DNA of 64,000 bases. It comes from Anaerolineae bacterium (GTDB lineage Bacteria; Chloroflexota; Anaerolineae; Anaerolineales; Villigracilaceae). Of this stretch, positions 1 through 64,000 are shown in pieces. Both the position numbers and the translations under genes were made by a program. The number at the start of each line of letters is the position of its first letter. The stretch's first letter is position 1. The stretch is from the NCBI GenBank assembly GCA_030123675.1, contig JASJYH010000002.1:1-64000 (forward strand), given 5' to 3'. The notes below the pieces were generated by a model. That model was given only the letters and a program-made list of their open reading frames with translations, ran no database searches and was not told where the DNA came from.

Positions 1-1324
1 CCACCGGCTGTTCTCCATTGATACTATCATTTAGCCATACACAATACTCTTTTGCAGACCTCCACGAAACTTTGGTAACCGGGTGGTTGCGTTTTTTTTG
101 CCAGTTTCTTACCGAGTGCTTGCCACCTTCCGCCCCCACAAAAGAATTGTATTGTTCATTTGTAACAGTGTACCGCCCCAGCCAGTAATCATAAGGAATA
201 TCTACAGTGTGCTGTGGCTTTTCATTATGCTTCTTGTCATCGCTGCCCATTAAAAAGGGTCCGGCTGGAACGCGGCAGAACTCCATATCTTTGATTGTCA
301 TGCGTTCTGGCAGCTTTTCAAGTATCTGCTTTTTTGCCGGTTTATCAGATTGGGCCAATTCGGCGGCTTCGCATTGAGTTCTCACTTTAGCCTTCTTTTC
401 TTCTCCTGCCAACGTTTCCGTCCTTAGAATCGGCTCAGGTTGGGGTTTGGACTCATCAAGCACTTCAGTGGCCGTTATCTGCTTTTTTGTTTTTGGTTTA
501 TCTATTATCTCTTTTACGGTCACTGCCCGTAAGACTCGGTCAAAGTCGGGCGCGTTTGAATAATGATCGGTAGCCGCTTTGGCCATCGCCTTTTGTAATA
601 CCGGGCCGATACCGGCAGGCAGTTTGGGATTGGCCACTAATATATCCGGAACCGGTTCGTTGAGGTGCTTGAGCACTATTGCGATGGCGGTGTCCGCTTC
701 GTACGGCAATTTTCCGGTCAGCATTTCAAATAAAATGACCCCTAAGGCGTAGATGTCACTGCGCCCGTCCATCGTCTTATCAGCCCGTGCTTGTTCCGGG
801 CTCATGTAGGCTGGGGTGCCTATAATTCCGCTGCCGGTTAATTTAGCAGATCCCTCAATCAGTATGGCAATCCCAAAATCAGCCAGGTGGGCGCGACCAT
901 CTTCGTCAAACAAGATATTGCCAGGTTTGAGATCGCGGTGAACGATATTTCGGGAATGAGCCTTTTCTAGTGCTGGAGCAATCTGCGAGAAAATTTTAAT
1001 GACTTCAGAAAGTTTAAGAAGTCCGCTTTCTAACTTATCCGCCAAAGATCCCCCCGACATATAGCGCATCACGAGATAGGGCTGGCCATCATCCTCTCAA
1101 AAATCATAAATTGGCACTATAGCAGGATGTTCAAGTTTGGCAATTGTTTGGGCTTCTTGCTCAAAACGGGACCGGAAGGTGGGGTCTTGTAAAAGTAAAG
1201 GTGGTACCAACTTAATTGCAACATCGCGTTTTATGCGTGGATCGATAGCACGATAAACTGTCGCCATGCCCCCACGACCTATTTCTTCTTCGATCTTGTA
1301 ACGCCCAATTTTCTCTAAAGCCAA
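1..1324 (-). pseudogene. Ser/Thr protein kinase with C-terminal FGE-sulfatase domain, interrupted by in-frame TGA; runs off the window
   Basis: A Hanks-type kinase on the minus strand starts at a TTG preceded by GAGGG. The first 75 codons hold the glycine loop ([11 protein letters not shown]) and the VAIK lysine, then a TGA follows PIYDF. The same frame continues without further stops: HRDLKPGN, DFGIA and SPEQA motifs, the rest of the kinase fold, a linker, and a formylglycine-generating-enzyme-like domain (VPAGPFLMGS, YTVTNEQY) cut by the window edge. Kinases of this family almost always have Gly after YDF, so GGA to TGA explains the stop. No GC-rich hairpin follows, so recoding is unlikely. 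I read it as a recent nonsense mutation or a base-call error in an otherwise intact cytoplasmic signalling kinase. Confidence 0.8.
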
Positions 1325-1443
1325 CCTTTATACCCTCAGTAATAGATTTTATTTGCAAGCCTACATTTGGGTTCGTTATTCTGGACAATCATAGTCGATT
1401 CCTATAGAGGAATTTTATTTATTATAATCCAGGGGGTATCTGC

Positions 1444-1518
1444 TTAAAACAGAAACGCTTCTACCATCTCACCCGCACTAAGGACCCTCGGAGCTGCAAG
1501 GGTGAAGGGAATATATTC
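1444..1518 (-). pseudogene. relic of the 3' end of a second moeA
   Basis: Reading the minus strand gives 24 codons ending VLSAGEMVEAFLF and a TAA stop. The intact MoeA upstream ends LSAGEMVEVLLV, and the last 42 bases agree at roughly 70 percent with several silent differences, so this is homology rather than chance. An in-frame TGA precedes it and no longer ORF remains. vapBC lies between moeA and this tail, which suggests that a tandem moeA copy was largely lost, perhaps when the toxin-antitoxin module arrived. The rest of the 1325-1538 spacer shows nothing clear. Confidence 0.6.
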
Positions 1519-1538
1519 TCACACTTCCAAATCCCCTA

Positions 1539-1952
1539 TCAGACAGCCCAATCAACAGCCTTTGCTAATTGGGCATCTGCGGTAATCAATGGGATTTCCA
1601 ACTTTTGAGCAAGAACAGCATAACAGGCATCATATGCGCTCAGGTTCTTATCGCTTGCAAGCAGCAAAGCCTCTTCAATCAAATCGGCGGTGGAGGTTGT
1701 CTGCAGGGCAAGGGCTTTCAGATCGGCCAGGTCAGCTTGTGAATCTTCCAGCGCTCGTCCAAACCTGCGGGTATATTTGAGCAAAATATTGGCGCATTCA
1801 ATATAGAATAAATCCGGGACGTATAATTTTGGGGATTGATCTTCAGCCTGTATTGCAAAGAGGCTATAAACCTGATCTGAGAATTCTTCTTTTACAAATA
1901 ATTTAATTCCAACACTGGCATCTACCACCCAGCCATGTGTGTCCACGCTCAT
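1539..1952 (-). CDS. vapC: VapC-type PIN-domain ribonuclease toxin
   Basis: This 137-residue PIN protein carries the four acidic metal ligands: D11 (WVVDAS), E52 (YIEC), D108 (YDAC) and D126 (ITADAQ). PIN toxins cleave tRNA or rRNA with Mg2+ and are held inactive by the partner antitoxin. The start codon overlaps the upstream antitoxin stop by 4 bases (ATGA), so the two are translationally coupled. Length is normal and the active site is complete, so it should be functional. The RNA target cannot be read from sequence. Confidence 0.9.
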   Translation of the reverse strand: MSVDTHGWVVDASVGIKLFVKEEFSDQVYSLFAIQAEDQSPKLYVPDLFYIECANILLKYTRRFGRALEDSQADLADLKALALQTTSTADLIEEALLLASDKNLSAYDACYAVLAQKLEIPLITADAQLAKAVDWAV

Positions 1953-2191
1953 CTAGCGCGGTCTTCGTGCAGCAAGGCCAGCGTGGAAGGCGCGTCCTCG
2001 GGAACACTAAAGCGTCTGCTCCGGATGGAATTTAACACTTCCGCCTGTAACTTGCGACGCTCCTCAGCCTCAACAGCCTGGGATAACATATTAATTACCT
2101 GCGCGCTCAAAGAGCGATTGCGCGCCTTTGCTAATTTATGGAGACGCTCATAAAGCTCACTGGGGACACTGCGAACATGCAAAATACTCAT
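1949..2191 (-). CDS. vapB: ribbon-helix-helix antitoxin of the VapB/FitA type
   Basis: This 80-residue protein begins with a ribbon-helix-helix fold: a short strand (ILHVRSVP), then two helices (ELYERLHKLAKARNRSLSAQ, VINMLSQAVEAEERRK). The C-terminal tail would wrap the VapC active site. It is the first gene of the pair and follows a good promoter that overlaps an inverted repeat, as expected of an autorepressing antitoxin. A ribosome-binding site (AAAGGAAT) lies before the ATG. Confidence 0.85.
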   Translation of the reverse strand: MSILHVRSVPSELYERLHKLAKARNRSLSAQVINMLSQAVEAEERRKLQAEVLNSIRSRRFSVPEDAPSTLALLHEDRAR

Positions 2192-2213
2192 CGATTATTC
2201 CTTTAGATAACGT

Positions 2214-2248
2214 ATAATAGCACATTTGGTTGCGTTATGCAACCAAAT
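2214..2248 (-). promoter_or_regulatory. vapBC promoter with overlapping 10-bp inverted-repeat operator
   Basis: On the minus strand TTGCAT (plus 2237-2242) and TATTAT (plus 2214-2219) are 17 bp apart, a good sigma-70-type pair. The perfect inverted repeat ATTTGGTTGC-5-GCAACCAAAT (2224-2248) covers the -35 box and the spacer. A VapB2-VapC complex bound there would block RNA polymerase. The hairpin has no U-run, so it is not a convincing moeA terminator. Confidence 0.65.
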
Positions 2249-2255
2249 AAATTAT

Positions 2256-3533
2256 TTACACCAACAACACTTCCACCATCTCGCCCGCGCTCAAGCCAGT
2301 GGCATCCGGCGAAATGCGCAGCAGGCCGTCTGCGGCGGCCAGGCTAAAGATCAAATTCGATTTACCAAAGATGGGTTCGGCTTCAAGGACCTCTCCCCCG
2401 GCCCCTTCGCGCAGCACCCCTTTGGGGCTCCTAGAGGGAGAGGGGGATACGAGCCGAACCGGCCACCAGTCTTCCCGCCCAGATTGAGAAGGTAAATTAA
2501 CGGTCAATTTTGCCTGGACAGTCGCTTTGGGGCGCGGATTGGCACCCAGCAATTTTTCGATCAGGGGCACAACGAATAAATAGCCATTTACGAGTGCACT
2601 GACGGGATTTCCCGGCAACCCAATCACAGCCTTTCCGTCACACACGCCCAGAATGGTCGGTTTTCCGGGGCGGGTGTTGATGCCATGCACCAATACCCCA
2701 GGCCCCCCGAGCTTATTAATAACATCGGCAGTCATATCGCGTGTGCTAGCCGATGAACCGGCCGTAATAATCACCAGGTCGCACTCGCTCAAGGCCTCGG
2801 CGGCGGTGTCGTGGAGCGCTTCGAAAGTATCCTCCACTATCCCGTATTGCACCGGCTCAGCGCCTGATTTGGTCACCAACGCGGCCAAGGTGTGCGAGTT
2901 GATGTCACGCACTTGTCCCGGTCGGGGGGATTCTTCTGGCGGTATGACTTCATCGCCGGAAGAAATCAGGCCTACGCGTACCTTTTTGGCTACGCGCAGT
3001 TCGGTTAATCCCAAGGCCAGCAGTCCCCCGATCTCGGCCGGCCGCATCAGGGTCCCTTTGGCCTGCACCAACTGTCCCTGGGCGACATCCTCCCCGATCC
3101 TAATTACGTTCTCCCCTTCCGCCGCGGATTTATATATTTCTAGTTCGCCCTCACGAGCAGATTGAGTGTATTCCATCATGACGACTGCATTGGCCCCTTC
3201 GGGCAGCATTCCGCCTGTATGGATTGTCATGCAATGGCCTGGCTCCAATTCAGATTTGGGGGCCGCACCCATTGGAACTTCGCCAGCTAAATTGAGATAA
3301 GCGGGCAAGGAATCGCTTGCGCCGAAAGTGTCCTTGGCTTGGACGGCGAAGCCATCCACCGTAGAACGGCGGAAATCCGGTAGCGGATGCGGCGCATGGA
3401 TATCTTCAGCGCTGATCCGGTTGAGGGACGAAGGTACTTCGATTAATTCGGAAGCAATTTCAGGCTTCGGAAGATGCGAAAACAGTTTTTCACGGGCTTC
3501 ATCCGGCGGTAATAGAGTCAAGAATTCAGGCAT
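2256..3533 (-). CDS. moeA: molybdopterin molybdenumtransferase MoeA
   Basis: MoeA inserts molybdate (or tungstate) into adenylylated molybdopterin to finish the cofactor. The 425-residue protein has the N-terminal MoeA domain with STVDGFAV (D60), the central MPT-binding domain with SSGDE, TAGSSAS and GLPGNPVSA, and a C-terminal beta-barrel ending LSAGEMVEVLLV. Between roughly residues 362 and 382 it holds an extra Ser/Pro/Gly-rich stretch (SPSPSRSPKG) encoded by an imperfect palindrome, absent from typical MoeA. The cofactor would feed the xanthine-dehydrogenase-like enzyme, the AOR and the sulfite-oxidase-fold enzyme in this window. The UbiA-like gene lies 7 nt upstream, so they are probably cotranscribed. 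Confidence 0.93.
   Translation of the reverse strand: MPEFLTLLPPDEAREKLFSHLPKPEIASELIEVPSSLNRISAEDIHAPHPLPDFRRSTVDGFAVQAKDTFGASDSLPAYLNLAGEVPMGAAPKSELEPGHCMTIHTGGMLPEGANAVVMMEYTQSAREGELEIYKSAAEGENVIRIGEDVAQGQLVQAKGTLMRPAEIGGLLALGLTELRVAKKVRVGLISSGDEVIPPEESPRPGQVRDINSHTLAALVTKSGAEPVQYGIVEDTFEALHDTAAEALSECDLVIITAGSSASTRDMTADVINKLGGPGVLVHGINTRPGKPTILGVCDGKAVIGLPGNPVSALVNGYLFVVPLIEKLLGANPRPKATVQAKLTVNLPSQSGREDWWPVRLVSPSPSRSPKGVLREGAGGEVLEAEPIFGKSNLIFSLAAADGLLRISPDATGLSAGEMVEVLLV
2390..2443. repeat. palindromic element inside moeA
   Basis: Outer arms CCTCTCCC and GGGAGAGG pair perfectly over 8 bp, and inner GCCCC/GGGGC also pair. The element is in frame, encodes a low-complexity Ser/Pro/Gly stretch and sits in a loop-prone part of the C-terminal domain. 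Short GC-rich palindromes that insert in frame into genes are known from several bacterial genomes. Only one copy is seen in this window. Confidence 0.5.
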
Positions 3534-3540
3534 ATGTTAT

Positions 3541-4422
3541 TTACCGGATCCAAAAAGCAAACGTTAGGAAATAAGTAGTAAGCCCAAAAACTGCGAGGGC
3601 GTTGATTGTTATCAAATTCCAGATGGGTTTGGCTCCCTGGCTGATGCTTTGCAACCAGAAAATCTGCAATATGGCGAATGGAAGAGTTAGAAGGGACGGC
3701 CAAATTAATCCCCATGCTAGGCCCAAGTAAGGAGCGCTTGCTAGTATCAGGTAGGCACCTAAGACCAGGCTGTGATGCAACGGAACCGCCCGTTCCCAAC
3801 CGATAATCCGCAAGAAGGTACGACGATCATATTTCTGGTCGCTGGCATAGGATGGAAATCCTAACGTAATAAAATATGCAAAGGCTAAGAGTGTAAGGGA
3901 GAAGGATATCATGGCGACCACGCGATGATATTCACCCTGTTGGAATACAAAGCCAATTCCAGGAGAAATCAATCCAATTTGAACAGCCAATCCTAACTCG
4001 CCAAGGCCTGAATCTACCAATCGCAGTGGCCGAACTGCATACGCCAGCAACACAAACACAGAGAGCACCAAAAACAATATGCCGACTGGTGTAAGTACAC
4101 CTCTCTGGGCTGCTATTAATATGAAGATTGCCAAGGTTGCCAGAGCACTGATTGACAACAACAAAGCCGCTTTGCGTAAGTTAACTCGCTCAGCACGGTT
4201 CTGGTTCCTATTCGAAGGTTGATCTATAGGCCTAAGCGCTTCGACAAGTAAGTTCATGCCGAACTGCGCCAAAATGATAATAACAAACCCCAACCAAAAA
4301 ACCGTCCAATTTTGAGAAACTCCCAGATATCGCGATATGCCCGTACCTAAGATATAGGTTAATATTGCGAAGAGGATTACTAAAGGTTGCGACAATCGGA
4401 AAAGGACGAATGTATTTTTCAT
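3541..4422 (-). CDS. UbiA-superfamily membrane protein with degenerate first Asp motif
   Basis: This 293-residue protein has about eight to nine hydrophobic segments and UbiA features: YAVRPLRL near residue 128, a GLGEL turn, and a second acidic motif SDQKYDRRT (D195, D199). UbiA enzymes move prenyl chains onto aromatic acceptors in the membrane. The first motif, normally NDxxDxxxD, reads MNLLVEALRPID (N57, E61, D66), so Mg-diphosphate binding may be weak or altered. It could be a MenA-like quinone prenyltransferase, fitting the menG-like gene at 17.8 kb, or a divergent paralogue. It precedes moeA by 7 nt on the same strand. Confidence 0.65.
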   Translation of the reverse strand: MKNTFVLFRLSQPLVILFAILTYILGTGISRYLGVSQNWTVFWLGFVIIILAQFGMNLLVEALRPIDQPSNRNQNRAERVNLRKAALLLSISALATLAIFILIAAQRGVLTPVGILFLVLSVFVLLAYAVRPLRLVDSGLGELGLAVQIGLISPGIGFVFQQGEYHRVVAMISFSLTLLAFAYFITLGFPSYASDQKYDRRTFLRIIGWERAVPLHHSLVLGAYLILASAPYLGLAWGLIWPSLLTLPFAILQIFWLQSISQGAKPIWNLITINALAVFGLTTYFLTFAFWIR

Positions 4423-4583
4423 AAGGATATGTTTTCTTTAAGCCACGACTAAATTTAAACCAGGTATTTTCCGAAGACTAAAATAATCTGGAAAATTGCC
4501 ACAACCCGGATTAGGTCAATTCAGTATTGATGAGCGGAAGCTGATTTTTCTGTTTATTGGGCCTCTGTCATAAAAAATGTTTA

Positions 4584-5060
4584 TCAATCAACCAATTTGG
4601 GAATATCTCTGATATGGATTTGATTGTGCCTGTAAATCAATTTGATCATTTCAACCAATTGCACTTGTCCTAAAAATGGATGCCGGCCTTCTATTTTCAA
4701 ATCTTCCTGTGAAAGGTTCGAGACCCACTCAGCAAGCTCATTTCGTACTTCGCCAAATTGTTCCAATAATTCAGCTGGTGGAATGCCCGCCGATTTTTCC
4801 TGTTGACGGGCATTGTAGCGATCAACTGAAAATTCATCCGAAACCCCCATTCCGCCTTCCCGAACAAGTTTAAATAGCTTAAACAATCCGCGTTCAGCCG
4901 TCACCAGATGAGCAAGCACATTTCGGATCGTCCATGTCTCGCCTTCGTTATACACTTTGAGCTCCCATTTATCATCGGATAACGCGCCAAAATACTCTCT
5001 AACTTTCTGTCCCTCTTTCTTCAATCGGTCGGCAAGCCAGGTAGGAGTGATCTCAGCCAT
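4584..5060 (-). CDS. DinB-family four-helix protein
   Basis: This 158-residue member of the DinB/YfiT fold has the typical N-terminal WTIRNVLAHLVTAERG (first metal-type His) and C-terminal YRHNQIHIRDI (the other His positions). Such proteins are metal-binding four-helix bundles, often thiol-dependent transferases, but the substrate is unknown here. I start at the ATG at 5058-5060 because AAAGGAAAA lies just before it; the track's upstream Met would overlap the SDR stop. It follows the SDR by 10 nt and is probably in its operon. Confidence 0.75.
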   Translation of the reverse strand: MAEITPTWLADRLKKEGQKVREYFGALSDDKWELKVYNEGETWTIRNVLAHLVTAERGLFKLFKLVREGGMGVSDEFSVDRYNARQQEKSAGIPPAELLEQFGEVRNELAEWVSNLSQEDLKIEGRHPFLGQVQLVEMIKLIYRHNQIHIRDIPKLVD

Positions 5061-5070
5061 CAGTTTTCCT

Positions 5071-5814
5071 TTACAGCAGTGAATAACCGCCATCCACAGC
5101 GATAGTTTGGCCTGTAATATACTCGTTTTTTAGCAAAATTCCGAGCGCAGAATATATTTCCTCAGGTTTGGCTGGACGTTTTAAAGGAAGATTTCCCACC
5201 AGCTTATCCCACTCCTTATCGGACACATTATTTGAAGGCAACACCAATCCTGGAGCAATTGCGTTCACACGCACCATTGGCGCAAAGGAGCGCGCCAAAA
5301 CTTTCGTAAGGGACTCAAGAGCGGCTTTGCTGACCGTATAGGATGGAAACCTGCTCCAAGCTTTAGCTGCACCAATATCAGAAATATTTACGATCAATCC
5401 CCCGCGCTTCATTCTCCTGGAGGCCTGCTGGGCGTTAAGGAAAGGCGCTCTCAAATTCAAGTTTATTGCAATGTCCCACTGCTCGAGTGGCAGGGATAGT
5501 GCCTCTCCACGAGGCATCACAGCAGCAGAATTCACCCAAACGGCCAGGTTTGATAGTTGTGAACTATGGTCTGATAAAAGTAAATCAATCGACGAAAACA
5601 AGGATGTGATCTGATCTGGCTGAGTCAAGTCTGCTTGTAAGCAATATCCTGGGACATCATATTTTTTAATCTCATCCACAGTCTTGCGAGCCTCTTGTCC
5701 TGAGTGATGATAATGGATCAGGACAGCGTAACCCAGACGTGCAAGTGAGTACGCCAATGCTCGGCCTAATCGGTGAGCACCGCCTGTTACCACTGCCAGC
5801 GGATATTTTTCCAT
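5071..5814 (-). CDS. short-chain dehydrogenase/reductase, pteridine-reductase-like
   Basis: This 247-residue SDR has the NADP site TGGAHRLG (residues 10-17), with the Arg typical of pteridine reductases, followed by NSAAV (95-99), an NIS catalytic region near 145, and Y159/K163 (SYTVSK). It ends with the tetramer-forming ITGQTIAVDGG. It probably reduces a small carbonyl or pterin substrate with NADPH in the cytoplasm; the pterin link rests only on the TGGxxRLG variant. It is first in a run with the DinB gene. Confidence 0.8.
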   Translation of the reverse strand: MEKYPLAVVTGGAHRLGRALAYSLARLGYAVLIHYHHSGQEARKTVDEIKKYDVPGYCLQADLTQPDQITSLFSSIDLLLSDHSSQLSNLAVWVNSAAVMPRGEALSLPLEQWDIAINLNLRAPFLNAQQASRRMKRGGLIVNISDIGAAKAWSRFPSYTVSKAALESLTKVLARSFAPMVRVNAIAPGLVLPSNNVSDKEWDKLVGNLPLKRPAKPEEIYSALGILLKNEYITGQTIAVDGGYSLL

Positions 5815-6157
5815 GGGATTGTTTTACCACAAATCCAATTCAAGGATGGCCTTTCAGGCTGTAGGTTAGATACGAAATACGTTTGATACGAAGAACCAAA
5901 TTTCGGCGGGCCGTTCAGCCAATCAATGCATAAAAGAGGGCACCCATTGGTTTCCATACGGTATGTAGATTCGTGATTATGTTATACTTTTTTCTTCAAT
6001 TGAGTATTATCTTTCCACTTCTGACAACCAATAATCAAATAAATCTATGGTTTTATCCCAAACTGGTATCAGGATGGATAAATTTGCCATTCACCAAAAG
6101 TTATTGGGATATGAAGCTCATTTTCCGTAAATATATGTTTAAATATTTGGAGGCAGT
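5815..6157. other. divergent intergenic region
   Basis: This 343-bp AT-rich spacer separates the leftward SDR gene and the rightward hydrolase. A TATACT near 5981 could be a rightward -10 box but has no convincing -35. The 62-codon ORF at 5973 is hydrophobic and ends at the hydrolase start; I do not regard it as a gene. No repeat or RNA is evident. Confidence 0.5.
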
Positions 6158-7660
6158 GTGAGAAGACGTAATACGTCTGTGCTGGTCCGTTTTGTTTCAA
6201 TTTTATTCTTAAGCGCAACTATCTTTTTGACAATTATCTCGCTAATTGGTTACAGCCGCGAGCGGAATAATTATCCCAGCGGAATGACTATAGGCGGGGT
6301 CCCGGTTGGCGGCTTAACCCCCAAACAAGCCTCTGACCGAATTTTGCTAGTCTACAATACCCCAATAGAAACATTTTACGGCGAAAATATTATTCACATT
6401 GGTCCGTCTGTAGTAGGGTTCCAAATAGATATGGATTCGATGATAGCGGCAGCAGACTTAATTCGGACAGGCGGTTCATTTTGGGGAGGATTTTGGAATT
6501 ACTTATGGAATCAGGAACCCACCTCCGCAGCAATTCCTTTGCGGGCCACAATATCGGAAGAACAATTGCAAAATTATTTAAAGTTTGAGATCTCTTCACG
6601 CTATGATATCCCCCCGGAACCTGCCCAACCGATTCCAGGCAGCACAAATTTTTCTCTTGGCAACCCTGGGCAAACTCTTGATCATGAACGAGCGGTCTTT
6701 TTGATCGAAGATGCATTACGTTCACCTCAAGTTCGCTCCGTATTATTAACCCTAGAGCGAAGTGCACCCGCACGTCCTACTCTTGAAAATCTGGAAACTT
6801 TGCTTCAACAGACCATTACTTTGGCTGGCTATGATGGAGTTTTTGGATTGTATATGCTCGATTTACAAACAGGGCAGGAGATTCATTTTGCGATGGATAA
6901 TAATGAGGAAATATCAACAGAACCTGATGTCGCATTTACCGCTTCAAGCATGATAAAAATTCCAATTATGGTCTCGACTTACATCAGAGACGATGGTGAA
7001 GGGCTAGATGAGACGACCGCTAACCAATTATTAAACATGATCCTCAAATCAGAAAACCCTCCGGCTGATGTGTTGATGACCCGCTTGAATGCCTTTAGTG
7101 GCCCCCTAATTGTTACCGAGGATATGCAGAACATTGGCCTCGAAAATACATTTATCGCAGGCTATTTCTGCGACCCATTTAATCCTTGCCCGTTATTACA
7201 ACGATTTAATACACCCGCTAATCAACGATTGGATGTATTTACCGATCCCGATCTTTATAACCAAACCACTCCTTCAGATATGGGTATGCTCATGGCAGAT
7301 ATTTACCAATGCGCCAACTCAGGCGGGGGCGCATTAATAGCAGCATATCCTGGAAAAATCACTTCAACTGTGTGCAAACAAATGATTAGTATTTTAACGG
7401 AAAATAAAATCGGGGTCCTGATTGAAGCGGGTGTACCAGAAGGCACTCAAATCGCCCACAAACATGGCTGGATAAGCGATTCCCTCAGTGGCGTCATCAA
7501 GGATATCAGTGATGCAGCAATTGTTTACTCACCTGGTGGAAACTACGTTTTGGTTATGTCTGCGTATCATCCGGTTCAGGCAATTTGGGACTCAGTCTCA
7601 GGATTGTTTGCACAACTTTCACAAGTCACTTACAATTACTTTAACCTTCCAATTCAATGA
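6158..7660 (+). CDS. membrane-anchored serine hydrolase of the class A beta-lactamase fold with peptidoglycan-binding-type N-domain
   Basis: The 500-residue protein starts at GTG with GGAGG four bases upstream. A transmembrane or signal-anchor helix (residues 11-31) precedes a YoaR/VanW-type domain (GMTIGGVPVGGLTP). The C-terminal half has the serine-hydrolase triad motifs: SxxK at S264-K267 (TASSMIKIP), SEN at 298-300, and a KHG triad (HKHGW). This matches the beta-lactamase-2 family. It probably acts on cell-wall peptides outside the membrane rather than being a resistance enzyme. The general base Glu of true class A enzymes is not obvious. Confidence 0.75.
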   Translation: MRRRNTSVLVRFVSILFLSATIFLTIISLIGYSRERNNYPSGMTIGGVPVGGLTPKQASDRILLVYNTPIETFYGENIIHIGPSVVGFQIDMDSMIAAADLIRTGGSFWGGFWNYLWNQEPTSAAIPLRATISEEQLQNYLKFEISSRYDIPPEPAQPIPGSTNFSLGNPGQTLDHERAVFLIEDALRSPQVRSVLLTLERSAPARPTLENLETLLQQTITLAGYDGVFGLYMLDLQTGQEIHFAMDNNEEISTEPDVAFTASSMIKIPIMVSTYIRDDGEGLDETTANQLLNMILKSENPPADVLMTRLNAFSGPLIVTEDMQNIGLENTFIAGYFCDPFNPCPLLQRFNTPANQRLDVFTDPDLYNQTTPSDMGMLMADIYQCANSGGGALIAAYPGKITSTVCKQMISILTENKIGVLIEAGVPEGTQIAHKHGWISDSLSGVIKDISDAAIVYSPGGNYVLVMSAYHPVQAIWDSVSGLFAQLSQVTYNYFNLPIQ

Positions 7661-7698
7661 CATTAATTTCCAAAGAAGGATACTTTGAATAGTTCATA

Positions 7699-7704
7699 TA
7701 TAAT
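7699..7704 (+). promoter_or_regulatory. TATAAT -10 box, leaderless configuration
   Basis: A perfect TATAAT lies 6 nt before the ATG at 7711, with no Shine-Dalgarno between. A transcript starting about 6-7 nt downstream of the box would begin at the start codon. No -35 box is recognisable. Confidence 0.5.
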
Positions 7705-7710
7705 CTAATT

Positions 7711-8418
7711 ATGAGTACTGCACTAAATCTGTACCGACTTCAACTATTAGATAGTCATATCCTTAAAATACATACCCGGTTAAATGAAATTCGCGAGGAA
7801 CTTGAGAATGACGAAAATTTACAGCAGGCCAAAAAAAGTTTGGCTGAAGCTGAAACGGCCCACAAAAAAACACAAGGAATATTAAATCAAGCGGAAAATG
7901 CAGTAGACGCTCAAAAGAATAAAATTAAACAATCCGAATCAACTCTTTATAGTGGGACTGTAAAAAACCCAAAAGAACTGGAAGATTTGCAAAATGAAAT
8001 TGACGCTCTCAAACGGCATCTTTCAACGCTTGAAGACCGTCAACTTGAGGCAATGGTTGATGAAGAATCCTTAGGCGCCAGTTCCGAAGCAGCCCAAATG
8101 ACGCTTGATGAAGTTAAAACCAAACTTTCTGATCAAAACCAATCCTTATCCGTCGAACAAGATGAACTAAACAAAAACAATTTCCGTTTAGAAACAGAGC
8201 GAGAGGCTGCCCTCTTGCCCATCGACACCCCGATATTAACCAAATACGATAATTTGCGAAAGGAAAAAAGAAATTTGGCAGTCGTAGAACTTAGGGATCA
8301 GGCCTGCACAGCTTGTGGCAACACCCTGACGCCGGCTGAAAACCAAAGCGCACGATCAGCCACAAAAATATTTAACTGCCCTTCTTGCGGACGCATACTA
8401 TTTGCTAAGCAAGAATAA
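7711..8418 (+). CDS. coiled-coil protein with C-terminal C4 zinc ribbon
   Basis: This 235-residue protein is a long helical hairpin (about residues 10-190, rich in Glu, Lys, Gln and Leu heptads) with a zinc ribbon at the end (CTACG near 203 and CPSCG near 227). It matches the zf-RING_7/CT398-like C4 family, often annotated as a nucleic-acid-binding protein of unknown function. It has no signal peptide. It lies 3 nt before the NACHT gene, so the two are almost certainly cotranscribed. Confidence 0.75.
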   Translation: MSTALNLYRLQLLDSHILKIHTRLNEIREELENDENLQQAKKSLAEAETAHKKTQGILNQAENAVDAQKNKIKQSESTLYSGTVKNPKELEDLQNEIDALKRHLSTLEDRQLEAMVDEESLGASSEAAQMTLDEVKTKLSDQNQSLSVEQDELNKNNFRLETEREAALLPIDTPILTKYDNLRKEKRNLAVVELRDQACTACGNTLTPAENQSARSATKIFNCPSCGRILFAKQE

Positions 8419-8421
8419 AAA

Positions 8422-10995
8422 ATGAGAATATCAATACAACCTATCTCATTTTTTATCGGATTTCTCGCCGCCACAATTTTCTGGTGGTTGATGGGACGGA
8501 TTAAACCACTTTGGGGAGAGATTAAAGAAAACTGGCAAAATAGCCGAGATGAAGCAAAAACTCGGCGTTCTTTAGGTGTGGAAGAAAACCACCGCCGCAC
8601 AACCTATCGTCAAGCCCAAGGAATGCATTTAGCGGCGGCCTTATTTTCTCTAGATGAAATTATCGAAATCCCAAAACTTTTAGCACCCCCAGCTCGTGTT
8701 GAGCCAGGCGTCATCCCAAATACTGAGGATATCGTTACAATGACGATTCCTTATATGCCATCTTTGCCCGAGCTAGAAGCGTACTATCAAGCCCCCACTT
8801 TAACTTTAGAACAAGTTCTTAGTAGCGGTATGAACTTAGTTATAACCGGTCAACCTGGTTCAGGAAAAACTGTTTCGTTGGCTTATTTGGCTTCATTGGC
8901 AGCAAATCACGATCCAATATTGGGTCTATTTAGTGATAAAGTACCATTTTTTATTCATATTGCTGATTTGCATTTGCCGGATGGCGATATAAAGGATGTA
9001 TTGAACCCCATTTTGAACGCTGCCTCCGAAGGCGCACCAATATTTGACCTTGGGCGTTTACCAAAATTTATTGACCACACATTTACCATCAGCCGGGCTT
9101 TACTATTCCTCGATGGATATGATGAGTTGCCACCAGAAGAACAAACAAAAGTTACGGAATACTTGAAAGAATTACTGAAAGCATACCCCGGAAACCAAGT
9201 CATCACAACTGGGGCTTACGACCAACTTGGCGATTTGATTAAGCTGGGATTCGAACCTTTGGCACTTGCGCCTTGGAATGCAAGTCAATGTGATAATTTT
9301 ATAGCGAGATGGGGTCACCTGTGGTCACACACTATAGGCAATGAGTCATGGTCGCATGAAGATCAGGATGGACAAGAAAATATCGATCCACTACTTATTA
9401 ACACCTGGTTGAACATAAATAATCAGACATTATCTCCTCTAGAAATCACCCTTAAACTATGGGCTGGTTACGCTGGTGACAGCCTGGGCCCTGGCGTATT
9501 GGATGCGATAGCCACGCACATCCGCCGTCTGGCTCCCAAAGGGATTCCCCTCGCAGCACTTGAGACTCTCGGTATGCAAGTAGCCCTCTCCACGCAACCA
9601 ATTTTTGATTCACGATCTGCACGTGATTGGGTAAAGAATTTCGAATTGCCCGAAGAAGAATTAAGTGAGGAAGAAAATGAGTTAGCAGCTGAAAGGTTTG
9701 AGCAGGACCCGGATCAAGACCAAACCTCTTCCGATAATGATCAAGGATCGGATGCCGAGGACCAAAGCCAATCCAAAACCGCTACTCCTTCATCAGGCTT
9801 ACTTAATAAAATGACTGATAGCGGTTTGTTGGTTTCTCATCCAGACCATCAAATGAGATTTTTACATCCTGTTCTAGGCAGTTATTTGGCCGGAAATGCA
9901 ATAGCAAGTGTAAATGCCGAAAGCTCGTTGCTCGAACAACCTGATTGGACCGGAAAATGGCTAACGATGCGATATGTCGCCGCGCACGGTGATGCCACTA
10001 TGCTAGCAGACTCATTGCTCACACAATCCACTTTGCCCTTGCATATTGACCTTTTCAGGGTATCGCGCTGGCTACGTGATTCTCCTCAGGAAGCTCCATG
10101 GCGAGGTAAGGTATTATCACAACTCGCAAATCTCATACAAACTGAAGGTATCCCGTTAACTTTACGAGCGCAGGCTGTGTCTGCCTTCTATTGGAGTGGC
10201 GATCCAGGGGCAGGCCCGCTATTCCGTCAGTTTTTGCAAACACAATCCTTTGAACTAATACAGCTGGCTGCACTCGGTTGTGGTGCGATTCAAGACTCCC
10301 AAGCCGAGGATTTATTAGTAAGTATTCTCAGTGGCCCAAGTCCCAGCGCTAAACGGGCATGTACTTTGGCCTTGGTTGCAATTGGCACACAGACAGCGAT
10401 GGATTCGGTTGCACAGGCCTTGTTGAGCGGTGATGAAGATTTAAAACGCGCGGCAGCGGAAGCCATAGCAAACGATCCAAAGGAAGGCCATGCAATGTTA
10501 AAAGAGGGAGTCACTTTGGAAGATATCATGCTTCGGCACGCGGTGGTTTACGGGTTGGCTCGCGTGAAGGAGGACTGGGCTCTAGAGGCACTGCAATCCG
10601 TTCAGCTTGATGATGATGAGTGGGTTGTACGCAATTCTGCAAGTGAAGTGCTTGAAAGCAGAAATGATATCTCACAGCTCTTACCTAAGCCACTTCCGCC
10701 GCCATCCGAAACTCCCTGGCTGATAGCGTATGCTGGAAAACAAGGATTAGGCATCTCTCCAGGTTCGCCCGCGACCGATGTATTAATTGCTGCATTAAAA
10801 AGCGAAGTTGAAGATGAACGCTTGGCAGCTCTATCCTACTTAAAACGAATGCCGAGTGAAAGCGTCATTGCAGGTCTTTATGAAGTAATGTATGCGGATG
10901 ATCCTGAAATGCGAGAGTCAATTTTTCGTGTGTTATCTGAATTTGCCTCCGCTGGAATAAAATTACCTGTCCCAGAATCACTCGCCGTTGTTTAA
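8422..10995 (+). CDS. membrane-anchored NACHT-type NTPase with HEAT repeats
   Basis: The 857-residue protein starts with one transmembrane helix (residues 7-25), a basic linker, then a STAND/NACHT NTPase: Walker A GQPGSGKT (143-150) and Walker B LLFLDGYDELPP (D231, E235), the double-acidic form typical of NACHT proteins. An acidic low-complexity stretch (about 410-460) precedes a long helical region of HEAT/PBS-like repeats (about 560-850). NACHT proteins are signal-dependent oligomerising switches, some acting in antiphage defence; the HEAT array is the likely sensor. No effector domain is visible, and the cotranscribed zinc-ribbon protein may be its partner. The function is unknown. Confidence 0.75.
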   Translation: MRISIQPISFFIGFLAATIFWWLMGRIKPLWGEIKENWQNSRDEAKTRRSLGVEENHRRTTYRQAQGMHLAAALFSLDEIIEIPKLLAPPARVEPGVIPNTEDIVTMTIPYMPSLPELEAYYQAPTLTLEQVLSSGMNLVITGQPGSGKTVSLAYLASLAANHDPILGLFSDKVPFFIHIADLHLPDGDIKDVLNPILNAASEGAPIFDLGRLPKFIDHTFTISRALLFLDGYDELPPEEQTKVTEYLKELLKAYPGNQVITTGAYDQLGDLIKLGFEPLALAPWNASQCDNFIARWGHLWSHTIGNESWSHEDQDGQENIDPLLINTWLNINNQTLSPLEITLKLWAGYAGDSLGPGVLDAIATHIRRLAPKGIPLAALETLGMQVALSTQPIFDSRSARDWVKNFELPEEELSEEENELAAERFEQDPDQDQTSSDNDQGSDAEDQSQSKTATPSSGLLNKMTDSGLLVSHPDHQMRFLHPVLGSYLAGNAIASVNAESSLLEQPDWTGKWLTMRYVAAHGDATMLADSLLTQSTLPLHIDLFRVSRWLRDSPQEAPWRGKVLSQLANLIQTEGIPLTLRAQAVSAFYWSGDPGAGPLFRQFLQTQSFELIQLAALGCGAIQDSQAEDLLVSILSGPSPSAKRACTLALVAIGTQTAMDSVAQALLSGDEDLKRAAAEAIANDPKEGHAMLKEGVTLEDIMLRHAVVYGLARVKEDWALEALQSVQLDDDEWVVRNSASEVLESRNDISQLLPKPLPPPSETPWLIAYAGKQGLGISPGSPATDVLIAALKSEVEDERLAALSYLKRMPSESVIAGLYEVMYADDPEMRESIFRVLSEFASAGIKLPVPESLAVV

Positions 10996-11089
10996 TTGTA
11001 ATTTCATCAATTAACACATTAATAATCATTTACAATTTCTATTTCGGTAAAATCCTGATATCAAGGACATTCATCTTTTTCTAAATTGG

Positions 11090-11095
11090 TATAAT
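11090..11095 (+). promoter_or_regulatory. TATAAT -10 box, leaderless configuration, before ssnA
   Basis: A perfect TATAAT lies 6 nt before the ATG at 11102. No ribosome-binding site lies between, and no -35 is clear. The geometry equals that at 7699 and 35354. Confidence 0.5.
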
Positions 11096-11101
11096 ACATT
11101 A

Positions 11102-12439
11102 ATGCTGATTTATAACGCAACTGTGATTACCTGGGGGAAACCTAATCAAATTCTGAAGAATTACGCAATAACCATAAAAAACGATCGCATCACTGAGATC
11201 GGACCATCCCCAGAGCTAAAAGAAAAATACTCTAATGCTGAAATTCTCGATGCACGCGGGCAACTTGTCATGCCAGGAAATATCTGCGCCCATACCCATT
11301 TCTATGGTATCTTCGCCCGGGGTATGGCAATTCCAGGTTCCGCGCCAAAAGATTTTCCAGACATATTAGAAAAGCTTTGGTGGCCACTTGATAAATCATT
11401 ACTCGAAGAGGACGTGCGCTATTCAACCCTCCCAAGCTTAGTCGATGCTATTAAACATGGCACCACCACTTTGATTGATCATCATGCCTCCCCAAATGCC
11501 ATAGATGGATCACTTGACATAATTGGTGAATCTGTAAAAAAGGCTGGCTTGCGTGCTTGTTTATGCTATGAAGTAACTGATCGAGATGGGCCGGAAAAAA
11601 TGAAAGCCGGAATCGCTGAAAATGTCCGCTTCATTAAACAAGAGAAGAGCCCGCTTCTGGCCGGGACGTTTGGCCTGCACGCTGGCCTTACGCTGTCAGA
11701 CTCAACCCTAGATTTGTGCCGCCAGTCCGCTCCTGATGGGACAGGCTTTCACATCCACACCGCCGAGTCGAGTGCAGATGAATGGGACAGCCTTGAGAAA
11801 TCGGGGTTGCGAGTGATCAACCGACTACAAAAACATGATTTGCTTGGACCAAAGACCATTACCGCTCACGGTGTTCACTTTGATGCCAAAGAAATAGAAA
11901 TCATCAAAAATACAGATACCTGGGTAAGCCATCAGCCCCGTTCGAACATGAATAACGCCGTTGGAGTTGCACCCGTTGAATCAATGCTTGAGATGGGAGT
12001 AAAGGTCTGTCTTGGCAATGATGGCTTCTCGAATGCGATGTGGGATGAATGGAAAACAACCTATTTAATGCATAAACTCTGGCATCAAGATCCGCGCCGA
12101 ATGAATGGATCTGATGTAGCCAAAATGGCGATTTATAACAACGCAGCATTGGCAAATGTTTATTTCCCAAAGGCCCCCATCGGAGTGTTAGAACCAGGTG
12201 CTTACGCCGACATTATATTCGTAGACTATCATGCTCCAACTCCACTTAATGATGGTAACCTACCTTGGCATATTATCTTCGGTTTCCAGCAAAGTATGGT
12301 AACAACCACGATTGTAGCTGGAAAGGTATTGATGCAGGATCGAGAACTGCTCACATTAGACGAAGCGGAAATCGCTGCAAAAGCAAGCAAACAGGCCATA
12401 AGCGTCTGGAAACGATATCAGGATCAATTTAATGAATGA
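11102..12439 (+). CDS. ssnA: SsnA-type amidohydrolase
   Basis: This 445-residue metal-dependent hydrolase has HTH metal ligands (H64, H66 in CAHTHFYG), the FARGM helix, HIHTAES, HGVHF and a catalytic Asp in LGNDGF. The pattern FARGM...LEKLWWPLDK is that of SsnA proteins, a group named for their occurrence with selenium-dependent molybdenum hydroxylase genes. The chemistry would be deamination or ring-opening hydrolysis of a purine-like compound; the substrate is unproven. The next gene, npdG, overlaps it by 8 bp. A xanthine-dehydrogenase-like enzyme lies 8 kb downstream. It could also be a general ATZ/TRZ deaminase. Confidence 0.75.
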   Translation: MLIYNATVITWGKPNQILKNYAITIKNDRITEIGPSPELKEKYSNAEILDARGQLVMPGNICAHTHFYGIFARGMAIPGSAPKDFPDILEKLWWPLDKSLLEEDVRYSTLPSLVDAIKHGTTTLIDHHASPNAIDGSLDIIGESVKKAGLRACLCYEVTDRDGPEKMKAGIAENVRFIKQEKSPLLAGTFGLHAGLTLSDSTLDLCRQSAPDGTGFHIHTAESSADEWDSLEKSGLRVINRLQKHDLLGPKTITAHGVHFDAKEIEIIKNTDTWVSHQPRSNMNNAVGVAPVESMLEMGVKVCLGNDGFSNAMWDEWKTTYLMHKLWHQDPRRMNGSDVAKMAIYNNAALANVYFPKAPIGVLEPGAYADIIFVDYHAPTPLNDGNLPWHIIFGFQQSMVTTTIVAGKVLMQDRELLTLDEAEIAAKASKQAISVWKRYQDQFNE

Positions 12440-13097
12440 ACCAAATAATCCAAAAATAGCAATCCTAGGTGGAACTGGAAAAGAAGGCAAAGGCCTAGCC
12501 TATCGTTGGTCAAAGGCCGGCTATCACATACTTATAGGGTCACGTACTGCTGATAAAGCTGTTGCGGCAGCAAAAGATATCTCCGATATGCTCCAAGGAC
12601 CGTCCACAATAGAAGGCAAAGTCAATTTGGATGCCGCTACTGATGCAGATATCGTCGTACTTACTGTCCCCTACACGGCCCATCAGGCTACTATTGAAAG
12701 TGTGAAATCTGCTGTAAAGGGAAAACTATTTATCGATGTTACTGTGCCAATCGTGCCACCAAATGTTGGCAAAGTGCAAATGCCTAAAGCTGGGTCAGCG
12801 GCGCAGGAAGCAGTTGAAATCCTCGGTGATGAGGTTAATGTCTGTGCTGCATTCCAGAATATCTCCTACGAATACTTGATGGGTGACGGAAATGTTGACT
12901 GTGATGTGCTTGTAACCGGAACAAATAAGGATGCCCGCACCGAAACGATAAAGTTAGTTGAAGCGGCGGGATTTATTGGTTGGGATAGCGGACCCATTGA
13001 GAACTCTGTAGTTGTTGAAGGATTAACCAGTGTGCTCATCGGTATCAATAAAAAATATGGCTCAACCCACGCTGGGATAAAGATCACTGGCGTATAA
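12432..13097 (+). CDS. npdG: NADPH-dependent F420 reductase
   Basis: This 221-residue protein has a Rossmann site (ILGGTGKEGKGLAYRW) and the NADP-preferring SRT loop near residue 37, matching the NpdG/Fno family. It passes hydride between NADPH and coenzyme F420 in the cytoplasm, supplying F420H2 for F420-dependent oxidoreductases such as the luciferase-like protein at 16.5 kb. It overlaps ssnA and heads the F420 biosynthesis block. Confidence 0.9.
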   Translation: MNEPNNPKIAILGGTGKEGKGLAYRWSKAGYHILIGSRTADKAVAAAKDISDMLQGPSTIEGKVNLDAATDADIVVLTVPYTAHQATIESVKSAVKGKLFIDVTVPIVPPNVGKVQMPKAGSAAQEAVEILGDEVNVCAAFQNISYEYLMGDGNVDCDVLVTGTNKDARTETIKLVEAAGFIGWDSGPIENSVVVEGLTSVLIGINKKYGSTHAGIKITGV

Positions 13098-13133
13098 CGA
13101 CGGATAGATATCATTCCATGTCTATTTGATTTA

Positions 13134-13931
13134 ATGACACTTTCCCTTACTCCCCTGCAAAATTTTCCGATGATCCGCCAAGGAGACAACTTGGCGGATA
13201 TTATTCTTAAAGGAATGCAAAGCAACTCGATAGCCCTTCAAAATGAGGATGTTTTGGTAATTGCTCAAAAAATTGTGTCAAAATCCGAAGGGCGGCTTGT
13301 TAATTTATCATTAGTTACTCCCTCAAAAAAAGCCCAGGAACTTGCTCAACAGACAAATAAAGATGCTCGTGTTGTCGAACTCATATTAAGAGAAAGCAAT
13401 GCAATATTGCGTACAAAGACCGGTGTAATTATTTGTGAACATAAACTAGGTTTTGTATGTGCGAATGCAGGAATTGACCAATCCAATATCTTCCCCCACG
13501 AACCTTCTGATGGGCTTAAACCCTCCAGAAGGTTAAATAAGGAAGAATGGGCCTTGCTCCTTCCAAAAAATCCCGACCAATCAGCACATCGACTCCGGAA
13601 AAAGTTAAATGCATCAACCGGTACAAAAGTCGGAATACTCATAATTGACTCACACGGGCGTGCCTGGCGTGAGGGCACTATTGGAATTACAATTGGCCTC
13701 TCCGGAATTCCAGGAATCGTCGATCTACGAGGCAAGCCGGATCTCTCCAATATGCCCTTGCAAACCACAATTGTTGGTGTGGCAGATGAGCTAGCTGCCG
13801 GTGCAAGTCTAATGATGGGCCAAGCCGCGGAGGCCACCCCCGTTATCCATGTGCGCGGGTTCCCATATGAACCACGAGAAAGTTCTATAAAAGAACTTAT
13901 ACGCCCTAAGAAGGAAGATCTTTTTCGATGA
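13134..13931 (+). CDS. cofE: coenzyme F420-0:L-glutamate ligase
   Basis: CofE adds gamma-linked glutamates to F420-0 with GTP. Family motifs are LVIAQKIVSKSEGR, CANAGIDQSN, LLLPKNPDQSA and DSHGRAWREGTIGI. The 265-residue protein is a stand-alone CofE; the nitroreductase domain fused to it in actinobacterial FbiB is encoded separately two genes downstream. Between SNI and LLLP it carries about 20 extra residues (HEPSDGLKPSRRLNKEE) encoded by a near-perfect palindrome, where typical CofE has only a short loop. Confidence 0.92.
   Translation: MTLSLTPLQNFPMIRQGDNLADIILKGMQSNSIALQNEDVLVIAQKIVSKSEGRLVNLSLVTPSKKAQELAQQTNKDARVVELILRESNAILRTKTGVIICEHKLGFVCANAGIDQSNIFPHEPSDGLKPSRRLNKEEWALLLPKNPDQSAHRLRKKLNASTGTKVGILIIDSHGRAWREGTIGITIGLSGIPGIVDLRGKPDLSNMPLQTTIVGVADELAAGASLMMGQAAEATPVIHVRGFPYEPRESSIKELIRPKKEDLFR
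13501..13534. repeat. palindromic element inside cofE
   Basis: Arms AACCTTCTG and CAGAAGGTT are perfect over 9 bp, with GGG/CCC pairing again inside and a 6-base centre. It is in frame and adds residues to a surface loop of CofE. The symmetry and the extra protein sequence suggest an inserted REP-like element rather than a chance hairpin. Confidence 0.55.
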
Positions 13932-13999
13932 TTCCATCACCAATTCTTTTTGACACCAAAAATTATCAATAAGATATCCTACCGCCTAAAGAAGTAAAT

Positions 14000-14389
14000 A
14001 TGAAACTGCCAAAAAAGTACCTTGACCTGTTTCTGGATGAAACCAAAGCACTTTTATACCTCGCTACCAGCATGCCCGATGGCTCTCCACAAGTTACGCC
14101 TGTCTGGTTTAATACTGACGACGATCACATATTGATAAACACCAACGAGGGTCGTGTCAAAGACATAAATATGAAAAACCGCCCAAAAGTAGCCATGGTG
14201 ATCCAAGACCCAAATGATCCATACCGCTATTTACAGATTCGAGGTGAGGTGCTTGAATTTACTCGTGAGGCTGCTGACGAGCACATAAACACACTTTCTC
14301 AAAAATATGATGGGAAACCCTGGATTCACACAGAAGGCCAAAAACGGATCACCTTCAAAATTAAGCCGGCTCATTTTGACCCCCTCTGA
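14000..14389 (+). CDS. PPOX-class F420-binding oxidoreductase (Rv1155-like)
   Basis: This 129-residue split-barrel flavin/F420-binding protein has the pattern LYLATSMPDGSPQVTPVWF followed by INTNEGRVKDINMKNRPKVA, the signature of the pyridoxamine-phosphate-oxidase-like F420-dependent group. Its place within the F420 cluster supports F420 rather than FMN. It is likely a reductase of unknown substrate, acting as a dimer in the cytoplasm. Confidence 0.82.
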   Translation: MKLPKKYLDLFLDETKALLYLATSMPDGSPQVTPVWFNTDDDHILINTNEGRVKDINMKNRPKVAMVIQDPNDPYRYLQIRGEVLEFTREAADEHINTLSQKYDGKPWIHTEGQKRITFKIKPAHFDPL

Positions 14390-14969
14390 CTTGCACCAGT
14401 TTCTAAGAACTCGAAGGTCGGTTCGGCGCTTCAAGTCGCAGCCCGTGCCTGCTACCGTAATTCGGGCAATTTTAGAGACCGCAACCCATTCCCCATCCGC
14501 GCACAATATGCAACCTTGGCGTTTCGCTGTCGTTGAAAATAAATCTGCGAAAGATAAGCTGGGTATAGCGCTGACAACGAAATTGCGGGCCGATATGACT
14601 ACTGCCCACTTACCACAATCCCAGATTGAGTCGCGCATATCTAGCTCACTTCTTCGTTTGGGCCAAGCGCCGGTTGTCATACTGCTTTGTAGGGATTTGA
14701 CTGCCGTCCGAGGCGCTGAGCTAGAAGAAGAATCAATGGCGGTTCAGTCAGTCGCCTCAGCTGGTTTGCAGTTGCTTCTGGCCGCACATGCTGAAGGACT
14801 GGCTGGAAACTGGATCTGTTGGCCACTCTATGCTCAGAATGCGGTCCGAGATGCCCTGAAATTACCAAACTCTTGGCAACCGCAAGCAATGTTTTTCTTG
14901 GGGTATCCTAATGAGGCACCCAAAGAAAAGACAGTCAAATCACTTGATGATGTCGCTATTTTCTTATGA
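14376..14969 (+). CDS. nitroreductase-family protein, FbiB C-terminal-domain type
   Basis: An FMN nitroreductase fold of about 197 residues: RTRRSVRRF near the N-terminus, SPSAHNMQPWRF, and a C-terminal GYPNEAPKEK loop. In mycobacteria the equivalent domain of FbiB reduces dehydro-F420-0, the product of the phosphoenolpyruvate route; some Chloroflexota have it as a separate protein, as here. I prefer the TTG at 14376, which overlaps the PPOX stop by 14 bp; the track start at 14307 would overlap by 83 bp. The stop overlaps the cofD start (ATGA). Confidence 0.75.
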   Translation: MTPSDLHQFLRTRRSVRRFKSQPVPATVIRAILETATHSPSAHNMQPWRFAVVENKSAKDKLGIALTTKLRADMTTAHLPQSQIESRISSSLLRLGQAPVVILLCRDLTAVRGAELEEESMAVQSVASAGLQLLLAAHAEGLAGNWICWPLYAQNAVRDALKLPNSWQPQAMFFLGYPNEAPKEKTVKSLDDVAIFL

Positions 14970-15886
14970 AAATTGTCGCTTTAGCAGGTGGTGTAGGGGG
15001 TGCAAAACTTGCACATGGATTGGCCCAAGTCCTTAATCCCGAAGACCTGACCATCGTTGTCAATACTGGCGACGACTTTGAACAATATGGCCTTTATATT
15101 TCACCAGACCTGGATACCGTCTGCTACACACTGGCAGACTTAGCCAATCAAGAAACCGGCTGGGGTCATAAAAATGAATCCTGGCTAGTTATGGAGCATG
15201 CTGTTCGGCTCGGTGGGCCAGATTGGTTCAAGTTGGGTGATAAGGATTTGGGCACTCACCTTGAACGAACCCGTCGCTTAAACAACGGACAACCCCTTTC
15301 AAAAATAACTCGCGATTTTTGTAAAGCTTGGAAGGTTCAACATACGATATTGCCAATGTCGGATCAACCGGTGCGCACAATTGTTGAAACGGTGGGCAAA
15401 GAAATCAGTTTTCAAGAATATTTTGTCCATCTCAAGTGTGAGCCCAAAGTAATTGGATTCCACTTTGAGGGCGCTGAAAGAGCGGAGGCAGCTCCTGGTG
15501 TAGTTGAAGCGATAGATTCAGCAGAGGCGGTTGTAATTTGCCCATCGAATCCTTGGGTTAGTATTGACCCGATTTTGGCGGTAGCAAATTTGAGGTCGGC
15601 AGTTGAAGCGAAACTCACAATAGCTGTATCCCCTATTATAGGCGGAAAGGCAGTCAAAGGCCCACTCGCGAAAATGTTTACAGAATTGGGAATTCAGCCC
15701 TCAGCCTTAGCGATCATTGAGCATTACCAGAACCTACTAAATGGTTTTGTTCTAGACAATATCGACCAAGATTTAACAAAAATGATAGGAATCCCTTCTA
15801 TAACCACCGATACACTGATGGATTCCTTAACAAAACGGGCGCAATTGGCACAGGCTATGCTACACTTTATGCGGAGACTATTATGA
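14966..15886 (+). CDS. cofD: F420 biosynthesis 2-phospho-L-lactate (or enolpyruvyl) transferase
   Basis: This 306-residue CofD/FbiA joins the activated three-carbon phosphate unit to FO to give F420-0 or dehydro-F420-0. Motifs are LAGGVGGAKLAHGL at the N-terminus, VNTGDDFEQYGLYISPDLDTV, the LGDKDLGTHLERT stretch, and CPSNPWVSIDPIL. It overlaps the genes on both sides by 4 bp, so the operon is tightly coupled. Confidence 0.93.
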   Translation: MKIVALAGGVGGAKLAHGLAQVLNPEDLTIVVNTGDDFEQYGLYISPDLDTVCYTLADLANQETGWGHKNESWLVMEHAVRLGGPDWFKLGDKDLGTHLERTRRLNNGQPLSKITRDFCKAWKVQHTILPMSDQPVRTIVETVGKEISFQEYFVHLKCEPKVIGFHFEGAERAEAAPGVVEAIDSAEAVVICPSNPWVSIDPILAVANLRSAVEAKLTIAVSPIIGGKAVKGPLAKMFTELGIQPSALAIIEHYQNLLNGFVLDNIDQDLTKMIGIPSITTDTLMDSLTKRAQLAQAMLHFMRRLL

Positions 15887-16524
15887 CAGTTTGGGCTATA
15901 GTGCCTGTTAAACCATTACGCCGCGGTAAATCACGATTGGCTGGCGTCCTTTCGGAAGACGAGCGAACACATCTCAACAAATTTTTATTGGATAATACCC
16001 TTAAAATTCTGTCGGGGTTAGACCAAATCGAGCAGGTCCTAGTCGTCAGCCGCGACCCGGCTGCACTCGCGCTTGCGCGTGAACATGAAGTTCGAACGGT
16101 TCGTGAGGCAGATGGCCCACCGAATTTGAATACCGCATTAAAACGAGCGACCGTAGTAGCCCAGGCATATGCATCAACTGGGGTTTTGGTACTTCCCGCG
16201 GATTTGCCGCTGATGACCCGTAATGACATATTGGTGTTACTCGATCGTGCGAGAGAATCCCCAGTCGTGGTAATCGCTCCTGATCGTCACGAAGAAGGAA
16301 CTAATGCGTTGTTGATTTCTCCGCCGGGATTGATCGAATACGATTTTGGTCCAGGTTCCTATCAGCGTCACTGCCAACACGCCAAAGTGGACGGCGTGAC
16401 TTTGGATGTGGTCAGATTACCTGCTCTTGCACTTGATTCAGACTTACCTGTCGATCTTGCGGCTATTCAGAATACAGAAGGTTGGAAGTTTGATGACCGC
16501 CCAATTCTGGAGGAGACACCATGA
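15883..16524 (+). CDS. cofC: 2-phospho-L-lactate/phosphoenolpyruvate guanylyltransferase
   Basis: CofC (FbiD) activates 2-phospholactate or PEP with GTP for CofD. The 213-residue protein shows an MobA-like nucleotidyltransferase start ([19 protein letters not shown]), LPADLPLM as metal site, and [13 protein letters not shown]. Its coupling to cofD and the nearby nitroreductase favours the PEP substrate, though residues that decide this cannot be judged by eye. Confidence 0.9.
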
Positions 16525-17522
16525 CGAAGCAGCGGGTTGCTCTTTATTTGCAAGATTCACACGATTTGCGGGATGGCTTGGATTACGCACGTTATGCTGA
16601 AGAAAAAGGATTTGAGGCGGTTTGGCAGGCAGAATCACGCCTTGTTCGGGATGCAATCGTACCGATGGCGGCGTATGCAGCTGTAACCGAAAATTTGAAG
16701 GTCGGTTCGGGTGTGATAAACAATTGGACCCGCAATATCGGTTTACTTGCTGCCACATTTTTAACATTGGACGATTTGGCCCCAAACCGGATTATCTGTG
16801 GAATAGGAGCCTGGTGGGATCCTTTGGCTGCCAATGTCGGAATTGAACGCAGAAAACCGATGCTTGCGATGAAGGAAACTATCGAAATACTCCGCCGCTT
16901 GCTTAATATGGAACGAGTCACTTTCCACGGCGAATTTCACCACGTAGATGGTATTGAACTGGATGTGGTCCATGGACGGCGTGAACCCCGAAATGTGCCG
17001 ATCATGATCGGCGCGACAGGTCCAAAAATGATGGAGATGACTGGTGAGATCGCTGATGGTGTTGTATTAAATTATTGCGTCCCACCAGAGTACAACGACC
17101 AAGCCTTAGAGATGCTTGAAAAGGGAACCAAGAAAGCTGGGCGCACAATTGAAGACATTGACCGCCCACAACTGATCGTCTGCTCGGTAGACAATGACCA
17201 TGATCAGGCAATAGAATATTCTAAGATATTGCTTTGCCAGTATCTGGCCCAACAACCCCACATCGCGAAAGCTTCTGGGGTTTCCAATAAAGTGATAGAA
17301 GACATCCAGTCAATATTAGGTTGGCCCGCTACCAAAGAACAGATCATGAAAGCCAAAGATCTTGTACCCGAGGAGTTAGTCCATCGCATAACTGCATCTG
17401 GTACCCCAGAAGAGGCCCTTGCAAAAGTTGAAGAATACAAAAAACGGGGCTGTACTTGTCCAATCTTGTATCCAGTGGGTGGAAATTTCAAACTACTAAT
17501 CGATACCTTCGCGCAGCAATAG
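16521..17522 (+). CDS. luciferase-like F420-dependent oxidoreductase
   Basis: This 333-residue TIM-barrel protein of the bacterial luciferase/Mer superfamily has [10 protein letters not shown] (the non-prolyl cis-peptide region), GIGAWWDP, and [25 protein letters not shown], a typical F420 phosphate-binding segment. It starts within the cofC stop (ATGA), so it belongs to the F420 operon. It probably transfers hydride between F420H2 and an organic substrate; a methylene-tetrahydromethanopterin reductase role is possible but not supported by nearby C1 genes. Confidence 0.83.
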
Positions 17523-17786
17523 GTGAGCTTATTCATAGGGGAATTTTGGGGGATTGAAGCCATATCTGTTTGATTACAGAGTTTTCCATGCAAAACCTTT
17601 GGGAGAGAAAATTAACCTATCCCGAACCATTGTAGTAAATAAATTTTAACAAAAGGCGAAGAAATTTGGTAAACATATTTTCTATTTCAGAAAATTATTA
17701 AAGTTTGCCACTTTTGAGTTGTTTGTCTTGTAAGTAAACTGTCAGGTAGCTATCTATCCTTCAAAGATTATAATTGTGACCCTACA

Positions 17787-18488
17787 ATGTTAAATCTAAC
17801 CGGAAGAGAACATGGCGTGTATGTGCAAAAATTATTTACACACATAGCTCACCATTATGAGCTGATAAATCGATTAATCACCTCAGGACTAGACGTTCAA
17901 TGGCGCAAGGAACTTATCCAATATGCACATCTGAAACCAGGCGCCAAAATCCTTGACCTCGGTACAGGCACCGGCAGTTTAGCGCGTGAGATCCTTCAAC
18001 ATTATCCAGATGTCAAGCTTGTGGCCGCTGATTTCACAGTTAAATTGATGCGAATTGGTAATCTTAATGGGCGCCTTCCTTGGGCAGGCGCAGATGCATT
18101 AAATCTACCTTTTGAGGAGAATACATTTGATGTAATAGTCTCGGGCTTCCTCATGCGTAACGTAAGTGATATCCAGCAGGCACTGAAGGAACAAAAGCGT
18201 ACTCTGAAACCGGGCGGGAGAATTGTTATCCTTGACACTTCCAAACCCAAACCAAATTTGTTTTCTCCAATTCTCCGATTTTATTTGCAGGTGATCATTC
18301 CATTAATAGGCAGCCTGCTGACCGGGATGAAGGACACGCACAAATATCTAACAGAATTAACAGAAGATTTTATTTCAGACAAAGAAATGGTTGTGCGAAT
18401 GGCCGCAGTTGGCTTCAAGAAAATTAATTTTGAAACGCGCATGCTGGGTACTATTGCCATACATTGGGGAGAGACCAAATTAGAGTGA
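17787..18488 (+). CDS. UbiE/MenG-type SAM-dependent methyltransferase
   Basis: This 233-residue class I methyltransferase has the SAM loop LDLGTGTGSLA, an acidic ADF after strand 2, and the UbiE-like SGFLMRNVSDIQQALKE and KPGGRIVILDTSKP. The family methylates demethylmenaquinone (MenG) or ubiquinone precursors at the membrane. A menaquinone role suits an organism with complex I and no ubiquinone genes in view. TATAAT lies 12 nt before the ATG. The 264-bp spacer upstream shows nothing else. Confidence 0.8.
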   Translation: MLNLTGREHGVYVQKLFTHIAHHYELINRLITSGLDVQWRKELIQYAHLKPGAKILDLGTGTGSLAREILQHYPDVKLVAADFTVKLMRIGNLNGRLPWAGADALNLPFEENTFDVIVSGFLMRNVSDIQQALKEQKRTLKPGGRIVILDTSKPKPNLFSPILRFYLQVIIPLIGSLLTGMKDTHKYLTELTEDFISDKEMVVRMAAVGFKKINFETRMLGTIAIHWGETKLE

Positions 18489-18588
18489 TCCAATAAGATG
18501 GAAATACTGATCAGGAGCCAAAAGCCAAGGGACTATTACTACAGTAGAATCAACCTTGTAACCAATTCTCAAGGATCCCCTCATCACT

Positions 18589-19080
18589 ATGAAACTACAA
18601 GAAAAGAAGATCATCGGAGAAAAACAACCAAACTCACGCGACTGTTTCATATGCGGTTTGGAAAATCCAGTCGGCCTAAGGTTGAAAATCTACATAACCG
18701 AACCGGGTGTAATTCAGGCAACCTATACAGCCCCGGATCATTTCCAAGGCTATCCGGGAATTTTACATGGCGGCATTACGGCCGCCCTCCTGGATGAAAT
18801 GTCCGGTCGTGCACATATGGATGATCCATCTGACACTCGTTTTATGTTTTCAGCCAGAATCGAGGTGAAATATCGAAGGACGGTACCGCTCGGGATACCC
18901 CTAACAATTATTGGCAAAGCAGGAAAATCCGTTGGTAAGAAAGCGGATGCCTGGGCTGGTATCTACGATCCGGAGGATACTCTTTTGGCAGAAGCGAATG
19001 CCATATTGATCGATATGCCCGATGGTGCAATTTCAATGGACGGTTTGGAAGCGTTAGGGTGGAAGGTATATCCAGATTAA
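18589..19080 (+). CDS. PaaI-type hotdog thioesterase
   Basis: This 163-residue hotdog protein has CFICGLENPVGLRLKI at the N-terminus and the active-site helix LHGGITAALLDEMSG. It probably hydrolyses an acyl-CoA or related thioester. The CFxCGxxNPxGL start is common in this group and may bind metal or be structural. It lies 100 nt after the methyltransferase. Confidence 0.8.
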   Translation: MKLQEKKIIGEKQPNSRDCFICGLENPVGLRLKIYITEPGVIQATYTAPDHFQGYPGILHGGITAALLDEMSGRAHMDDPSDTRFMFSARIEVKYRRTVPLGIPLTIIGKAGKSVGKKADAWAGIYDPEDTLLAEANAILIDMPDGAISMDGLEALGWKVYPD

Positions 19081-19215
19081 GGATTTATTTTAAAGAGGGG
19101 TGGAACTACACCATTATGGTTACACGCAACATTTTGTTGTGTTACGATACTAAATTGTGAAAATGATTAGGAATTTTTGTATACCTATTTATAGGAGAAT
19201 CGCTTGGAGTAGTTC

Positions 19216-19968
19216 ATGATTACTGCCTATCACAGACCAAAAACAATTCCAGAAGCGTTAGATTTACTAAAGCAGAATGATACCTTCCCGCTCGGCGGTG
19301 GCACGCTTCTTTCCCAGCTTAAATCTGATTCCATTGAAGTAGTCGATCTCCAGTCTCTAAATTTAGACACACTCAAAAAAAAGGGCAACTATGTAGTGGT
19401 TGGGGCCACAGTCACGCTACAACAAATTCTCAAATCTAGCCATACTCCTGAAGACTTGAAATCCGCACTGCAATTGGAAGCACCTTTAAACATCCGCAAT
19501 GCAGCCACGATCGCGGGCGCACTTGTCGCCGGAGATGGACGTTCTCCCTTTGTTACAGCTCTGCTGGCACTGGATGCCAAACTAACTACCCAACCAGATG
19601 ATGAACAAATTGAGATTGGTAACTTTCTGGCCACCCGAGACAAAGGGTCAATCCCAAATTTAATCTCTGCGATTACTCTTCCCACACATGCTGTTTTGGC
19701 TTTTGAGCACGTTGGCAGGACACCCAAGGATAAGCCAATCGTTTGTGCCGCATTGGCAAGTTGGCCTTCAGGACGATCTCGCTTGGCCTTGGGCGGCTAC
19801 GGGGTGGTTCCCTTACTCGCAATGGATGGGACTGAGCCCGAAGGGCTCGAATCTGCGGCTCGCAATGCTTTCAAGGAAGCCAAAGATGATTGGGCCAGTG
19901 CGGACTATCGCATGGATGTGGCAGCGACATTGGCAATGCGTTGTCTGGAAAAAATTCAAAGGGATTGA
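19216..19968 (+). CDS. molybdenum hydroxylase FAD-binding subunit
   Basis: This 250-residue subunit of the xanthine dehydrogenase/CO dehydrogenase medium-chain type has an N-terminal PLGGGTLLSQ flavin loop, then LNIRNAATIAGALVAGDGRSPFVTALLALDA for the second FAD loop, and the ALGGYG region. It would accept electrons from the Fe-S domain of the partner. Cys ligands of CoxM-type extra clusters are absent. It sits 11 nt before the large subunit. Confidence 0.87.
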   Translation: MITAYHRPKTIPEALDLLKQNDTFPLGGGTLLSQLKSDSIEVVDLQSLNLDTLKKKGNYVVVGATVTLQQILKSSHTPEDLKSALQLEAPLNIRNAATIAGALVAGDGRSPFVTALLALDAKLTTQPDDEQIEIGNFLATRDKGSIPNLISAITLPTHAVLAFEHVGRTPKDKPIVCAALASWPSGRSRLALGGYGVVPLLAMDGTEPEGLESAARNAFKEAKDDWASADYRMDVAATLAMRCLEKIQRD

Positions 19969-19979
19969 GGGTCGTAGAT

Positions 19980-22900
19980 ATGAATATCACTTTGACGATC
20001 AATAGCAAAGCATATGAGGCAGATTTTTCCCCAAACGAAACCTTACTCAAGACGTTGCGCAAGTTGGGATTCCACGGTGTGAAGTTCGGTGACGAGGCCG
20101 GACTATCTGGCGCGGACACCGTCCTATTGGATGGCAAACCGATCAATGCCGGATCAATGCTGACGGCCCAAGCCGAGGGGCATAAGATTGTCACAATTGA
20201 AGGCCTGGGCGAACACCCTGAACAAGGTTGGAAGAAAACCGATGGGTTGCACGCTCTCCAACAAGCATTTATAGAGACAGGTGCGGTCCAGTGCGGATAC
20301 TGTACACCTGGCCAAGTGTTGGCCTCACAAACATTATTAGAACAGAATCCCAATCCCAGCGAAGACGAAGTCCGAGAGGCCATATCCGGGGTCTTATGTC
20401 GCTGCACAGGGTATGTCAAACCTGTCCAAGCTGTACTGCGGGCAGCAGCCCAATTACGGGGAGAGGGGTTTGATCCCATCGGAGGTGCAGGACTTTTCGA
20501 TTGGCCAGTTGAAAATCCATCCACACCGTTAGGGGGTGAACCACTTTCAAACTCCCCTTCAATAGCTACCCAGGTTGCTCCGAAAATAATTGTTGCCCCT
20601 GAAACAAAAAAATGGAAAACGGTTGGCAAACCTGAGATTAAGGTGGATGCCATCAAACTAGTCCAAGGCAAGCCAGCCTTCGCCGCGGATATAGAAAAAC
20701 GGGGCATGTTGATTGCCAAAGTGTTGCACAGCCCCCATGCCCATGCGCGCATCAAAAACATTGATACAAGCAAAGCCAAAGCCATCCCAGGTGTGGTCGC
20801 GGTACTTACTTGGAAGGACATCCCACGTGTAGTCTACTCTACCGCCGGGCAATCCGATCCGATCCCCGGGCCGCTGGACACCTTTTCGCTCGATAACAAG
20901 GTCCGTTTTGTGGGCGACCGGGTGGCATTCGTCGCAGCCGAAACGGTGGAAATCGCTGATATGGCGCTCAGCAAGATAGAGGTCGAATATGAAGCGCTGA
21001 GTGCGATCTTGGACTCCGAAGATGCGATGAAACCGGACGCCATCCAAATCCACGACGAGCCTGAATACGTCAATTTCGCCGATTCAGACCCATCCCGAAA
21101 CTTGGCCGCCGAAATCCGGATAGATATCGGTGACGTGGAAAAAGGCTTCGCTGAGGCCGATCGGATTTTCGAAGGCGACTATGTAGTACCAAAAGTCCAG
21201 CAAGCACACATTGAGCCGCACGTGTGTGTGACCTATTGGGACGAGGATGACAGGTTGGTTATGCGCACCTCGACGCAGGTGCCGTTCCATGTCCGGCGCA
21301 TGTTAGCGCCAGTATTGGACTTACCTGTCAAGCGTATTCGGGTGATCAAGCCACGCATCGGCGGTGGATTCGGGGGGAAGCAAGAAGTGTTAATGGAAGA
21401 TGTGCCCGCCCACTTGACGATAGCAACCGGACGGCCAGTGATTTACGAATACACGCGCGAGGAAGAGTTTATCGCTGCGCGCTCCCGACATCCGATGAAA
21501 GTGCACATGAAGACCGGTGTCAAGAAGGACGGTACCATCACGGCCAACGAAATGGTTGTTCTCGCGGATACTGGCGCCAATGGCGCCCACGCCCTGACTG
21601 TGACCGGCAATACAGGCCATAAATCAATGGCGCTGTACGTCGGCGATGGCAAATATCGCAAATCTCCGAATATACGCTTCTATGCAGACGTCGTTTATAC
21701 CAATACGCCCCCATCCGGTGCATTTCGCGGGTATGGCGTACCTCAGGGATTTTGGCCGCTGGATCGTCACCTAGAGAAAATAACACGGGAGATGGGCTTC
21801 GACCCTATCGAATTCCGTCTAAAAAATGCCATCCGCCCAGGCGAGTATCATCCGTTCAGCAAGGCCTGGAACGAAGGCCGAGAGCCGAGACCAGAAATTG
21901 TCCACACGGTTGGGCTGGAGCAATGTGTGCAACAGGCCAAAGCAGCAATTGGTTGGGACCAAAAATTCAACAACGAAGATTGGCGAAATGGACCAACGCC
22001 TGCGGACAATGGACAAGGTCCCGAACTAGGCAAAGCATCGTCTGCCGTCCAGCGTCCATCGCCACTTCGTAAGGGCATCGGTCTTGCAACTGTAATGCAG
22101 GGCACCGCCATCCCCTACTTGGATATGGGCGGCGCATCCATCAAAATGAATGATGATGGCTCCTTCAATCTGTTGGTCGGCGCAACAGATTTGGGAACAG
22201 GCTCAGATACCGTTTTGGCGCAAATGGCTGCGGAGGTATTGGGTGTCCCCTTGGAAGATCTTATTTGTTACTCATCCGATACAGATTTTACACCCTTTGA
22301 TAAAGGGGCATATGCGTCTTCAACTACTTATATATCCGGAACTGCAGTAGTGCATGCGGCCGAAAAGGTTGCGGACCGGATAAAAGTTCGCGCGGCAAAA
22401 ATGTTAGGCGATATTGATTCCCAAGAAATTGAACTTCGGGATCGAAAAGCTTATGGTCCAGATGGAAAATTCATCACACTTTCTGAAGTCGCCATGGACA
22501 GCCTGCACCGAAATGATCAAGAGCAAATTATGGCAGTCGCATCGTATGTCTCTCCAGTTTCGCCGCCTCCTTTCGGGGCCCAATTTGCTGAGGTAACTGT
22601 AGATATAGAAACTGGTCAAGTAACCGTAGACCATCTCGTCATGGCGGTTGATTCAGGTGTGATTATCAACCCCTTAACCGCTTCAGGGCAGATCGAAGGC
22701 GGAATGACTCAAGCCTTAGGATATGCTGTTTGCGAAGAGATGCGCTACAATGAAAAAGGGGAAGCGCTTGAACGCGATTTGGACCGGTACCATATTTTCC
22801 GCGCCGATGAAATGCCGGAGCTGACCACAATTTTTGTGGAAACATTTGAGCCAAGCCATCCATTTGGAGTCAAAGCTGTTGCAGAAATTCCGATGGATGG

Positions 22901-23009
22901 GGTTGCACCTGCTGTGGGAAACGCTGTGCGGGATGCAATTGGTATAGATATTGATGAAATTCCAATTACACCCGAAAAAGTATGGCAAGCATTAAAGCAA
23001 GGATTATGA
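19980..23009 (+). CDS. xanthine dehydrogenase-like fused Fe-S/molybdopterin subunit lacking the ferredoxin-type cluster ligands
   Basis: This 1009-residue protein fuses the two-domain [2Fe-2S] part (1-160) to the molybdopterin part (about 215-1009). All four Cys of the plant-ferredoxin-type cluster are replaced: D38, S43, D46 and G58 stand where CxxxxCxxC and the distal Cys belong, while GADTVLLDG around them is kept. The second cluster keeps C105, C108, C140 and C142. Mo-part motifs include RIGGGFGGKQ, AFRGYGVPQG, DKGAYASS and the active-site Glu region GVKAVAEI. The fused layout resembles the selenium-dependent xanthine dehydrogenase group and E. coli XdhD, which has also lost cluster ligands. 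The start ATG at 19980 follows GAGGG. Substrate is probably a purine or related heterocycle. Confidence 0.88.
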   Translation: MNITLTINSKAYEADFSPNETLLKTLRKLGFHGVKFGDEAGLSGADTVLLDGKPINAGSMLTAQAEGHKIVTIEGLGEHPEQGWKKTDGLHALQQAFIETGAVQCGYCTPGQVLASQTLLEQNPNPSEDEVREAISGVLCRCTGYVKPVQAVLRAAAQLRGEGFDPIGGAGLFDWPVENPSTPLGGEPLSNSPSIATQVAPKIIVAPETKKWKTVGKPEIKVDAIKLVQGKPAFAADIEKRGMLIAKVLHSPHAHARIKNIDTSKAKAIPGVVAVLTWKDIPRVVYSTAGQSDPIPGPLDTFSLDNKVRFVGDRVAFVAAETVEIADMALSKIEVEYEALSAILDSEDAMKPDAIQIHDEPEYVNFADSDPSRNLAAEIRIDIGDVEKGFAEADRIFEGDYVVPKVQQAHIEPHVCVTYWDEDDRLVMRTSTQVPFHVRRMLAPVLDLPVKRIRVIKPRIGGGFGGKQEVLMEDVPAHLTIATGRPVIYEYTREEEFIAARSRHPMKVHMKTGVKKDGTITANEMVVLADTGANGAHALTVTGNTGHKSMALYVGDGKYRKSPNIRFYADVVYTNTPPSGAFRGYGVPQGFWPLDRHLEKITREMGFDPIEFRLKNAIRPGEYHPFSKAWNEGREPRPEIVHTVGLEQCVQQAKAAIGWDQKFNNEDWRNGPTPADNGQGPELGKASSAVQRPSPLRKGIGLATVMQGTAIPYLDMGGASIKMNDDGSFNLLVGATDLGTGSDTVLAQMAAEVLGVPLEDLICYSSDTDFTPFDKGAYASSTTYISGTAVVHAAEKVADRIKVRAAKMLGDIDSQEIELRDRKAYGPDGKFITLSEVAMDSLHRNDQEQIMAVASYVSPVSPPPFGAQFAEVTVDIETGQVTVDHLVMAVDSGVIINPLTASGQIEGGMTQALGYAVCEEMRYNEKGEALERDLDRYHIFRADEMPELTTIFVETFEPSHPFGVKAVAEIPMDGVAPAVGNAVRDAIGIDIDEIPITPEKVWQALKQGL

Positions 23010-23302
23010 TAACTATCACCCTTCGGATCGGCCTTGTAAAATCCAATTTGGATTTATTGCAAATGAATGATATTTTAGACAGGAAAGATATTTTAAGGTA
23101 CCCAACCCCTCAAGTTGAGCCCTCTGGGGGCATTAATTCCGATGGTAAAGTTGGCTCATTTGTCGCGCCCAATTTGGTCGCGATATTGTTTTTATATTTC
23201 TCCCAGCTTCATAGCACATCGCACTCAGATTTGCTATTACTAGGTACTGGGGTCATTGTTCTTAGCGTAATTTGGATCCTTACAAACATGGGGAGCAGAT
23301 AA
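23006..23302 (+). CDS. small hypothetical protein with C-terminal membrane segment
   Basis: This 98-codon ORF starts at an ATG overlapping the stop of the molybdenum hydroxylase (ATGA) with AAGGA just upstream, and ends 4 nt before the PAS kinase start. The C-terminal half carries two hydrophobic stretches (NLVAILFLYFSQL and LLLLGTGVIVLSVIWILT). I recognise no family. The tight spacing on both sides supports translation, but a Met further in (23063) is possible. Confidence 0.45.
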   Translation: MITITLRIGLVKSNLDLLQMNDILDRKDILRYPTPQVEPSGGINSDGKVGSFVAPNLVAILFLYFSQLHSTSHSDLLLLGTGVIVLSVIWILTNMGSR

Positions 23303-23306
23303 ATAT

Positions 23307-26300
23307 ATGGTCACCAGTAAGCAGGCGAAAGAAGCTATTTGGGATAATGAAGCACACTTCAGACAAATTGCTGAGGCGGTTGATCATGTCTTCACTATTT
23401 CAGATGTCAAGACTCGGACAGTCCTTTATGTCAGCCCCGCCTATGAAAAGATATGGGGAAGGTCATTGGATGAGCTCTATCGAGATGGCACACAGTGGGA
23501 TGAGGGCATTCACCCGGACGACCGCCCGCGGGTCATATCAGCCTGGGATAAATTGATCAACAATGGCAGCCAATTTGATGAAGAATATCGTGTCATTCAT
23601 ACCGATGGCTCAATGCGCTGGGTTCGCGGTCAACAATACCCAGTTCATGATGAGGGCGGCCAGGTCAATCGAATTGCTGGCATCCTCCAAGACATAACTG
23701 AAAAGGTTGAAGCGCTGGAGGCCTTGCGCGAGAGTAAAGAGCGTTTCCGTCAAATTACCGAGGGGATTAATGATGTTTTTGTCGTAACTGATGAAAAGAC
23801 AAAAGATGTGATTTATGTTAGTCCGGCCTATGAAACAATCTGGGGACGGCCGGTGGAAGAGCTTTACAAAGATGTCCGGCAATGGGATGAGGGTATTCAC
23901 TCAGATGACCGTTTGGGGTTGGAAAATTTTTGGGAAAGAATGAACAAAGAAGGTTATTTCGAAGAGGAATACCGGGTAGTACGCCCGGATGGCACTATGA
24001 GTTGGTGCCAAACCCGACAATATCCGATACGTGACGAGAGTGGCAATATCATTCGCGCTGCAGGGATTGTCCAGGATATCACTGAGCGTAAACGGGTAGA
24101 AGATGAGTTGGAAAAAAGCCAGACTCTCTATCGTCAGGCAGAAGAAATGGGAAAACTAGGGCATTGGGAGTGGGACCATATAAAGGATAGGATGATTTCC
24201 TGCTCAGAGCAATATGCTCGGATTTATGAATTGACGGTAGACGAAGCAATAAATAATTTCACAAGCTCTGAAGCGATACTCAGACAGGTCCATCCAGATG
24301 ACCGAGCACAATATGAAAAATTAATAGATGCTTCAGAAGAACAACACAAAGGAATAGATCACGAATTAAGGATTATCACTCGTTCTGGCGACGTACGCTA
24401 TATTCATCTGCGCAGTGAGTTTGTACTTGATGAAAAAGGAAAAATCATCAGGTCCTTTGGGACAGAACAAGACATCACTGCACAAGCGCAGCAACAAGAG
24501 CAACTGCAAGAAAGCCAGACTAAACTTCGCGCTACTTTAAACTCCATCGGCGATGCCGTCATTTCCACAGACACCAATGGGTTTATCGTCAATATGAATC
24601 CGGTCGCCGAGGACCTGACCGGTTGGAAACTTTCAGATGCGCAAGGTAAAGCACTGACCAAGATCTTCAAAATCGTCAATGCTAAAACAAATAAACGAGC
24701 CGATAATCCCGTCAAACAGGTTCTTACAAGCGGGAAAATAATAGGCTTAGCGAATCATACTATTCTGATTGCAAAGAATGGAAATGAATTCCAAATTGCT
24801 GACTCAGCTTCTCCTATTAAGGATAGTCAGGGCACAATCATCGGCGTGGTTCTGGTCTTTCGGGATGTCACCGAAGACTATCGCGTACGGGAAGAATTAC
24901 AAGAAAGCGAGGCACGCTTTAAGCAAATTGCTGATGTTATTGAGGAGGCGTTCGTAATATCCGATATAAAGACCGTGGCTATCTTGTATGCCAGCCCAGC
25001 CTTCGAGAAGATATGGGGGCGACCCGTCAGTAAATTGTATGAAGATATTAAACACTGGAATGAAGGGATTCACCCTGATGATCGTCCGAAAACGAAGAAA
25101 GCCTGGAAGCGAATGATAAAGACCGGCGAGCGCTTTGATGAGCAATATCGAGTGATTCGGCCGGACGGGACTATCCGTTGGGTTCGCAGTGAGCACTACC
25201 CGATCTTTGATGAGAGTGGGAAGGTCTATCGGGTCGCGGAGGTTGTCCAAGATATTACTGAGCGCTTGGAGGCCGAGGAAGCACTGCGAGAGAGCGAGTC
25301 TCGCTTCAAGTTGCTTGCAAATGAAATTGATGATGTATTCGTTGTATCTGATACCTTGACTGACACTTTCCTTTATGTCAGCCCGGCATTCGAGAAAATT
25401 TGGGGCCGACCAGCAAATGAGATGTATGATGATCCTAGAAAATTAGACATTGGAATTCATCCCGATGATGTAAAGCATATCCAGGATGAATGGGCACGGA
25501 TGAAAAAGGACGGGAGACAGTATGAGAAGGAATTCAGAGTGGTACGCCCGGATGGCTCTATTCGCTGGATACGTGGGCGTTGGTTCCCGGTCCGCAACGA
25601 GAGCGGCCAAGTCTATCGCGTTGCAGAGATAAATCAAGACATTACCAACCAAAAAGAAACCGCACTTGCCTTAAGGGAAAGTGAGGAAAGATTTCAACAA
25701 CTTGCAGATAAGATCGAAGACGTATTCATTTTAACGGATGTTGATAAATGGATTATATTGTTTGCCAATCCGGCGTTTGAAAAGATTTGGGGACGCTCAG
25801 TACAAGACCTTTATGAAGATGGTGAAAAATATAACCGGGGAATTCACCCCGACGATCTAAAGCGCGTCCAAAAGGCATTTAGGGATGTAGCCCGGCGTGG
25901 AGCCTTACTCATGGACGAGGAATATCGCGTGATTCATACTGACGGATCAGAGCGTTGGGTTCGCTCCCGAGCCTACCCCATCCATAATGAGAATGGGAAG
26001 GTCTATCGCATGGCGGAGATCGTTCAAGATATCAATGCCCGCAAACAGGCGGAATTAAAGTTGCAAAGAAGTCAGGCTCTATATCGGCAGGCAGAACGCA
26101 TGGGCAAATTGGGTCATTGGGAATGGGACCATCTAAATAACCGGTTAGTTTCCTGCTCAGACCAGTTTGCGCGGATTTATGAGATGACTGTGGAAGAAGC
26201 ATTGAAATTTTTCTCACACAAAAGGTCGGAATTAAACGTTATTCATCCCGATGACCGGGAGCGATACGAGCAATACCTACATGATTCTGAGGAACAAGCG

Positions 26301-28682
26301 GTAGGAATTAATATTGAATTCAGGATTATCACTAAGTCGGGCAACCTGCGCCATGTTTATCAACAGAATGAGGTTGTTCTGAATGGAGAAGGTAAGATCA
26401 CCAGGTCTTTCGGGACAGAACAAGACATCAGCGCCCGCAAGCAGGCGGAAGAAGCATTAGTCCGTCGGGCCGAGGAATTGGCCGCATTATATAAGACCTC
26501 ACTGGAAATTGGCGCCCAAACTGATTTAAAAACTTTACTGAACACAATCATACACAGTGGAACCGACTTGGTGAACGCCTCAGCTGGAGGTATTTTGTTA
26601 TTGGAACCTGACGGAGAGTCACTCAAGCTGACAGCAGCATATAATCTGGTCAACCATCCCAAACACCTAATTCTTTACATGGGGGAAGGTGTAGCAGGCC
26701 GGGTCGCTGAGAGTGGTCAACCGCTAGCAATATCAGATTATCAAAATTGGGCCGGGCGTATTCCTGCCTTATCGGATGCAACCATACAACGAGTTGTATG
26801 TGTCCCTTTGAAACTTGGCCAAGACATCATCGGTGTATTAAGTGTATCGGATGATGTAAAAAATGATCCATTTAATGAGAACGATGTCCAGGTGCTCAGT
26901 TCGTTTGCTGCCCAAGCTGTAATTGCCATCGATAATGCACGGTCTTTTGAACGCATTCAACAGTCCACAAAAGAGATGACGATGCTATTCCATGGCAGCC
27001 AAACTCTCAGTAACGAATTACATGGTGTTGAAGACATCGCAAAAATTAGTGCCAATTTATTCATTGAAATGATCCCTACGTTCAGTAATGCTTATCAATA
27101 TCCTGAATGTGAAATATCTCTGTTTGATCCTGAGAAAAATACCCTGCGAGTTATAGCTTCATTTTCCTTAGAAGATGATGAAGTGACAATTCGCGAGGAT
27201 AAAGAAGAAATTGGCCATGTGTACTCTTGTGAGGGATACCCCGCCACCATGCACGCCCTAGAAAACCTGTTACCTCTGACTGTTCGTGCCAGTGATCCCA
27301 AAGCCGATCCGGCAGAATTAGCATTCTTGAAAGAACATGAAATGGCCTCTGTTGTGGCCTTGCCGTTGGTAGTTAAAGGAAAAGCCATTGGTCTGGTCGA
27401 ACTCAATAGCTATGATAAAGAGCTAAAACTAACCCAAGCAGAAATAAACCTGGCTATGACTCTTGCAAACCAGGCAGCGGTGGCTATAGAAAACGCGCTG
27501 GTATTTGAGGAGCTGAACCAAGCACAAAGTTACATCACAAACATCATCAATTCCATGCCATCCGTTTTGGTAGGTGTGGATGCTGATGGAAATATAACGC
27601 AATGGAACGATGAAGCACACCGAAAAACAGGACTATCAGCCAAACAAGCGTTCGGCCTTCCACTCGGTGATGCATTTCCGCGCCTAGAATATGAAATGGA
27701 TCGCGTACATAAAGCTATGAAGACGCTAGAAGTGCAATCGAATAACCATCGGGAATACGAAGTGGATGGCCATACTCATTACGAAGATATAACTGTATAT
27801 CCTTTGATTGCCGAGGGGATGTCTGGAGCAGTCATCCGCGTGGATGATGTTACGGAACAAGTCCGACTTGAAGAAATGATGATCCAAAGCGAGAAAATGC
27901 TCTCTGTTGGTGGATTGGCGGTTGGGATGGCCCACGAAATAAACAACCCCTTAGCTGGGATGGTACAAACTGCCAGTGTGGTTAAAAATCGGTTAAGTCA
28001 AAATATTCCAGCTAACAGAACTGCTGCCTTAAAAGCTGGCACAACAATAGAAGCAATCCGCGAGTATATGGAGAGCCGCGGAATTCCACGAATGCTGGAA
28101 GCAATCAACGAGTCTGGTGGCCGTGCAGGCAGCATCGTAGACAACATGCTTAGCTTTGCACGCCGGGGTAACACAGTAATCTCATCTATCGATATGCCAG
28201 AACTGCTTGAAATGGCCCTGGAATTAGCCGCCACTGACTACGATTTGAAAAAACAATATGATTTTAAAAACATCGAGATAGTAAAAGAATACGAAGCAGA
28301 CCTACCTTTGGTGCTATGTGAAGGGAACAAGATCCAGCAAGTGTTGTTGAATATCCTGCAAAATGGGGCCCAAGCTATGCAAGAGAATTTTAAGCTTGAG
28401 CCTGGCAAAACCCCACGCTTTATCCTACGGTTGGCAAAAGAAACAAAAAATGAGCAATTAAAAATAGAAATAGAGGATAACGGCATCGGCATGGATGAAT
28501 ATACTCGAAAAAGAGTGTTTGAACCTTTCTTTACAACCAAACCAGTCGGCGAAGGTACCGGCTTGGGATTAAGCGTATCCTATTTTATTGTTACGGAAAA
28601 TCACGGTGGCCAAATGGATGTGGAATCGGAACCTGGCAAAGGCACGACTTTCATTGTCCGCTTGCCGTTTGAGAAAGGTTAA
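23307..28682 (+). CDS. giant soluble sensor histidine kinase with nine PAS and two GAF domains
   Basis: The 1791-residue protein has no transmembrane segment. Eight PAS/PAC units (about 10-1050), most with EKIWGR...GIHPDD...EEYRVIRPDG...YPIxDESG...QDITE, are followed by two GAF domains (about 1055-1405), a ninth PAS (NSMPSVLVGVDADG), a phosphoacceptor helix with HEINNPLAGM, and a HATPase domain (DNGIGMDEYTRK, GTGLGLSVSY). Two PAS units are of a different kind (GKLGHWEWDH). The near-identical repeats point to tandem duplication. It probably senses internal redox or small-ligand cues and phosphorylates the receivers at 32.5-35.2 kb. Confidence 0.9.
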   Translation: MVTSKQAKEAIWDNEAHFRQIAEAVDHVFTISDVKTRTVLYVSPAYEKIWGRSLDELYRDGTQWDEGIHPDDRPRVISAWDKLINNGSQFDEEYRVIHTDGSMRWVRGQQYPVHDEGGQVNRIAGILQDITEKVEALEALRESKERFRQITEGINDVFVVTDEKTKDVIYVSPAYETIWGRPVEELYKDVRQWDEGIHSDDRLGLENFWERMNKEGYFEEEYRVVRPDGTMSWCQTRQYPIRDESGNIIRAAGIVQDITERKRVEDELEKSQTLYRQAEEMGKLGHWEWDHIKDRMISCSEQYARIYELTVDEAINNFTSSEAILRQVHPDDRAQYEKLIDASEEQHKGIDHELRIITRSGDVRYIHLRSEFVLDEKGKIIRSFGTEQDITAQAQQQEQLQESQTKLRATLNSIGDAVISTDTNGFIVNMNPVAEDLTGWKLSDAQGKALTKIFKIVNAKTNKRADNPVKQVLTSGKIIGLANHTILIAKNGNEFQIADSASPIKDSQGTIIGVVLVFRDVTEDYRVREELQESEARFKQIADVIEEAFVISDIKTVAILYASPAFEKIWGRPVSKLYEDIKHWNEGIHPDDRPKTKKAWKRMIKTGERFDEQYRVIRPDGTIRWVRSEHYPIFDESGKVYRVAEVVQDITERLEAEEALRESESRFKLLANEIDDVFVVSDTLTDTFLYVSPAFEKIWGRPANEMYDDPRKLDIGIHPDDVKHIQDEWARMKKDGRQYEKEFRVVRPDGSIRWIRGRWFPVRNESGQVYRVAEINQDITNQKETALALRESEERFQQLADKIEDVFILTDVDKWIILFANPAFEKIWGRSVQDLYEDGEKYNRGIHPDDLKRVQKAFRDVARRGALLMDEEYRVIHTDGSERWVRSRAYPIHNENGKVYRMAEIVQDINARKQAELKLQRSQALYRQAERMGKLGHWEWDHLNNRLVSCSDQFARIYEMTVEEALKFFSHKRSELNVIHPDDRERYEQYLHDSEEQAVGINIEFRIITKSGNLRHVYQQNEVVLNGEGKITRSFGTEQDISARKQAEEALVRRAEELAALYKTSLEIGAQTDLKTLLNTIIHSGTDLVNASAGGILLLEPDGESLKLTAAYNLVNHPKHLILYMGEGVAGRVAESGQPLAISDYQNWAGRIPALSDATIQRVVCVPLKLGQDIIGVLSVSDDVKNDPFNENDVQVLSSFAAQAVIAIDNARSFERIQQSTKEMTMLFHGSQTLSNELHGVEDIAKISANLFIEMIPTFSNAYQYPECEISLFDPEKNTLRVIASFSLEDDEVTIREDKEEIGHVYSCEGYPATMHALENLLPLTVRASDPKADPAELAFLKEHEMASVVALPLVVKGKAIGLVELNSYDKELKLTQAEINLAMTLANQAAVAIENALVFEELNQAQSYITNIINSMPSVLVGVDADGNITQWNDEAHRKTGLSAKQAFGLPLGDAFPRLEYEMDRVHKAMKTLEVQSNNHREYEVDGHTHYEDITVYPLIAEGMSGAVIRVDDVTEQVRLEEMMIQSEKMLSVGGLAVGMAHEINNPLAGMVQTASVVKNRLSQNIPANRTAALKAGTTIEAIREYMESRGIPRMLEAINESGGRAGSIVDNMLSFARRGNTVISSIDMPELLEMALELAATDYDLKKQYDFKNIEIVKEYEADLPLVLCEGNKIQQVLLNILQNGAQAMQENFKLEPGKTPRFILRLAKETKNEQLKIEIEDNGIGMDEYTRKRVFEPFFTTKPVGEGTGLGLSVSYFIVTENHGGQMDVESEPGKGTTFIVRLPFEKG

Positions 28683-28861
28683 GACGAGGAATAAAACCTT
28701 GAGACTCATTTTACTAGTCCTTGACATTTGTCTTACAACTTCAAGAAATGAAGTATATTAAATGTTAATAAATGCCCGATTATTAGATTGCTGTAAGTGA
28801 CGATGTTTGATTTCTAATTTTTCCTATATCGCCGCATAAGTTGTGCAAGAAGGAAGAGATT

Positions 28862-31800
28862 ATGAATAATAAGCGAGCCCTTCAAATATTTGGAAACCGC
28901 GGACATGATGGTGTCGCCAGACGACTTACCAGTAGTTGGCCTTGGTTGACAAGAGATAGGATGAGCAAACAAAAGACCGGTCGTCATCTCCCGGGGCAGA
29001 TCCTGTCAGCTCCTGTGCTTATTACCAGTCTCTTCACCGTTTCGATCTTCACTCAGATCATCATTGATGATAATCCTGCAAACTTCAGCTATCTACTTTC
29101 CTACCTCACTTTGGGCCTGATTCTGCCAAGTGTTTTGCTCACTTTAAACCATATTATTATCCTAGCGCTGATTGATATTGGGGGCGTGTTAATACTGCCA
29201 GGGATTCTCCCAGAAATAACATTCTTTGAAGTTATTCCACCGTTTGTATTTCTCTCACTTTCAATCGGTCTCGTATTGCTCACTGTAAACCAAAGGAACA
29301 AATCTAGGATAAATCGGAAGGCTGATTCGCGTAAGGGCGAAAGCGATTTTGGAGCAAATTCCGAAGGTCCAAATCAGACCGAACGTGCTTTGCAAGCAAG
29401 TGAGGCAAATTTGCGGGCCACGCTAAATTCTATAGGAGATGCGGTTATTTCTACTGACATCCAGGGAAAGATCGCCAACATGAATCCGGTGGCGGAACAA
29501 TTGACAGGCTGGAATCTGGCCGAGGCACAGGGCAAAGCGCTGACCAAAGTTTTCAAGATCGTCAACTCCCAAACAAAAAAACCGGCTGTTAACCCGGTCG
29601 GCAAAGTGCTCGAAAGTGGCAAATTTGTTGGCCTGGCCAACCACACCATGCTGATCGCCAAGGATGGGGCCGAATATCAGATTGCCGACTCGGCTGCGCC
29701 GATAATAAATGAGACTGGCGCTACTACAGGTGTGGTTCTGGTCTTCCGAGATGTGACCGAGGAGTATCGTATGCAGGAAGCTTTGCGTGAGAGTGAAGCG
29801 CGCTTCCAACAAATTAGTGAGGTGATTGAGGATGTGTTTCAGATATCGGAATTGAAGACAGGGGATATCCTGTTTGCCAACCCGGCTTTCGAGAAGATCT
29901 GGGGACGACCGGTGCAGGAGCTTTATGAGGATGGCGGGTTGTGGGACGAAGGTATTCACCCAGATGATGTCAAACGTATTCAGATAATCTGGGGGCGAAT
30001 GGTAGAACTGGGAAACAGTTATGATGAGGAATACCGGGTGATCCGCCCCGACGGCTCCATGCGCTGGGTCCGGGACCGAACGTACCCAATCCGCGATGAG
30101 AGTGGCCAGGTCTATCGCACGGTGGGGATTGCCCAAGACATCACTGAGCGTAAACTCTCAGAAGAAGCCCTGCTAAAAAACCAGGCTCTTTATCGCCAGG
30201 CGGAACAAATTGGCCATATGGGTTACTGGGAGTGGGACGAAGTAGAAGATGGGTTAATTGCCTGTTCGGAACAGTACGCCCATATTTTTGAAATGACCGT
30301 TGACGAAATCCTCGCTGTTACATCAAGTTCTGAATTGGACTCTGAGTTTATCCACGAGAATGATCGCGAGCGCTATAAACAAGTCATGGACACTAAGATT
30401 GCGCTTAAAGAAGGATGGAACCTTGAATACCAGATCATCACCCGGACAGGTAAGGTGGTTTACGTGCACGAGTTAGGAGAGCCTGTGTTTGATGAACATG
30501 GCATATTTGTTCGGTCTATTGGAACACTTCAGGACATTACTGAGAGTAAATTGGTGGAAGAAAAGTTGCTAAAAAGCCAGGCCCTCTTTCGCCAGGCGGA
30601 GCTCATGGGAAAAATAGGTCACTGGGAATGGGACTATCAAGATGACAGGATGGTTTCCTGCTCGGAACAGTTCGCCCGGATTTATGAGATGACTGTGGAC
30701 GAAGCGCTGAAATATTTCTCGAACAGTAAAGCTGTAGTGAGCTTAGTACTTCAGGAAGACCGGGAATGGTTCAATCAGTCCTATCAGGATTCTTTAGAAC
30801 AACGGAAAGGACATGAAATTGAATTCAGGTTAATCACCCACTCAGGTGCCATACGCCACATTCATTCAGTAAATGAGCGAGTGGTGAATGATCAAGGTGA
30901 AATTATCAGTGGCATCGGGACTATCCAGGACATCACCGAACGGGTAGAGGCCGAGGCGGCCTTGAAGGAGAGCGAAGTGCGCTTCCAACAACTCGCAGAG
31001 GCTGTTGATGAGGTATTCGTTATTTCTGACGTGAAGCAAAATTCTGTCATATACGCCAACCAAGCATATGAGCAGATTTGGGGAAGAACCTTGAAGGAGC
31101 TCTACGATGATAGCAATCAATGGGATGCGGCAATTCATCCAGATGATCTTCCGCAAACAAAAAAAGCATGGGCGCGCTTGATTGAGCATGGCGAACGCTA
31201 TGAGGAGGAATATCGGGTCATACGACCGGACGGCTCCCTCCGTTGGGTGCGCAGCAAACAAACCCCTGTGCTTAATGAAAGCGGAAAGATTTATCGCTTC
31301 GCTGGGATAGTCCAAGACATCACCGAGCGAGTACAGGCTGAAAAATACCTTTCCAACATCATCAATTCGATGCCCTCTGTACTTGTGGGAGTGGATTCTG
31401 ATGGCAAGATTACCCAATGGAATAGCGAGGCACAACGGGCCACAGGCTTGTTACCCGAGCAAGCTGTTGGACAGCCGCTCAACCAAGCGATTCCACGCTT
31501 AGCCTCAGAGATGGAACGGGTGCGAGAGGCCATGAAATTGAGGCAAGTGCGCACGGATCCGAGACGAGCATACAAGGAAGATGGCCAAACCCGTTATGAG
31601 GAAATAACGGTCTTCCCACTAATTGCCAACGGAGTTGAGGGTGCGGTTATCCGTGTGGACGATATCACCGAACAGGTACGCTTGGAAGAGTTAATGATTC
31701 AAAGTGAGAAGATGCTCTCTGTTGGTGGACTGGCGGCCGGTATGGCTCACGAAATCAATAATCCTTTGGCAGGCATGATGCAAACCGCCAATGTACTCAG

Positions 31801-32515
31801 CAATCGATTAAGTGAGGATCTTCCAGCCAACGAGAAAGCAGCGCAAGAGGCTGGCACTTCAATGGAAGCTATTCGCGCTTTTATGGAGAGTCGCGGTATT
31901 CCGCGCATGTTGGCAGCTATCAACGATTCGGGCCGACGGGTGGCAGAAATTGTGGACAACATGCTCAGCTTCGCTCGTAAAACCGATTCTTCCATTTCAT
32001 CGCATAATATGTCAAAGTTAATGGATAAAACTTTAGACCTAGCTGCTACCGATTATGATCTGAGAAAGCGGTATGATTTCAAGGTAATTGAAATTGTGAA
32101 AGAATACGAGGCAGACCTGCCCAAGGTACTCTGCGAATCCGCCAAGATACAGCAGGTGTTTTTGAACATCTTACGTAATGGTGCTCACGCTATGCAAGAC
32201 GCGGCCAATAATGATGAAGAAGGGCAGCGTCATGTGAAAAAATCGCGGATGTCGATCAGAATATCACATGAAAAGGAATCTGATATGCTGCGGATCGAGA
32301 TCGAAGATAACGGGCGCGGTATGGACGAGGCTACACGCAAACGAGTATTTGAACCATTTTTCACAACCAAATCAGTCGGCGTGGGTACAGGTCTGGGGTT
32401 GAGTGTTTCCTATTTCATCATCACCGAAAATCATGGCGGCCGACTGGATGTGGTCTCTGAACCAGGCAAAGGCTCAAATTTCATTATTCGCCTACCAGTT
32501 GATTTTAAGGAGTGA
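28862..32515 (+). CDS. membrane sensor histidine kinase with six PAS domains
   Basis: The 1217-residue kinase starts at ATG 28862, behind GGAAGAG; the track TTG at 28841 lacks this. Three or four hydrophobic helices near residues 45-145 are followed by six PAS units of the same two types as the neighbouring kinase, then HEINNPLAGM and a HATPase (DNGRGMDEATRK, GTGLGLSVSY). The last PAS plus kinase core is closely similar to that of the preceding gene, so one arose from the other. It is followed after 3 nt by a receiver gene. The 179-bp spacer before it holds a TTGACA with no matching -10. Confidence 0.88.
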   Translation: MNNKRALQIFGNRGHDGVARRLTSSWPWLTRDRMSKQKTGRHLPGQILSAPVLITSLFTVSIFTQIIIDDNPANFSYLLSYLTLGLILPSVLLTLNHIIILALIDIGGVLILPGILPEITFFEVIPPFVFLSLSIGLVLLTVNQRNKSRINRKADSRKGESDFGANSEGPNQTERALQASEANLRATLNSIGDAVISTDIQGKIANMNPVAEQLTGWNLAEAQGKALTKVFKIVNSQTKKPAVNPVGKVLESGKFVGLANHTMLIAKDGAEYQIADSAAPIINETGATTGVVLVFRDVTEEYRMQEALRESEARFQQISEVIEDVFQISELKTGDILFANPAFEKIWGRPVQELYEDGGLWDEGIHPDDVKRIQIIWGRMVELGNSYDEEYRVIRPDGSMRWVRDRTYPIRDESGQVYRTVGIAQDITERKLSEEALLKNQALYRQAEQIGHMGYWEWDEVEDGLIACSEQYAHIFEMTVDEILAVTSSSELDSEFIHENDRERYKQVMDTKIALKEGWNLEYQIITRTGKVVYVHELGEPVFDEHGIFVRSIGTLQDITESKLVEEKLLKSQALFRQAELMGKIGHWEWDYQDDRMVSCSEQFARIYEMTVDEALKYFSNSKAVVSLVLQEDREWFNQSYQDSLEQRKGHEIEFRLITHSGAIRHIHSVNERVVNDQGEIISGIGTIQDITERVEAEAALKESEVRFQQLAEAVDEVFVISDVKQNSVIYANQAYEQIWGRTLKELYDDSNQWDAAIHPDDLPQTKKAWARLIEHGERYEEEYRVIRPDGSLRWVRSKQTPVLNESGKIYRFAGIVQDITERVQAEKYLSNIINSMPSVLVGVDSDGKITQWNSEAQRATGLLPEQAVGQPLNQAIPRLASEMERVREAMKLRQVRTDPRRAYKEDGQTRYEEITVFPLIANGVEGAVIRVDDITEQVRLEELMIQSEKMLSVGGLAAGMAHEINNPLAGMMQTANVLSNRLSEDLPANEKAAQEAGTSMEAIRAFMESRGIPRMLAAINDSGRRVAEIVDNMLSFARKTDSSISSHNMSKLMDKTLDLAATDYDLRKRYDFKVIEIVKEYEADLPKVLCESAKIQQVFLNILRNGAHAMQDAANNDEEGQRHVKKSRMSIRISHEKESDMLRIEIEDNGRGMDEATRKRVFEPFFTTKSVGVGTGLGLSVSYFIITENHGGRLDVVSEPGKGSNFIIRLPVDFKE

Positions 32516-32518
32516 ACT

Positions 32519-32914
32519 TTGAAAACCATATTGATACTCGACGATGAAGAGGTCCTGAGAGATGTGTTTATGGCTTTTTTCGAGGATCGCTTGTGGCAAC
32601 CTCTCCAAGCAAGTAGCGCTGAAGAAGCACTTGAGATTCTGAAGAAGGAAGCACCGGCGGCCGTTTTGGTCGATATTCGTTTGCCTGGGATGGGTGGCGA
32701 CGAATTTATCCGTACCGCCCTCAAACTGAAACTTGAGACCGCTTTCATTATTTGCACCGGTTCACCAGATTATTTTCTGCCCCCCGATTTAATCGAAATC
32801 CCCAATGTTTCTGAACGCTTATTTATTAAACCAATTATGCAGCTCGAAGATCTAGAAAAGGAAGTTCTACGAGTCGTCCAAAGAGTCGAAAAACCGGAAT
32901 CTGAAAATGAATAA
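32519..32914 (+). CDS. single-domain response regulator
   Basis: This 131-residue receiver starts at TTG three nt after the kinase, with GGAGTG upstream. It has the acidic pair DDEE (8-11), phospho-acceptor Asp in VLVDIRLPG (about 52), the Thr of CTGS, and the KP pair (FIKPI). It has no output domain, so it may act as a phosphotransfer relay to the next gene, which overlaps by 8 bp. Confidence 0.88.
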   Translation: MKTILILDDEEVLRDVFMAFFEDRLWQPLQASSAEEALEILKKEAPAAVLVDIRLPGMGGDEFIRTALKLKLETAFIICTGSPDYFLPPDLIEIPNVSERLFIKPIMQLEDLEKEVLRVVQRVEKPESENE

Positions 32915-35204
32915 CTCCAGTCCTCCGGTTAAAGTGCTCATCATCGAGGATGAGGAAGCAATCCGGATGAGCTTTGCTGATTATATGGAAGATCGGGGTT
33001 TCGAGGTCCTAATCGCAGAAAATGGTCGCATCGGCATAGAAGTCCTTAAACAAAAGCAACCAGATATTGTGCTCGTGGATTTGCGTATGCCAGAAATGAA
33101 CGGGCTTGAATTTATGATAATGGCTAAGCCTATCGCGCCAGATGTGCCAGTGATCGTGATTTCGGGCGCAAACAGGATAGATGAAGTGGTTAAGGCGCAA
33201 CAGCTTGGATCCTCAGATTACCTTGTCAAACCAGTAAATGAATTGTCCTTGTTGGGGTTTGCCGTGGATAAAGCTCTGGAAAGGGCGCGATTGATACAAG
33301 AAAATCGGAAGTATCAAAAAGACCTGGAAGAGTTAGTTCAAGTAAGAACCGCAAATCTTGAAAAAGCCAATCTCAAGTTGGCCGAAAGCGAGGAAAGATA
33401 TCGGTTATTGGCCGAGAACGCACTGGATTTCATTTGGAAAATCAATATGGATATGAATTTTGTTTACGCTAGCAACTCCGTATCGGAATTGTTAGGCTAT
33501 TCACCAAATGAAATCTTGAAAATGAACAATAAGGATATTTACACTCCAAAAGAATATAAGAAGGTTAAAAAGATTATCACGAAGGAGCTTTCCAAGGAAG
33601 CTCCCCATTATGGAATTACATTTCAATCATTTCATCAGCATAAAGATGGACGGGAGATACCTGTCGAGATCAGTGCGAAAATAATCTACGACGACAACTG
33701 GAAACCTATTTCGATCCAGGGTTCTACATATGATCTCACGGAACGCCTCCAGGCAGAGCAACAGTTGCGCCTCCAAGCTACCGCGCTAGAATCTGCTGCG
33801 AACGCGATTGTAATAACAAACAGGACAGGTTCGATAGAATGGGTAAACCCAGCATTTACGGAGCTGACAGGATACAAAGGTCCCGAAAGTCTGGCGCGCA
33901 ACTTACGCGAACTTGTTCGCTCAGATTTGCAAGATGATGCGTTTTATAATGAAATGTGGGAGACTGTTACGCAAGGCAAAGTGTGGCATGGGGATCTGGT
34001 CAACCGCCGGAAAGACGGGAGTTTATATATAGAAGAACAAACCATTACACCGGTGCATAATACAAAGGGAGATATTACTCATTTCGTAACTATCAAACAA
34101 GATATCACGGACCGAAAAGAATATGAACAGGAACTGGAAACAGTGGCTGCGGTTAGCGCTGCTTTACGAGGCGCCACAACTCGCTCAGAGATGTTGCCTG
34201 TTATTCTCGACCAACTGCTCACTCTACTAAATGTTGAAGGCGCAAACATAGTAATGAGCAACGGGGCCAGCGGTGAGATGGTCACTGAATTGGGACGCGG
34301 AGTGTGGGCGTCCCTTACTGGAATGCACATTCCGGCTGGCTCCGGTGTAAGCGCCAAGGTATTAAGGGATGGTAGTCCATATCTGAATAATAATGCTATT
34401 AACGACAAAAACTTCTACCGCCCGATCGCGCTAGAAGTTTGTACCGCTATAGCCGGGGTACCCTTAAAAGTTGGGGATTATCCAAATGGTGTGTTGTGGA
34501 TCGGTAGCTCCCGCCCCCTGAGTGAACACCACCTTCGGCTGCTCACGGTCATTGCTGATATGGCAGCCAACGCATTACACCGTGCAGATTTATTCAATGA
34601 TCTGGAACGTACGAACGAAGAATTAATCCAGTCTTATGATGCCACTATTGAAGGCTGGGCCCGAGTCCTTGAGCAGCGTGACCTTGAAACAGAAGGACAT
34701 AGCAAGCGGGTGGCCGAACTATCCATGCGATTGGCGACCAAGGTTGGAATAAATGATGAAGAGCTCATTCATGTCCGGCGTGGTGCACTCTTACACGACA
34801 TCGGAAAAATTGGTATTCCCGATATCATTTTGCATAAGACTGGGGCGCTCACAGAAAAAGAATGGGAAGAGATGCATGGACATCCGAAATACGCGCATGA
34901 TTGGCTTTCAACCATCGAATTCCTCCAACCAGCGCTGAATATTCCATATACCCATCACGAGAAATGGGACGGGACTGGCTATCCGCGTGGTTTGAAAGGT
35001 AAGGATATCCCGCATGAGGTGCGCGTCTTCTCAATTGTGGACGTATGGGATGCGCTGCGGTCGGATAGACCTTACCGAAAGGCTTGGTCTAATAAAAAAG
35101 CCCTAGAATATATCCAGGATCAATCTGGAAAACACTTTGATCCCAAGGTAGTAAAGGCTTTTTTAGACATTATCAAATCAAATGGAATAGAAAAGTCAAC
35201 ATAA
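32907..35204 (+). CDS. response regulator with PAS, GAF and HD-GYP phosphodiesterase output
   Basis: The 765-residue protein contains a receiver (IEDEE; VLVDLRMPEMNG; LVKPVN), a coiled linker, two PAS domains (about 160-410), a GAF domain (about 420-560) and an HD-GYP domain with HDIGKIGIPD and HHEKWDGTGYPRGLKG. HD-GYP enzymes hydrolyse cyclic di-GMP, so the two upstream kinases probably converge on c-di-GMP turnover and surface behaviour. All signature His and Asp residues are present. Confidence 0.9.
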   Translation: MNNSSPPVKVLIIEDEEAIRMSFADYMEDRGFEVLIAENGRIGIEVLKQKQPDIVLVDLRMPEMNGLEFMIMAKPIAPDVPVIVISGANRIDEVVKAQQLGSSDYLVKPVNELSLLGFAVDKALERARLIQENRKYQKDLEELVQVRTANLEKANLKLAESEERYRLLAENALDFIWKINMDMNFVYASNSVSELLGYSPNEILKMNNKDIYTPKEYKKVKKIITKELSKEAPHYGITFQSFHQHKDGREIPVEISAKIIYDDNWKPISIQGSTYDLTERLQAEQQLRLQATALESAANAIVITNRTGSIEWVNPAFTELTGYKGPESLARNLRELVRSDLQDDAFYNEMWETVTQGKVWHGDLVNRRKDGSLYIEEQTITPVHNTKGDITHFVTIKQDITDRKEYEQELETVAAVSAALRGATTRSEMLPVILDQLLTLLNVEGANIVMSNGASGEMVTELGRGVWASLTGMHIPAGSGVSAKVLRDGSPYLNNNAINDKNFYRPIALEVCTAIAGVPLKVGDYPNGVLWIGSSRPLSEHHLRLLTVIADMAANALHRADLFNDLERTNEELIQSYDATIEGWARVLEQRDLETEGHSKRVAELSMRLATKVGINDEELIHVRRGALLHDIGKIGIPDIILHKTGALTEKEWEEMHGHPKYAHDWLSTIEFLQPALNIPYTHHEKWDGTGYPRGLKGKDIPHEVRVFSIVDVWDALRSDRPYRKAWSNKKALEYIQDQSGKHFDPKVVKAFLDIIKSNGIEKST

Positions 35205-35353
35205 AGGATATATTCAAGTCTCACGTTTGCTTTCAAGCTTTAATGCCATAAATATTTCTCTATAATCAAAGAAACCTATTCATCTTACACTGAGGGGATA
35301 CCATAAATCCAAATCTTGTTTAACAAAATCTATAGCTTAAAAAAATAGCAAGA

Positions 35354-35359
35354 TATAAT
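35354..35359 (+). promoter_or_regulatory. TATAAT -10 box, leaderless configuration, before mscS
   Basis: TATAAT is followed by six bases (TATCCA) and the ATG at 35366. No ribosome-binding site fits between. Another TATAAT lies about 90 bp upstream (near 35261) and may serve a longer transcript. Confidence 0.5.
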
Positions 35360-35365
35360 TATCCA

Positions 35366-36274
35366 ATGACGAATATTATTACCTGGTTACAAATACATCT
35401 TGGGATTGACTCGTTGATTCAGGAAAAAGTGTTCATCTCAGTCATGATCGCTGCCTCATTATGGATGATCCACCGGCTGTTGTTCAAAAGCATAATCGAC
35501 CGAATAAAAGATCCAGACCGGCGCTACCAGTGGAAAAAATCACTTGGGTACACTTTTTCAACATTGGGCGTACTAACAATTGGGCTTGTTTGGATTGAAG
35601 GTATGCAATCAGCTGCCACCTACTTGGGCCTAGTTTCCGCGGGTATAGCCATAGCACTAAAAGACCCGATCACCAATATAGTCGCCTGGGGATTTATCCT
35701 TTGGCGGAAGCCATTTGAAGTCGGGGATCGAATCGAAATTGGTCCCTTTTCAGGAGACGTAGTTGATCAACGTATTTTCCAATTTTCTATGATGGAAATT
35801 GGCAACTGGGTCGATGCAGACCAATCCACAGGGCGTATCTTACACATCCCCAATGGTATGATTTTCACCCAAGGTGTTGCTAACTTCACACACGGCCCAG
35901 ATTTCATTTGGAACGAGGTTCCTGTATTAATCACTTTTGAAAGCGATTGGGAAAAGGCCAAAGGAGTATTACAGAAAATTGCAGATTTGCATGATATCTC
36001 TCAGGATGACAATGCAGCTGAAGAGTTTGAGAGTGCAGCGCGTAAGTTTTTGTTAAAGTATGATAAATTAACCCCTACTGTTTATACGAATGTATTGGAT
36101 TCAGGTGTAATGCTCACAATCCGGTATTTGTGTAAACCACGCCAACGCCGTGTGAGCGTACAAATTTTATGGGAAGATATATTGCGTGCTTTTGCTCAGC
36201 ATGCTAATATTGACTTAGCATACCCAACCACCCGTTTCTACACAATACCCTCTTCTGAACTTAAAGCTTCTTAA
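35366..36274 (+). CDS. MscS-family mechanosensitive channel
   Basis: This 302-residue protein has two to three transmembrane helices, the pore-lining type helix GLVSAGIAIALKDPITNIVAW, and the cytosolic beta domain with FEVGDRIEIGPFSGDV and HIPNG. It releases ions under membrane tension. It is the first gene of a run in which a selenoprotein, a pyrophosphatase and a squalene/phytoene synthase relative follow with spacings of 1-9 nt. Confidence 0.9.
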   Translation: MTNIITWLQIHLGIDSLIQEKVFISVMIAASLWMIHRLLFKSIIDRIKDPDRRYQWKKSLGYTFSTLGVLTIGLVWIEGMQSAATYLGLVSAGIAIALKDPITNIVAWGFILWRKPFEVGDRIEIGPFSGDVVDQRIFQFSMMEIGNWVDADQSTGRILHIPNGMIFTQGVANFTHGPDFIWNEVPVLITFESDWEKAKGVLQKIADLHDISQDDNAAEEFESAARKFLLKYDKLTPTVYTNVLDSGVMLTIRYLCKPRQRRVSVQILWEDILRAFAQHANIDLAYPTTRFYTIPSSELKAS

Positions 36275-36283
36275 GGGAAAATT

Positions 36284-36982
36284 ATGCCAGACACCTTACT
36301 AGAGCGCTACAACTATGATGAATTTATTCCTTCCAAATTTAAACCATGGATGCGCTTCACTAAAAGCCCGACTCTTGGTAGTCAATCACCCAACTTCGCT
36401 CTTTGGGATTTGGATGAGCAAGAAACAAACCTGAGTGCTGTTATTAAGTCTAATTTATTTACAGTCGTGGAGTTCGGGTCATTCACTTGACCATACTGTG
36501 GGTTGGCGGCGCCAGCCATGAATGAGATTGCAGAACGTTTTGCGAAACACAATATTGGGTCTTTATTTTTATATACCCATGAGGCACATCCCGGCGAACA
36601 TTATCCTCACCTAACCAGCATGGAGCAAAAATTTCGCCACGCCCGCGACCTGCGAGATGTGTTGAAGGTTTCACGCCCGATCTTGGTTGATGCTTTGGAC
36701 GGTGCTTGCCATCGTACATTTGGGTCCATGCCCAACATGACCTGGATCTTTAACCGGGCTGGCATGCCGATTTACAAATCAGATTGGACCGACTCTAACA
36801 GCGTTGCCAATGCACTGGATTATTTCGTTGATGTAGCTGGTCGACGTAAGAATGAACCGCTTGCACCTTTCAATGTAGAACGCCTGGATTTTCGCAAACA
36901 AAACAGCGCAGCATTTTTTGAAGGATTGGAGCGTAATGGGCCGAAAGCCGTAAAGGAATTCGAGGCCGCTTTCGGGCGTTAA
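36284..36982 (+). CDS. deiodinase-like thioredoxin-fold selenoprotein (TGA read as selenocysteine)
   Basis: Two track ORFs form one frame of 232 residues with a TGA at codon 69. The region before it is a redoxin start (GSQSPNFALWDLD, VVEFGSFT), and the TGA falls where iodothyronine deiodinases carry Sec (FGSxTU). The motif is U69-P-Y-C72, a UxxC pair. After it come deiodinase-like blocks: LYTHEAHPGEHYPH (compare EEAH), RHARDLRDVL, PILVDALDG and MTWIFNRAGMPIYK. A GC-rich 7-bp hairpin starts ten bases after the TGA. An AAGG site precedes the ATG. It may be a thiol or peroxide reductase or a dehalogenase-like enzyme; true deiodination is not implied. It lies 9 nt after mscS and 1 nt before the pyrophosphatase gene. 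Confidence 0.85.
36488..36520 (+). promoter_or_regulatory. candidate bacterial SECIS element with UGA codon
   Basis: The UGA (36488-36490) is followed by ten bases and the stem GGUUGGC/GCCAGCC (36501-36507 with 36511-36517; seven pairs, one G-U) closed by the loop GGC, whose first G is 18 nt past the codon. A short apical hairpin with G at the start of its loop, at this distance from UGA, is what SelB binds in bacterial selenoprotein mRNAs. The stem lies inside the coding sequence. Confidence 0.7.
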
Positions 36983-36983
36983 T

Positions 36984-38327
36984 ATGACCCAAATTTACGT
37001 TATCGGACACATTAACCCAGACACTGATTCAATTGCTTCGGCGATCGGATACGCCTGGTATTTGCGTGAAAGTGAAGGTGTCGATGCTGTCGCGGCCCGT
37101 GCAGGTGCCCTTAATCCGCAAACGGCTTGGGTTTTAAAAAAACTGAGCATTGACTTACCATTATTATTAAATGACGCTTCTCCGCGTTTTGAAGCCGTTA
37201 CCCGCAGGCTAGACTCAGTCACGCCTGAATCTCCCCTGAGGGATGCCTGGGCAATCGCCTCACGCACCTGGGGAGTTGCTCCCGTTATCGAAGAAGATGG
37301 TACACCGTTTGGCCTGATTACTGGATCCAGCCTGTTCGCATATTTAAGTCAGGCGCTTGGACCACACCCTCGGATGCAGGAAACGCCGCTCTCAGAGATA
37401 TTGGCACATCCTTGTAAGGATGTTTGCGACACAGATGTACCCAAGTTCAAAGTATACAGCCGCATTCGGGATGCATTAAACCAGATTCTCAGAGAAGATC
37501 GCGACGATTTTTGGGTAATCGAAAAATCTGGCCAATATGTCGGCATTTGCCGCCAACGGGATGTGCTAAACCCACCCCGCTTGAAGGTCGTCTTGGTTGA
37601 TCACAACGAACCCAGCCAGGCACTTGCTCACCTCGAAGACGCAGAAATAGTCGAAATTCTCGACCATCACCGATTGGGAAACCCATCTACGCATACGCCT
37701 ATTCGCTTCAAAGTAGACCGGGTAGGCAGCACCAGCACATTGATCTCCGAACAGATTGAAAAAGCCGGCCTATCGGCGCCTCCTGAAATCGCTGGGTTGC
37801 TGCTGGCTGGCTTACTTTCTGATACACTTATTCTTAGCTCCCCAACAACCACCGACCGGGACACAAATGCTGCCGACCGATTGGGACGCTGGGCATTTAT
37901 CAAGAATAGTCCTCTGGCTGGTGAGAAAGTCACATCTTATGGCGAGCAGATAGTAAGCGCCGGTGCGGGGCTTGCATCCCGGGAACCTGATGAAATTGTC
38001 AGGTCTGATCTAAAACAGTACGATTCGGGTAATTTCAAGTTCGCCATCGCTCAAGCGGAAGTGACCGATTTGGTCCAATTGACTGAGCACCTAGATCAAC
38101 TGAAGGACGCTCTCTCCACATTACGGGATAAACACGCCTTAGACTTTGCGATGTTAATGGTCACAGATGTAGTGCGCGGATCCACCCGTTTAATTATCAG
38201 CCATGAACCGCCTGAGCTAAGCGATCTGCCCTACCCAAAACAACCAGACGGTACACGTCGTGCCAAAGGTGTCGTTTCAAGAAAGATACAGCTTCTTCCA
38301 GTAGTTTTAGGATTGTTAGAAAGGTAA
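36984..38327 (+). CDS. ppaC: CBS-domain family II (Mn-dependent) inorganic pyrophosphatase
   Basis: This 447-residue DHH-family protein has metal ligands in GHINPDTDS, VDHNE and ILDHHR, and a C-terminal DHHA2 domain ending in the substrate loop RRAKGVVSRKIQLLP. About 120 residues (70-190) between the first motif and VDHNE form a CBS pair (SPLRDAW..., SRIRDALNQIL...), as in adenine-nucleotide-regulated CBS-pyrophosphatases. It hydrolyses pyrophosphate, for example from prenyl transfer by the next gene. It starts one base after the selenoprotein stop. Confidence 0.88.
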   Translation: MTQIYVIGHINPDTDSIASAIGYAWYLRESEGVDAVAARAGALNPQTAWVLKKLSIDLPLLLNDASPRFEAVTRRLDSVTPESPLRDAWAIASRTWGVAPVIEEDGTPFGLITGSSLFAYLSQALGPHPRMQETPLSEILAHPCKDVCDTDVPKFKVYSRIRDALNQILREDRDDFWVIEKSGQYVGICRQRDVLNPPRLKVVLVDHNEPSQALAHLEDAEIVEILDHHRLGNPSTHTPIRFKVDRVGSTSTLISEQIEKAGLSAPPEIAGLLLAGLLSDTLILSSPTTTDRDTNAADRLGRWAFIKNSPLAGEKVTSYGEQIVSAGAGLASREPDEIVRSDLKQYDSGNFKFAIAQAEVTDLVQLTEHLDQLKDALSTLRDKHALDFAMLMVTDVVRGSTRLIISHEPPELSDLPYPKQPDGTRRAKGVVSRKIQLLPVVLGLLER

Positions 38328-38334
38328 GGTACAT

Positions 38335-39330
38335 ATGACAAAAACGCCTGACAACCAACTTAGTGAAATGGTACGTGCCGTGAGCCGGACTTTCGCAATT
38401 TCTATTGAACGACTTCCATCAACGTTGGGGGAGGCAGTAGGTTTGGCTTATTTATTGTTCCGAGTCTCGGATTGTCTCGAAGATAATGAGGCCTTGTCCG
38501 CAAAGCACAAAGCAGAGCTCTTGCGCTTATGGGCACAGGTGTTGGTCGGCTCCATGCCCGTTAAATCGCTAACATCTGCAATATCACATTTGGATGAAAG
38601 TGATCCTCAAGTATATGTTGCCCAACATGCGGAACAGATACTAGAAGAACTTCATCGACTTCCAGGTGAAATCCAAAAAATTATTTTTGGTCATGCTAAT
38701 AAAACCTCCTTGGGCATGGCACGTTGGCAAGAGCAAGGTCCTGTTGTCAATACAGAAGAAGAAATGGACGACTACATGCACCAAGTAGCAGGGCGCGTCG
38801 GCTATCTGCTAACCGACCTCTTTGGATGGCATTCACCCGCCCTACTTGAGCGAAAATCCGACCTTATGCCCCTCTCTCGTCATTTTGGCTTAGCTTTACA
38901 AACAGTCAATATCATTCGCGGATTAAGAAAGGATTATGAACGTGGTTGGGTTTATGTACCACGGACATTTTACGAACCGCTTGGACTTACCCGTGACAGT
39001 TTATTTGTGCAGGAGAATCACAGCCAAGCCTTACAAGTCATTACCCGTCTGGCTGACAAAGCCGAAATGCATTTGTTGCATGGGCTAAAATATATAACAA
39101 GTATTCCTAGGAATCATTATGGGATTCGATTGGCCTGTATGTGGCCACTATTTTTCGCACTTCAAACTCTAACCATAAGTCGAGATAATGTGCATGTGAT
39201 TATCGATGAAACGAAAATCACCCGCTCAGATGTAATCGATATCATGCGAAAAACAACCCTAATGGGTTGGTCAAATCATTGGCTTAGGCGCTACTATAAC
39301 GACATTCAAACGGTCGAGCCAATTCCCTGA
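38335..39330 (+). CDS. squalene/phytoene synthase family protein
   Basis: This 331-residue all-helical prenyl synthase has a first acidic motif D46CLED50, the YMHQVAGRVGYLLTDLF helix and LALQTVNIIRGLRKDYERGWVYVP at the second motif. Families normally have NIIRDxxED there; here Gly replaces the first Asp and KD/E follow. This may alter Mg2+ binding or the reductive second step. It would condense two farnesyl- or geranylgeranyl-diphosphates at the membrane, releasing pyrophosphate for the adjacent CBS-PPase. It lies 7 nt after that gene. Confidence 0.8.
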   Translation: MTKTPDNQLSEMVRAVSRTFAISIERLPSTLGEAVGLAYLLFRVSDCLEDNEALSAKHKAELLRLWAQVLVGSMPVKSLTSAISHLDESDPQVYVAQHAEQILEELHRLPGEIQKIIFGHANKTSLGMARWQEQGPVVNTEEEMDDYMHQVAGRVGYLLTDLFGWHSPALLERKSDLMPLSRHFGLALQTVNIIRGLRKDYERGWVYVPRTFYEPLGLTRDSLFVQENHSQALQVITRLADKAEMHLLHGLKYITSIPRNHYGIRLACMWPLFFALQTLTISRDNVHVIIDETKITRSDVIDIMRKTTLMGWSNHWLRRYYNDIQTVEPIP

Positions 39331-39358
39331 ACTGGTTAAATCATTTTAATTTACCTAC

Positions 39359-40150
39359 ATGACCAACATTTTTCAAGCTCTCTCAGAACTTGAATCTCAG
39401 AGTGTTTCTGCCGCGCTTTGTACAATAGTCCGCAGCCAAGGATCCACACCCCGTCACACGAATAGTAAGATGCTGGTCTACGAAGATGGGAGTTTAATCG
39501 GCACTGTGGGAGGTGGAGAACTTGAAAGCCGGGTTTTAGCAGCCGCGAAGCAAGCCCTGATTGATGGAAACTCCATCTTATTGGAATACAAACTAGCCGA
39601 TCCAAATCGAGGCGATCCTGGCGTTTGCGGTGGCACCGTGGAGGTGTTTGTGGAACCAATTCTCCCAGCCCATACAATAGTGATTATCGGTGGTGGTCAT
39701 GTCGGCAAAGCTGTGGCCCATTTGGCCAAGTGGTTAGGTTTTCGTGTGGCAGTCTCTGATGATCGGCCTGAATTTCTAACACCAGCTGCCAACCCCGATG
39801 CAGATGTTTTCTATGAATGCAAGCTGGAAGACCTACCTCAGAAAATAAACATCACCAATCGGACTTATCTGATATTGACAACCCGCGGTGTCATAGTGGA
39901 TGCTCCCGGGTTACCTCCCTTGCTTGATTCCGATGCAGCCTTTATAGGCGTAATAGGCTCGAAAAGACGCTGGAAAGTGACTGTAGATAAGCTTAAAGAG
40001 TTGGGGATTACAAAGGAAAAAATCGCCAAGGTCCACTCACCGATTGGGCTTGAGTTGCAAGCTGAAACGCCGGAAGAGATCGCTGTGAGTATCATGGCTG
40101 AGATTTTAATGCTGCGTAACGGGGGTTCCGGGAAATCTATGAATGTTTAA
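39359..40150 (+). CDS. xdhC: XdhC/CoxI-family molybdenum hydroxylase maturation protein
   Basis: This 263-residue protein has an N-terminal XdhC domain (IVRSQGSTPRHTNSKMLVYEDG, GTVGGGELE, DPGVCGG) and a C-terminal Rossmann domain (VIIGGGHVGKAVAHLAKW, IGVIGSKRRW). XdhC binds Mo cofactor and helps sulfurate it before insertion into xanthine dehydrogenase-type enzymes. Its client is probably the hydroxylase at 19.2-23 kb. It follows the prenyl synthase by 28 nt. Confidence 0.88.
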   Translation: MTNIFQALSELESQSVSAALCTIVRSQGSTPRHTNSKMLVYEDGSLIGTVGGGELESRVLAAAKQALIDGNSILLEYKLADPNRGDPGVCGGTVEVFVEPILPAHTIVIIGGGHVGKAVAHLAKWLGFRVAVSDDRPEFLTPAANPDADVFYECKLEDLPQKINITNRTYLILTTRGVIVDAPGLPPLLDSDAAFIGVIGSKRRWKVTVDKLKELGITKEKIAKVHSPIGLELQAETPEEIAVSIMAEILMLRNGGSGKSMNV

Positions 40151-40232
40151 TCGAACCCATTGGATCAGGACAGATCCGAGAATTGATAACACCCGATATG
40201 ATAAGGCTAGATATAGTATTCTTACAAAGTTC

Positions 40233-40261
40233 TTGATCCTCTAATATCCTTCGGATATAAT
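40233..40261 (+). promoter_or_regulatory. sigma-70-type promoter before the SPFH gene
   Basis: TTGATC (40233-40238) and TATAAT (40256-40261) are separated by 17 bp. The gene starts 35 nt further with an AAGGAG ribosome-binding site, so this is an ordinary leadered promoter. Confidence 0.6.
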
Positions 40262-40296
40262 GAAATTGTCCCAGCCAAACGAATAAGGAGTGAGAT

Positions 40297-41340
40297 ATGG
40301 CAAGAGTATTTGATGTTATTGAATACCCTGACGAAAAGTCGGGTGAGATTGTCCATCGCTTCCCCGAAAAGGGTGATGCCGATTATAGAATTGGTTCGCA
40401 GGTCATTGTCCGGGAATCGCAAAAAGCAGTCTTTTTTCGGGATGGCGCCGCTCTAGATGTATTCGGTTCTGGTCGACATACAATTGCTACCGCCAACATC
40501 CCATTACTCACCAAAAAATTACAAGACATCTTCACCAGTGGTAAAACGGTGTTCCCTGCCGAAGTGTTCTTCGTGTCAATGAAGGAGTTTGCAAATCGAA
40601 AATGGGGCACCCCTCAACCGATCATCGTCCGTAACCCAGGCGTGGGGCTGGGTGTGGCCCTACTACAAGGCTTTGGAACGTATTCATTTCAGGTCGGAGA
40701 CCCACAACAATTCGTAACCCAGATCGTAGGTGCTCAAGCCAGCTACCACACCGACGATATTGAAGACCGGCTGCGCACAATTTTACTTTCCATTTTATCG
40801 GATGTGCTCGGTGAGACTACTGAAGCCAAGAACGTGCTTGACTTGATTGGCCTGACCGAAGAATTAGGCGCGGCCGTGCGTGCCAAAGCGCAAGATGATT
40901 TCGAAGCTATCGGCCTGACAATCAAGTCTTTTTATATTGGCAACTTGAAGCCCTCAAGTAATTCTGCTCAAGAACTTCGTGATATGGGAATGCTCGATAT
41001 GGCCACATACACACAATTACAAGCTGCGGACGCAATGCGTGATGCAGCTCAGAATCCAAGCGGAGGCGCAGGCCTAACCGCCGGGATCGGTGCCGGCATG
41101 GGCGTAGGCGACGCCATTCGCCAGGCTATCCAGCAACGACCTCCAGATGTACAAGGTGGCGCTCAAGCAGTAAAATCAGGTATCCGACCTGTGATGACCC
41201 CTGCAGAGGCTGCCGAAGTCTTACGCGTTTCAGAAGAAGATGTGATTGCAGCAATAGAAGAAGGTGGCCTGAAGGCGAAGAAACTTGGCAAAGCCTATCG
41301 AATCAGCGATGATGCATTAGAGGAGTTTTTGAACAGCTAA
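40297..41340 (+). CDS. SPFH/YdjI-type protein fused to a C-terminal excisionase-like helix-turn-helix
   Basis: Residues 1-250 match the SPFH 'virion core-like' YdjI family (VIEYPDEKSGEIVHRFP, FRDGAALDVFGSGRHTI, AEVFFVSMKEF). A Gly/Ala linker (about 255-290) leads to a 48-residue MerR/excisionase-type HTH starting MTPAEAAEVLRVSEEDV and ending YRISDDALEEFL. Relatives usually end in zinc ribbons or a short C-terminal tail; the DNA-binding-like end is unusual. No transmembrane helix is evident. It may be a membrane-stress scaffold, with the HTH serving as a protein- or DNA-binding module. Confidence 0.8.
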   Translation: MARVFDVIEYPDEKSGEIVHRFPEKGDADYRIGSQVIVRESQKAVFFRDGAALDVFGSGRHTIATANIPLLTKKLQDIFTSGKTVFPAEVFFVSMKEFANRKWGTPQPIIVRNPGVGLGVALLQGFGTYSFQVGDPQQFVTQIVGAQASYHTDDIEDRLRTILLSILSDVLGETTEAKNVLDLIGLTEELGAAVRAKAQDDFEAIGLTIKSFYIGNLKPSSNSAQELRDMGMLDMATYTQLQAADAMRDAAQNPSGGAGLTAGIGAGMGVGDAIRQAIQQRPPDVQGGAQAVKSGIRPVMTPAEAAEVLRVSEEDVIAAIEEGGLKAKKLGKAYRISDDALEEFLNS

Positions 41341-41360
41341 GCCTAAAACTAATAACCGTA

Positions 41361-41386
41361 AAGGACGCCCATCTGGGCGTCCTTTT
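41361..41386 (+). terminator. rho-independent terminator after the SPFH gene
   Basis: AAGGACGCCC-ATCT-GGGCGTCCTT forms a perfect 10-bp stem with a tetraloop and a short T-run (TTTTGTTG). It ends 46 nt after the SPFH stop. Confidence 0.9.
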
Positions 41387-41430
41387 GTTGTAACAATATC
41401 ATTTACAAACTTTCTTAGAGGAGATTAATT

Positions 41431-41928
41431 TTGCCCGGCTGGCTCGAAACGACAATTCAAATACTGACAATCTTAACCATGCTCGTTGGATTGTTTGGAT
41501 TAATCATACCCATATTTCCGGGAAATGTGATCATTTGGCTGGCGGCATTAATTTATGGTCTGATTTTCGGATTTGGAAATTCTGGTGGGATACTATTTGC
41601 CATACTCAGTGTCCTAATGCTGATTGCCGTGGCGGCCGATAATTTCATGATGGGCGCCAAAGCCCGCGAGCATGGTGCCAATTGGGGATCCATCATTTTG
41701 GCATTAATCGCCGGTTTGGTCGGTACCTTACTCTTACCTCCAATCGGTGGCCTAATCGCAGCACCAGTTTTGCTGTATTATTTGGAATACAGGCGCTTAG
41801 GGGACCCGAAAGCCGCCAGGAAGGTTGTAAAGGCCCTACTAATAGGCTGGGGGATGGCATTTGTTGTGCGTTTTGGGATTGGGATTGTAATGATCTTACT
41901 CTGGGGTTTCTGGGTTTATTTTGGATAG
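41431..41928 (+). CDS. DUF456-family membrane protein
   Basis: This 165-residue protein has about five transmembrane helices and the Gly-rich DUF456 pattern: GLIIPIFPGNVIIWLAALIYG, DNFMMGAKAREHGANWGSI and GTLLLPPIGGLIAAPVLLYYLEY. The function of the family is unknown. It starts at TTG behind AGAGGAG. The following lipoprotein would start (TTG 41921) inside its last codons. Confidence 0.82.
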   Translation: MPGWLETTIQILTILTMLVGLFGLIIPIFPGNVIIWLAALIYGLIFGFGNSGGILFAILSVLMLIAVAADNFMMGAKAREHGANWGSIILALIAGLVGTLLLPPIGGLIAAPVLLYYLEYRRLGDPKAARKVVKALLIGWGMAFVVRFGIGIVMILLWGFWVYFG

Positions 41929-43117
41929 CATATTTGATAAACTCCATTGGCCTTTTTTTTCGATATTTTTCTTAATCCTAATCGGCTGTGATGTAAGCAC
42001 GGACGTCCGGGATTGAGTCGAATCCAATATTTTTTATAAAGACGAAGTGGGAATTCTATTTAATAATAGCACAGAATGCCTCGGTGAATACACCCGCCCG
42101 GTTCAATCCAGCGAGGTATACGTCTCTCCCACAGGCAGCGACGAGAATAGCGGACATTCACCCGAAGAGTCCCTAGGTACGTTTGCATATGCTATTTGCA
42201 ATTTGGAACCTGGTCAAACCTTTAATGTTTTGCCGGGCATCTACAACGATTCAGTGATTTTGGGAGCATTTGGCAATCCGGATCAGCCCATTACGATCCA
42301 AGGGTTCAGCAAAGGAGCTCAACTTCCAATCCTAGAAGGCGCTTCAAACCGGACCATGGGAATTGCTATCGTTGAAAGTACCAATATCGTAATCCAAAAT
42401 TTGATCTTCCAAAATTACACAGACGAGGGTCTCCAAATTCTGGAGAGTTCCAACATAACCATTCGGGATATCCGATTCATTAACAACGGCCGCAACTCTA
42501 TCGACCCCAACGCAGGCGGGGAAGGCTTTGGTATCAACGTGGATGGATCCAACAACATCCTTATCGAGCGCAACTTAGCTTTAGGTAATGGACCCAACCA
42601 GGAGCGTTGGAATAAGTTTGTTTTGGGTATGGGAATCAATACGTACGAAATGACAGATTCAATCATACGAGGCAATGTGGTCCAAAACACCATCGGGGGT
42701 GGGATTCTAATTGAGAATGGGAAAAATATCCTCGTGGAAAATAACCGGATTGCCCGTCCTGGCTGTCGGGCCAGGGAAATAAACGAGCTAGATGCAAACG
42801 GTGACTACTGGGATGGTGGCATTTGGGTGGATGGCAGCGTAAATATCACGCTGCGAAGTAATATCATCAGAGACAATCATGGTCCCGGCCTGAATCTAAG
42901 CGACGAGGACGTGCAATATCCAAACGCTTCAACCGGCTATCTTGTCGAAAACAACACCCTTACTGGAAACCTATTTGGTGTTTATGTGTGGAACTTTGGG
43001 ACATGCCCTGCACCAGAAGAAGCTATTAAATTCCTTGACAATCGCATCGAAGACAATCTTGAACAGAATCTGTGGTGCGAATCATGGGTATGTGGTGAGG
43101 GGCAGCCCTGCGAATAA
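41921..43117 (+). pseudogene. parallel beta-helix lipoprotein interrupted by in-frame TGA
   Basis: The track ORF begins at GTG 42047 without a signal peptide. The same frame upstream encodes one: TTG 41921, a hydrophobic run (FFSIFFLILIGC) ending in a lipobox Cys, then DVSTDVRD and a TGA at 42014-42016, followed by VESNIFYKDE in frame. After it, residues resemble right-handed beta-helix proteins: YVSPTGSDENSG, PGIYNDSV, and repeats such as NIVIQNLIF, NITIRDIRF, NILIERN and NITLRSNII. The family binds or cleaves polysaccharide. There is no hairpin behind the TGA, so selenocysteine is unlikely. Export would fail from the GTG start. It overlaps the DUF456 stop. Confidence 0.65.
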
Positions 43118-43149
43118 ATTTTCCTAGGTGACCTGAACACGAGCTGATT

Positions 43150-44778
43150 TTATTCAGATAGATCGACCATTACATCGCTAATTGCGTCTAACACGTCCCC
43201 AGCCAAGACTGAAGCGGTGTTGCCCAATGCCTCAGCGGCAATCAGGCCTGCTTGGGCATGGATCCAAGCACCGGCCACAGCCGCCTCATACGAGTCCAAT
43301 CCCTGAGCTAATAAACCAACAATCAAGCCGGCTAATACATCTCCTGTCCCGGCCCGTGCTAAGGCAGGCGAAGCGACTGGGATAATGGTGGCATGACCCT
43401 CTGGATTAGCAATGATGGTAAATGCGCCTTTCAGGACAACCACCTGCTTCCATTTCTTCGCGAACCGCAAGGCAACTCCCATCCGATCAGCTTGGACTTC
43501 CTCTTTGTCCAACCCGGTTAATTCGGCCATTTCACCAGGATGGGGAGTCAAAACCGAATCCGCGGGCAATAACTTGTCCCAATCATTCAGCTTTGCTACC
43601 AATTTCAATCCGTCGGCATCGATAACAAGGGGCGGTAACCGAGCACCCTCGTCATCATCGACTGGCTCTTGCTCCTGCAAAAACCCAATCCGCGCGGCGG
43701 CCTTTTTTGAGCCAGAATCGCCTGTCAGTAGTTGGTTCAAAAACTCTCGTGTTGTATCTTCCAGCCCAAATCCTGGACCGACCAATAATGCAGTCGCGGC
43801 CTCAAGGTTTTTCACGATGACATCATATGCTTCCCGCCCGATAAAACCGCGTTCGTGCGGCAGGGAGAGCCAGGTCGCTTCAGGAAAGTGGCCAGCCAAT
43901 GCAGAGTGCAACATGGCCGGGATAGCCATGGTCACTAAGCCGGCACCCGAACGATAAGCAGCCCTCCCGGCCAGCAAGACTGCGCCTGCGTAATTGCCAG
44001 AACCAGCAGCGATCAGGGCTGTTCCAAACGTCCCTTTATGCGCCTCCAGCGGACGTTCGGGTAGCATTCCAGAAACCAGGCTGTCTTCCGCAACCTCGGT
44101 CTTGACGGAGGTTAAGGTAGGTAAATCATCAGGCAGGCCAATATCAACCACACTTAGATTTCCAACAAATTTATATGCAGGCAGTTTTAATAACCCTTTC
44201 TTGACAGCCGCCATTGTAACGGTCATATCTGCCGGGATGCACTGCTCTGCAGCCTCGCCAGTATCACAATCTATACCCGAAGGACAGTCTACCGCGATGA
44301 CCTCAGGCGGGTCTTCCATGCCCTCTAGAATCTCGTTGACTGCCTCCAAGACATCCGATATATTGGCTTTTAGGGGTAGTTTGATTCCAGTACCCAACAC
44401 GCCATCAAGCAGCAGATCCGAAGTTTCAATAAATGTTTTAAGAGAATTAAATTTGCTATCTTTTTCTGCGAAGAATATTTTTCCACCTGCGGCTTCAAAT
44501 CGTTCAACCAATTTGTCGGTTTTACGTTTTACGATATATGCGTATGCCTTCCAACCATTGGCTAGCAGGTGCTCCAAGGCTACCAAGGTGTCGCCACCAT
44601 TATTTCCCGGGCCTATTATTCCCAGGGCTTCATACTCTTCTGCGCTATCAAAGAATAACTCCAGAATGACATCCGCCAACCCGCCCCCGGCGTTTTCCAT
44701 CATTTCGGCGTAGGTTAATCCCTTTGAATCGGCTTCTTTTTCAATCGCCTGCATCTCAGGGACGGTTACCATTTTCAT
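43150..44778 (-). CDS. nnr: bifunctional NAD(P)H-hydrate epimerase/dehydratase
   Basis: The 542-residue fusion repairs damaged NAD(P)H hydrates. The N-terminal YjeF epimerase half shows MENAGGGLADV, GIIGPGNNGGDTLVALEHL and DGVLGTGIKLP; the C-terminal ribokinase-like dehydratase shows HKGTFGTALIAAGSGNYAGA, ADSVLTPHPGEMA and ARAGTGDVLAGLI. An unusual insert (GDSGSKKAAARIGFLQEQEPVDDDEG) precedes LPPLVIDADGL. I start at ATG 44778 because GGAGG lies seven bases before it; the track GTG start overlaps that site. Confidence 0.93.
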   Translation of the reverse strand: MKMVTVPEMQAIEKEADSKGLTYAEMMENAGGGLADVILELFFDSAEEYEALGIIGPGNNGGDTLVALEHLLANGWKAYAYIVKRKTDKLVERFEAAGGKIFFAEKDSKFNSLKTFIETSDLLLDGVLGTGIKLPLKANISDVLEAVNEILEGMEDPPEVIAVDCPSGIDCDTGEAAEQCIPADMTVTMAAVKKGLLKLPAYKFVGNLSVVDIGLPDDLPTLTSVKTEVAEDSLVSGMLPERPLEAHKGTFGTALIAAGSGNYAGAVLLAGRAAYRSGAGLVTMAIPAMLHSALAGHFPEATWLSLPHERGFIGREAYDVIVKNLEAATALLVGPGFGLEDTTREFLNQLLTGDSGSKKAAARIGFLQEQEPVDDDEGARLPPLVIDADGLKLVAKLNDWDKLLPADSVLTPHPGEMAELTGLDKEEVQADRMGVALRFAKKWKQVVVLKGAFTIIANPEGHATIIPVASPALARAGTGDVLAGLIVGLLAQGLDSYEAAVAGAWIHAQAGLIAAEALGNTASVLAGDVLDAISDVMVDLSE

Positions 44779-44853
44779 GTGAAAATCCTCCACGAATTTT
44801 TATTGATTGTAACAAGACCGTGTTAGAGGAAAGTAGGAAAACTAAAAGCAAAA

Positions 44854-46674
44854 TCAATCCCACAAACCATCTACAACATCATCCAACTCCAAGGCCGCAA
44901 GCTTCTCTTTTTTTGGCCGGCCCGTCTCTGGATCCCAACTACGAGCAGTGTAGTAGGCACTAATCATTTCATCAAACGGAATCACATAGCCTGCTGAGCC
45001 GCCTTCTCCAAAGGGCTGCAATAGAGCTTTTGGTAATTTGTCATTGGCACTGGTTAGGCCTAAGCGGTTGTTGATGACCCGTTTCAGGTTCCAACCACGT
45101 TCTCCACAGCGCAGCATGGTTTCTAAATCCCAATCTAGGCCACAGGCGGAATTAATTAAATCCTTCAGCATTTCTGGGGAAACATTGGCGAAGATACATA
45201 CCACCAGCGAATTATAAAGTGTGCGCCAATCTTGATGGCGGGCTACGTTGGCAGCCTTTTCCTGCCCGGCGTGCCTCGCATAGAAGTTGATGCCCAACTG
45301 CTCAGAGGTGTGGCCCCAATCTACAGAAAAATAATCAGATTGGTTATGGCAGGCGCCACGTGGGCTGGTCGCATACACCAGGGCCATCCCCGAGACCCCG
45401 CGCGGATCGTGATACGCAACTTCCAAGCCATTGACCTGCACTGCTTGCGGCTCTTCCCCAAAGTAACGCCCCAAATATCTTGATCCACGCGCCAACAATG
45501 CACCAAACCCTTCGCGCTTGGCTGTTAAGTGAATCATCTGTTCAACAAGTTCAACTTGGCCCCATTCTAAGGCCGCCCCGTCGGTCTCTTTGGAGCTTAT
45601 TAGGCCCTTTTCAAATAGAGAAAATGCCAAACCAAGCGTGTTGCCCATACTTATCGTGTCCATGCCATAGCGGTCACATAATTCTCCCAATCGGGTAATT
45701 GCACTCAGGTCATCAATTAACAAGTTCGGACCAAATGACATAATCGTCTCATATTCGGGACCTTTACGCCGTTCGCCATCATCCAGAGTAACCACCCGTC
45801 CACAAGCGATCACGCAGGCATGGCAGGTGCTGGTCCCACTCAAAATGCTGTCTGTCATCTTTGCTCCGGAAACTTTGTCAACGGCTTCAAAACTTCCGCG
45901 GCTATAATATTTGCTTGGCATTGAACCCATATATTCAGAATAATTCGCTGCGCTGGCTGTCCCTAATTCATGCAACACTCTGGCTCCGTTGTCTTGCTTG
46001 AGTGCCCTATTTGAAGCGGAACGCAAGGGTGCAAAGACTTCAGGTCGTGCCAGTGGAATTGGACTTTTCTTGCCGTAGACAGCAATAGCTTTCAAATTTT
46101 TAGCGCCCATGACGGCCCCTAACCCAGTTCGGCCGGCTGTACGACCGTGGTCACAAAAAATTCCCGCAAAGACGACTCCGTTTTCTCCGGCCACTCCAAT
46201 ACACGCTACACGGGCTTTAATACCTCCAAGGTCCTCTTTGATTTGAATTTGGGTTTCGTAGGTATCTAAGCCCCATAAATGCGCAGCTTCCCGGACCTCT
46301 AACTTGCCCTCGTTAATCCAAAGGATTACCGGTTCCTTTGCCTTCCCGGTGATCCAAATCCCATCGTAGCCGGCAAAGCGTAATTCGGGGCCCCAAAATC
46401 CGCCAATGTGAGACTCGGCCCATAAAGCGGTAGCAGGCCCCTTTCCACAGATAACGAAGCGGCCGACCGTTGGTCCGGCAGTCCCGGTTAATGGTCCATT
46501 AATAAACAACAAGGGTGCCTGGGGAGACAGGGGATCTAATTCGGGAGTCAAGGTTTCGTACAATAAACGCGCAGCCAATGAGGCCCCACCAAGAAAATCG
46601 ACTTCCCATTTTTGAGGGATATGAAACTCTTCGGTTAGCCCGGTGGATAAATCTACTTTAAGAATTGGTTGCAT
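44854..46674 (-). CDS. aldehyde:ferredoxin oxidoreductase (tungstopterin) family
   Basis: This 606-residue AOR has the N-terminal domain (LGGASLAARLLYE, NGPLTGTAGPTVGRF), [4Fe-4S] ligands C284, C287 and C291 (CHACVIAC), the distal Cys in SLVVCIFAN, and the pterin-binding HDPRGVSGMALVYATSPRGACH. The family oxidises aldehydes to acids with ferredoxin, using tungsten or molybdenum in a bis-pterin site. It follows the SCP2 gene by 10 nt with no ribosome-binding site, so translation is probably coupled. No MoaD-like partner gene lies next to it. Confidence 0.88.
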   Translation of the reverse strand: MQPILKVDLSTGLTEEFHIPQKWEVDFLGGASLAARLLYETLTPELDPLSPQAPLLFINGPLTGTAGPTVGRFVICGKGPATALWAESHIGGFWGPELRFAGYDGIWITGKAKEPVILWINEGKLEVREAAHLWGLDTYETQIQIKEDLGGIKARVACIGVAGENGVVFAGIFCDHGRTAGRTGLGAVMGAKNLKAIAVYGKKSPIPLARPEVFAPLRSASNRALKQDNGARVLHELGTASAANYSEYMGSMPSKYYSRGSFEAVDKVSGAKMTDSILSGTSTCHACVIACGRVVTLDDGERRKGPEYETIMSFGPNLLIDDLSAITRLGELCDRYGMDTISMGNTLGLAFSLFEKGLISSKETDGAALEWGQVELVEQMIHLTAKREGFGALLARGSRYLGRYFGEEPQAVQVNGLEVAYHDPRGVSGMALVYATSPRGACHNQSDYFSVDWGHTSEQLGINFYARHAGQEKAANVARHQDWRTLYNSLVVCIFANVSPEMLKDLINSACGLDWDLETMLRCGERGWNLKRVINNRLGLTSANDKLPKALLQPFGEGGSAGYVIPFDEMISAYYTARSWDPETGRPKKEKLAALELDDVVDGLWD

Positions 46675-46684
46675 GAAGGGGAGA

Positions 46685-47095
46685 TTAAAGGATCACGTCG
46701 GTCACTTCTCGAGCACAACGCACAAAGTCCAGCACTGTCGGAACGTTTCTCATCATATAACCCAGATTGCCTCGAACCTTTAATTTATTGGTCATCATGG
46801 CGGTCATCGGATCAAGTTTGCCGGTCAATATGGCTGTAAAATGGTTGTAGTTAGAATGCAGTGTAAAAATAGGATCGGGGTATTTTTCAGGTTTGGGGTT
46901 ATAGTCCACCATGCGACAAGAGCCATGCCATAAATTTAAATAAAAAGTTATTTGCTTTTTTAGATTCCCCTCTGGTTCAATAATAATAAATATATCGCCC
47001 TCCCATTTCCTTGCGATATGGGCATATTTTTCATCTGCATTCAACTTGGATTCTAATCCGTTAAGCCATTCAGATGAGGGAAAGATAATACTCAT
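46685..47095 (-). CDS. SCP2 sterol-carrier-like protein
   Basis: This 136-residue protein has an SCP2 fold, with DIFIIIEPEG early and YNHFTAILTGKLDPMTAMMTNKLKVRGNLG late, the usual lipid-binding core. It may present a hydrophobic substrate such as a long-chain aldehyde to the AOR encoded 10 nt downstream; that link is inference from gene order. A GGAGG site precedes the ATG. Confidence 0.8.
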   Translation of the reverse strand: MSIIFPSSEWLNGLESKLNADEKYAHIARKWEGDIFIIIEPEGNLKKQITFYLNLWHGSCRMVDYNPKPEKYPDPIFTLHSNYNHFTAILTGKLDPMTAMMTNKLKVRGNLGYMMRNVPTVLDFVRCAREVTDVIL

Positions 47096-47292
47096 GCTAG
47101 CCTCCTGAAATAAAATATTTTCATTCCGATTTTACCATCCTGAATTTCGACAAGAGAAAGGATGCCAATTCTAACTCCATAATTTAAACATGTCTAACAA
47201 ATTTTGTATCTCTTGCAAATTATGAGGAAATGATGTAAAGTTATGTGAGAACAGAACGTATTTCCTAACCATACCTTTAAAGGAGGAGTAAT

Positions 47293-48108
47293 ATGCGTAA
47301 GTACAAACTGTTTGCCATCACTGTTCTATTGGTGGGCGCACTGGGATTAAGCGCCTGTGGTGCTGCCCCTGCCGAAGCGCCTGCCGCGGCTCCCTCGGAC
47401 CCAAATGACCTAGGTGGTCGCGAGGTAACGATCATGGTCGAAAACGAGTATCCACCCTTCAACAGCCTAGACCCGGATACAGACGAAGGTATAGGTTGGG
47501 ACTATGATGTTTGGCGTGAAATCTGCAATAGGTTGAATTGTGTGCCGGTATTCACTGAAGCTGCCTGGCCGCCTTTCGAAATGATGGCCGCTGGCGAGTT
47601 GGACGTAGCCGCCGATGGCATCACCCTCACTATGCCCCGTTCCTTGACCGTTGACTTTTCCGATCCCTACATCGAGTATGGCATGGTAATGATGATGCGC
47701 TCGGACAATCTCTATGACAGCAACGAAGATTTCGCTAATTCGGATGCTAGGATTGCCAGTCAAGCTGGAACCACCAATGAGGCTGCCGCGTTAGCCTTGG
47801 TAGGTGAGGATAGAGTCGATAATTACGGAGAATGGACTATAGCCGTTGAGGCCCTACTTACTGGAGACGCAGATGGTGTCGCCATTGATGATGTAGCCGC
47901 CGTTGCCTATATTCAAGAGCATCCCGATGAATTGGAGGCTGGCTTTAGTTTAACCGGTGGAGAATTCCTGGCTTTCGTGTACCCGCCCGGAAGCGATCTG
48001 ATCGGGCCGGTCAATGTCGCCCTTCAGGATATGTTAAATGACGGATCCATGGATGCAATTTGCCAGGAATGGTTGCTCCGCAATTGCTCACCAGATCCTG
48101 AAGAATAA
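47293..48108 (+). CDS. polar amino acid-type ABC transporter substrate-binding lipoprotein
   Basis: A 271-residue SBP_bac_3 protein with a lipoprotein signal (LLVGALGLSAC, Cys about 22), an Ala/Pro linker, then MVENEYPPFNSLD, GIGWDYDVWREIC, ELDVAADGITLTMPRSLTVDFSDPY and DGVAIDDVAAVAYI. It captures a polar amino acid or guanidino compound outside the membrane. AAAGGAGGAG precedes the ATG. A terminator separates it from the permease gene, so it is probably made in excess. Confidence 0.9.
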   Translation: MRKYKLFAITVLLVGALGLSACGAAPAEAPAAAPSDPNDLGGREVTIMVENEYPPFNSLDPDTDEGIGWDYDVWREICNRLNCVPVFTEAAWPPFEMMAAGELDVAADGITLTMPRSLTVDFSDPYIEYGMVMMMRSDNLYDSNEDFANSDARIASQAGTTNEAAALALVGEDRVDNYGEWTIAVEALLTGDADGVAIDDVAAVAYIQEHPDELEAGFSLTGGEFLAFVYPPGSDLIGPVNVALQDMLNDGSMDAICQEWLLRNCSPDPEE

Positions 48109-48123
48109 GAAAAAGTAAACGCG

Positions 48124-48143
48124 ACTACCGTCTAAGCGGTAGT
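48124..48143 (+). other. small hairpin between substrate-binding protein and terminator
   Basis: ACTACCG-TCTAAG-CGGTAGT is a perfect 7-bp inverted repeat starting 16 nt after the stop. It has no T-run and sits just before the terminator hairpin. It could stabilise the mRNA 3' end. Confidence 0.5.
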
Positions 48144-48158
48144 ACGAGTACAAATAGG

Positions 48159-48200
48159 GCGGCGAGTCACCTTACGGATGACTCGCCGCTTTATGTCTTT
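48159..48200 (+). terminator. rho-independent terminator between substrate-binding protein and permease genes
   Basis: GCGGCGAGTCA pairs perfectly with TGACTCGCCGC (11 bp) around a 9-base loop and is followed by TTTATGTCTTT. Partial read-through would give less permease and ATPase than binding protein. Confidence 0.87.
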
Positions 48201-48301
48201 CAATATTCAATTATTTTTCGTTTGTAATTAATTCATATATTTTGATCGGCCATAACAACATACTTTGTGGCCGAGCTCACTTGAATCAGAAGGAGGCTTA
48301 A

Positions 48302-49165
48302 TTGGCTATTAATCCTGATATTAGGCGGCAACGCCCTGGTCTGGCACCTTGGGTTGGAGACCTTTCGCGGTTTCCGTGGTGGATTCTGGTTGTACTTCTT
48401 ATTGGTATCGCGGTAACATACGCTATTATTGATAATCGCTTTTGGGGAGAAGCGTACGACTTTGTCAAGTTGGGAATAAAAATAACGGTCAAAGTAAGCC
48501 TGATATCGTTCACTGTTGCCCTGAGTTTGGGGTTGCTGGCCGGCCTAGGCGGCCTTTCCAGTAATATGATATACCGCAATTTCTCAATGTTGTATGTTCA
48601 AGTCATCCGTGGTATCCCTATCATTGTTCAACTATACTTCGTTGCCTTCGTTATCGCTCCTACAGTCGTATCGCAAATTAATAACTTAGGGGACTGGATG
48701 TTAGCTTCAGGCATTCTTGTCAATCTGGGATCTGGCCTGGCTAATCTCCATATCCGGGATGTACCTATGATAAATCGTGCTATCGCAAGTTTGGCGATTG
48801 CGTATGGCGCTTTCGAAGCGGAGGTTTTTCGAGCAGGTATTCAATCTATTGAGCGGGGACAAACAGAGGCAGCCCGCTCGTTGGGGATGAGCCATTTCCA
48901 ATCCATGCGTTACATCATTCTGCCGCAAGCGATCCGGGTAGTCATGCCACCGCTGGGAAACGATTTCATCTCGATATTGAAGGACTCGTCTCTGGTTTCT
49001 ATCCTGGCGGTCCGTGAATTAACTCATATGGGCCAGCTCCATCGAGCCCGTACCTTTCGCTCTTGGGAGGCCTTGGGCACTGTGGCAGTCCTATATTTGA
49101 TGCTAACACTCACGCTTGCGTTCCTAGTTAAGTCGATGGAGAGGAGATTGGCATTTGAAAAATAG
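48302..49165 (+). CDS. polar amino acid-type ABC transporter permease
   Basis: This 287-residue HisM/GlnP-like permease has about five to six transmembrane helices, [15 protein letters not shown] and the EAA loop [28 protein letters not shown]. It starts at TTG behind AAGGAGG. The gene overlaps the ATPase gene by 11 bp. It probably acts as a homodimer with the upstream binding protein. Confidence 0.9.
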
Positions 49166-49916
49166 CAGCTCACTTTCCAATTCAGACGACATTATTATCC
49201 TTGACAATATTTCAAAAAGTTTCGGTGAGGTCAAAGCCATCATCGACGTCAGCATGAATGTAAAACGGGGAGAGGTGTGTTTCATCTTCGGGCCCAGCGG
49301 GGGTGGCAAGAGCACATTACTACGCTGCATCAATCATTTGGAGACTATCGACAGTGGAAAAATTGTAGTCGATGGCATTCACCTTACTGATTCTAAAACT
49401 GACATTAACCGTATTCGCTCAGAAGTTGGCATGGTCTTCCAGTTATTCAACCTTTTTCCTCATCTGAAAGTTCTTGAAAATATTACCTTGGCTCAGAAGG
49501 TAGTTCGCAAACGCAGTCGGAAAGAGGCCCTGGAAGTGGCACATACCTTGCTTAAAAGAGTTGGTATCCCTGAAAAAGCGGATGTGTTCCCAAATCAGCT
49601 ATCAGGTGGTCAAAAGCAGCGTGTGGCAATTGCTCGAGCCTTGGCTATGAATCCAAAAATCATGCTTTTCGATGAGCCAACCTCTGCGCTTGACCCAGAG
49701 ATGATCCAAGAAGTTCTTGAAGTCATGCTTGATCTGGCGAAAGAAGGCATGACCATGGTTGTTGTCTCGCACGAAATGGGTTTTGCAAAGGCTGCAGCTG
49801 ATCGAATGATCTTCTTGAGCGATGGAAAAATTGTCGAGACCGGGATAGGAAAAGAAATTTTTACCAATCCCAAAAAAGACAGGACCAAGGTATTCCTGAG
49901 TCAGGTTCTGAATTAA
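49155..49916 (+). CDS. polar amino acid-type ABC transporter ATPase (GlnQ-like)
   Basis: This 253-residue ATPase has Walker [11 protein letters not shown]-loop [12 protein letters not shown], signature LSGGQKQR, Walker [15 protein letters not shown] and the switch His in VVSHEMG. It is complete and powers the importer. The start is TTG, overlapping the permease. Confidence 0.92.
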
Positions 49917-49984
49917 ATAAGGTACCATCTAATATTTTAGATGGGTGTTAATATCAGCCACTCTCACCTGAACGAGGATTAATT

Positions 49985-50950
49985 ATGCCCAATCAAAAAT
50001 CAGGTAACAGTAAAATGCCTCAGTCTCTGACTGCGCCGCGATATACCGAGATCGCGACCTTTATGCGCACTCCGATCATAACCGATCCGAGTGACTATGA
50101 TCTTGCTATTGTAGGAATTCCATATGATGGAGCGGTTACCAATCGTCCAGGTGCGCGTCATGGACCCCGCGAACTGCGCAACTCATCCAGCTTAATGCGC
50201 ACCATCCATCATGTGACCAAAGTGAATCCCTATGAATTATGTCGCATCGGCGACGGGGGCGATGTGCGCTTCACTCGAATTTACGAGATAGAGCCCTCCC
50301 TTGAAGAGATCACACAACACATTTCACACTTTCATAATGCTGGTGTCGTGCCGCTCTCCGCTGGTGGCGATCACTCCATTACGTTGCCGATTATGCGCGC
50401 GATCGCCACTAATGGCCCTATCGGGTTGATTCACATTGATGCGCATACCGACACATGGGATGAATTTATGGGCTCCAAATACATGCATGGCACACCATTT
50501 CGCCGCGCCGTTGAGGAAAACTTATTAGACCCGAAACGAACAATTCAAATTGGCATCCGTGGTGCCCAGACTTCCTCAGAGGGTTGGGATTATTCTGAAA
50601 AAATCGGCATGCGCATGATGTTCATCGAGGAATTCAACCAGCTCGGTGTTGAGGCTGTTATCCGTGAGGCACGCCAAATTGTTGGTGATAGGCCGACATA
50701 CATCTCATTCGACATCGATAGCTTAGATCCCGTCTACGCACCAGGAACAGGAACTCCGGAGATTGGTGGACTAACAACCATCCAGGCCCAGGGCCTATTA
50801 CGCGGACTTCGTGGGCTGGACCTTATTGGAGCCGATGTGGTCGAGGTCTCACCACCCTTTGATCCGAGCGGGAATACCGCGCTGGTGGGAGCCACGATAA
50901 TGTTTGAGATATTGTGCCTGCTGGCAGAAACAATTTCAAAAAAAGGGTAG
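49985..50950 (+). CDS. ureohydrolase (agmatinase/SpeB-like)
   Basis: This 321-residue arginase-fold enzyme has all metal ligands: H130 (GGDHS), D152, H154 and D156 (HIDAHTDTWD), and DIDSLDP near 245. The family removes urea from agmatine, guanidinobutyrate, arginine or related compounds with a two-metal site. Its position 68 nt after the ABC importer suggests that the imported ligand is its substrate or a precursor. I cannot decide which guanidino compound from the sequence. Confidence 0.85.
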   Translation: MPNQKSGNSKMPQSLTAPRYTEIATFMRTPIITDPSDYDLAIVGIPYDGAVTNRPGARHGPRELRNSSSLMRTIHHVTKVNPYELCRIGDGGDVRFTRIYEIEPSLEEITQHISHFHNAGVVPLSAGGDHSITLPIMRAIATNGPIGLIHIDAHTDTWDEFMGSKYMHGTPFRRAVEENLLDPKRTIQIGIRGAQTSSEGWDYSEKIGMRMMFIEEFNQLGVEAVIREARQIVGDRPTYISFDIDSLDPVYAPGTGTPEIGGLTTIQAQGLLRGLRGLDLIGADVVEVSPPFDPSGNTALVGATIMFEILCLLAETISKKG

Positions 50951-51078
50951 GAGTTGTTGCCTCAAGCTGTTGACGAAATCTGCCAATAAAATAAACATAA
51001 TCTCGCCTTTCAAACCAGGGGATAATTTCCAACAGTAAGATATAATCAACCCGTTTGCATCAACGGACCCACCAATAA

Positions 51079-51771
51079 ATGGATAAAAATTCGATCTCCA
51101 AAAGTGGAGAATATTGGCAGGAGCATCTGCTTAGTTGGGAAGCCAGCGCATACTATAAAGATAATCCACGCAAAGCAAATCTTTGGGACAGCTTCTCGAC
51201 CCTGTTTCGCGGCGATGCTATGTACGTCCGCATGAACGCCGCGCTGGATTTGCTCAAACCATATATAAATGGGATGACCATTTTAGATGTTGGTTGTGCA
51301 TCTGGCCGGTTTCCATTCCAACTGTTGAATGCAGGCGCTGAAAAGATTTTCGGGATCGATATCTCACAGGAAGCCATCCAAATAGCAAATGCACAACGGA
51401 TAGAGGCGGGGGTGCAGGACAAGCTTGATTTTGCGGTAGCAGACGTTATTAACCCGGAAACCCCGCTTCCAAAATCGGACCTGGTAACCGCTCTCGGAGT
51501 AATTGAGTATTTCGACACGCAAGCCCTTTCCGCTTTTTTAGGCAACCTACAAACAGAATATTTCTTCCTAGATTTTCCAGACATATCCCGAAGAAAACAA
51601 TTCCCCACTTGGCAATTGCGGCAAGTGTACATCCGTGTAAATAAATTACCAGGAGTGTACCTCTATCGACCCGAAGAATTCAACAAATTGGCACAGCCCT
51701 TTGGGTTCAAAGAAATTTGGGTAGCAGAAAAAGATGGGTTCTTCTATATCACCAACCTGCTAAAAATATGA
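51079..51771 (+). CDS. class I SAM-dependent methyltransferase
   Basis: This 230-residue protein has the SAM loop ILDVGCASGRFPFQLL, an acidic residue after strand 2 (GIDISQE), and a C-terminal region reminiscent of glycan- or small-molecule-modifying methyltransferases. It overlaps the polysaccharide deacetylase by 4 bp (ATGA), so a cell-surface glycan role is plausible. TATAAT lies 32 nt upstream of the ATG. Confidence 0.78.
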   Translation: MDKNSISKSGEYWQEHLLSWEASAYYKDNPRKANLWDSFSTLFRGDAMYVRMNAALDLLKPYINGMTILDVGCASGRFPFQLLNAGAEKIFGIDISQEAIQIANAQRIEAGVQDKLDFAVADVINPETPLPKSDLVTALGVIEYFDTQALSAFLGNLQTEYFFLDFPDISRRKQFPTWQLRQVYIRVNKLPGVYLYRPEEFNKLAQPFGFKEIWVAEKDGFFYITNLLKI

Positions 51772-52619
51772 ACCGCAAACTGGTCTGCCTCACCCTAGAT
51801 ATGGAACCAGATTACGGCGATCCCGATAGACGTATACGATTGTTAGACAATCAGGAATATTTTGATCGATACACTGGCATTATTCAAAAATATAATGCAA
51901 AAGTAACAATGTTTACCGTCACTTCATTATTCGAGGGGTACGGAAAAAAATTTGAGCTTCTGAGTCAAACCATTCCACTTGAGTTTTCAGCCCATTCCCA
52001 CAGTCATGATCCAAATAATGCCGCTAGCCGCGATGAAATTGAGAAATCTATAAATTCCTTCCAACGGTATACAGGCCATGCCCCCATTGGCTATCGGGCA
52101 CCATTCGGCCAGATAGACAAAACCGGATTACAACATCTGTTAAATTTCGGATTCCGTTACGATGCCAGCATTTACACATCATTTCGCCCCGGGAAATTTG
52201 GTTATTCGAACATGACCAAACCCAATATCCCATTTCGGATCACTCAAGAGGACAAACAGTTAATTGAATTTCCATTCACAAGCCTTTCCGGCATTCGAAT
52301 TGTATTTGGGTTGAGCTATATAAAACTTCTAGGTTGGAAGCTCTTCTCAGCATTATGGAACATATTCGGGATACCAGATATTGTTCTAGCCTTATCGCAT
52401 CCGCATGATTTTTATTTTCACGAATTGGAAAAGTTTCATTCCCTAAGTGCGGAAAAAATTGCCCTTTCAAGAAATGCAAAGCATGCATTTACCTACTTTG
52501 AAAGAATGGTCCGCACACTAACAATGAAAGGTTATGAATTTGTTTTTGTAAGCGAAGCTTATGACTATGTGCAAAATATGGGGGGCTTAAGGGAAATCCC
52601 ATTAACCAATTGGAATTAA
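51768..52619 (+). CDS. polysaccharide deacetylase family protein
   Basis: This 283-residue NodB-fold protein shows LTLDMEPDYGDPD (catalytic and metal Asp), SAHSHSHD (metal His pair), YRAPFGQ and a late ALSHPHDFYFHE. There is no signal peptide, which fits members acting on lipid-linked sugars on the cytoplasmic side. I use ATG 51768, overlapping the methyltransferase stop; the track start is inside that gene. Confidence 0.82.
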   Translation: MNRKLVCLTLDMEPDYGDPDRRIRLLDNQEYFDRYTGIIQKYNAKVTMFTVTSLFEGYGKKFELLSQTIPLEFSAHSHSHDPNNAASRDEIEKSINSFQRYTGHAPIGYRAPFGQIDKTGLQHLLNFGFRYDASIYTSFRPGKFGYSNMTKPNIPFRITQEDKQLIEFPFTSLSGIRIVFGLSYIKLLGWKLFSALWNIFGIPDIVLALSHPHDFYFHELEKFHSLSAEKIALSRNAKHAFTYFERMVRTLTMKGYEFVFVSEAYDYVQNMGGLREIPLTNWN

Positions 52620-52620
52620 C

Positions 52621-52644
52621 AAAAACCCCCGTCTTACGACGGGG
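52621..52644 (-). terminator. terminator of the tRNA-Leu gene
   Basis: On the minus strand CCCCGTC-GTAA-GACGGGG is followed by GTTTTTG. It starts 3 nt after the tRNA 3' end. The hairpin could also serve the convergent deacetylase gene, but there the T-run is missing. Confidence 0.8.
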
Positions 52645-52647
52645 ATG

Positions 52648-52729
52648 TGCGCTGGAGAGGACTTGAACCTCCACGCCTTGCGGCACATGGCCCTCAACCA
52701 TGCCTGTCTGCCAATTCCAGCACCAGCGC
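52648..52729 (-). tRNA. tRNA-Leu (anticodon GAG)
   Basis: The minus strand folds as a class II tRNA: acceptor GCGCTGG/CCAGCGC with discriminator A, anticodon stem CATGG/CCATG around TTGAGGG (anticodon GAG), a long variable arm (TGCCGCAAGGCGT) and T-arm GGAGGTTCAAGTCCTCT. CCA is not encoded. It reads CUU/CUC leucine codons. Confidence 0.95.
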
Positions 52730-52742
52730 AAGCAGGATAGGT

Positions 52743-52770
52743 ATTATAATCTCCCTGCTTCGATTGTCAA
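52743..52770 (-). promoter_or_regulatory. consensus promoter of tRNA-Leu
   Basis: On the minus strand TTGACA and TATAAT, both perfect consensus, are 16 bp apart and end 14 nt before the tRNA 5' end. This shows the organism uses standard sigma-70 boxes, against which the -10-only genes in the window stand out. Confidence 0.8.
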
Positions 52771-52846
52771 GCAACCCTCACGCTTACAGGGCATGCGGAA
52801 TATAGATAAGAAATATAGATATAATAAGGGATTTAAAGGAGAATTG

Positions 52847-53863
52847 ATGGCCTGCATTGTACTAGACGCAATGGGTAGTGATAATTATCCCCACCCAGAT
52901 GTGGAGGGGGCTATCCTAGCCGCCCAAAAATATGATGTCGAAATTATATTGGTAGGGGACGAAGCAATACTTAAGCCCCTACTGACCACTGTCGACACAG
53001 AAGCGCTTTCTATCAGCATAGTCCATGCTCCCAATATGTTAACAGCCAACGACAAAGGCATGAACTTGGTACTAAAAGCCCGCCGGCCCAACTCTCAGAA
53101 CTCGATAGCCGTCGGTATCGACCTTGTAAAAAATGGTAAAGCCGATGCTTTTGTAACAGTTGGCAACACCGGAGCGGCGATGGTGACCGCATATTTTCGT
53201 TTGGGAACAATACCAGGAGTAGATCTACCGGCCCTTGCACCAATAATCCCCACAGCCACAGGTTCTTGTGTAATTTTAGATGTCGGTGCCAATACCGATG
53301 TGAAGCCAAAAAATTTATTACAGTTTGGCATTATGGGAAGCATTTATTCAGAAAAGGTGTGCGGTGTCAAAAATCCCAAGATCGGCCTGATATCAAATGG
53401 TGAAGAAGAAGGCAAAGGCAATCAACTGGTAAGGGATGCCAGCCTGCTTTTTAAAGATTCTAATTTGAATTACTTCGGTAACATTGAAGGGAAAGAATTA
53501 GCCGGCGGATCAGTAGATGTGGCAGTCACTGATGGGTTTGTTGGAAACGTCATCCTTAAAATTTATGAGGCGGTTGCGAAACTGATTTTAGAAACGATCA
53601 CTAAGGCCATCAAAAGCGGTGGACTCGTGGCTATGCTTGGTGGTTTGTTGGCCAGACCTGCACTGAGAAAAGTAAAAGTCCTGCTTAATCCCAGCGAGTA
53701 TGGTGCCGCGCCCTTGCTTGGCGCAAACGGATTGGTTTTTATCGGACACGGTCGCTCAGATGCGAACGCAATAACAAATGCAATCCGGGTCGCCAAAGAA
53801 GCTATTGAGTCGGATGTTATCGGATCCATAAAGGTCGCAATAGAAGAAAATCTGAAAACATAA
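52847..53863 (+). CDS. plsX: phosphate acyltransferase PlsX
   Basis: PlsX makes acyl-phosphate from acyl-ACP for phospholipid synthesis. The 338-residue protein has the hallmark start IVLDAMGSDNYP, GNTGAAM, LDVGANTD, GLISNGEEEGKGN, VAVTDGFVGN and YGAAPLLGANGLVFIGHG. The start is ATG 52847 behind AAAGGAG; the track ORF runs back through the tRNA in error. TATAAT lies near 52820. Confidence 0.95.
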   Translation: MACIVLDAMGSDNYPHPDVEGAILAAQKYDVEIILVGDEAILKPLLTTVDTEALSISIVHAPNMLTANDKGMNLVLKARRPNSQNSIAVGIDLVKNGKADAFVTVGNTGAAMVTAYFRLGTIPGVDLPALAPIIPTATGSCVILDVGANTDVKPKNLLQFGIMGSIYSEKVCGVKNPKIGLISNGEEEGKGNQLVRDASLLFKDSNLNYFGNIEGKELAGGSVDVAVTDGFVGNVILKIYEAVAKLILETITKAIKSGGLVAMLGGLLARPALRKVKVLLNPSEYGAAPLLGANGLVFIGHGRSDANAITNAIRVAKEAIESDVIGSIKVAIEENLKT

Positions 53864-53892
53864 CCGGGAAAAACTCTCGAAAGAAGATAAAA

Positions 53893-54585
53893 ATGGTAAT
53901 CATTAAAAATGAAAAACTAATCAAACGAAATTCTAAAATTGGCTTGTACACAAACTTCGGGGCACTGGCTGTACTAGGGATAGGTATGTATATTTCATTT
54001 ACAAGACCTGAATATTTCGTGTGGGCGATGGCTGCATTGTTAGGTGGATTTACCCTCACTCAGATCGGAATGTACTTTGGCAACCGCTGGGGCCGCTCAC
54101 CCCGTCCGGACGAACGCTTGGATACCGGTCTCAAAGGGTTGCCCAAGGAATTCCACCTTTATCACTGGACAACGCCAGTTTCTCATTTGCTAGTCGGCCC
54201 CTCCGGAATTTGGGTGTTATTGCCCTACAATCAACGCGGCAGTATCACGTACCAAAAAAATCGTTGGAAAATAATTGGCGGCGGGTTCCTGCAAGGATAT
54301 ATGCGAATATTTGGTCAAGAGGGACTCGGCCGCCCAGATTTGGAAGCCGAGTCTCAGATTAATGCCATTCGCAAAGCTCTCACCAAAAAGTGGGGGGATA
54401 GTGAGATTCCGGAGATAAAAGCCGCGCTGGTCTTTACAAACCCATCACTCAGTTTCGACGTAAAAGATGCGCCTTTATCTGCTTTGCCGTTGAAAAAATT
54501 AAAAGACTTCACTCGTCAAAGTGCTAAGAAAAAACCAATTACCACTCAAATGGTTGAGAAGGTACAAGCTGTTTGGTCTAAATAG
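53893..54585 (+). CDS. membrane protein with NERD-like domain
   Basis: This 230-residue protein has two transmembrane helices (about 20-60) and a C-terminal domain with HWTTPVSHLLVGPSGIWVLLPYNQRGSITY, which resembles the strand pattern of nuclease-related (NERD) domains, though the catalytic E-x-K is not clear. It follows plsX by 29 nt. The function is unknown. Confidence 0.5.
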   Translation: MVIIKNEKLIKRNSKIGLYTNFGALAVLGIGMYISFTRPEYFVWAMAALLGGFTLTQIGMYFGNRWGRSPRPDERLDTGLKGLPKEFHLYHWTTPVSHLLVGPSGIWVLLPYNQRGSITYQKNRWKIIGGGFLQGYMRIFGQEGLGRPDLEAESQINAIRKALTKKWGDSEIPEIKAALVFTNPSLSFDVKDAPLSALPLKKLKDFTRQSAKKKPITTQMVEKVQAVWSK

Positions 54586-54672
54586 TCACCTTAGGTTATC
54601 TCAGAATCCCAAATAAAGGAGGCCGAGATAGCTTTCTCAATCTATTTTTTTAGCAAAAGTCTTGATGACTAT

Positions 54673-55071
54673 TTAGAATGAAGTTACCGCCTTATTAAGG
54701 TCTTTCTCAATTGAGACCAGCATATCAAATCCCGACATCTTCAACACTTCTAATACATCTTTTGTGGGGTTTAACAACTTCATATGTGGAGAATTGTATG
54801 AGCCATCTGCAATGTGTTTATAAATATCCTGGTCAGCATCCTCGGGCGATAATTCGCGCAGCTTATTGAAAACTTCATTTAAAACACGTAACCCAGCACT
54901 ACTCATATAAGGTACCTTACTCAAATCAAGAACTATATACCTGGCGCCCCTTTCAATTTCCTCCAAAACTTTAATTCGAAATTCCTCAGCGCTAGCAGAA
55001 TCTGTTTTGCCTGCAATCTGAATCACTGACACAGGTACTCGGCCTTGCTCCTGCGAAATTGTTACATCCAT
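54673..55071 (-). CDS. STAS-domain protein (anti-sigma factor antagonist type)
   Basis: This 132-residue SpoIIAA-like protein has VIQIAGKTDSASAEEF, a strand YIVLDLSKVPYMSSAGLRVL with the phosphorylatable Ser position, and an inserted stretch (SPEDADQDIYKHIADGSYNSPH) in a usually short loop. It would bind an RsbW-type kinase or act in stress signalling. No partner gene is adjacent. AAGGAG precedes the ATG. Confidence 0.83.
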   Translation of the reverse strand: MDVTISQEQGRVPVSVIQIAGKTDSASAEEFRIKVLEEIERGARYIVLDLSKVPYMSSAGLRVLNEVFNKLRELSPEDADQDIYKHIADGSYNSPHMKLLNPTKDVLEVLKMSGFDMLVSIEKDLNKAVTSF

Positions 55072-55271
55072 AATAACTCCTTTTGTAGAATTTTGAGTTA
55101 CGAATGAATAAAAAATGATTTCAATTAATTTACGTGCAATTTATATAAAAATCCAGAAACCCTACAATTGATCTTGTTAGTGGTGATAAAGCTTAATCAG
55201 AACCATAATTAAGGCAAATATTATACGGCCCAAATCTCTGTGCGATACCCCGGCGGTATAATGAGATCGAT

Positions 55272-55907
55272 ATGCGAAAGCAAGTACTCACCATTCTCAT
55301 TATACTCGGCTTACAGGCTTGTTCAGCCATTGAAGCTTATCTCGAAGTGCCCCCTACAAGCACACCCACCATCACCACAACTCCAACGCGGACCCCCACT
55401 AGCACACCTACATTTACTCCAACAATTACACATACGCCTCGTAACACCGCAACAAGAATTGTAGCAGCACCAACATTCACACCCCTTTACTTTGCAAGTG
55501 TAATCCCACCTACCTCACCTTTCACACCAACCCCTCTTACACCAACTGGTGGTTTTGAATCCATAAAAGTTTCTGAAGGAAAAATATTTTACGGAGCTTG
55601 CAAACAGAATTCTACCTTGATTTCAATCGAGGTAGAACATCCCGAAGACGTGCGCAAGGTTTATTTGTTTTTCAGGCTTGAGTCAGGCAAAAGACCCGGT
55701 GACACCACCCCATGGACGGGTACAGTGACCGATAATCGCGGGTTTGGTCTTTTTCGATATACTTTAAGGGCAAACAATATACCCGAACGTCATAATTTTA
55801 TCAAGGCTTGGGTAAATTACCAATTAGTAGCAGAAAACGCAGAGCAAGAAATTATCGGCCGTACTCAAATATATACTCGTTCCATCGTTCTTGAGCCGTG
55901 TAAATAA
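55272..55907 (+). CDS. lipoprotein with Thr-Pro linker, hypothetical
   Basis: This 211-residue protein has a lipobox (LIILGLQAC, Cys 17), a 60-residue linker of TPT/TPTF repeats typical of Chloroflexota surface proteins, and a C-terminal beta-rich domain with two Cys (YGACK, LEPCK) that may pair. It is outside the membrane. TATAAT (55257-55262) is 9 nt before the ATG, so the leader is very short or absent. I do not recognise the C-terminal family. Confidence 0.7.
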   Translation: MRKQVLTILIILGLQACSAIEAYLEVPPTSTPTITTTPTRTPTSTPTFTPTITHTPRNTATRIVAAPTFTPLYFASVIPPTSPFTPTPLTPTGGFESIKVSEGKIFYGACKQNSTLISIEVEHPEDVRKVYLFFRLESGKRPGDTTPWTGTVTDNRGFGLFRYTLRANNIPERHNFIKAWVNYQLVAENAEQEIIGRTQIYTRSIVLEPCK

Positions 55908-55985
55908 CCCCTCAATCCAACCTTACCTTTTTAGGTTCTAGGTTCAGTAAATTGGATTTCTAACTCGCATTGACCAGCGCAAAAT

Positions 55986-56570
55986 TTATTTGACTAGAAA
56001 CAAGCAATACGGTTTCCCACCTGCTCCCTTTTCCAATTTGGCTTCCTGCTCAACATCCCTATCCAACATAGTTTTCAGCATGGATCGGTCCATTTTGCAC
56101 AGTTCTGGATGAGATCCAATTATAGCTGAGTAAGGACAGTTTCCAAATACAACACGGGGACCTTCAGCGCCCGCTTCCCAATGACTGTGATAGTTCCTTG
56201 CATTCAGGTGTTCAACAGTGGCTGCCATTCTATCCATCAAAGGCTGATCTTCCCCATACCTATCTTTTGCAAGCCTAATTCCTAACGCCTCCATCCGGAC
56301 CCTTCCATTTGCTTCCATTAATAATACTTCAACCAATTCTGCGAGATTGTTTCCCATCAGTGTGCCTGCAAGCTGATAAACTTTCTCTGGACGCCCCTTG
56401 GATATCTGCCTACGACTGATAACTTTCACACGACCGTCCGACGCTAAAATTCCTAAGTGATAGCGGGCGTTAGCCGGCGTCATTTGTAACGCCCCCGCAA
56501 TCTCCCGCGATGAAACGGTTCCATGCCGTTTTAAATAATCAAGTATTATTTGGCGTGTTGTTTGGGGCAT
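55986..56570 (-). CDS. winged-helix regulator with Cys-rich C-domain (SufR/COG2345-like)
   Basis: This 194-residue protein has an N-terminal winged helix (HGTVSSREIAGALQMTPANARYHLGILASDG, wing RRQISKGRPEKVYQL) and a C-terminal domain with C145-x12-C158 (NCPYSAIIGSHPELC) and C189, the pattern of SufR-like regulators that hold an Fe-S cluster. One of the usual four Cys is missing (Ala in QEAKLE). It is divergent from iscX-nuoBCDI, and a perfect 16-bp palindrome lies between. It probably represses itself and perhaps that operon according to Fe-S status. Confidence 0.75.
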   Translation of the reverse strand: MPQTTRQIILDYLKRHGTVSSREIAGALQMTPANARYHLGILASDGRVKVISRRQISKGRPEKVYQLAGTLMGNNLAELVEVLLMEANGRVRMEALGIRLAKDRYGEDQPLMDRMAATVEHLNARNYHSHWEAGAEGPRVVFGNCPYSAIIGSHPELCKMDRSMLKTMLDRDVEQEAKLEKGAGGKPYCLFLVK

Positions 56571-56621
56571 TTTGCTCTGGGTAACATTAGAAAATTGATC
56601 AAATAATCACAATAGATAAGA

Positions 56622-56698
56622 ATTATACATGAAAATTCATTTTTGCAAATATATATTTGCGTTAAACAATTGACCAGCGCTGCTCCAAGAGATATAAT
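56622..56698. promoter_or_regulatory. divergent promoter region with 16-bp palindrome
   Basis: Rightward: TTGACC (56670-56675), 17 bp, TATAAT (56693-56698), then iscX 11 nt on. Leftward: TATAAT (plus ATTATA 56622-56627), with the palindrome GCAAATATATATTTGC (56645-56660) just at its -35 position. The palindrome also abuts the rightward -35. This is the natural place for the divergent winged-helix regulator to bind as a dimer. Confidence 0.6.
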
Positions 56699-56709
56699 TC
56701 CATAATAAA

Positions 56710-56919
56710 ATGTCTGATCCGCTGACGTGGGAATCATCATACGCCATTGCACTGGCGCTCAAACGGTCACTTCCAGATATTGACATTGAAACAGTCACAC
56801 TGGGAAATGTCCATGAATGGACCTTGGCTCTGGGTGATTTTGACGATGATCCGGCACTTGTCAACGATGATATCCTGTCAGCGATATACCAAGAATGGTA
56901 CGAGGAGTTACTTACATGA
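56710..56919 (+). CDS. iscX: Fe-S cluster assembly protein IscX
   Basis: This 69-residue protein matches E. coli Isc[20 protein letters not shown], then [15 protein letters not shown] and [12 protein letters not shown]. IscX binds IscS and iron and tunes cluster assembly. Here it is the first gene of a complex I run and overlaps nuoB by 4 bp, so it may supply clusters to the Fe-S-rich subunits. No other isc genes are adjacent. Confidence 0.87.
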
Positions 56920-57542
56920 GTGAAAATGATTTCACACTTCCCGGGTACGATATCCCAGAGGAAATGAAGAACACCATTAATATCACATCCCTAGACCGGC
57001 TTTATAACTGGGGGCGGCGCTCTTCCGTTTGGCCATTGATGTTCGGTTTGGCTTGTTGCGCGATCGAAATGATCGCCGCATCAACCGCCCGATACGACCT
57101 GGCTCGCTTCGGTATGGAGATTATGCGTCCCTCACCCCGCCAGAGTGACCTTATGCTGGTCGCCGGCACAGTCACCAAAAAGATGGTACCCATGATTGTT
57201 CGCCTGTACAACCAAATGCCGGAACCAAAATATGTGATTGCCATGGGAGCCTGCGCTTCCGGAGGTGGCCCTTTCAAGGAGGGCTACAATGTAGTAGCTG
57301 GTATCGACAAATTCCTACCAGTAGACGTATATGTCCCCGGTTGCCCTCCTACACCCCAAGCTCTCCTGTACGGATTAATCAAACTACAAGAAAAAATTGA
57401 CAAACAATCCCTCAAACATGTGCGCTGGTATCGCAAAGGGCCGGATTCAGTTGAAATTCCGGTGCCGCTGCTGGGTCCGGATTTGATCGATTTACGTCGT
57501 ACAGAAGAAATTAAAAAAATCGCTGCCCGAAAGGTTGAGTAG
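56916..57542 (+). CDS. nuoB: NADH-quinone oxidoreductase subunit B
   Basis: NuoB carries cluster N2, the last Fe-S centre before quinone. The 208-residue protein has C47-C48 (GLACCAIEM), C113 (MGACASGG) and C143 (PGCPP), the complete ligand set. ATG 56916 overlaps the iscX stop; the track start is inside iscX. It is peripheral to the membrane. Confidence 0.95.
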
Positions 57543-57551
57543 GAGAAATTT

Positions 57552-59297
57552 ATGGCCACAACTGTTTCAACCAAATCTGTTGACCTTTCTACAATATTTC
57601 CTGACGCTGTTATTGCTGATGAGCGCAAGGGGTACACCGGTTGGTTAGTTGAAAAAGACAATTTAATTGAGATCGCCACATATGTACGTGAGGAGTTGGA
57701 CTATGATCTGCTCTCATCCGTCACCGGGGTAGACTACCTGCCAGAAGAAAAAATGGAGGTTGTCTATCAAGTCTACAAGACCACTGGCGGCCCTGGGCTC
57801 TTCTTCAAGGTTCAGATCCCGCGCGAAGACCCAATGGAAATCCCATCAGTCATTAATATCTGGCCTGGAGCAGACTTACAAGAGCGTGAGATCTGGGACT
57901 TGTATGGAATTAAATTTCCTGGCCATCCTGACTTGCGCCGTATCTTGACCTGGGAAGGCTTTGAAGGTCATCCAATGCGTAAAGATTGGCAGGAGCCATT
58001 CTATGAAGAGGAAACCAAACCCTTCAAAAGCCGCTGGCCGAAAGGGGAACATATCCATGCTGAAGAAATAAATCCCTACCACGACAATTTGAAATTCCCT
58101 CCAAAATTCAATCCCGAAAATTGGACCCCAACCGATCCGGAAGAAGCTCTCTACACTTCGCTTAAAAAATTTACGACCAAAAACGAGGATGGCTTGGAGG
58201 CGGAGCAAATTATTGTTAATATGGGTCCTCAGCATCCATCCACACACGGCGTTTTCCGAGCCGTTGTCGTGCTCGACGGAGAAAAGGTAGTCAGCCTCAA
58301 GCCGGTGATGGGATATCTTCATCGAAACCATGAGAAAATCGGCGAGCGCAATACCTACCTGCATAATATGCCTTACACCGATCGTTTAGATTACTTTAAT
58401 TCCATGGCAAACAATTGGGCTTATGCCCTGGCTGTAGAAAAATTGATGGGTATCGAGGTGACCGAGCGCTCTGAATACATTCGTGTAATTATGAGCGAAT
58501 TGACTCGCATCCAAAACCACCTGGTTTGGGTCGGAATATTTTTGAACGATCTGGGTGCTGTTGTTACACCCCTCCTATACGCATTCGAAGAACGGGAACT
58601 GATCCTTGACATTTTCGAAGAGGTTTCGGGTGCCCGGATGATGTGCAACTACTACCGATTTGGCGGTGTCGTTCGTGATATGCCTGTTAGGGCCTTTGAG
58701 AAGCTTAAGCAATTAGTGTATGACCGTTTGCCTGGGAAGATCGAGGAATTTGAGCGCCTGCTGAGTGAGAATGAAATCTTACTTTCGCGCGTTAAAGGTA
58801 TTGGTTACTTGAGCGCAAAGGACGCAATCGCCACTTCCATGACCGGCCCAATGCTGCGGGCATCTGGCGTTCCGTATGATATTCGTCGTGCAGAGCCTTA
58901 CGGGATATATGACCGTTTTGATTTTGATGTGGTTACTCGTCCCGAATGTGACTTGTATGCCCGGTATCATGTCCGGATTGAGGAGATGCATCAGAGCTTG
59001 CGCATCCTTGAACAAGCAGTTTCTACTATACCTGAAGGACCTATCTTGCCCAAGAAACCGGTTTATCAGGTGCGCGTTCCCGCAGGCGAAGCTTACGGAC
59101 GGATCGAATCTCCGAAAGGGGAACTTGGATTTTACGTGATTTCCAATGGCAAACCCAACCCTTGGCGTTATCACGTCCGAGCCCCATCCTTTATCAATAT
59201 AACCGCACTCGAAAAGATGTGTGTGGGTGAAAAAATCGCAGACTTTGTAGCAATTCTGGGAGCGATAGATATCGTGCTCGGTGAACTTGATAGGTAA
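57552..59297 (+). CDS. nuoCD: NADH-quinone oxidoreductase fused subunit C/D
   Basis: The 581-residue fusion has a NuoC domain (1-165; [29 protein letters not shown]) and a NuoD domain (about 215-581; [26 protein letters not shown], ends DIVLGELDR). NuoD His and Tyr residues of the quinone site are in the HPSTHG region. NuoCD fusion is known from several lineages. It lies 9 nt after nuoB. Confidence 0.95.
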
Positions 59298-59317
59298 GCT
59301 TGGGAGAATAATAAGCT

Positions 59318-59941
59318 ATGTATGGAAAAGGTATTTTAAAAAGTCTTAGTGTCACTTGGAAACGCTTTTGGATGACATATATTGAAGATTTATCCTGGTT
59401 CTTCCGTAGGATGGCTGGGGGGGTAAATCGATACTATACGGATGAAGGAATCGCTCGCCGGTCAAGTGCCGATACGCGTGGGATTTTTACCATTCAGTAT
59501 CCGGAAGAAAAACTTCCGGTTCATGAAGAGTCGCGCTATCTACCTTTCTTGGTTTATGACGAGACTGAAGATGGAGAGAAGGATGTGCGCTGTACATCAT
59601 GTGGTATTTGTGCAAAGGTATGTCCGCCTCAATGTATTTGGATTGTTGGGAAAAATGACCCCGATTCAGGCAAATCGATCCCACAGATTGCTGAATTCTA
59701 TATAGACGCCGATATATGTATGAACTGCGGTTTCTGTTCTGAATACTGCCCGTTTGATGCTATTAAAATGGATCACGAGTACGAGCTCGCCGCTTATAAA
59801 CGAAATATTTACAATATGGATATGTTACTTAAGCCGGCTGAATATTACGCAAGCATCCGCCCCGAAAATGCTGCCCGTGAAGATGAGGCCCGTCGCGTAA
59901 AAGAAGAAGCTAAGGCCGCAAAAAAAGCCAATGCCGCCTAG
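59318..59941 (+). CDS. nuoI: NADH-quinone oxidoreductase subunit I
   Basis: This 207-residue protein carries two [4Fe-4S] clusters: C92, C95, C98, C102 and C134, C137, C140, C144. It links the peripheral electron chain to NuoB. The N-terminus is amphipathic and the C-terminus is a Lys/Ala-rich helix. No membrane subunits (A, H, J-N) or E/F/G follow, so complex I genes are split over the genome. Confidence 0.93.
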   Translation: MYGKGILKSLSVTWKRFWMTYIEDLSWFFRRMAGGVNRYYTDEGIARRSSADTRGIFTIQYPEEKLPVHEESRYLPFLVYDETEDGEKDVRCTSCGICAKVCPPQCIWIVGKNDPDSGKSIPQIAEFYIDADICMNCGFCSEYCPFDAIKMDHEYELAAYKRNIYNMDMLLKPAEYYASIRPENAAREDEARRVKEEAKAAKKANAA

Positions 59942-60074
59942 ACACTTTTTAGGGGTTTGGTTACCCAACATGGCATATCAGAACCACTCATCGCTGGATT
60001 CAAGACCCACTTCAGAGGGAACGCCTCGCAATTCATCCAATTTATCTGTAACAAATATCTTAAGTAGGTAAAAA

Positions 60075-61154
60075 ATGACTGGTAAACCAACCAAAGAATT
60101 AGTATTGCAGGCTCTCAGCAAGGTGCAAGAGCCGGAGCTTAATGATGACTTAGTTTCCTTAAACATGATCCGAGAGCTTCAAATTGACGGCAGTAAAGTT
60201 GCATTTGAAATTATGCTGACTACACCGGCTTGCCCATTGCGTGGCCAAATTAAAATGGAAGCAGAACAAGCCGTTATGACCGTAGGAGGCGTAAAGACTG
60301 TCGAAATCAAATTCGACTCGGATGTCCCGAATGATGGTCGCACGCGCGGTCTGGTCAAAATGCCCATCCGAAATGCCATTGCGATCGGTTCTGGGAAGGG
60401 AGGCGTGGGAAAAAGCACTGTCGCTGTAAACATAGCTGTTTCCTTAGCGAAAAGTGGAGCGCGCGTCGGTTTGTTAGATGCGGATATTTATGGCCCAAAT
60501 ACGCCCACAATGTTAGGCGTGAAGAAATTGCCCCCGAGTAAGGGCAAAACCCTCATCCCTGCAGTTACTCACGGCATCAAATTGATCTCAATGGGCTTAC
60601 TCGTCAAACCTGGGCAACCGCTCATCTGGCGCGGACCGATGCTAAACTCTGCAATCCGTCAATTCTTGGGTGATGTGGAATGGGGAGAATTGGATTATCT
60701 GATTGTTGATCTACCGCCTGGGACAGGTGATGCCTCGCTCTCGCTCGCACAGGCCTTGCCATTAAGCGGAGCGATTATTGTTACCCTTCCTCAACAAGTC
60801 TCGCTCGAAGATGCTAGTCGGGGATTGAATATGTTTCGTCAATTGGAAGTGCCAATCATTGGGATTGTTGAAAACATGTCTTATTTGGACTTGCCAGATG
60901 GAACCCGAATGGATATTTTTGGGATCGGCGGTGGTAAAAAACTTGCATTAAGCGCAGATGTGCCTTTCCTGGGTGAGGTACCAATTGATCCATCCATCCG
61001 CGAAGGCGGGGACAACGGAAAACCAATTGTGGTATTAAATCCGGAGTCTGTTGCCGCTAAGGCGCTTACCGAAATTACACAAACCATGGCTGCCCGAGTA
61101 AGCGTAGCAGCATTGGCGCAAGCAAATGCACCCTCAATCAACATTATAGAGTAA
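60075..61154 (+). CDS. Mrp/NBP35-family P-loop ATPase with N-terminal MIP18 domain, lacking the CxxC
   Basis: This 359-residue protein has a MIP18/DUF59 domain (1-85; TTPACPLRGQI) and a deviant Walker A SGKGGVGKST (about 106-115), plus DADIYGPNTPTMLG and DLPPGTGDASL. Mrp proteins carry Fe-S clusters to apoproteins on a C-terminal CxxC; here the segment reads ENMSYLDLPDGTRMDIFG, with both Cys absent. It sits 134 nt after nuoI, so it may still help mature complex I. A cluster-binding dimer would need other ligands. Confidence 0.9.
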   Translation: MTGKPTKELVLQALSKVQEPELNDDLVSLNMIRELQIDGSKVAFEIMLTTPACPLRGQIKMEAEQAVMTVGGVKTVEIKFDSDVPNDGRTRGLVKMPIRNAIAIGSGKGGVGKSTVAVNIAVSLAKSGARVGLLDADIYGPNTPTMLGVKKLPPSKGKTLIPAVTHGIKLISMGLLVKPGQPLIWRGPMLNSAIRQFLGDVEWGELDYLIVDLPPGTGDASLSLAQALPLSGAIIVTLPQQVSLEDASRGLNMFRQLEVPIIGIVENMSYLDLPDGTRMDIFGIGGGKKLALSADVPFLGEVPIDPSIREGGDNGKPIVVLNPESVAAKALTEITQTMAARVSVAALAQANAPSINIIE

Positions 61155-61211
61155 CCCTTAGGATCATCCGAGAATTTGGGTACCCTTACGACCCACGTAA
61201 GTTTGTTAAGG

Positions 61212-61217
61212 TATAAT
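61212..61217 (+). promoter_or_regulatory. TATAAT -10 box, leaderless configuration, before the PSP1 gene
   Basis: TATAAT is followed by seven bases and ATG 61225. The upstream ATG 61219 is only one base from the box and would lie before the likely transcript start, so this box decides the start codon. Confidence 0.5.
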
Positions 61218-61224
61218 TATGGTC

Positions 61225-62148
61225 ATGCAACCATTTATCGTTGGTGTTCGATTTAACCCCATCGGAAAAATCTATCAATTCGACAGTGCTGCTCTTCGAG
61301 ATATAAAAGTCGGTGAGCACGTGATTGTTACCACGTCTCGCGGGAAACATTTGGGGGAAATTATAAAGATCTTAAAAGATAAGCCTCCTTCACCAAATGG
61401 CGGATGGAAACCGGTCGAGAGACGAGCCACTCCACGCGATCTTCTCCTGCGCGAAACTTGGAAAGCCAAGCAAACCGAAGCAATGATCGAATGCCGCGCT
61501 CGTGCTGCTGAACTCAAATTAGTTGGCGTAAAAATCGTTACCGCAGAGTACAACTATGACGGATCTCGATTAACTTTCCTTTATAGCACGGAAACTGATG
61601 AGAAAGTCAATCTAAAGTCTCTTAAAAAAGATATGATACAAATGTATCCTAAGTCTCAGGTGGCAATGCGCCAAATTGGTCCACGCGATGTGGCCAAGAT
61701 CATTGGCGGCATGGGTGCTTGTGGACTGGAGACTCGTTGCTGTTCCCAATTCCTGACTGAATTTAGCCCTATTTCCATTAAAATGGCCAAAGCTCAGGGC
61801 ATCTCTCTGACACCTTCTGAGATCACTGGCATGTGTGGCCGTTTGCGCTGCTGTTTAATTTACGAGTATGAACAATATGTAACGGCTCGTAAAAAGCTTC
61901 CCAAACGCAATAAGCGCGTACTCACACCTAATGGAGAGGGCAAGGTATTGGATGTCGCCCCAATGTCTGGGATGGTCACAGTAAAATTCGAAGGAGATGG
62001 CGGGCGTCCTCTTCGTCAAACTTTTCACCGTGATGAAATACAACCATGGGATGAGTTGGAAGCTTTGCGGCGTAAATCCAGTGAGCCTTGTGACCGACAT
62101 GATAGCGGAGGCTGTGATTGTGGCAAAAGCAAAAAGAAAGCCTCCTGA
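61225..62148 (+). CDS. PSP1-domain protein (RicT/YaaT-like)
   Basis: This 307-residue protein has the PSP1 core with conserved Cys: GGMGACGLETRCCSQFL and GMCGRLRCCLIYEYEQY, which in Bacillus RicT bind [4Fe-4S] clusters and help RNase Y. A KOW-like tail (NGEGKVLDVAPMSGMVTVKF) and a Cys/Lys-rich end follow. It probably acts in RNA processing or DNA-related control. I use ATG 61225 from promoter spacing. Confidence 0.85.
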   Translation: MQPFIVGVRFNPIGKIYQFDSAALRDIKVGEHVIVTTSRGKHLGEIIKILKDKPPSPNGGWKPVERRATPRDLLLRETWKAKQTEAMIECRARAAELKLVGVKIVTAEYNYDGSRLTFLYSTETDEKVNLKSLKKDMIQMYPKSQVAMRQIGPRDVAKIIGGMGACGLETRCCSQFLTEFSPISIKMAKAQGISLTPSEITGMCGRLRCCLIYEYEQYVTARKKLPKRNKRVLTPNGEGKVLDVAPMSGMVTVKFEGDGGRPLRQTFHRDEIQPWDELEALRRKSSEPCDRHDSGGCDCGKSKKKAS

Positions 62149-62869
62149 TAAATCACCTGGTACATGGAAAGAACCTAAAAAATTCCTGGTAATCCTGGCA
62201 CATCCAGATGACCCGGAATTTTTTTGTGGAGGTAGTCTTGCACGCTGGGCAGGTGAAGGGCATCATATAGATTATTTTCTTCTGACTTGTGGTGACAAGG
62301 GCCGCAATGATGAAAATAAGGATATTCACAAAGATGACTTGTCCAAAATACGGGACAAAGAACAGCGAGCCGCTGCAACCGTATTGGGTGTAAAATCGGT
62401 TATTTTTCTAGACCGTGAGGATGGCTTGCTAATTGCCGACCTTGAGCTTCGTCGGGAGATGGTTCGTATCATCCGCCAATTGAAACCCGATATCCTGATC
62501 ACTTGTGACCCTCAAAATTTATTCGCCTCATACGGCCTGAACCACCCTGATCATCGCGCCGTTGGTCAGGCGGTATTAGATGCTGTATTCCCTGCAGCAG
62601 GAAATGATTTATTCTTCCCTGAATTGCTTGAGGAGGGGTTTCAGCCTCATATGCCCAGCGAAATATGGGTTTCGCTTACAAGACAACCCAATGTCACTTT
62701 AGACATTACAGATACCTGGCCGCTCAAAATTAAGGCACTGAAAGAACACAAAAGTCAGATCGGCGACCCGCACGAATTCGAAGAAAATATGCGAACTGAA
62801 CACACCAAAGACAGTACAGATGATAATCCCCGATATGAAGAGAAATTTCTTGTATTGACCTACGATTGA
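62120..62869 (+). CDS. PIG-L/LmbE-family deacetylase
   Basis: This 249-residue zinc hydrolase has the AHPDDPEFFCGGSLARW metal motif and a later GLNHPDHRAVGQ. The family removes acetyl groups from GlcNAc-type sugars, as in mycothiol, bacillithiol or lipid precursors. The frame opens upstream, but GGAGG eight bases before GTG 62120 marks the likely start, which overlaps the PSP1 gene by 29 bp. ATG 62099 is an alternative. Confidence 0.85.
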   Translation: MAKAKRKPPDKSPGTWKEPKKFLVILAHPDDPEFFCGGSLARWAGEGHHIDYFLLTCGDKGRNDENKDIHKDDLSKIRDKEQRAAATVLGVKSVIFLDREDGLLIADLELRREMVRIIRQLKPDILITCDPQNLFASYGLNHPDHRAVGQAVLDAVFPAAGNDLFFPELLEEGFQPHMPSEIWVSLTRQPNVTLDITDTWPLKIKALKEHKSQIGDPHEFEENMRTEHTKDSTDDNPRYEEKFLVLTYD

Positions 62870-62932
62870 TCTCACCTCAAACCAGGTAATAATGTGTGAC
62901 AATCATATGCTTTTTTCCATAATGAGATCTTG

Positions 62933-63964
62933 ATGAAGGGTACAAATCTTCGCTTTGTTAATACTCTCATTATGAGTATATTCACCATTCTTGGCCTAAC
63001 AGGTTTGTACGGCCTAGTATGGCCCTTTCCCTCCTTCATATATGATATTCATCGCATTTTCAGCTGGGCCTTCATCGTTTTAATCCCATGGAAAATTATG
63101 ATCTCGATCACATCCATAAAGCGTGGACTTGATCGGCGTATTGACCGCAATGTGATTGTCATAATATCCATCATATTTGGAATTGCTACGCTGCTCCTGC
63201 TTGCATTTGGACTTATTTGGAAATGGAATATTGGCGAGTATTATCTCTGGATCGGGAATTATGGTTTCACTGCAATTGGATGGCACTGGGGAGTAGCAAT
63301 TGGGACAATACCCTTTTTCCTAATCCATTTATGGCGACGCTGGCCGCGCCCAAAACGGCGTGATTTTACCGAGCGTCGACAGGCGCTCAAACTATTAGGT
63401 CTTGGTGCAGCAGGATTAATCGGTTGGAGTATTTCAGAATCGGTAGCAAAATTTTTACAAGGCGAAGAGAATTCGCGCCGTTTCACTGGCTCTCGTGAAC
63501 GGGGTTCATTTACTGGATTAGATTTTCCTGTTACCAGTGGGTCAGACCAGGGAAAAATAAAACTTGATCCAGAGATTTGGAATTTACAAATTACAGGGGC
63601 AGTCAATAAACCCTTGACATTGACATATCAAGACTTGCTTAGCGTATCCACCTCAGAACTTGTAGCTACCCTAGATTGCACAGGTGGTTGGTATACAACC
63701 CAAATTTGGCGCGGTCCATTTCTCATAAGCCTACTAAATCATGCTGAAGTACAGTCTCAAGCGCTCGGCATCGTTTTGAGAGGCGTATTGGATTATTCAG
63801 CGCAATACACGTTTGATCAGGCCAAAGAGATTCTTTTGGCCACCTCCGTGGGCGATCAAATTTTAAATCACGTGCATGGCTTTCCACTACGTGCGGTTGT
63901 TCCTTCGCGTCGCGGTTGGCACTGGGTAAAATGGATGACTGAGATCGAAGTGATTGCTATTTGA
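62933..63964 (+). CDS. membrane-anchored sulfite-oxidase-fold molybdopterin oxidoreductase
   Basis: This 343-residue protein has four transmembrane helices (about 10-150) with several His that could bind heme b (DIHRIF, GWHWGVAIG, LIHLWRR), then a Tat-like RRQALKLLGLGAAG segment and a molybdopterin domain with the Mo-ligand Cys in LDCTGGWY and HGFPLRAVVPSRRGWHWVKWM. This fuses a cytochrome-b-like anchor (compare YedZ) and a YedY-like catalytic part into one chain. It probably reduces or oxidises an S- or N-oxide outside the membrane. ATG 62933 is used. The window ends 36 bp later. Confidence 0.82.
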   Translation: MKGTNLRFVNTLIMSIFTILGLTGLYGLVWPFPSFIYDIHRIFSWAFIVLIPWKIMISITSIKRGLDRRIDRNVIVIISIIFGIATLLLLAFGLIWKWNIGEYYLWIGNYGFTAIGWHWGVAIGTIPFFLIHLWRRWPRPKRRDFTERRQALKLLGLGAAGLIGWSISESVAKFLQGEENSRRFTGSRERGSFTGLDFPVTSGSDQGKIKLDPEIWNLQITGAVNKPLTLTYQDLLSVSTSELVATLDCTGGWYTTQIWRGPFLISLLNHAEVQSQALGIVLRGVLDYSAQYTFDQAKEILLATSVGDQILNHVHGFPLRAVVPSRRGWHWVKWMTEIEVIAI

Positions 63965-64000
63965 TCCTACTCAAAACCAATAAAAGATTTTTATGACAGA

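Follow-up and report, generated by a model that had tools for sequence, protein, structure and literature searches.

An XdhD-like molybdenum enzyme family of Anaerolineales lacks the ligands of its FAD-proximal iron-sulfur cluster

The textbook wiring of molybdenum hydroxylases runs from Mo through two [2Fe-2S] clusters to FAD, and once a cluster is lost it is no longer obvious how the metal receives its electrons. This question is posed by a gene in the 64,000-nucleotide stretch of Anaerolineae (Chloroflexota) DNA that was analysed here, hereafter the window. According to the standard naming, FeSII is the cluster nearest FAD and FeSI the one nearest Mo (PMC3864932); in these terms the window enzyme has lost FeSII and retained FeSI. 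The gene pair has the following features:

19216 to 19968, forward strand: YgfM-like flavin subunit of 250 aa with variant FAD loops, GGGTLL and TIAGALVAGDGRSPF (FAD_binding_5, 79 bits)
19980 (ATG) to 23009 (stop), forward strand: XdhD-like fused Fe-S/molybdopterin subunit of 1009 aa (open reading frame, profile matches, XdhD alignment)
20091 to 20153, forward strand: former ligand loop of FeSII (ferredoxin-type, FAD-proximal), with D38, S43, D46 and G58 replacing Cys
20292 to 20405, forward strand: intact FeSI ligands C105, C108, C140 and C142 (helical domain, Mo-proximal; Fer2_2)
21873 to 21875, forward strand: E632, which aligns with Glu606 of E. coli XdhD (83 of 83 in the family alignment; PMC12507026)

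The loop reads GVKFGDEAGLSGADTVLLDGKPINAGS, with D38 encoded at 20091-20093 and G58 at 20151-20153. A first-pass annotation of this DNA had described the four ferredoxin-type ligands as gone, the second cluster as complete and the usual relay as broken despite the presence of an FAD subunit, and we found the same on all these points. The Cys residues of the whole protein lie at positions 105, 108, 140, 142, 416, 649, 763 and 918; as the first of them is C105, no substitute ligand is available inside the ferredoxin domain. Judging from these residues, FeSII is almost certainly absent. The protein otherwise carries the domains of the xanthine oxidase family (Fer2_2 helical domain, 98 bits; MoCoBD_1, 255; MoCoBD_2, 240; a/b hammerhead, 96), including E969, the active-site Glu of the GxKxxxE motif, which is present in 83 of 83 aligned family members. 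Membership of that family goes with ligands for two [2Fe-2S] clusters, and here only the helical-domain cluster has them. A fold model of the Fe-S domain was of low confidence (pLDDT 67, TM about 0.45 to Fe-S subunits).

The loss is not peculiar to this genome. A search of a genome collection returned 80 relatives, 71-79% identical and nearly all from Anaerolineales assemblies. Of these, about 75 share the replaced motif with the window enzyme, and the normal motif is present in three (L078, L081, L082). Genomes added from across the phylum brought the fused sequences to 128, and the window family aligned within them comprises 83. No FeSII ligand is found at the loop in any of these: positions 38 and 46 are Asp and position 43 is Ser or Thr in all 83, while position 58 is G, A, S or V. 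Each FeSI Cys is kept in 81-83 of them. More than 80 related species share the loss of FeSII as a fixed trait and, since the 83 members come from independent assemblies, a sequence artefact, which the annotation had named as a way for its claim to fail, is ruled out. The dN/dS of the loop (residues 30-62) is 0.098, compared with 0.080 for the helical domain and 0.102 for the Mo domain; a value about 0.10 and similar to that of the Mo domain indicates that the protein is maintained and not decaying.

An intact Fe-S subunit encoded elsewhere would have been another simple way out. The genome holds three Mo subunits, three Fe-S (Fer2_2) subunits and three FAD subunits, in a 1:1:1 ratio, and the other Fe-S and FAD genes fit other Mo subunits. 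Behind the fused FAD/Fe-S gene (L167) its contig breaks off in the first part of a Mo gene of its own, and a matching partial Mo gene opens contig C144; locus L171 shows this gene order complete. The CoxM/CoxS-type pair (L169) then falls to the one Mo subunit still without partners, on contig C151, where the flanking genes are cut off by the contig end. Within the limits of the assembly, no orphan Fe-S subunit is available to pair with the window enzyme, so that this second way to refute the annotated loss found no support in the genome. Decay of the flavin subunit was also rejected, because this protein is strongly conserved among 47 sequences. Its model (pLDDT 87.6) matches the flavin subunits of CO dehydrogenase and XDH with TM about 0.77, and its FAD loops are unlike those of XdhB and partly common to cluster-intact sisters. 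Eight loci (L111-L115, L077, L078 and L081) also carry a fused FAD and Fe-S protein of about 480 aa after xdhD and a YqeB-like gene.

Cluster-intact relatives within Anaerolineales (L078, L081, L082, L111-L117), which have all eight Cys and are 70-75% identical to the window enzyme, allow a direct comparison; for L078, L081, L082 and L111-L115 the identity is about 73-75%. All 1009 residues were compared between 83 cluster-less sequences and 12 intact close relatives. A position counted as separating if a single residue made up at least 90% of one group and the overlap in the other group was no more than 10%. Four positions, 38, 42, 46 and 58, are the only ones of this kind; position 43 is S or T in cluster-less versus C in intact sequences. 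In this comparison the loss is not accompanied by any newly gained redox residue, be it Cys, Tyr, Trp or another, and compensation elsewhere in the enzyme was rejected.

Regarding the identity of the enzyme, the NCBIfam families that match best are TIGR03313 (Mo subunit) and TIGR03312 (flavin subunit), and the fused Fe-S and Mo chain adjoining a YgfM-type flavin subunit is the TIGR03313-type arrangement. Identity to E. coli XdhD is 35% over a 1036-column alignment. A DLGTG loop replaces GQG in the window family, and both this loop and the equivalent of Glu606, a residue proposed to orient urate in E. coli XdhD (PMC12507026), are conserved in 83 of 83; among the XdhD-like proteins examined, the Glu is lacking only in the Shinella outgroup and in the most distant of the intact groups. 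Li et al. 2025 reported that E. coli XdhD-YgfM reduces urate to yanthine with NADH, giving no rate and, in the main text, no control lacking NADH (PMC12507026). The window enzyme is probably an XdhD-type oxopurine reductase, in a group of uncultured anaerobes, although neither profile reaches its cut-off (690 bits against 1102, and 72 against 241). Its neighbourhood in the window includes:

11102 to 12439, forward strand: SsnA aminohydrolase, marker of reductive urate degradation (TIGR03314, 515 bits, cut-off 455.5)
12432 to 13097, forward strand: NpdG, F420:NADP reductase (TIGR01915, 186 bits, above cut-off)
13134 to 13931, forward strand: CofE, F420 glutamate ligase (TIGR01916, 257 bits, above cut-off)
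14000 to 14389, forward strand: F420-dependent PPOX-class oxidoreductase (TIGR03618, above cut-off)
14966 to 15886, forward strand: CofD (TIGR01819, 316 bits, above cut-off)
15883 to 16524, forward strand: CofC (TIGR03552, 154 bits, above cut-off)
16521 to 17522, forward strand: luciferase-family (F420-type) reductase (LLM), candidate yanthine reductase (PF00296, 224 bits)
39359 to 40150, forward strand: XdhC/YqeB-type Mo-hydroxylase maturation factor

SsnA, the YgfM-like flavin subunit and the F420/luciferase-family reductase form a gene set conserved across Anaerolineales. The order SsnA, NpdG, CofE, CofD, CofC, LLM, (thioesterase), flavin subunit, XdhD is conserved in the cluster-intact L111-L117 and largely kept in the cluster-less window, L105, L108 and L109; the flavin gene lies a few kb away from xdhD in many cluster-less members. 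The LLM gene is 76-85% identical among the conserved operons, and of the 20 genomes tested for SsnA, 18 have a match that passes the cut-off. An F420/luciferase-family enzyme has been proposed as the yanthine reductase of Chloroflexota (PMC12507026). In this sense, the window gene set is consistent with the published reductive uric-acid pathway (PMC12507026), even though YgfK is absent from the genome (best match 185 bits against a cut-off of 835) and the 204-contig assembly gave no clear match to UacY or to YgeX, the latter with a weak match only. Homologues of YgeY (40%) and HyuA (40%, split over two contigs) are encoded elsewhere in that assembly. Since cluster-intact sisters L111-L117 share the F420/SsnA operon and flavin subunit with the window and, unlike it, have eight Cys, a tie between the loss of FeSII and the gain of the module was rejected. 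The window also encodes an aldehyde ferredoxin oxidoreductase-like protein of the tungsten enzyme type (44854-46674, reverse strand; partial family match) and, directly 3' of the enzyme, two very long sensors with many tandem PAS domains and C-terminal histidine kinases (23307-28682 and 28841-32515).

How often the clusters were lost was read from a maximum-likelihood tree of the Mo domain alone, which leaves the trait itself out. As the tree is of a quick type and has some long branches, the loss counts are minimal estimates: at least three for FeSII ligands (window clade; L123-L129; E. coli) and at least four for FeSI ligands (L070 with L080; L121; L123-L129; E. coli). A single clade of all FeSII-less sequences was rejected (p-AU 3e-127; 9e-32 without E. 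coli), as was one of FeSI-less sequences (p-AU 1e-56). In L121 (G192), the XdhD-like reading frame at 2481-5441 on the reverse strand keeps FeSII intact and has its four FeSI ligands replaced by S, D, S and E, so both orders of loss occur. Within the window clade, L070 and L080 have also lost three of the four FeSI Cys (QSGYC...LDRETGY); the FeSI replacements are alike between lineages (QSGY...LDRETGY or LSRETGY). E. coli K-12 XdhD (L095:21317-24187) has no Cys at any of the eight ligand positions (DADS/SNSD), and the Cetobacterium XdhD, 45% identical to it and encoded in a complete urate gene cluster, retains all eight. At two loci with no complete ligand set for either cluster, L125 and L127, the gene immediately upstream is UacX/dihydroorotate-dehydrogenase-like, and the neighbourhood showed no gene for a flavin subunit.

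Counting FeSII and FeSI ligands, the losses are graded (0+4, 0+1, 0+0). The phylogeny with ligand mapping that the first-pass annotation had suggested thus recovers gradation, together with separate origins and both orders. The stepwise trend that it had drawn holds inside the window clade (0+4, 0+1) and breaks down as a line leading to E. coli XdhD, with which a shared FeSII loss is rejected by the Mo-domain tree and the p-AU test. The E. coli protein had been called ligand-poor, which is right in direction and understates its zero of eight ligands.

Since the gene set matches the urate-reduction pathway (PMC12507026), electrons in the window enzyme would most likely flow inward, to Mo. That they must leave by another way, as annotated, is probably wrong in direction, given that the characterised family member is a urate reductase (PMC12507026). 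We favour, with a rough probability of 0.4, an XdhD-type urate reductase in which electrons jump directly from flavin to FeSI. The enzyme would serve an F420-linked reductive uric-acid module as its urate (purine) reductase, with the YgfM-like flavin subunit encoded next to it as partner. The enzyme's N-terminal ferredoxin domain would persist as a scaffold devoid of a [2Fe-2S] cluster. Electrons would go from the reduced flavin over the empty FeSII position to FeSI and from there to Mo, at which urate would lose its C6 oxo group. Such a long flavin-FeSI step may be slow and still tolerable for a slow catabolic reductase. As a general rule of tunnelling distances and rates, rather than a calculation for this enzyme, a gap of 18-20 Å still permits tens of electrons per second. 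The remainder of the relay is kept, in the FeSI ligands, the helical domain under the lowest of the three dN/dS values and the conserved flavin subunit, and the four separating positions leave no sign of compensating residues. The alternative annotated earlier, an FAD placed closer, is not directly supported: cluster-intact sisters use the same type of flavin subunit. Against the direct jump, L070 and L080 also lack FeSI, and L080 retains a flavin subunit that a flavin-FeSI jump does not explain. For fully cluster-less enzymes this reading fails, and for those also lacking FeSI, as in E. coli, a route without clusters would have to exist.

Following closely behind, and on balance unlikely, is a bypass: the flavin and Fe-S relay would not be obligatory in XdhD enzymes, and a donor such as reduced flavin, an F420H2 system or ferredoxin would deliver electrons at or near the Mo site, FeSI being kept for structure in the window clade. 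With a donor acting there, both clusters become dispensable and can be lost piecemeal, which suits the repeated, independent loss of either or both in both orders and the cluster-less L125 and L127 with no flavin-subunit gene nearby. E. coli XdhD is reported to reduce urate with NADH despite lacking every ligand (PMC12507026), and in aldehyde oxidase small acceptors exchange electrons directly at Moco (PMC5531472). If the E. coli activity is right, a cluster-free route exists in the family and the window enzyme could use the same. However, the window clade shows strong conservation of both the flavin subunit and the FeSI ligands, and no donor protein was identified. More broadly, it is possible, and we say so tentatively, that a branch of the xanthine oxidase family reduces oxopurines at Mo without a working Fe-S relay, by a route undescribed for the family; cluster loss would then have recurred because the relay became unnecessary.

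An improbable third reading is a redox-neutral transhydroxylase, in which Mo moves oxygen between purines, for example xanthine to urate while urate goes to yanthine. Transhydroxylation needs no external electrons, so the relay would decay and every cluster would be dispensable, in line with the recurrent losses. Such chemistry has a precedent in a Mo enzyme from a different family, the pyrogallol-phloroglucinol transhydroxylase. Nevertheless, the window clade still has FeSI, and yanthine was formed by the E. coli enzyme from urate and NADH alone, albeit with no NADH-free control listed in the main text (PMC12507026). Still less probable is a non-standard site in which D38, D46 and S/T43 would hold another kind of metal or a cluster with oxygen ligands. 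The invariance of these residues would suit it, as would the independent presence of Asp at ligand positions 1 and 3 in E. coli XdhD; however, the corresponding residues in further lineages without the cluster are S,T,A,D or S,S,G,E, so that no ligand set is shared, position 58 varies, and the fold model is too weak to probe the pocket. Finally, a sequence error, pseudogene or dying enzyme can be set aside, because the single frameshift in the ligand stretch (the outlier L057, one of 80 fetched loci) stands against the same motif in more than 80 species, a gene-wide dN/dS of about 0.1 and conserved active-site residues.

The enzyme kind and the reductive urate pathway are already known. In one open-access, partial literature collection we found no paper mentioning the missing XdhD ligands or repeated loss of relay clusters. 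The family offers natural 4+4, 0+4, 4+0, 0+1 and 0+0 versions and close sisters that differ mainly in ligands, which is a ready-made experiment for each cluster. This bears on uric acid reduction by gut and environmental bacteria: the E. coli enzyme of the urate-lowering work has no ligand of either cluster, and the physiological electron donor of a Clostridium enzyme has been called an open question (PMC12990295).

Among known systems, E. coli XdhD-YgfM resembles the window enzyme in its fused Fe-S/Mo chain and short flavin subunit, nearby SsnA and YqeB-type maturase, DLGTG loop, Glu606 and absent ferredoxin-type ligands; it differs in lacking the FeSI ligands too, in adjoining YgfK instead of F420 genes and in the independent origin of its ligand loss. 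Xanthine dehydrogenase and CO dehydrogenase, of the xanthine oxidase family, have the same domains, as does 4-hydroxybenzoyl-CoA reductase, a reductive member and the best match among solved structures (1rm6). To our knowledge, the solved structures of these three enzymes always keep both [2Fe-2S] clusters. The aldehyde oxidoreductase of Desulfovibrio (MOP, 1sij) likewise combines a fused Fe-S/Mo chain with a shortened relay, but it has both clusters and no FAD, whereas the window enzyme has an FAD subunit and no FAD-proximal cluster.
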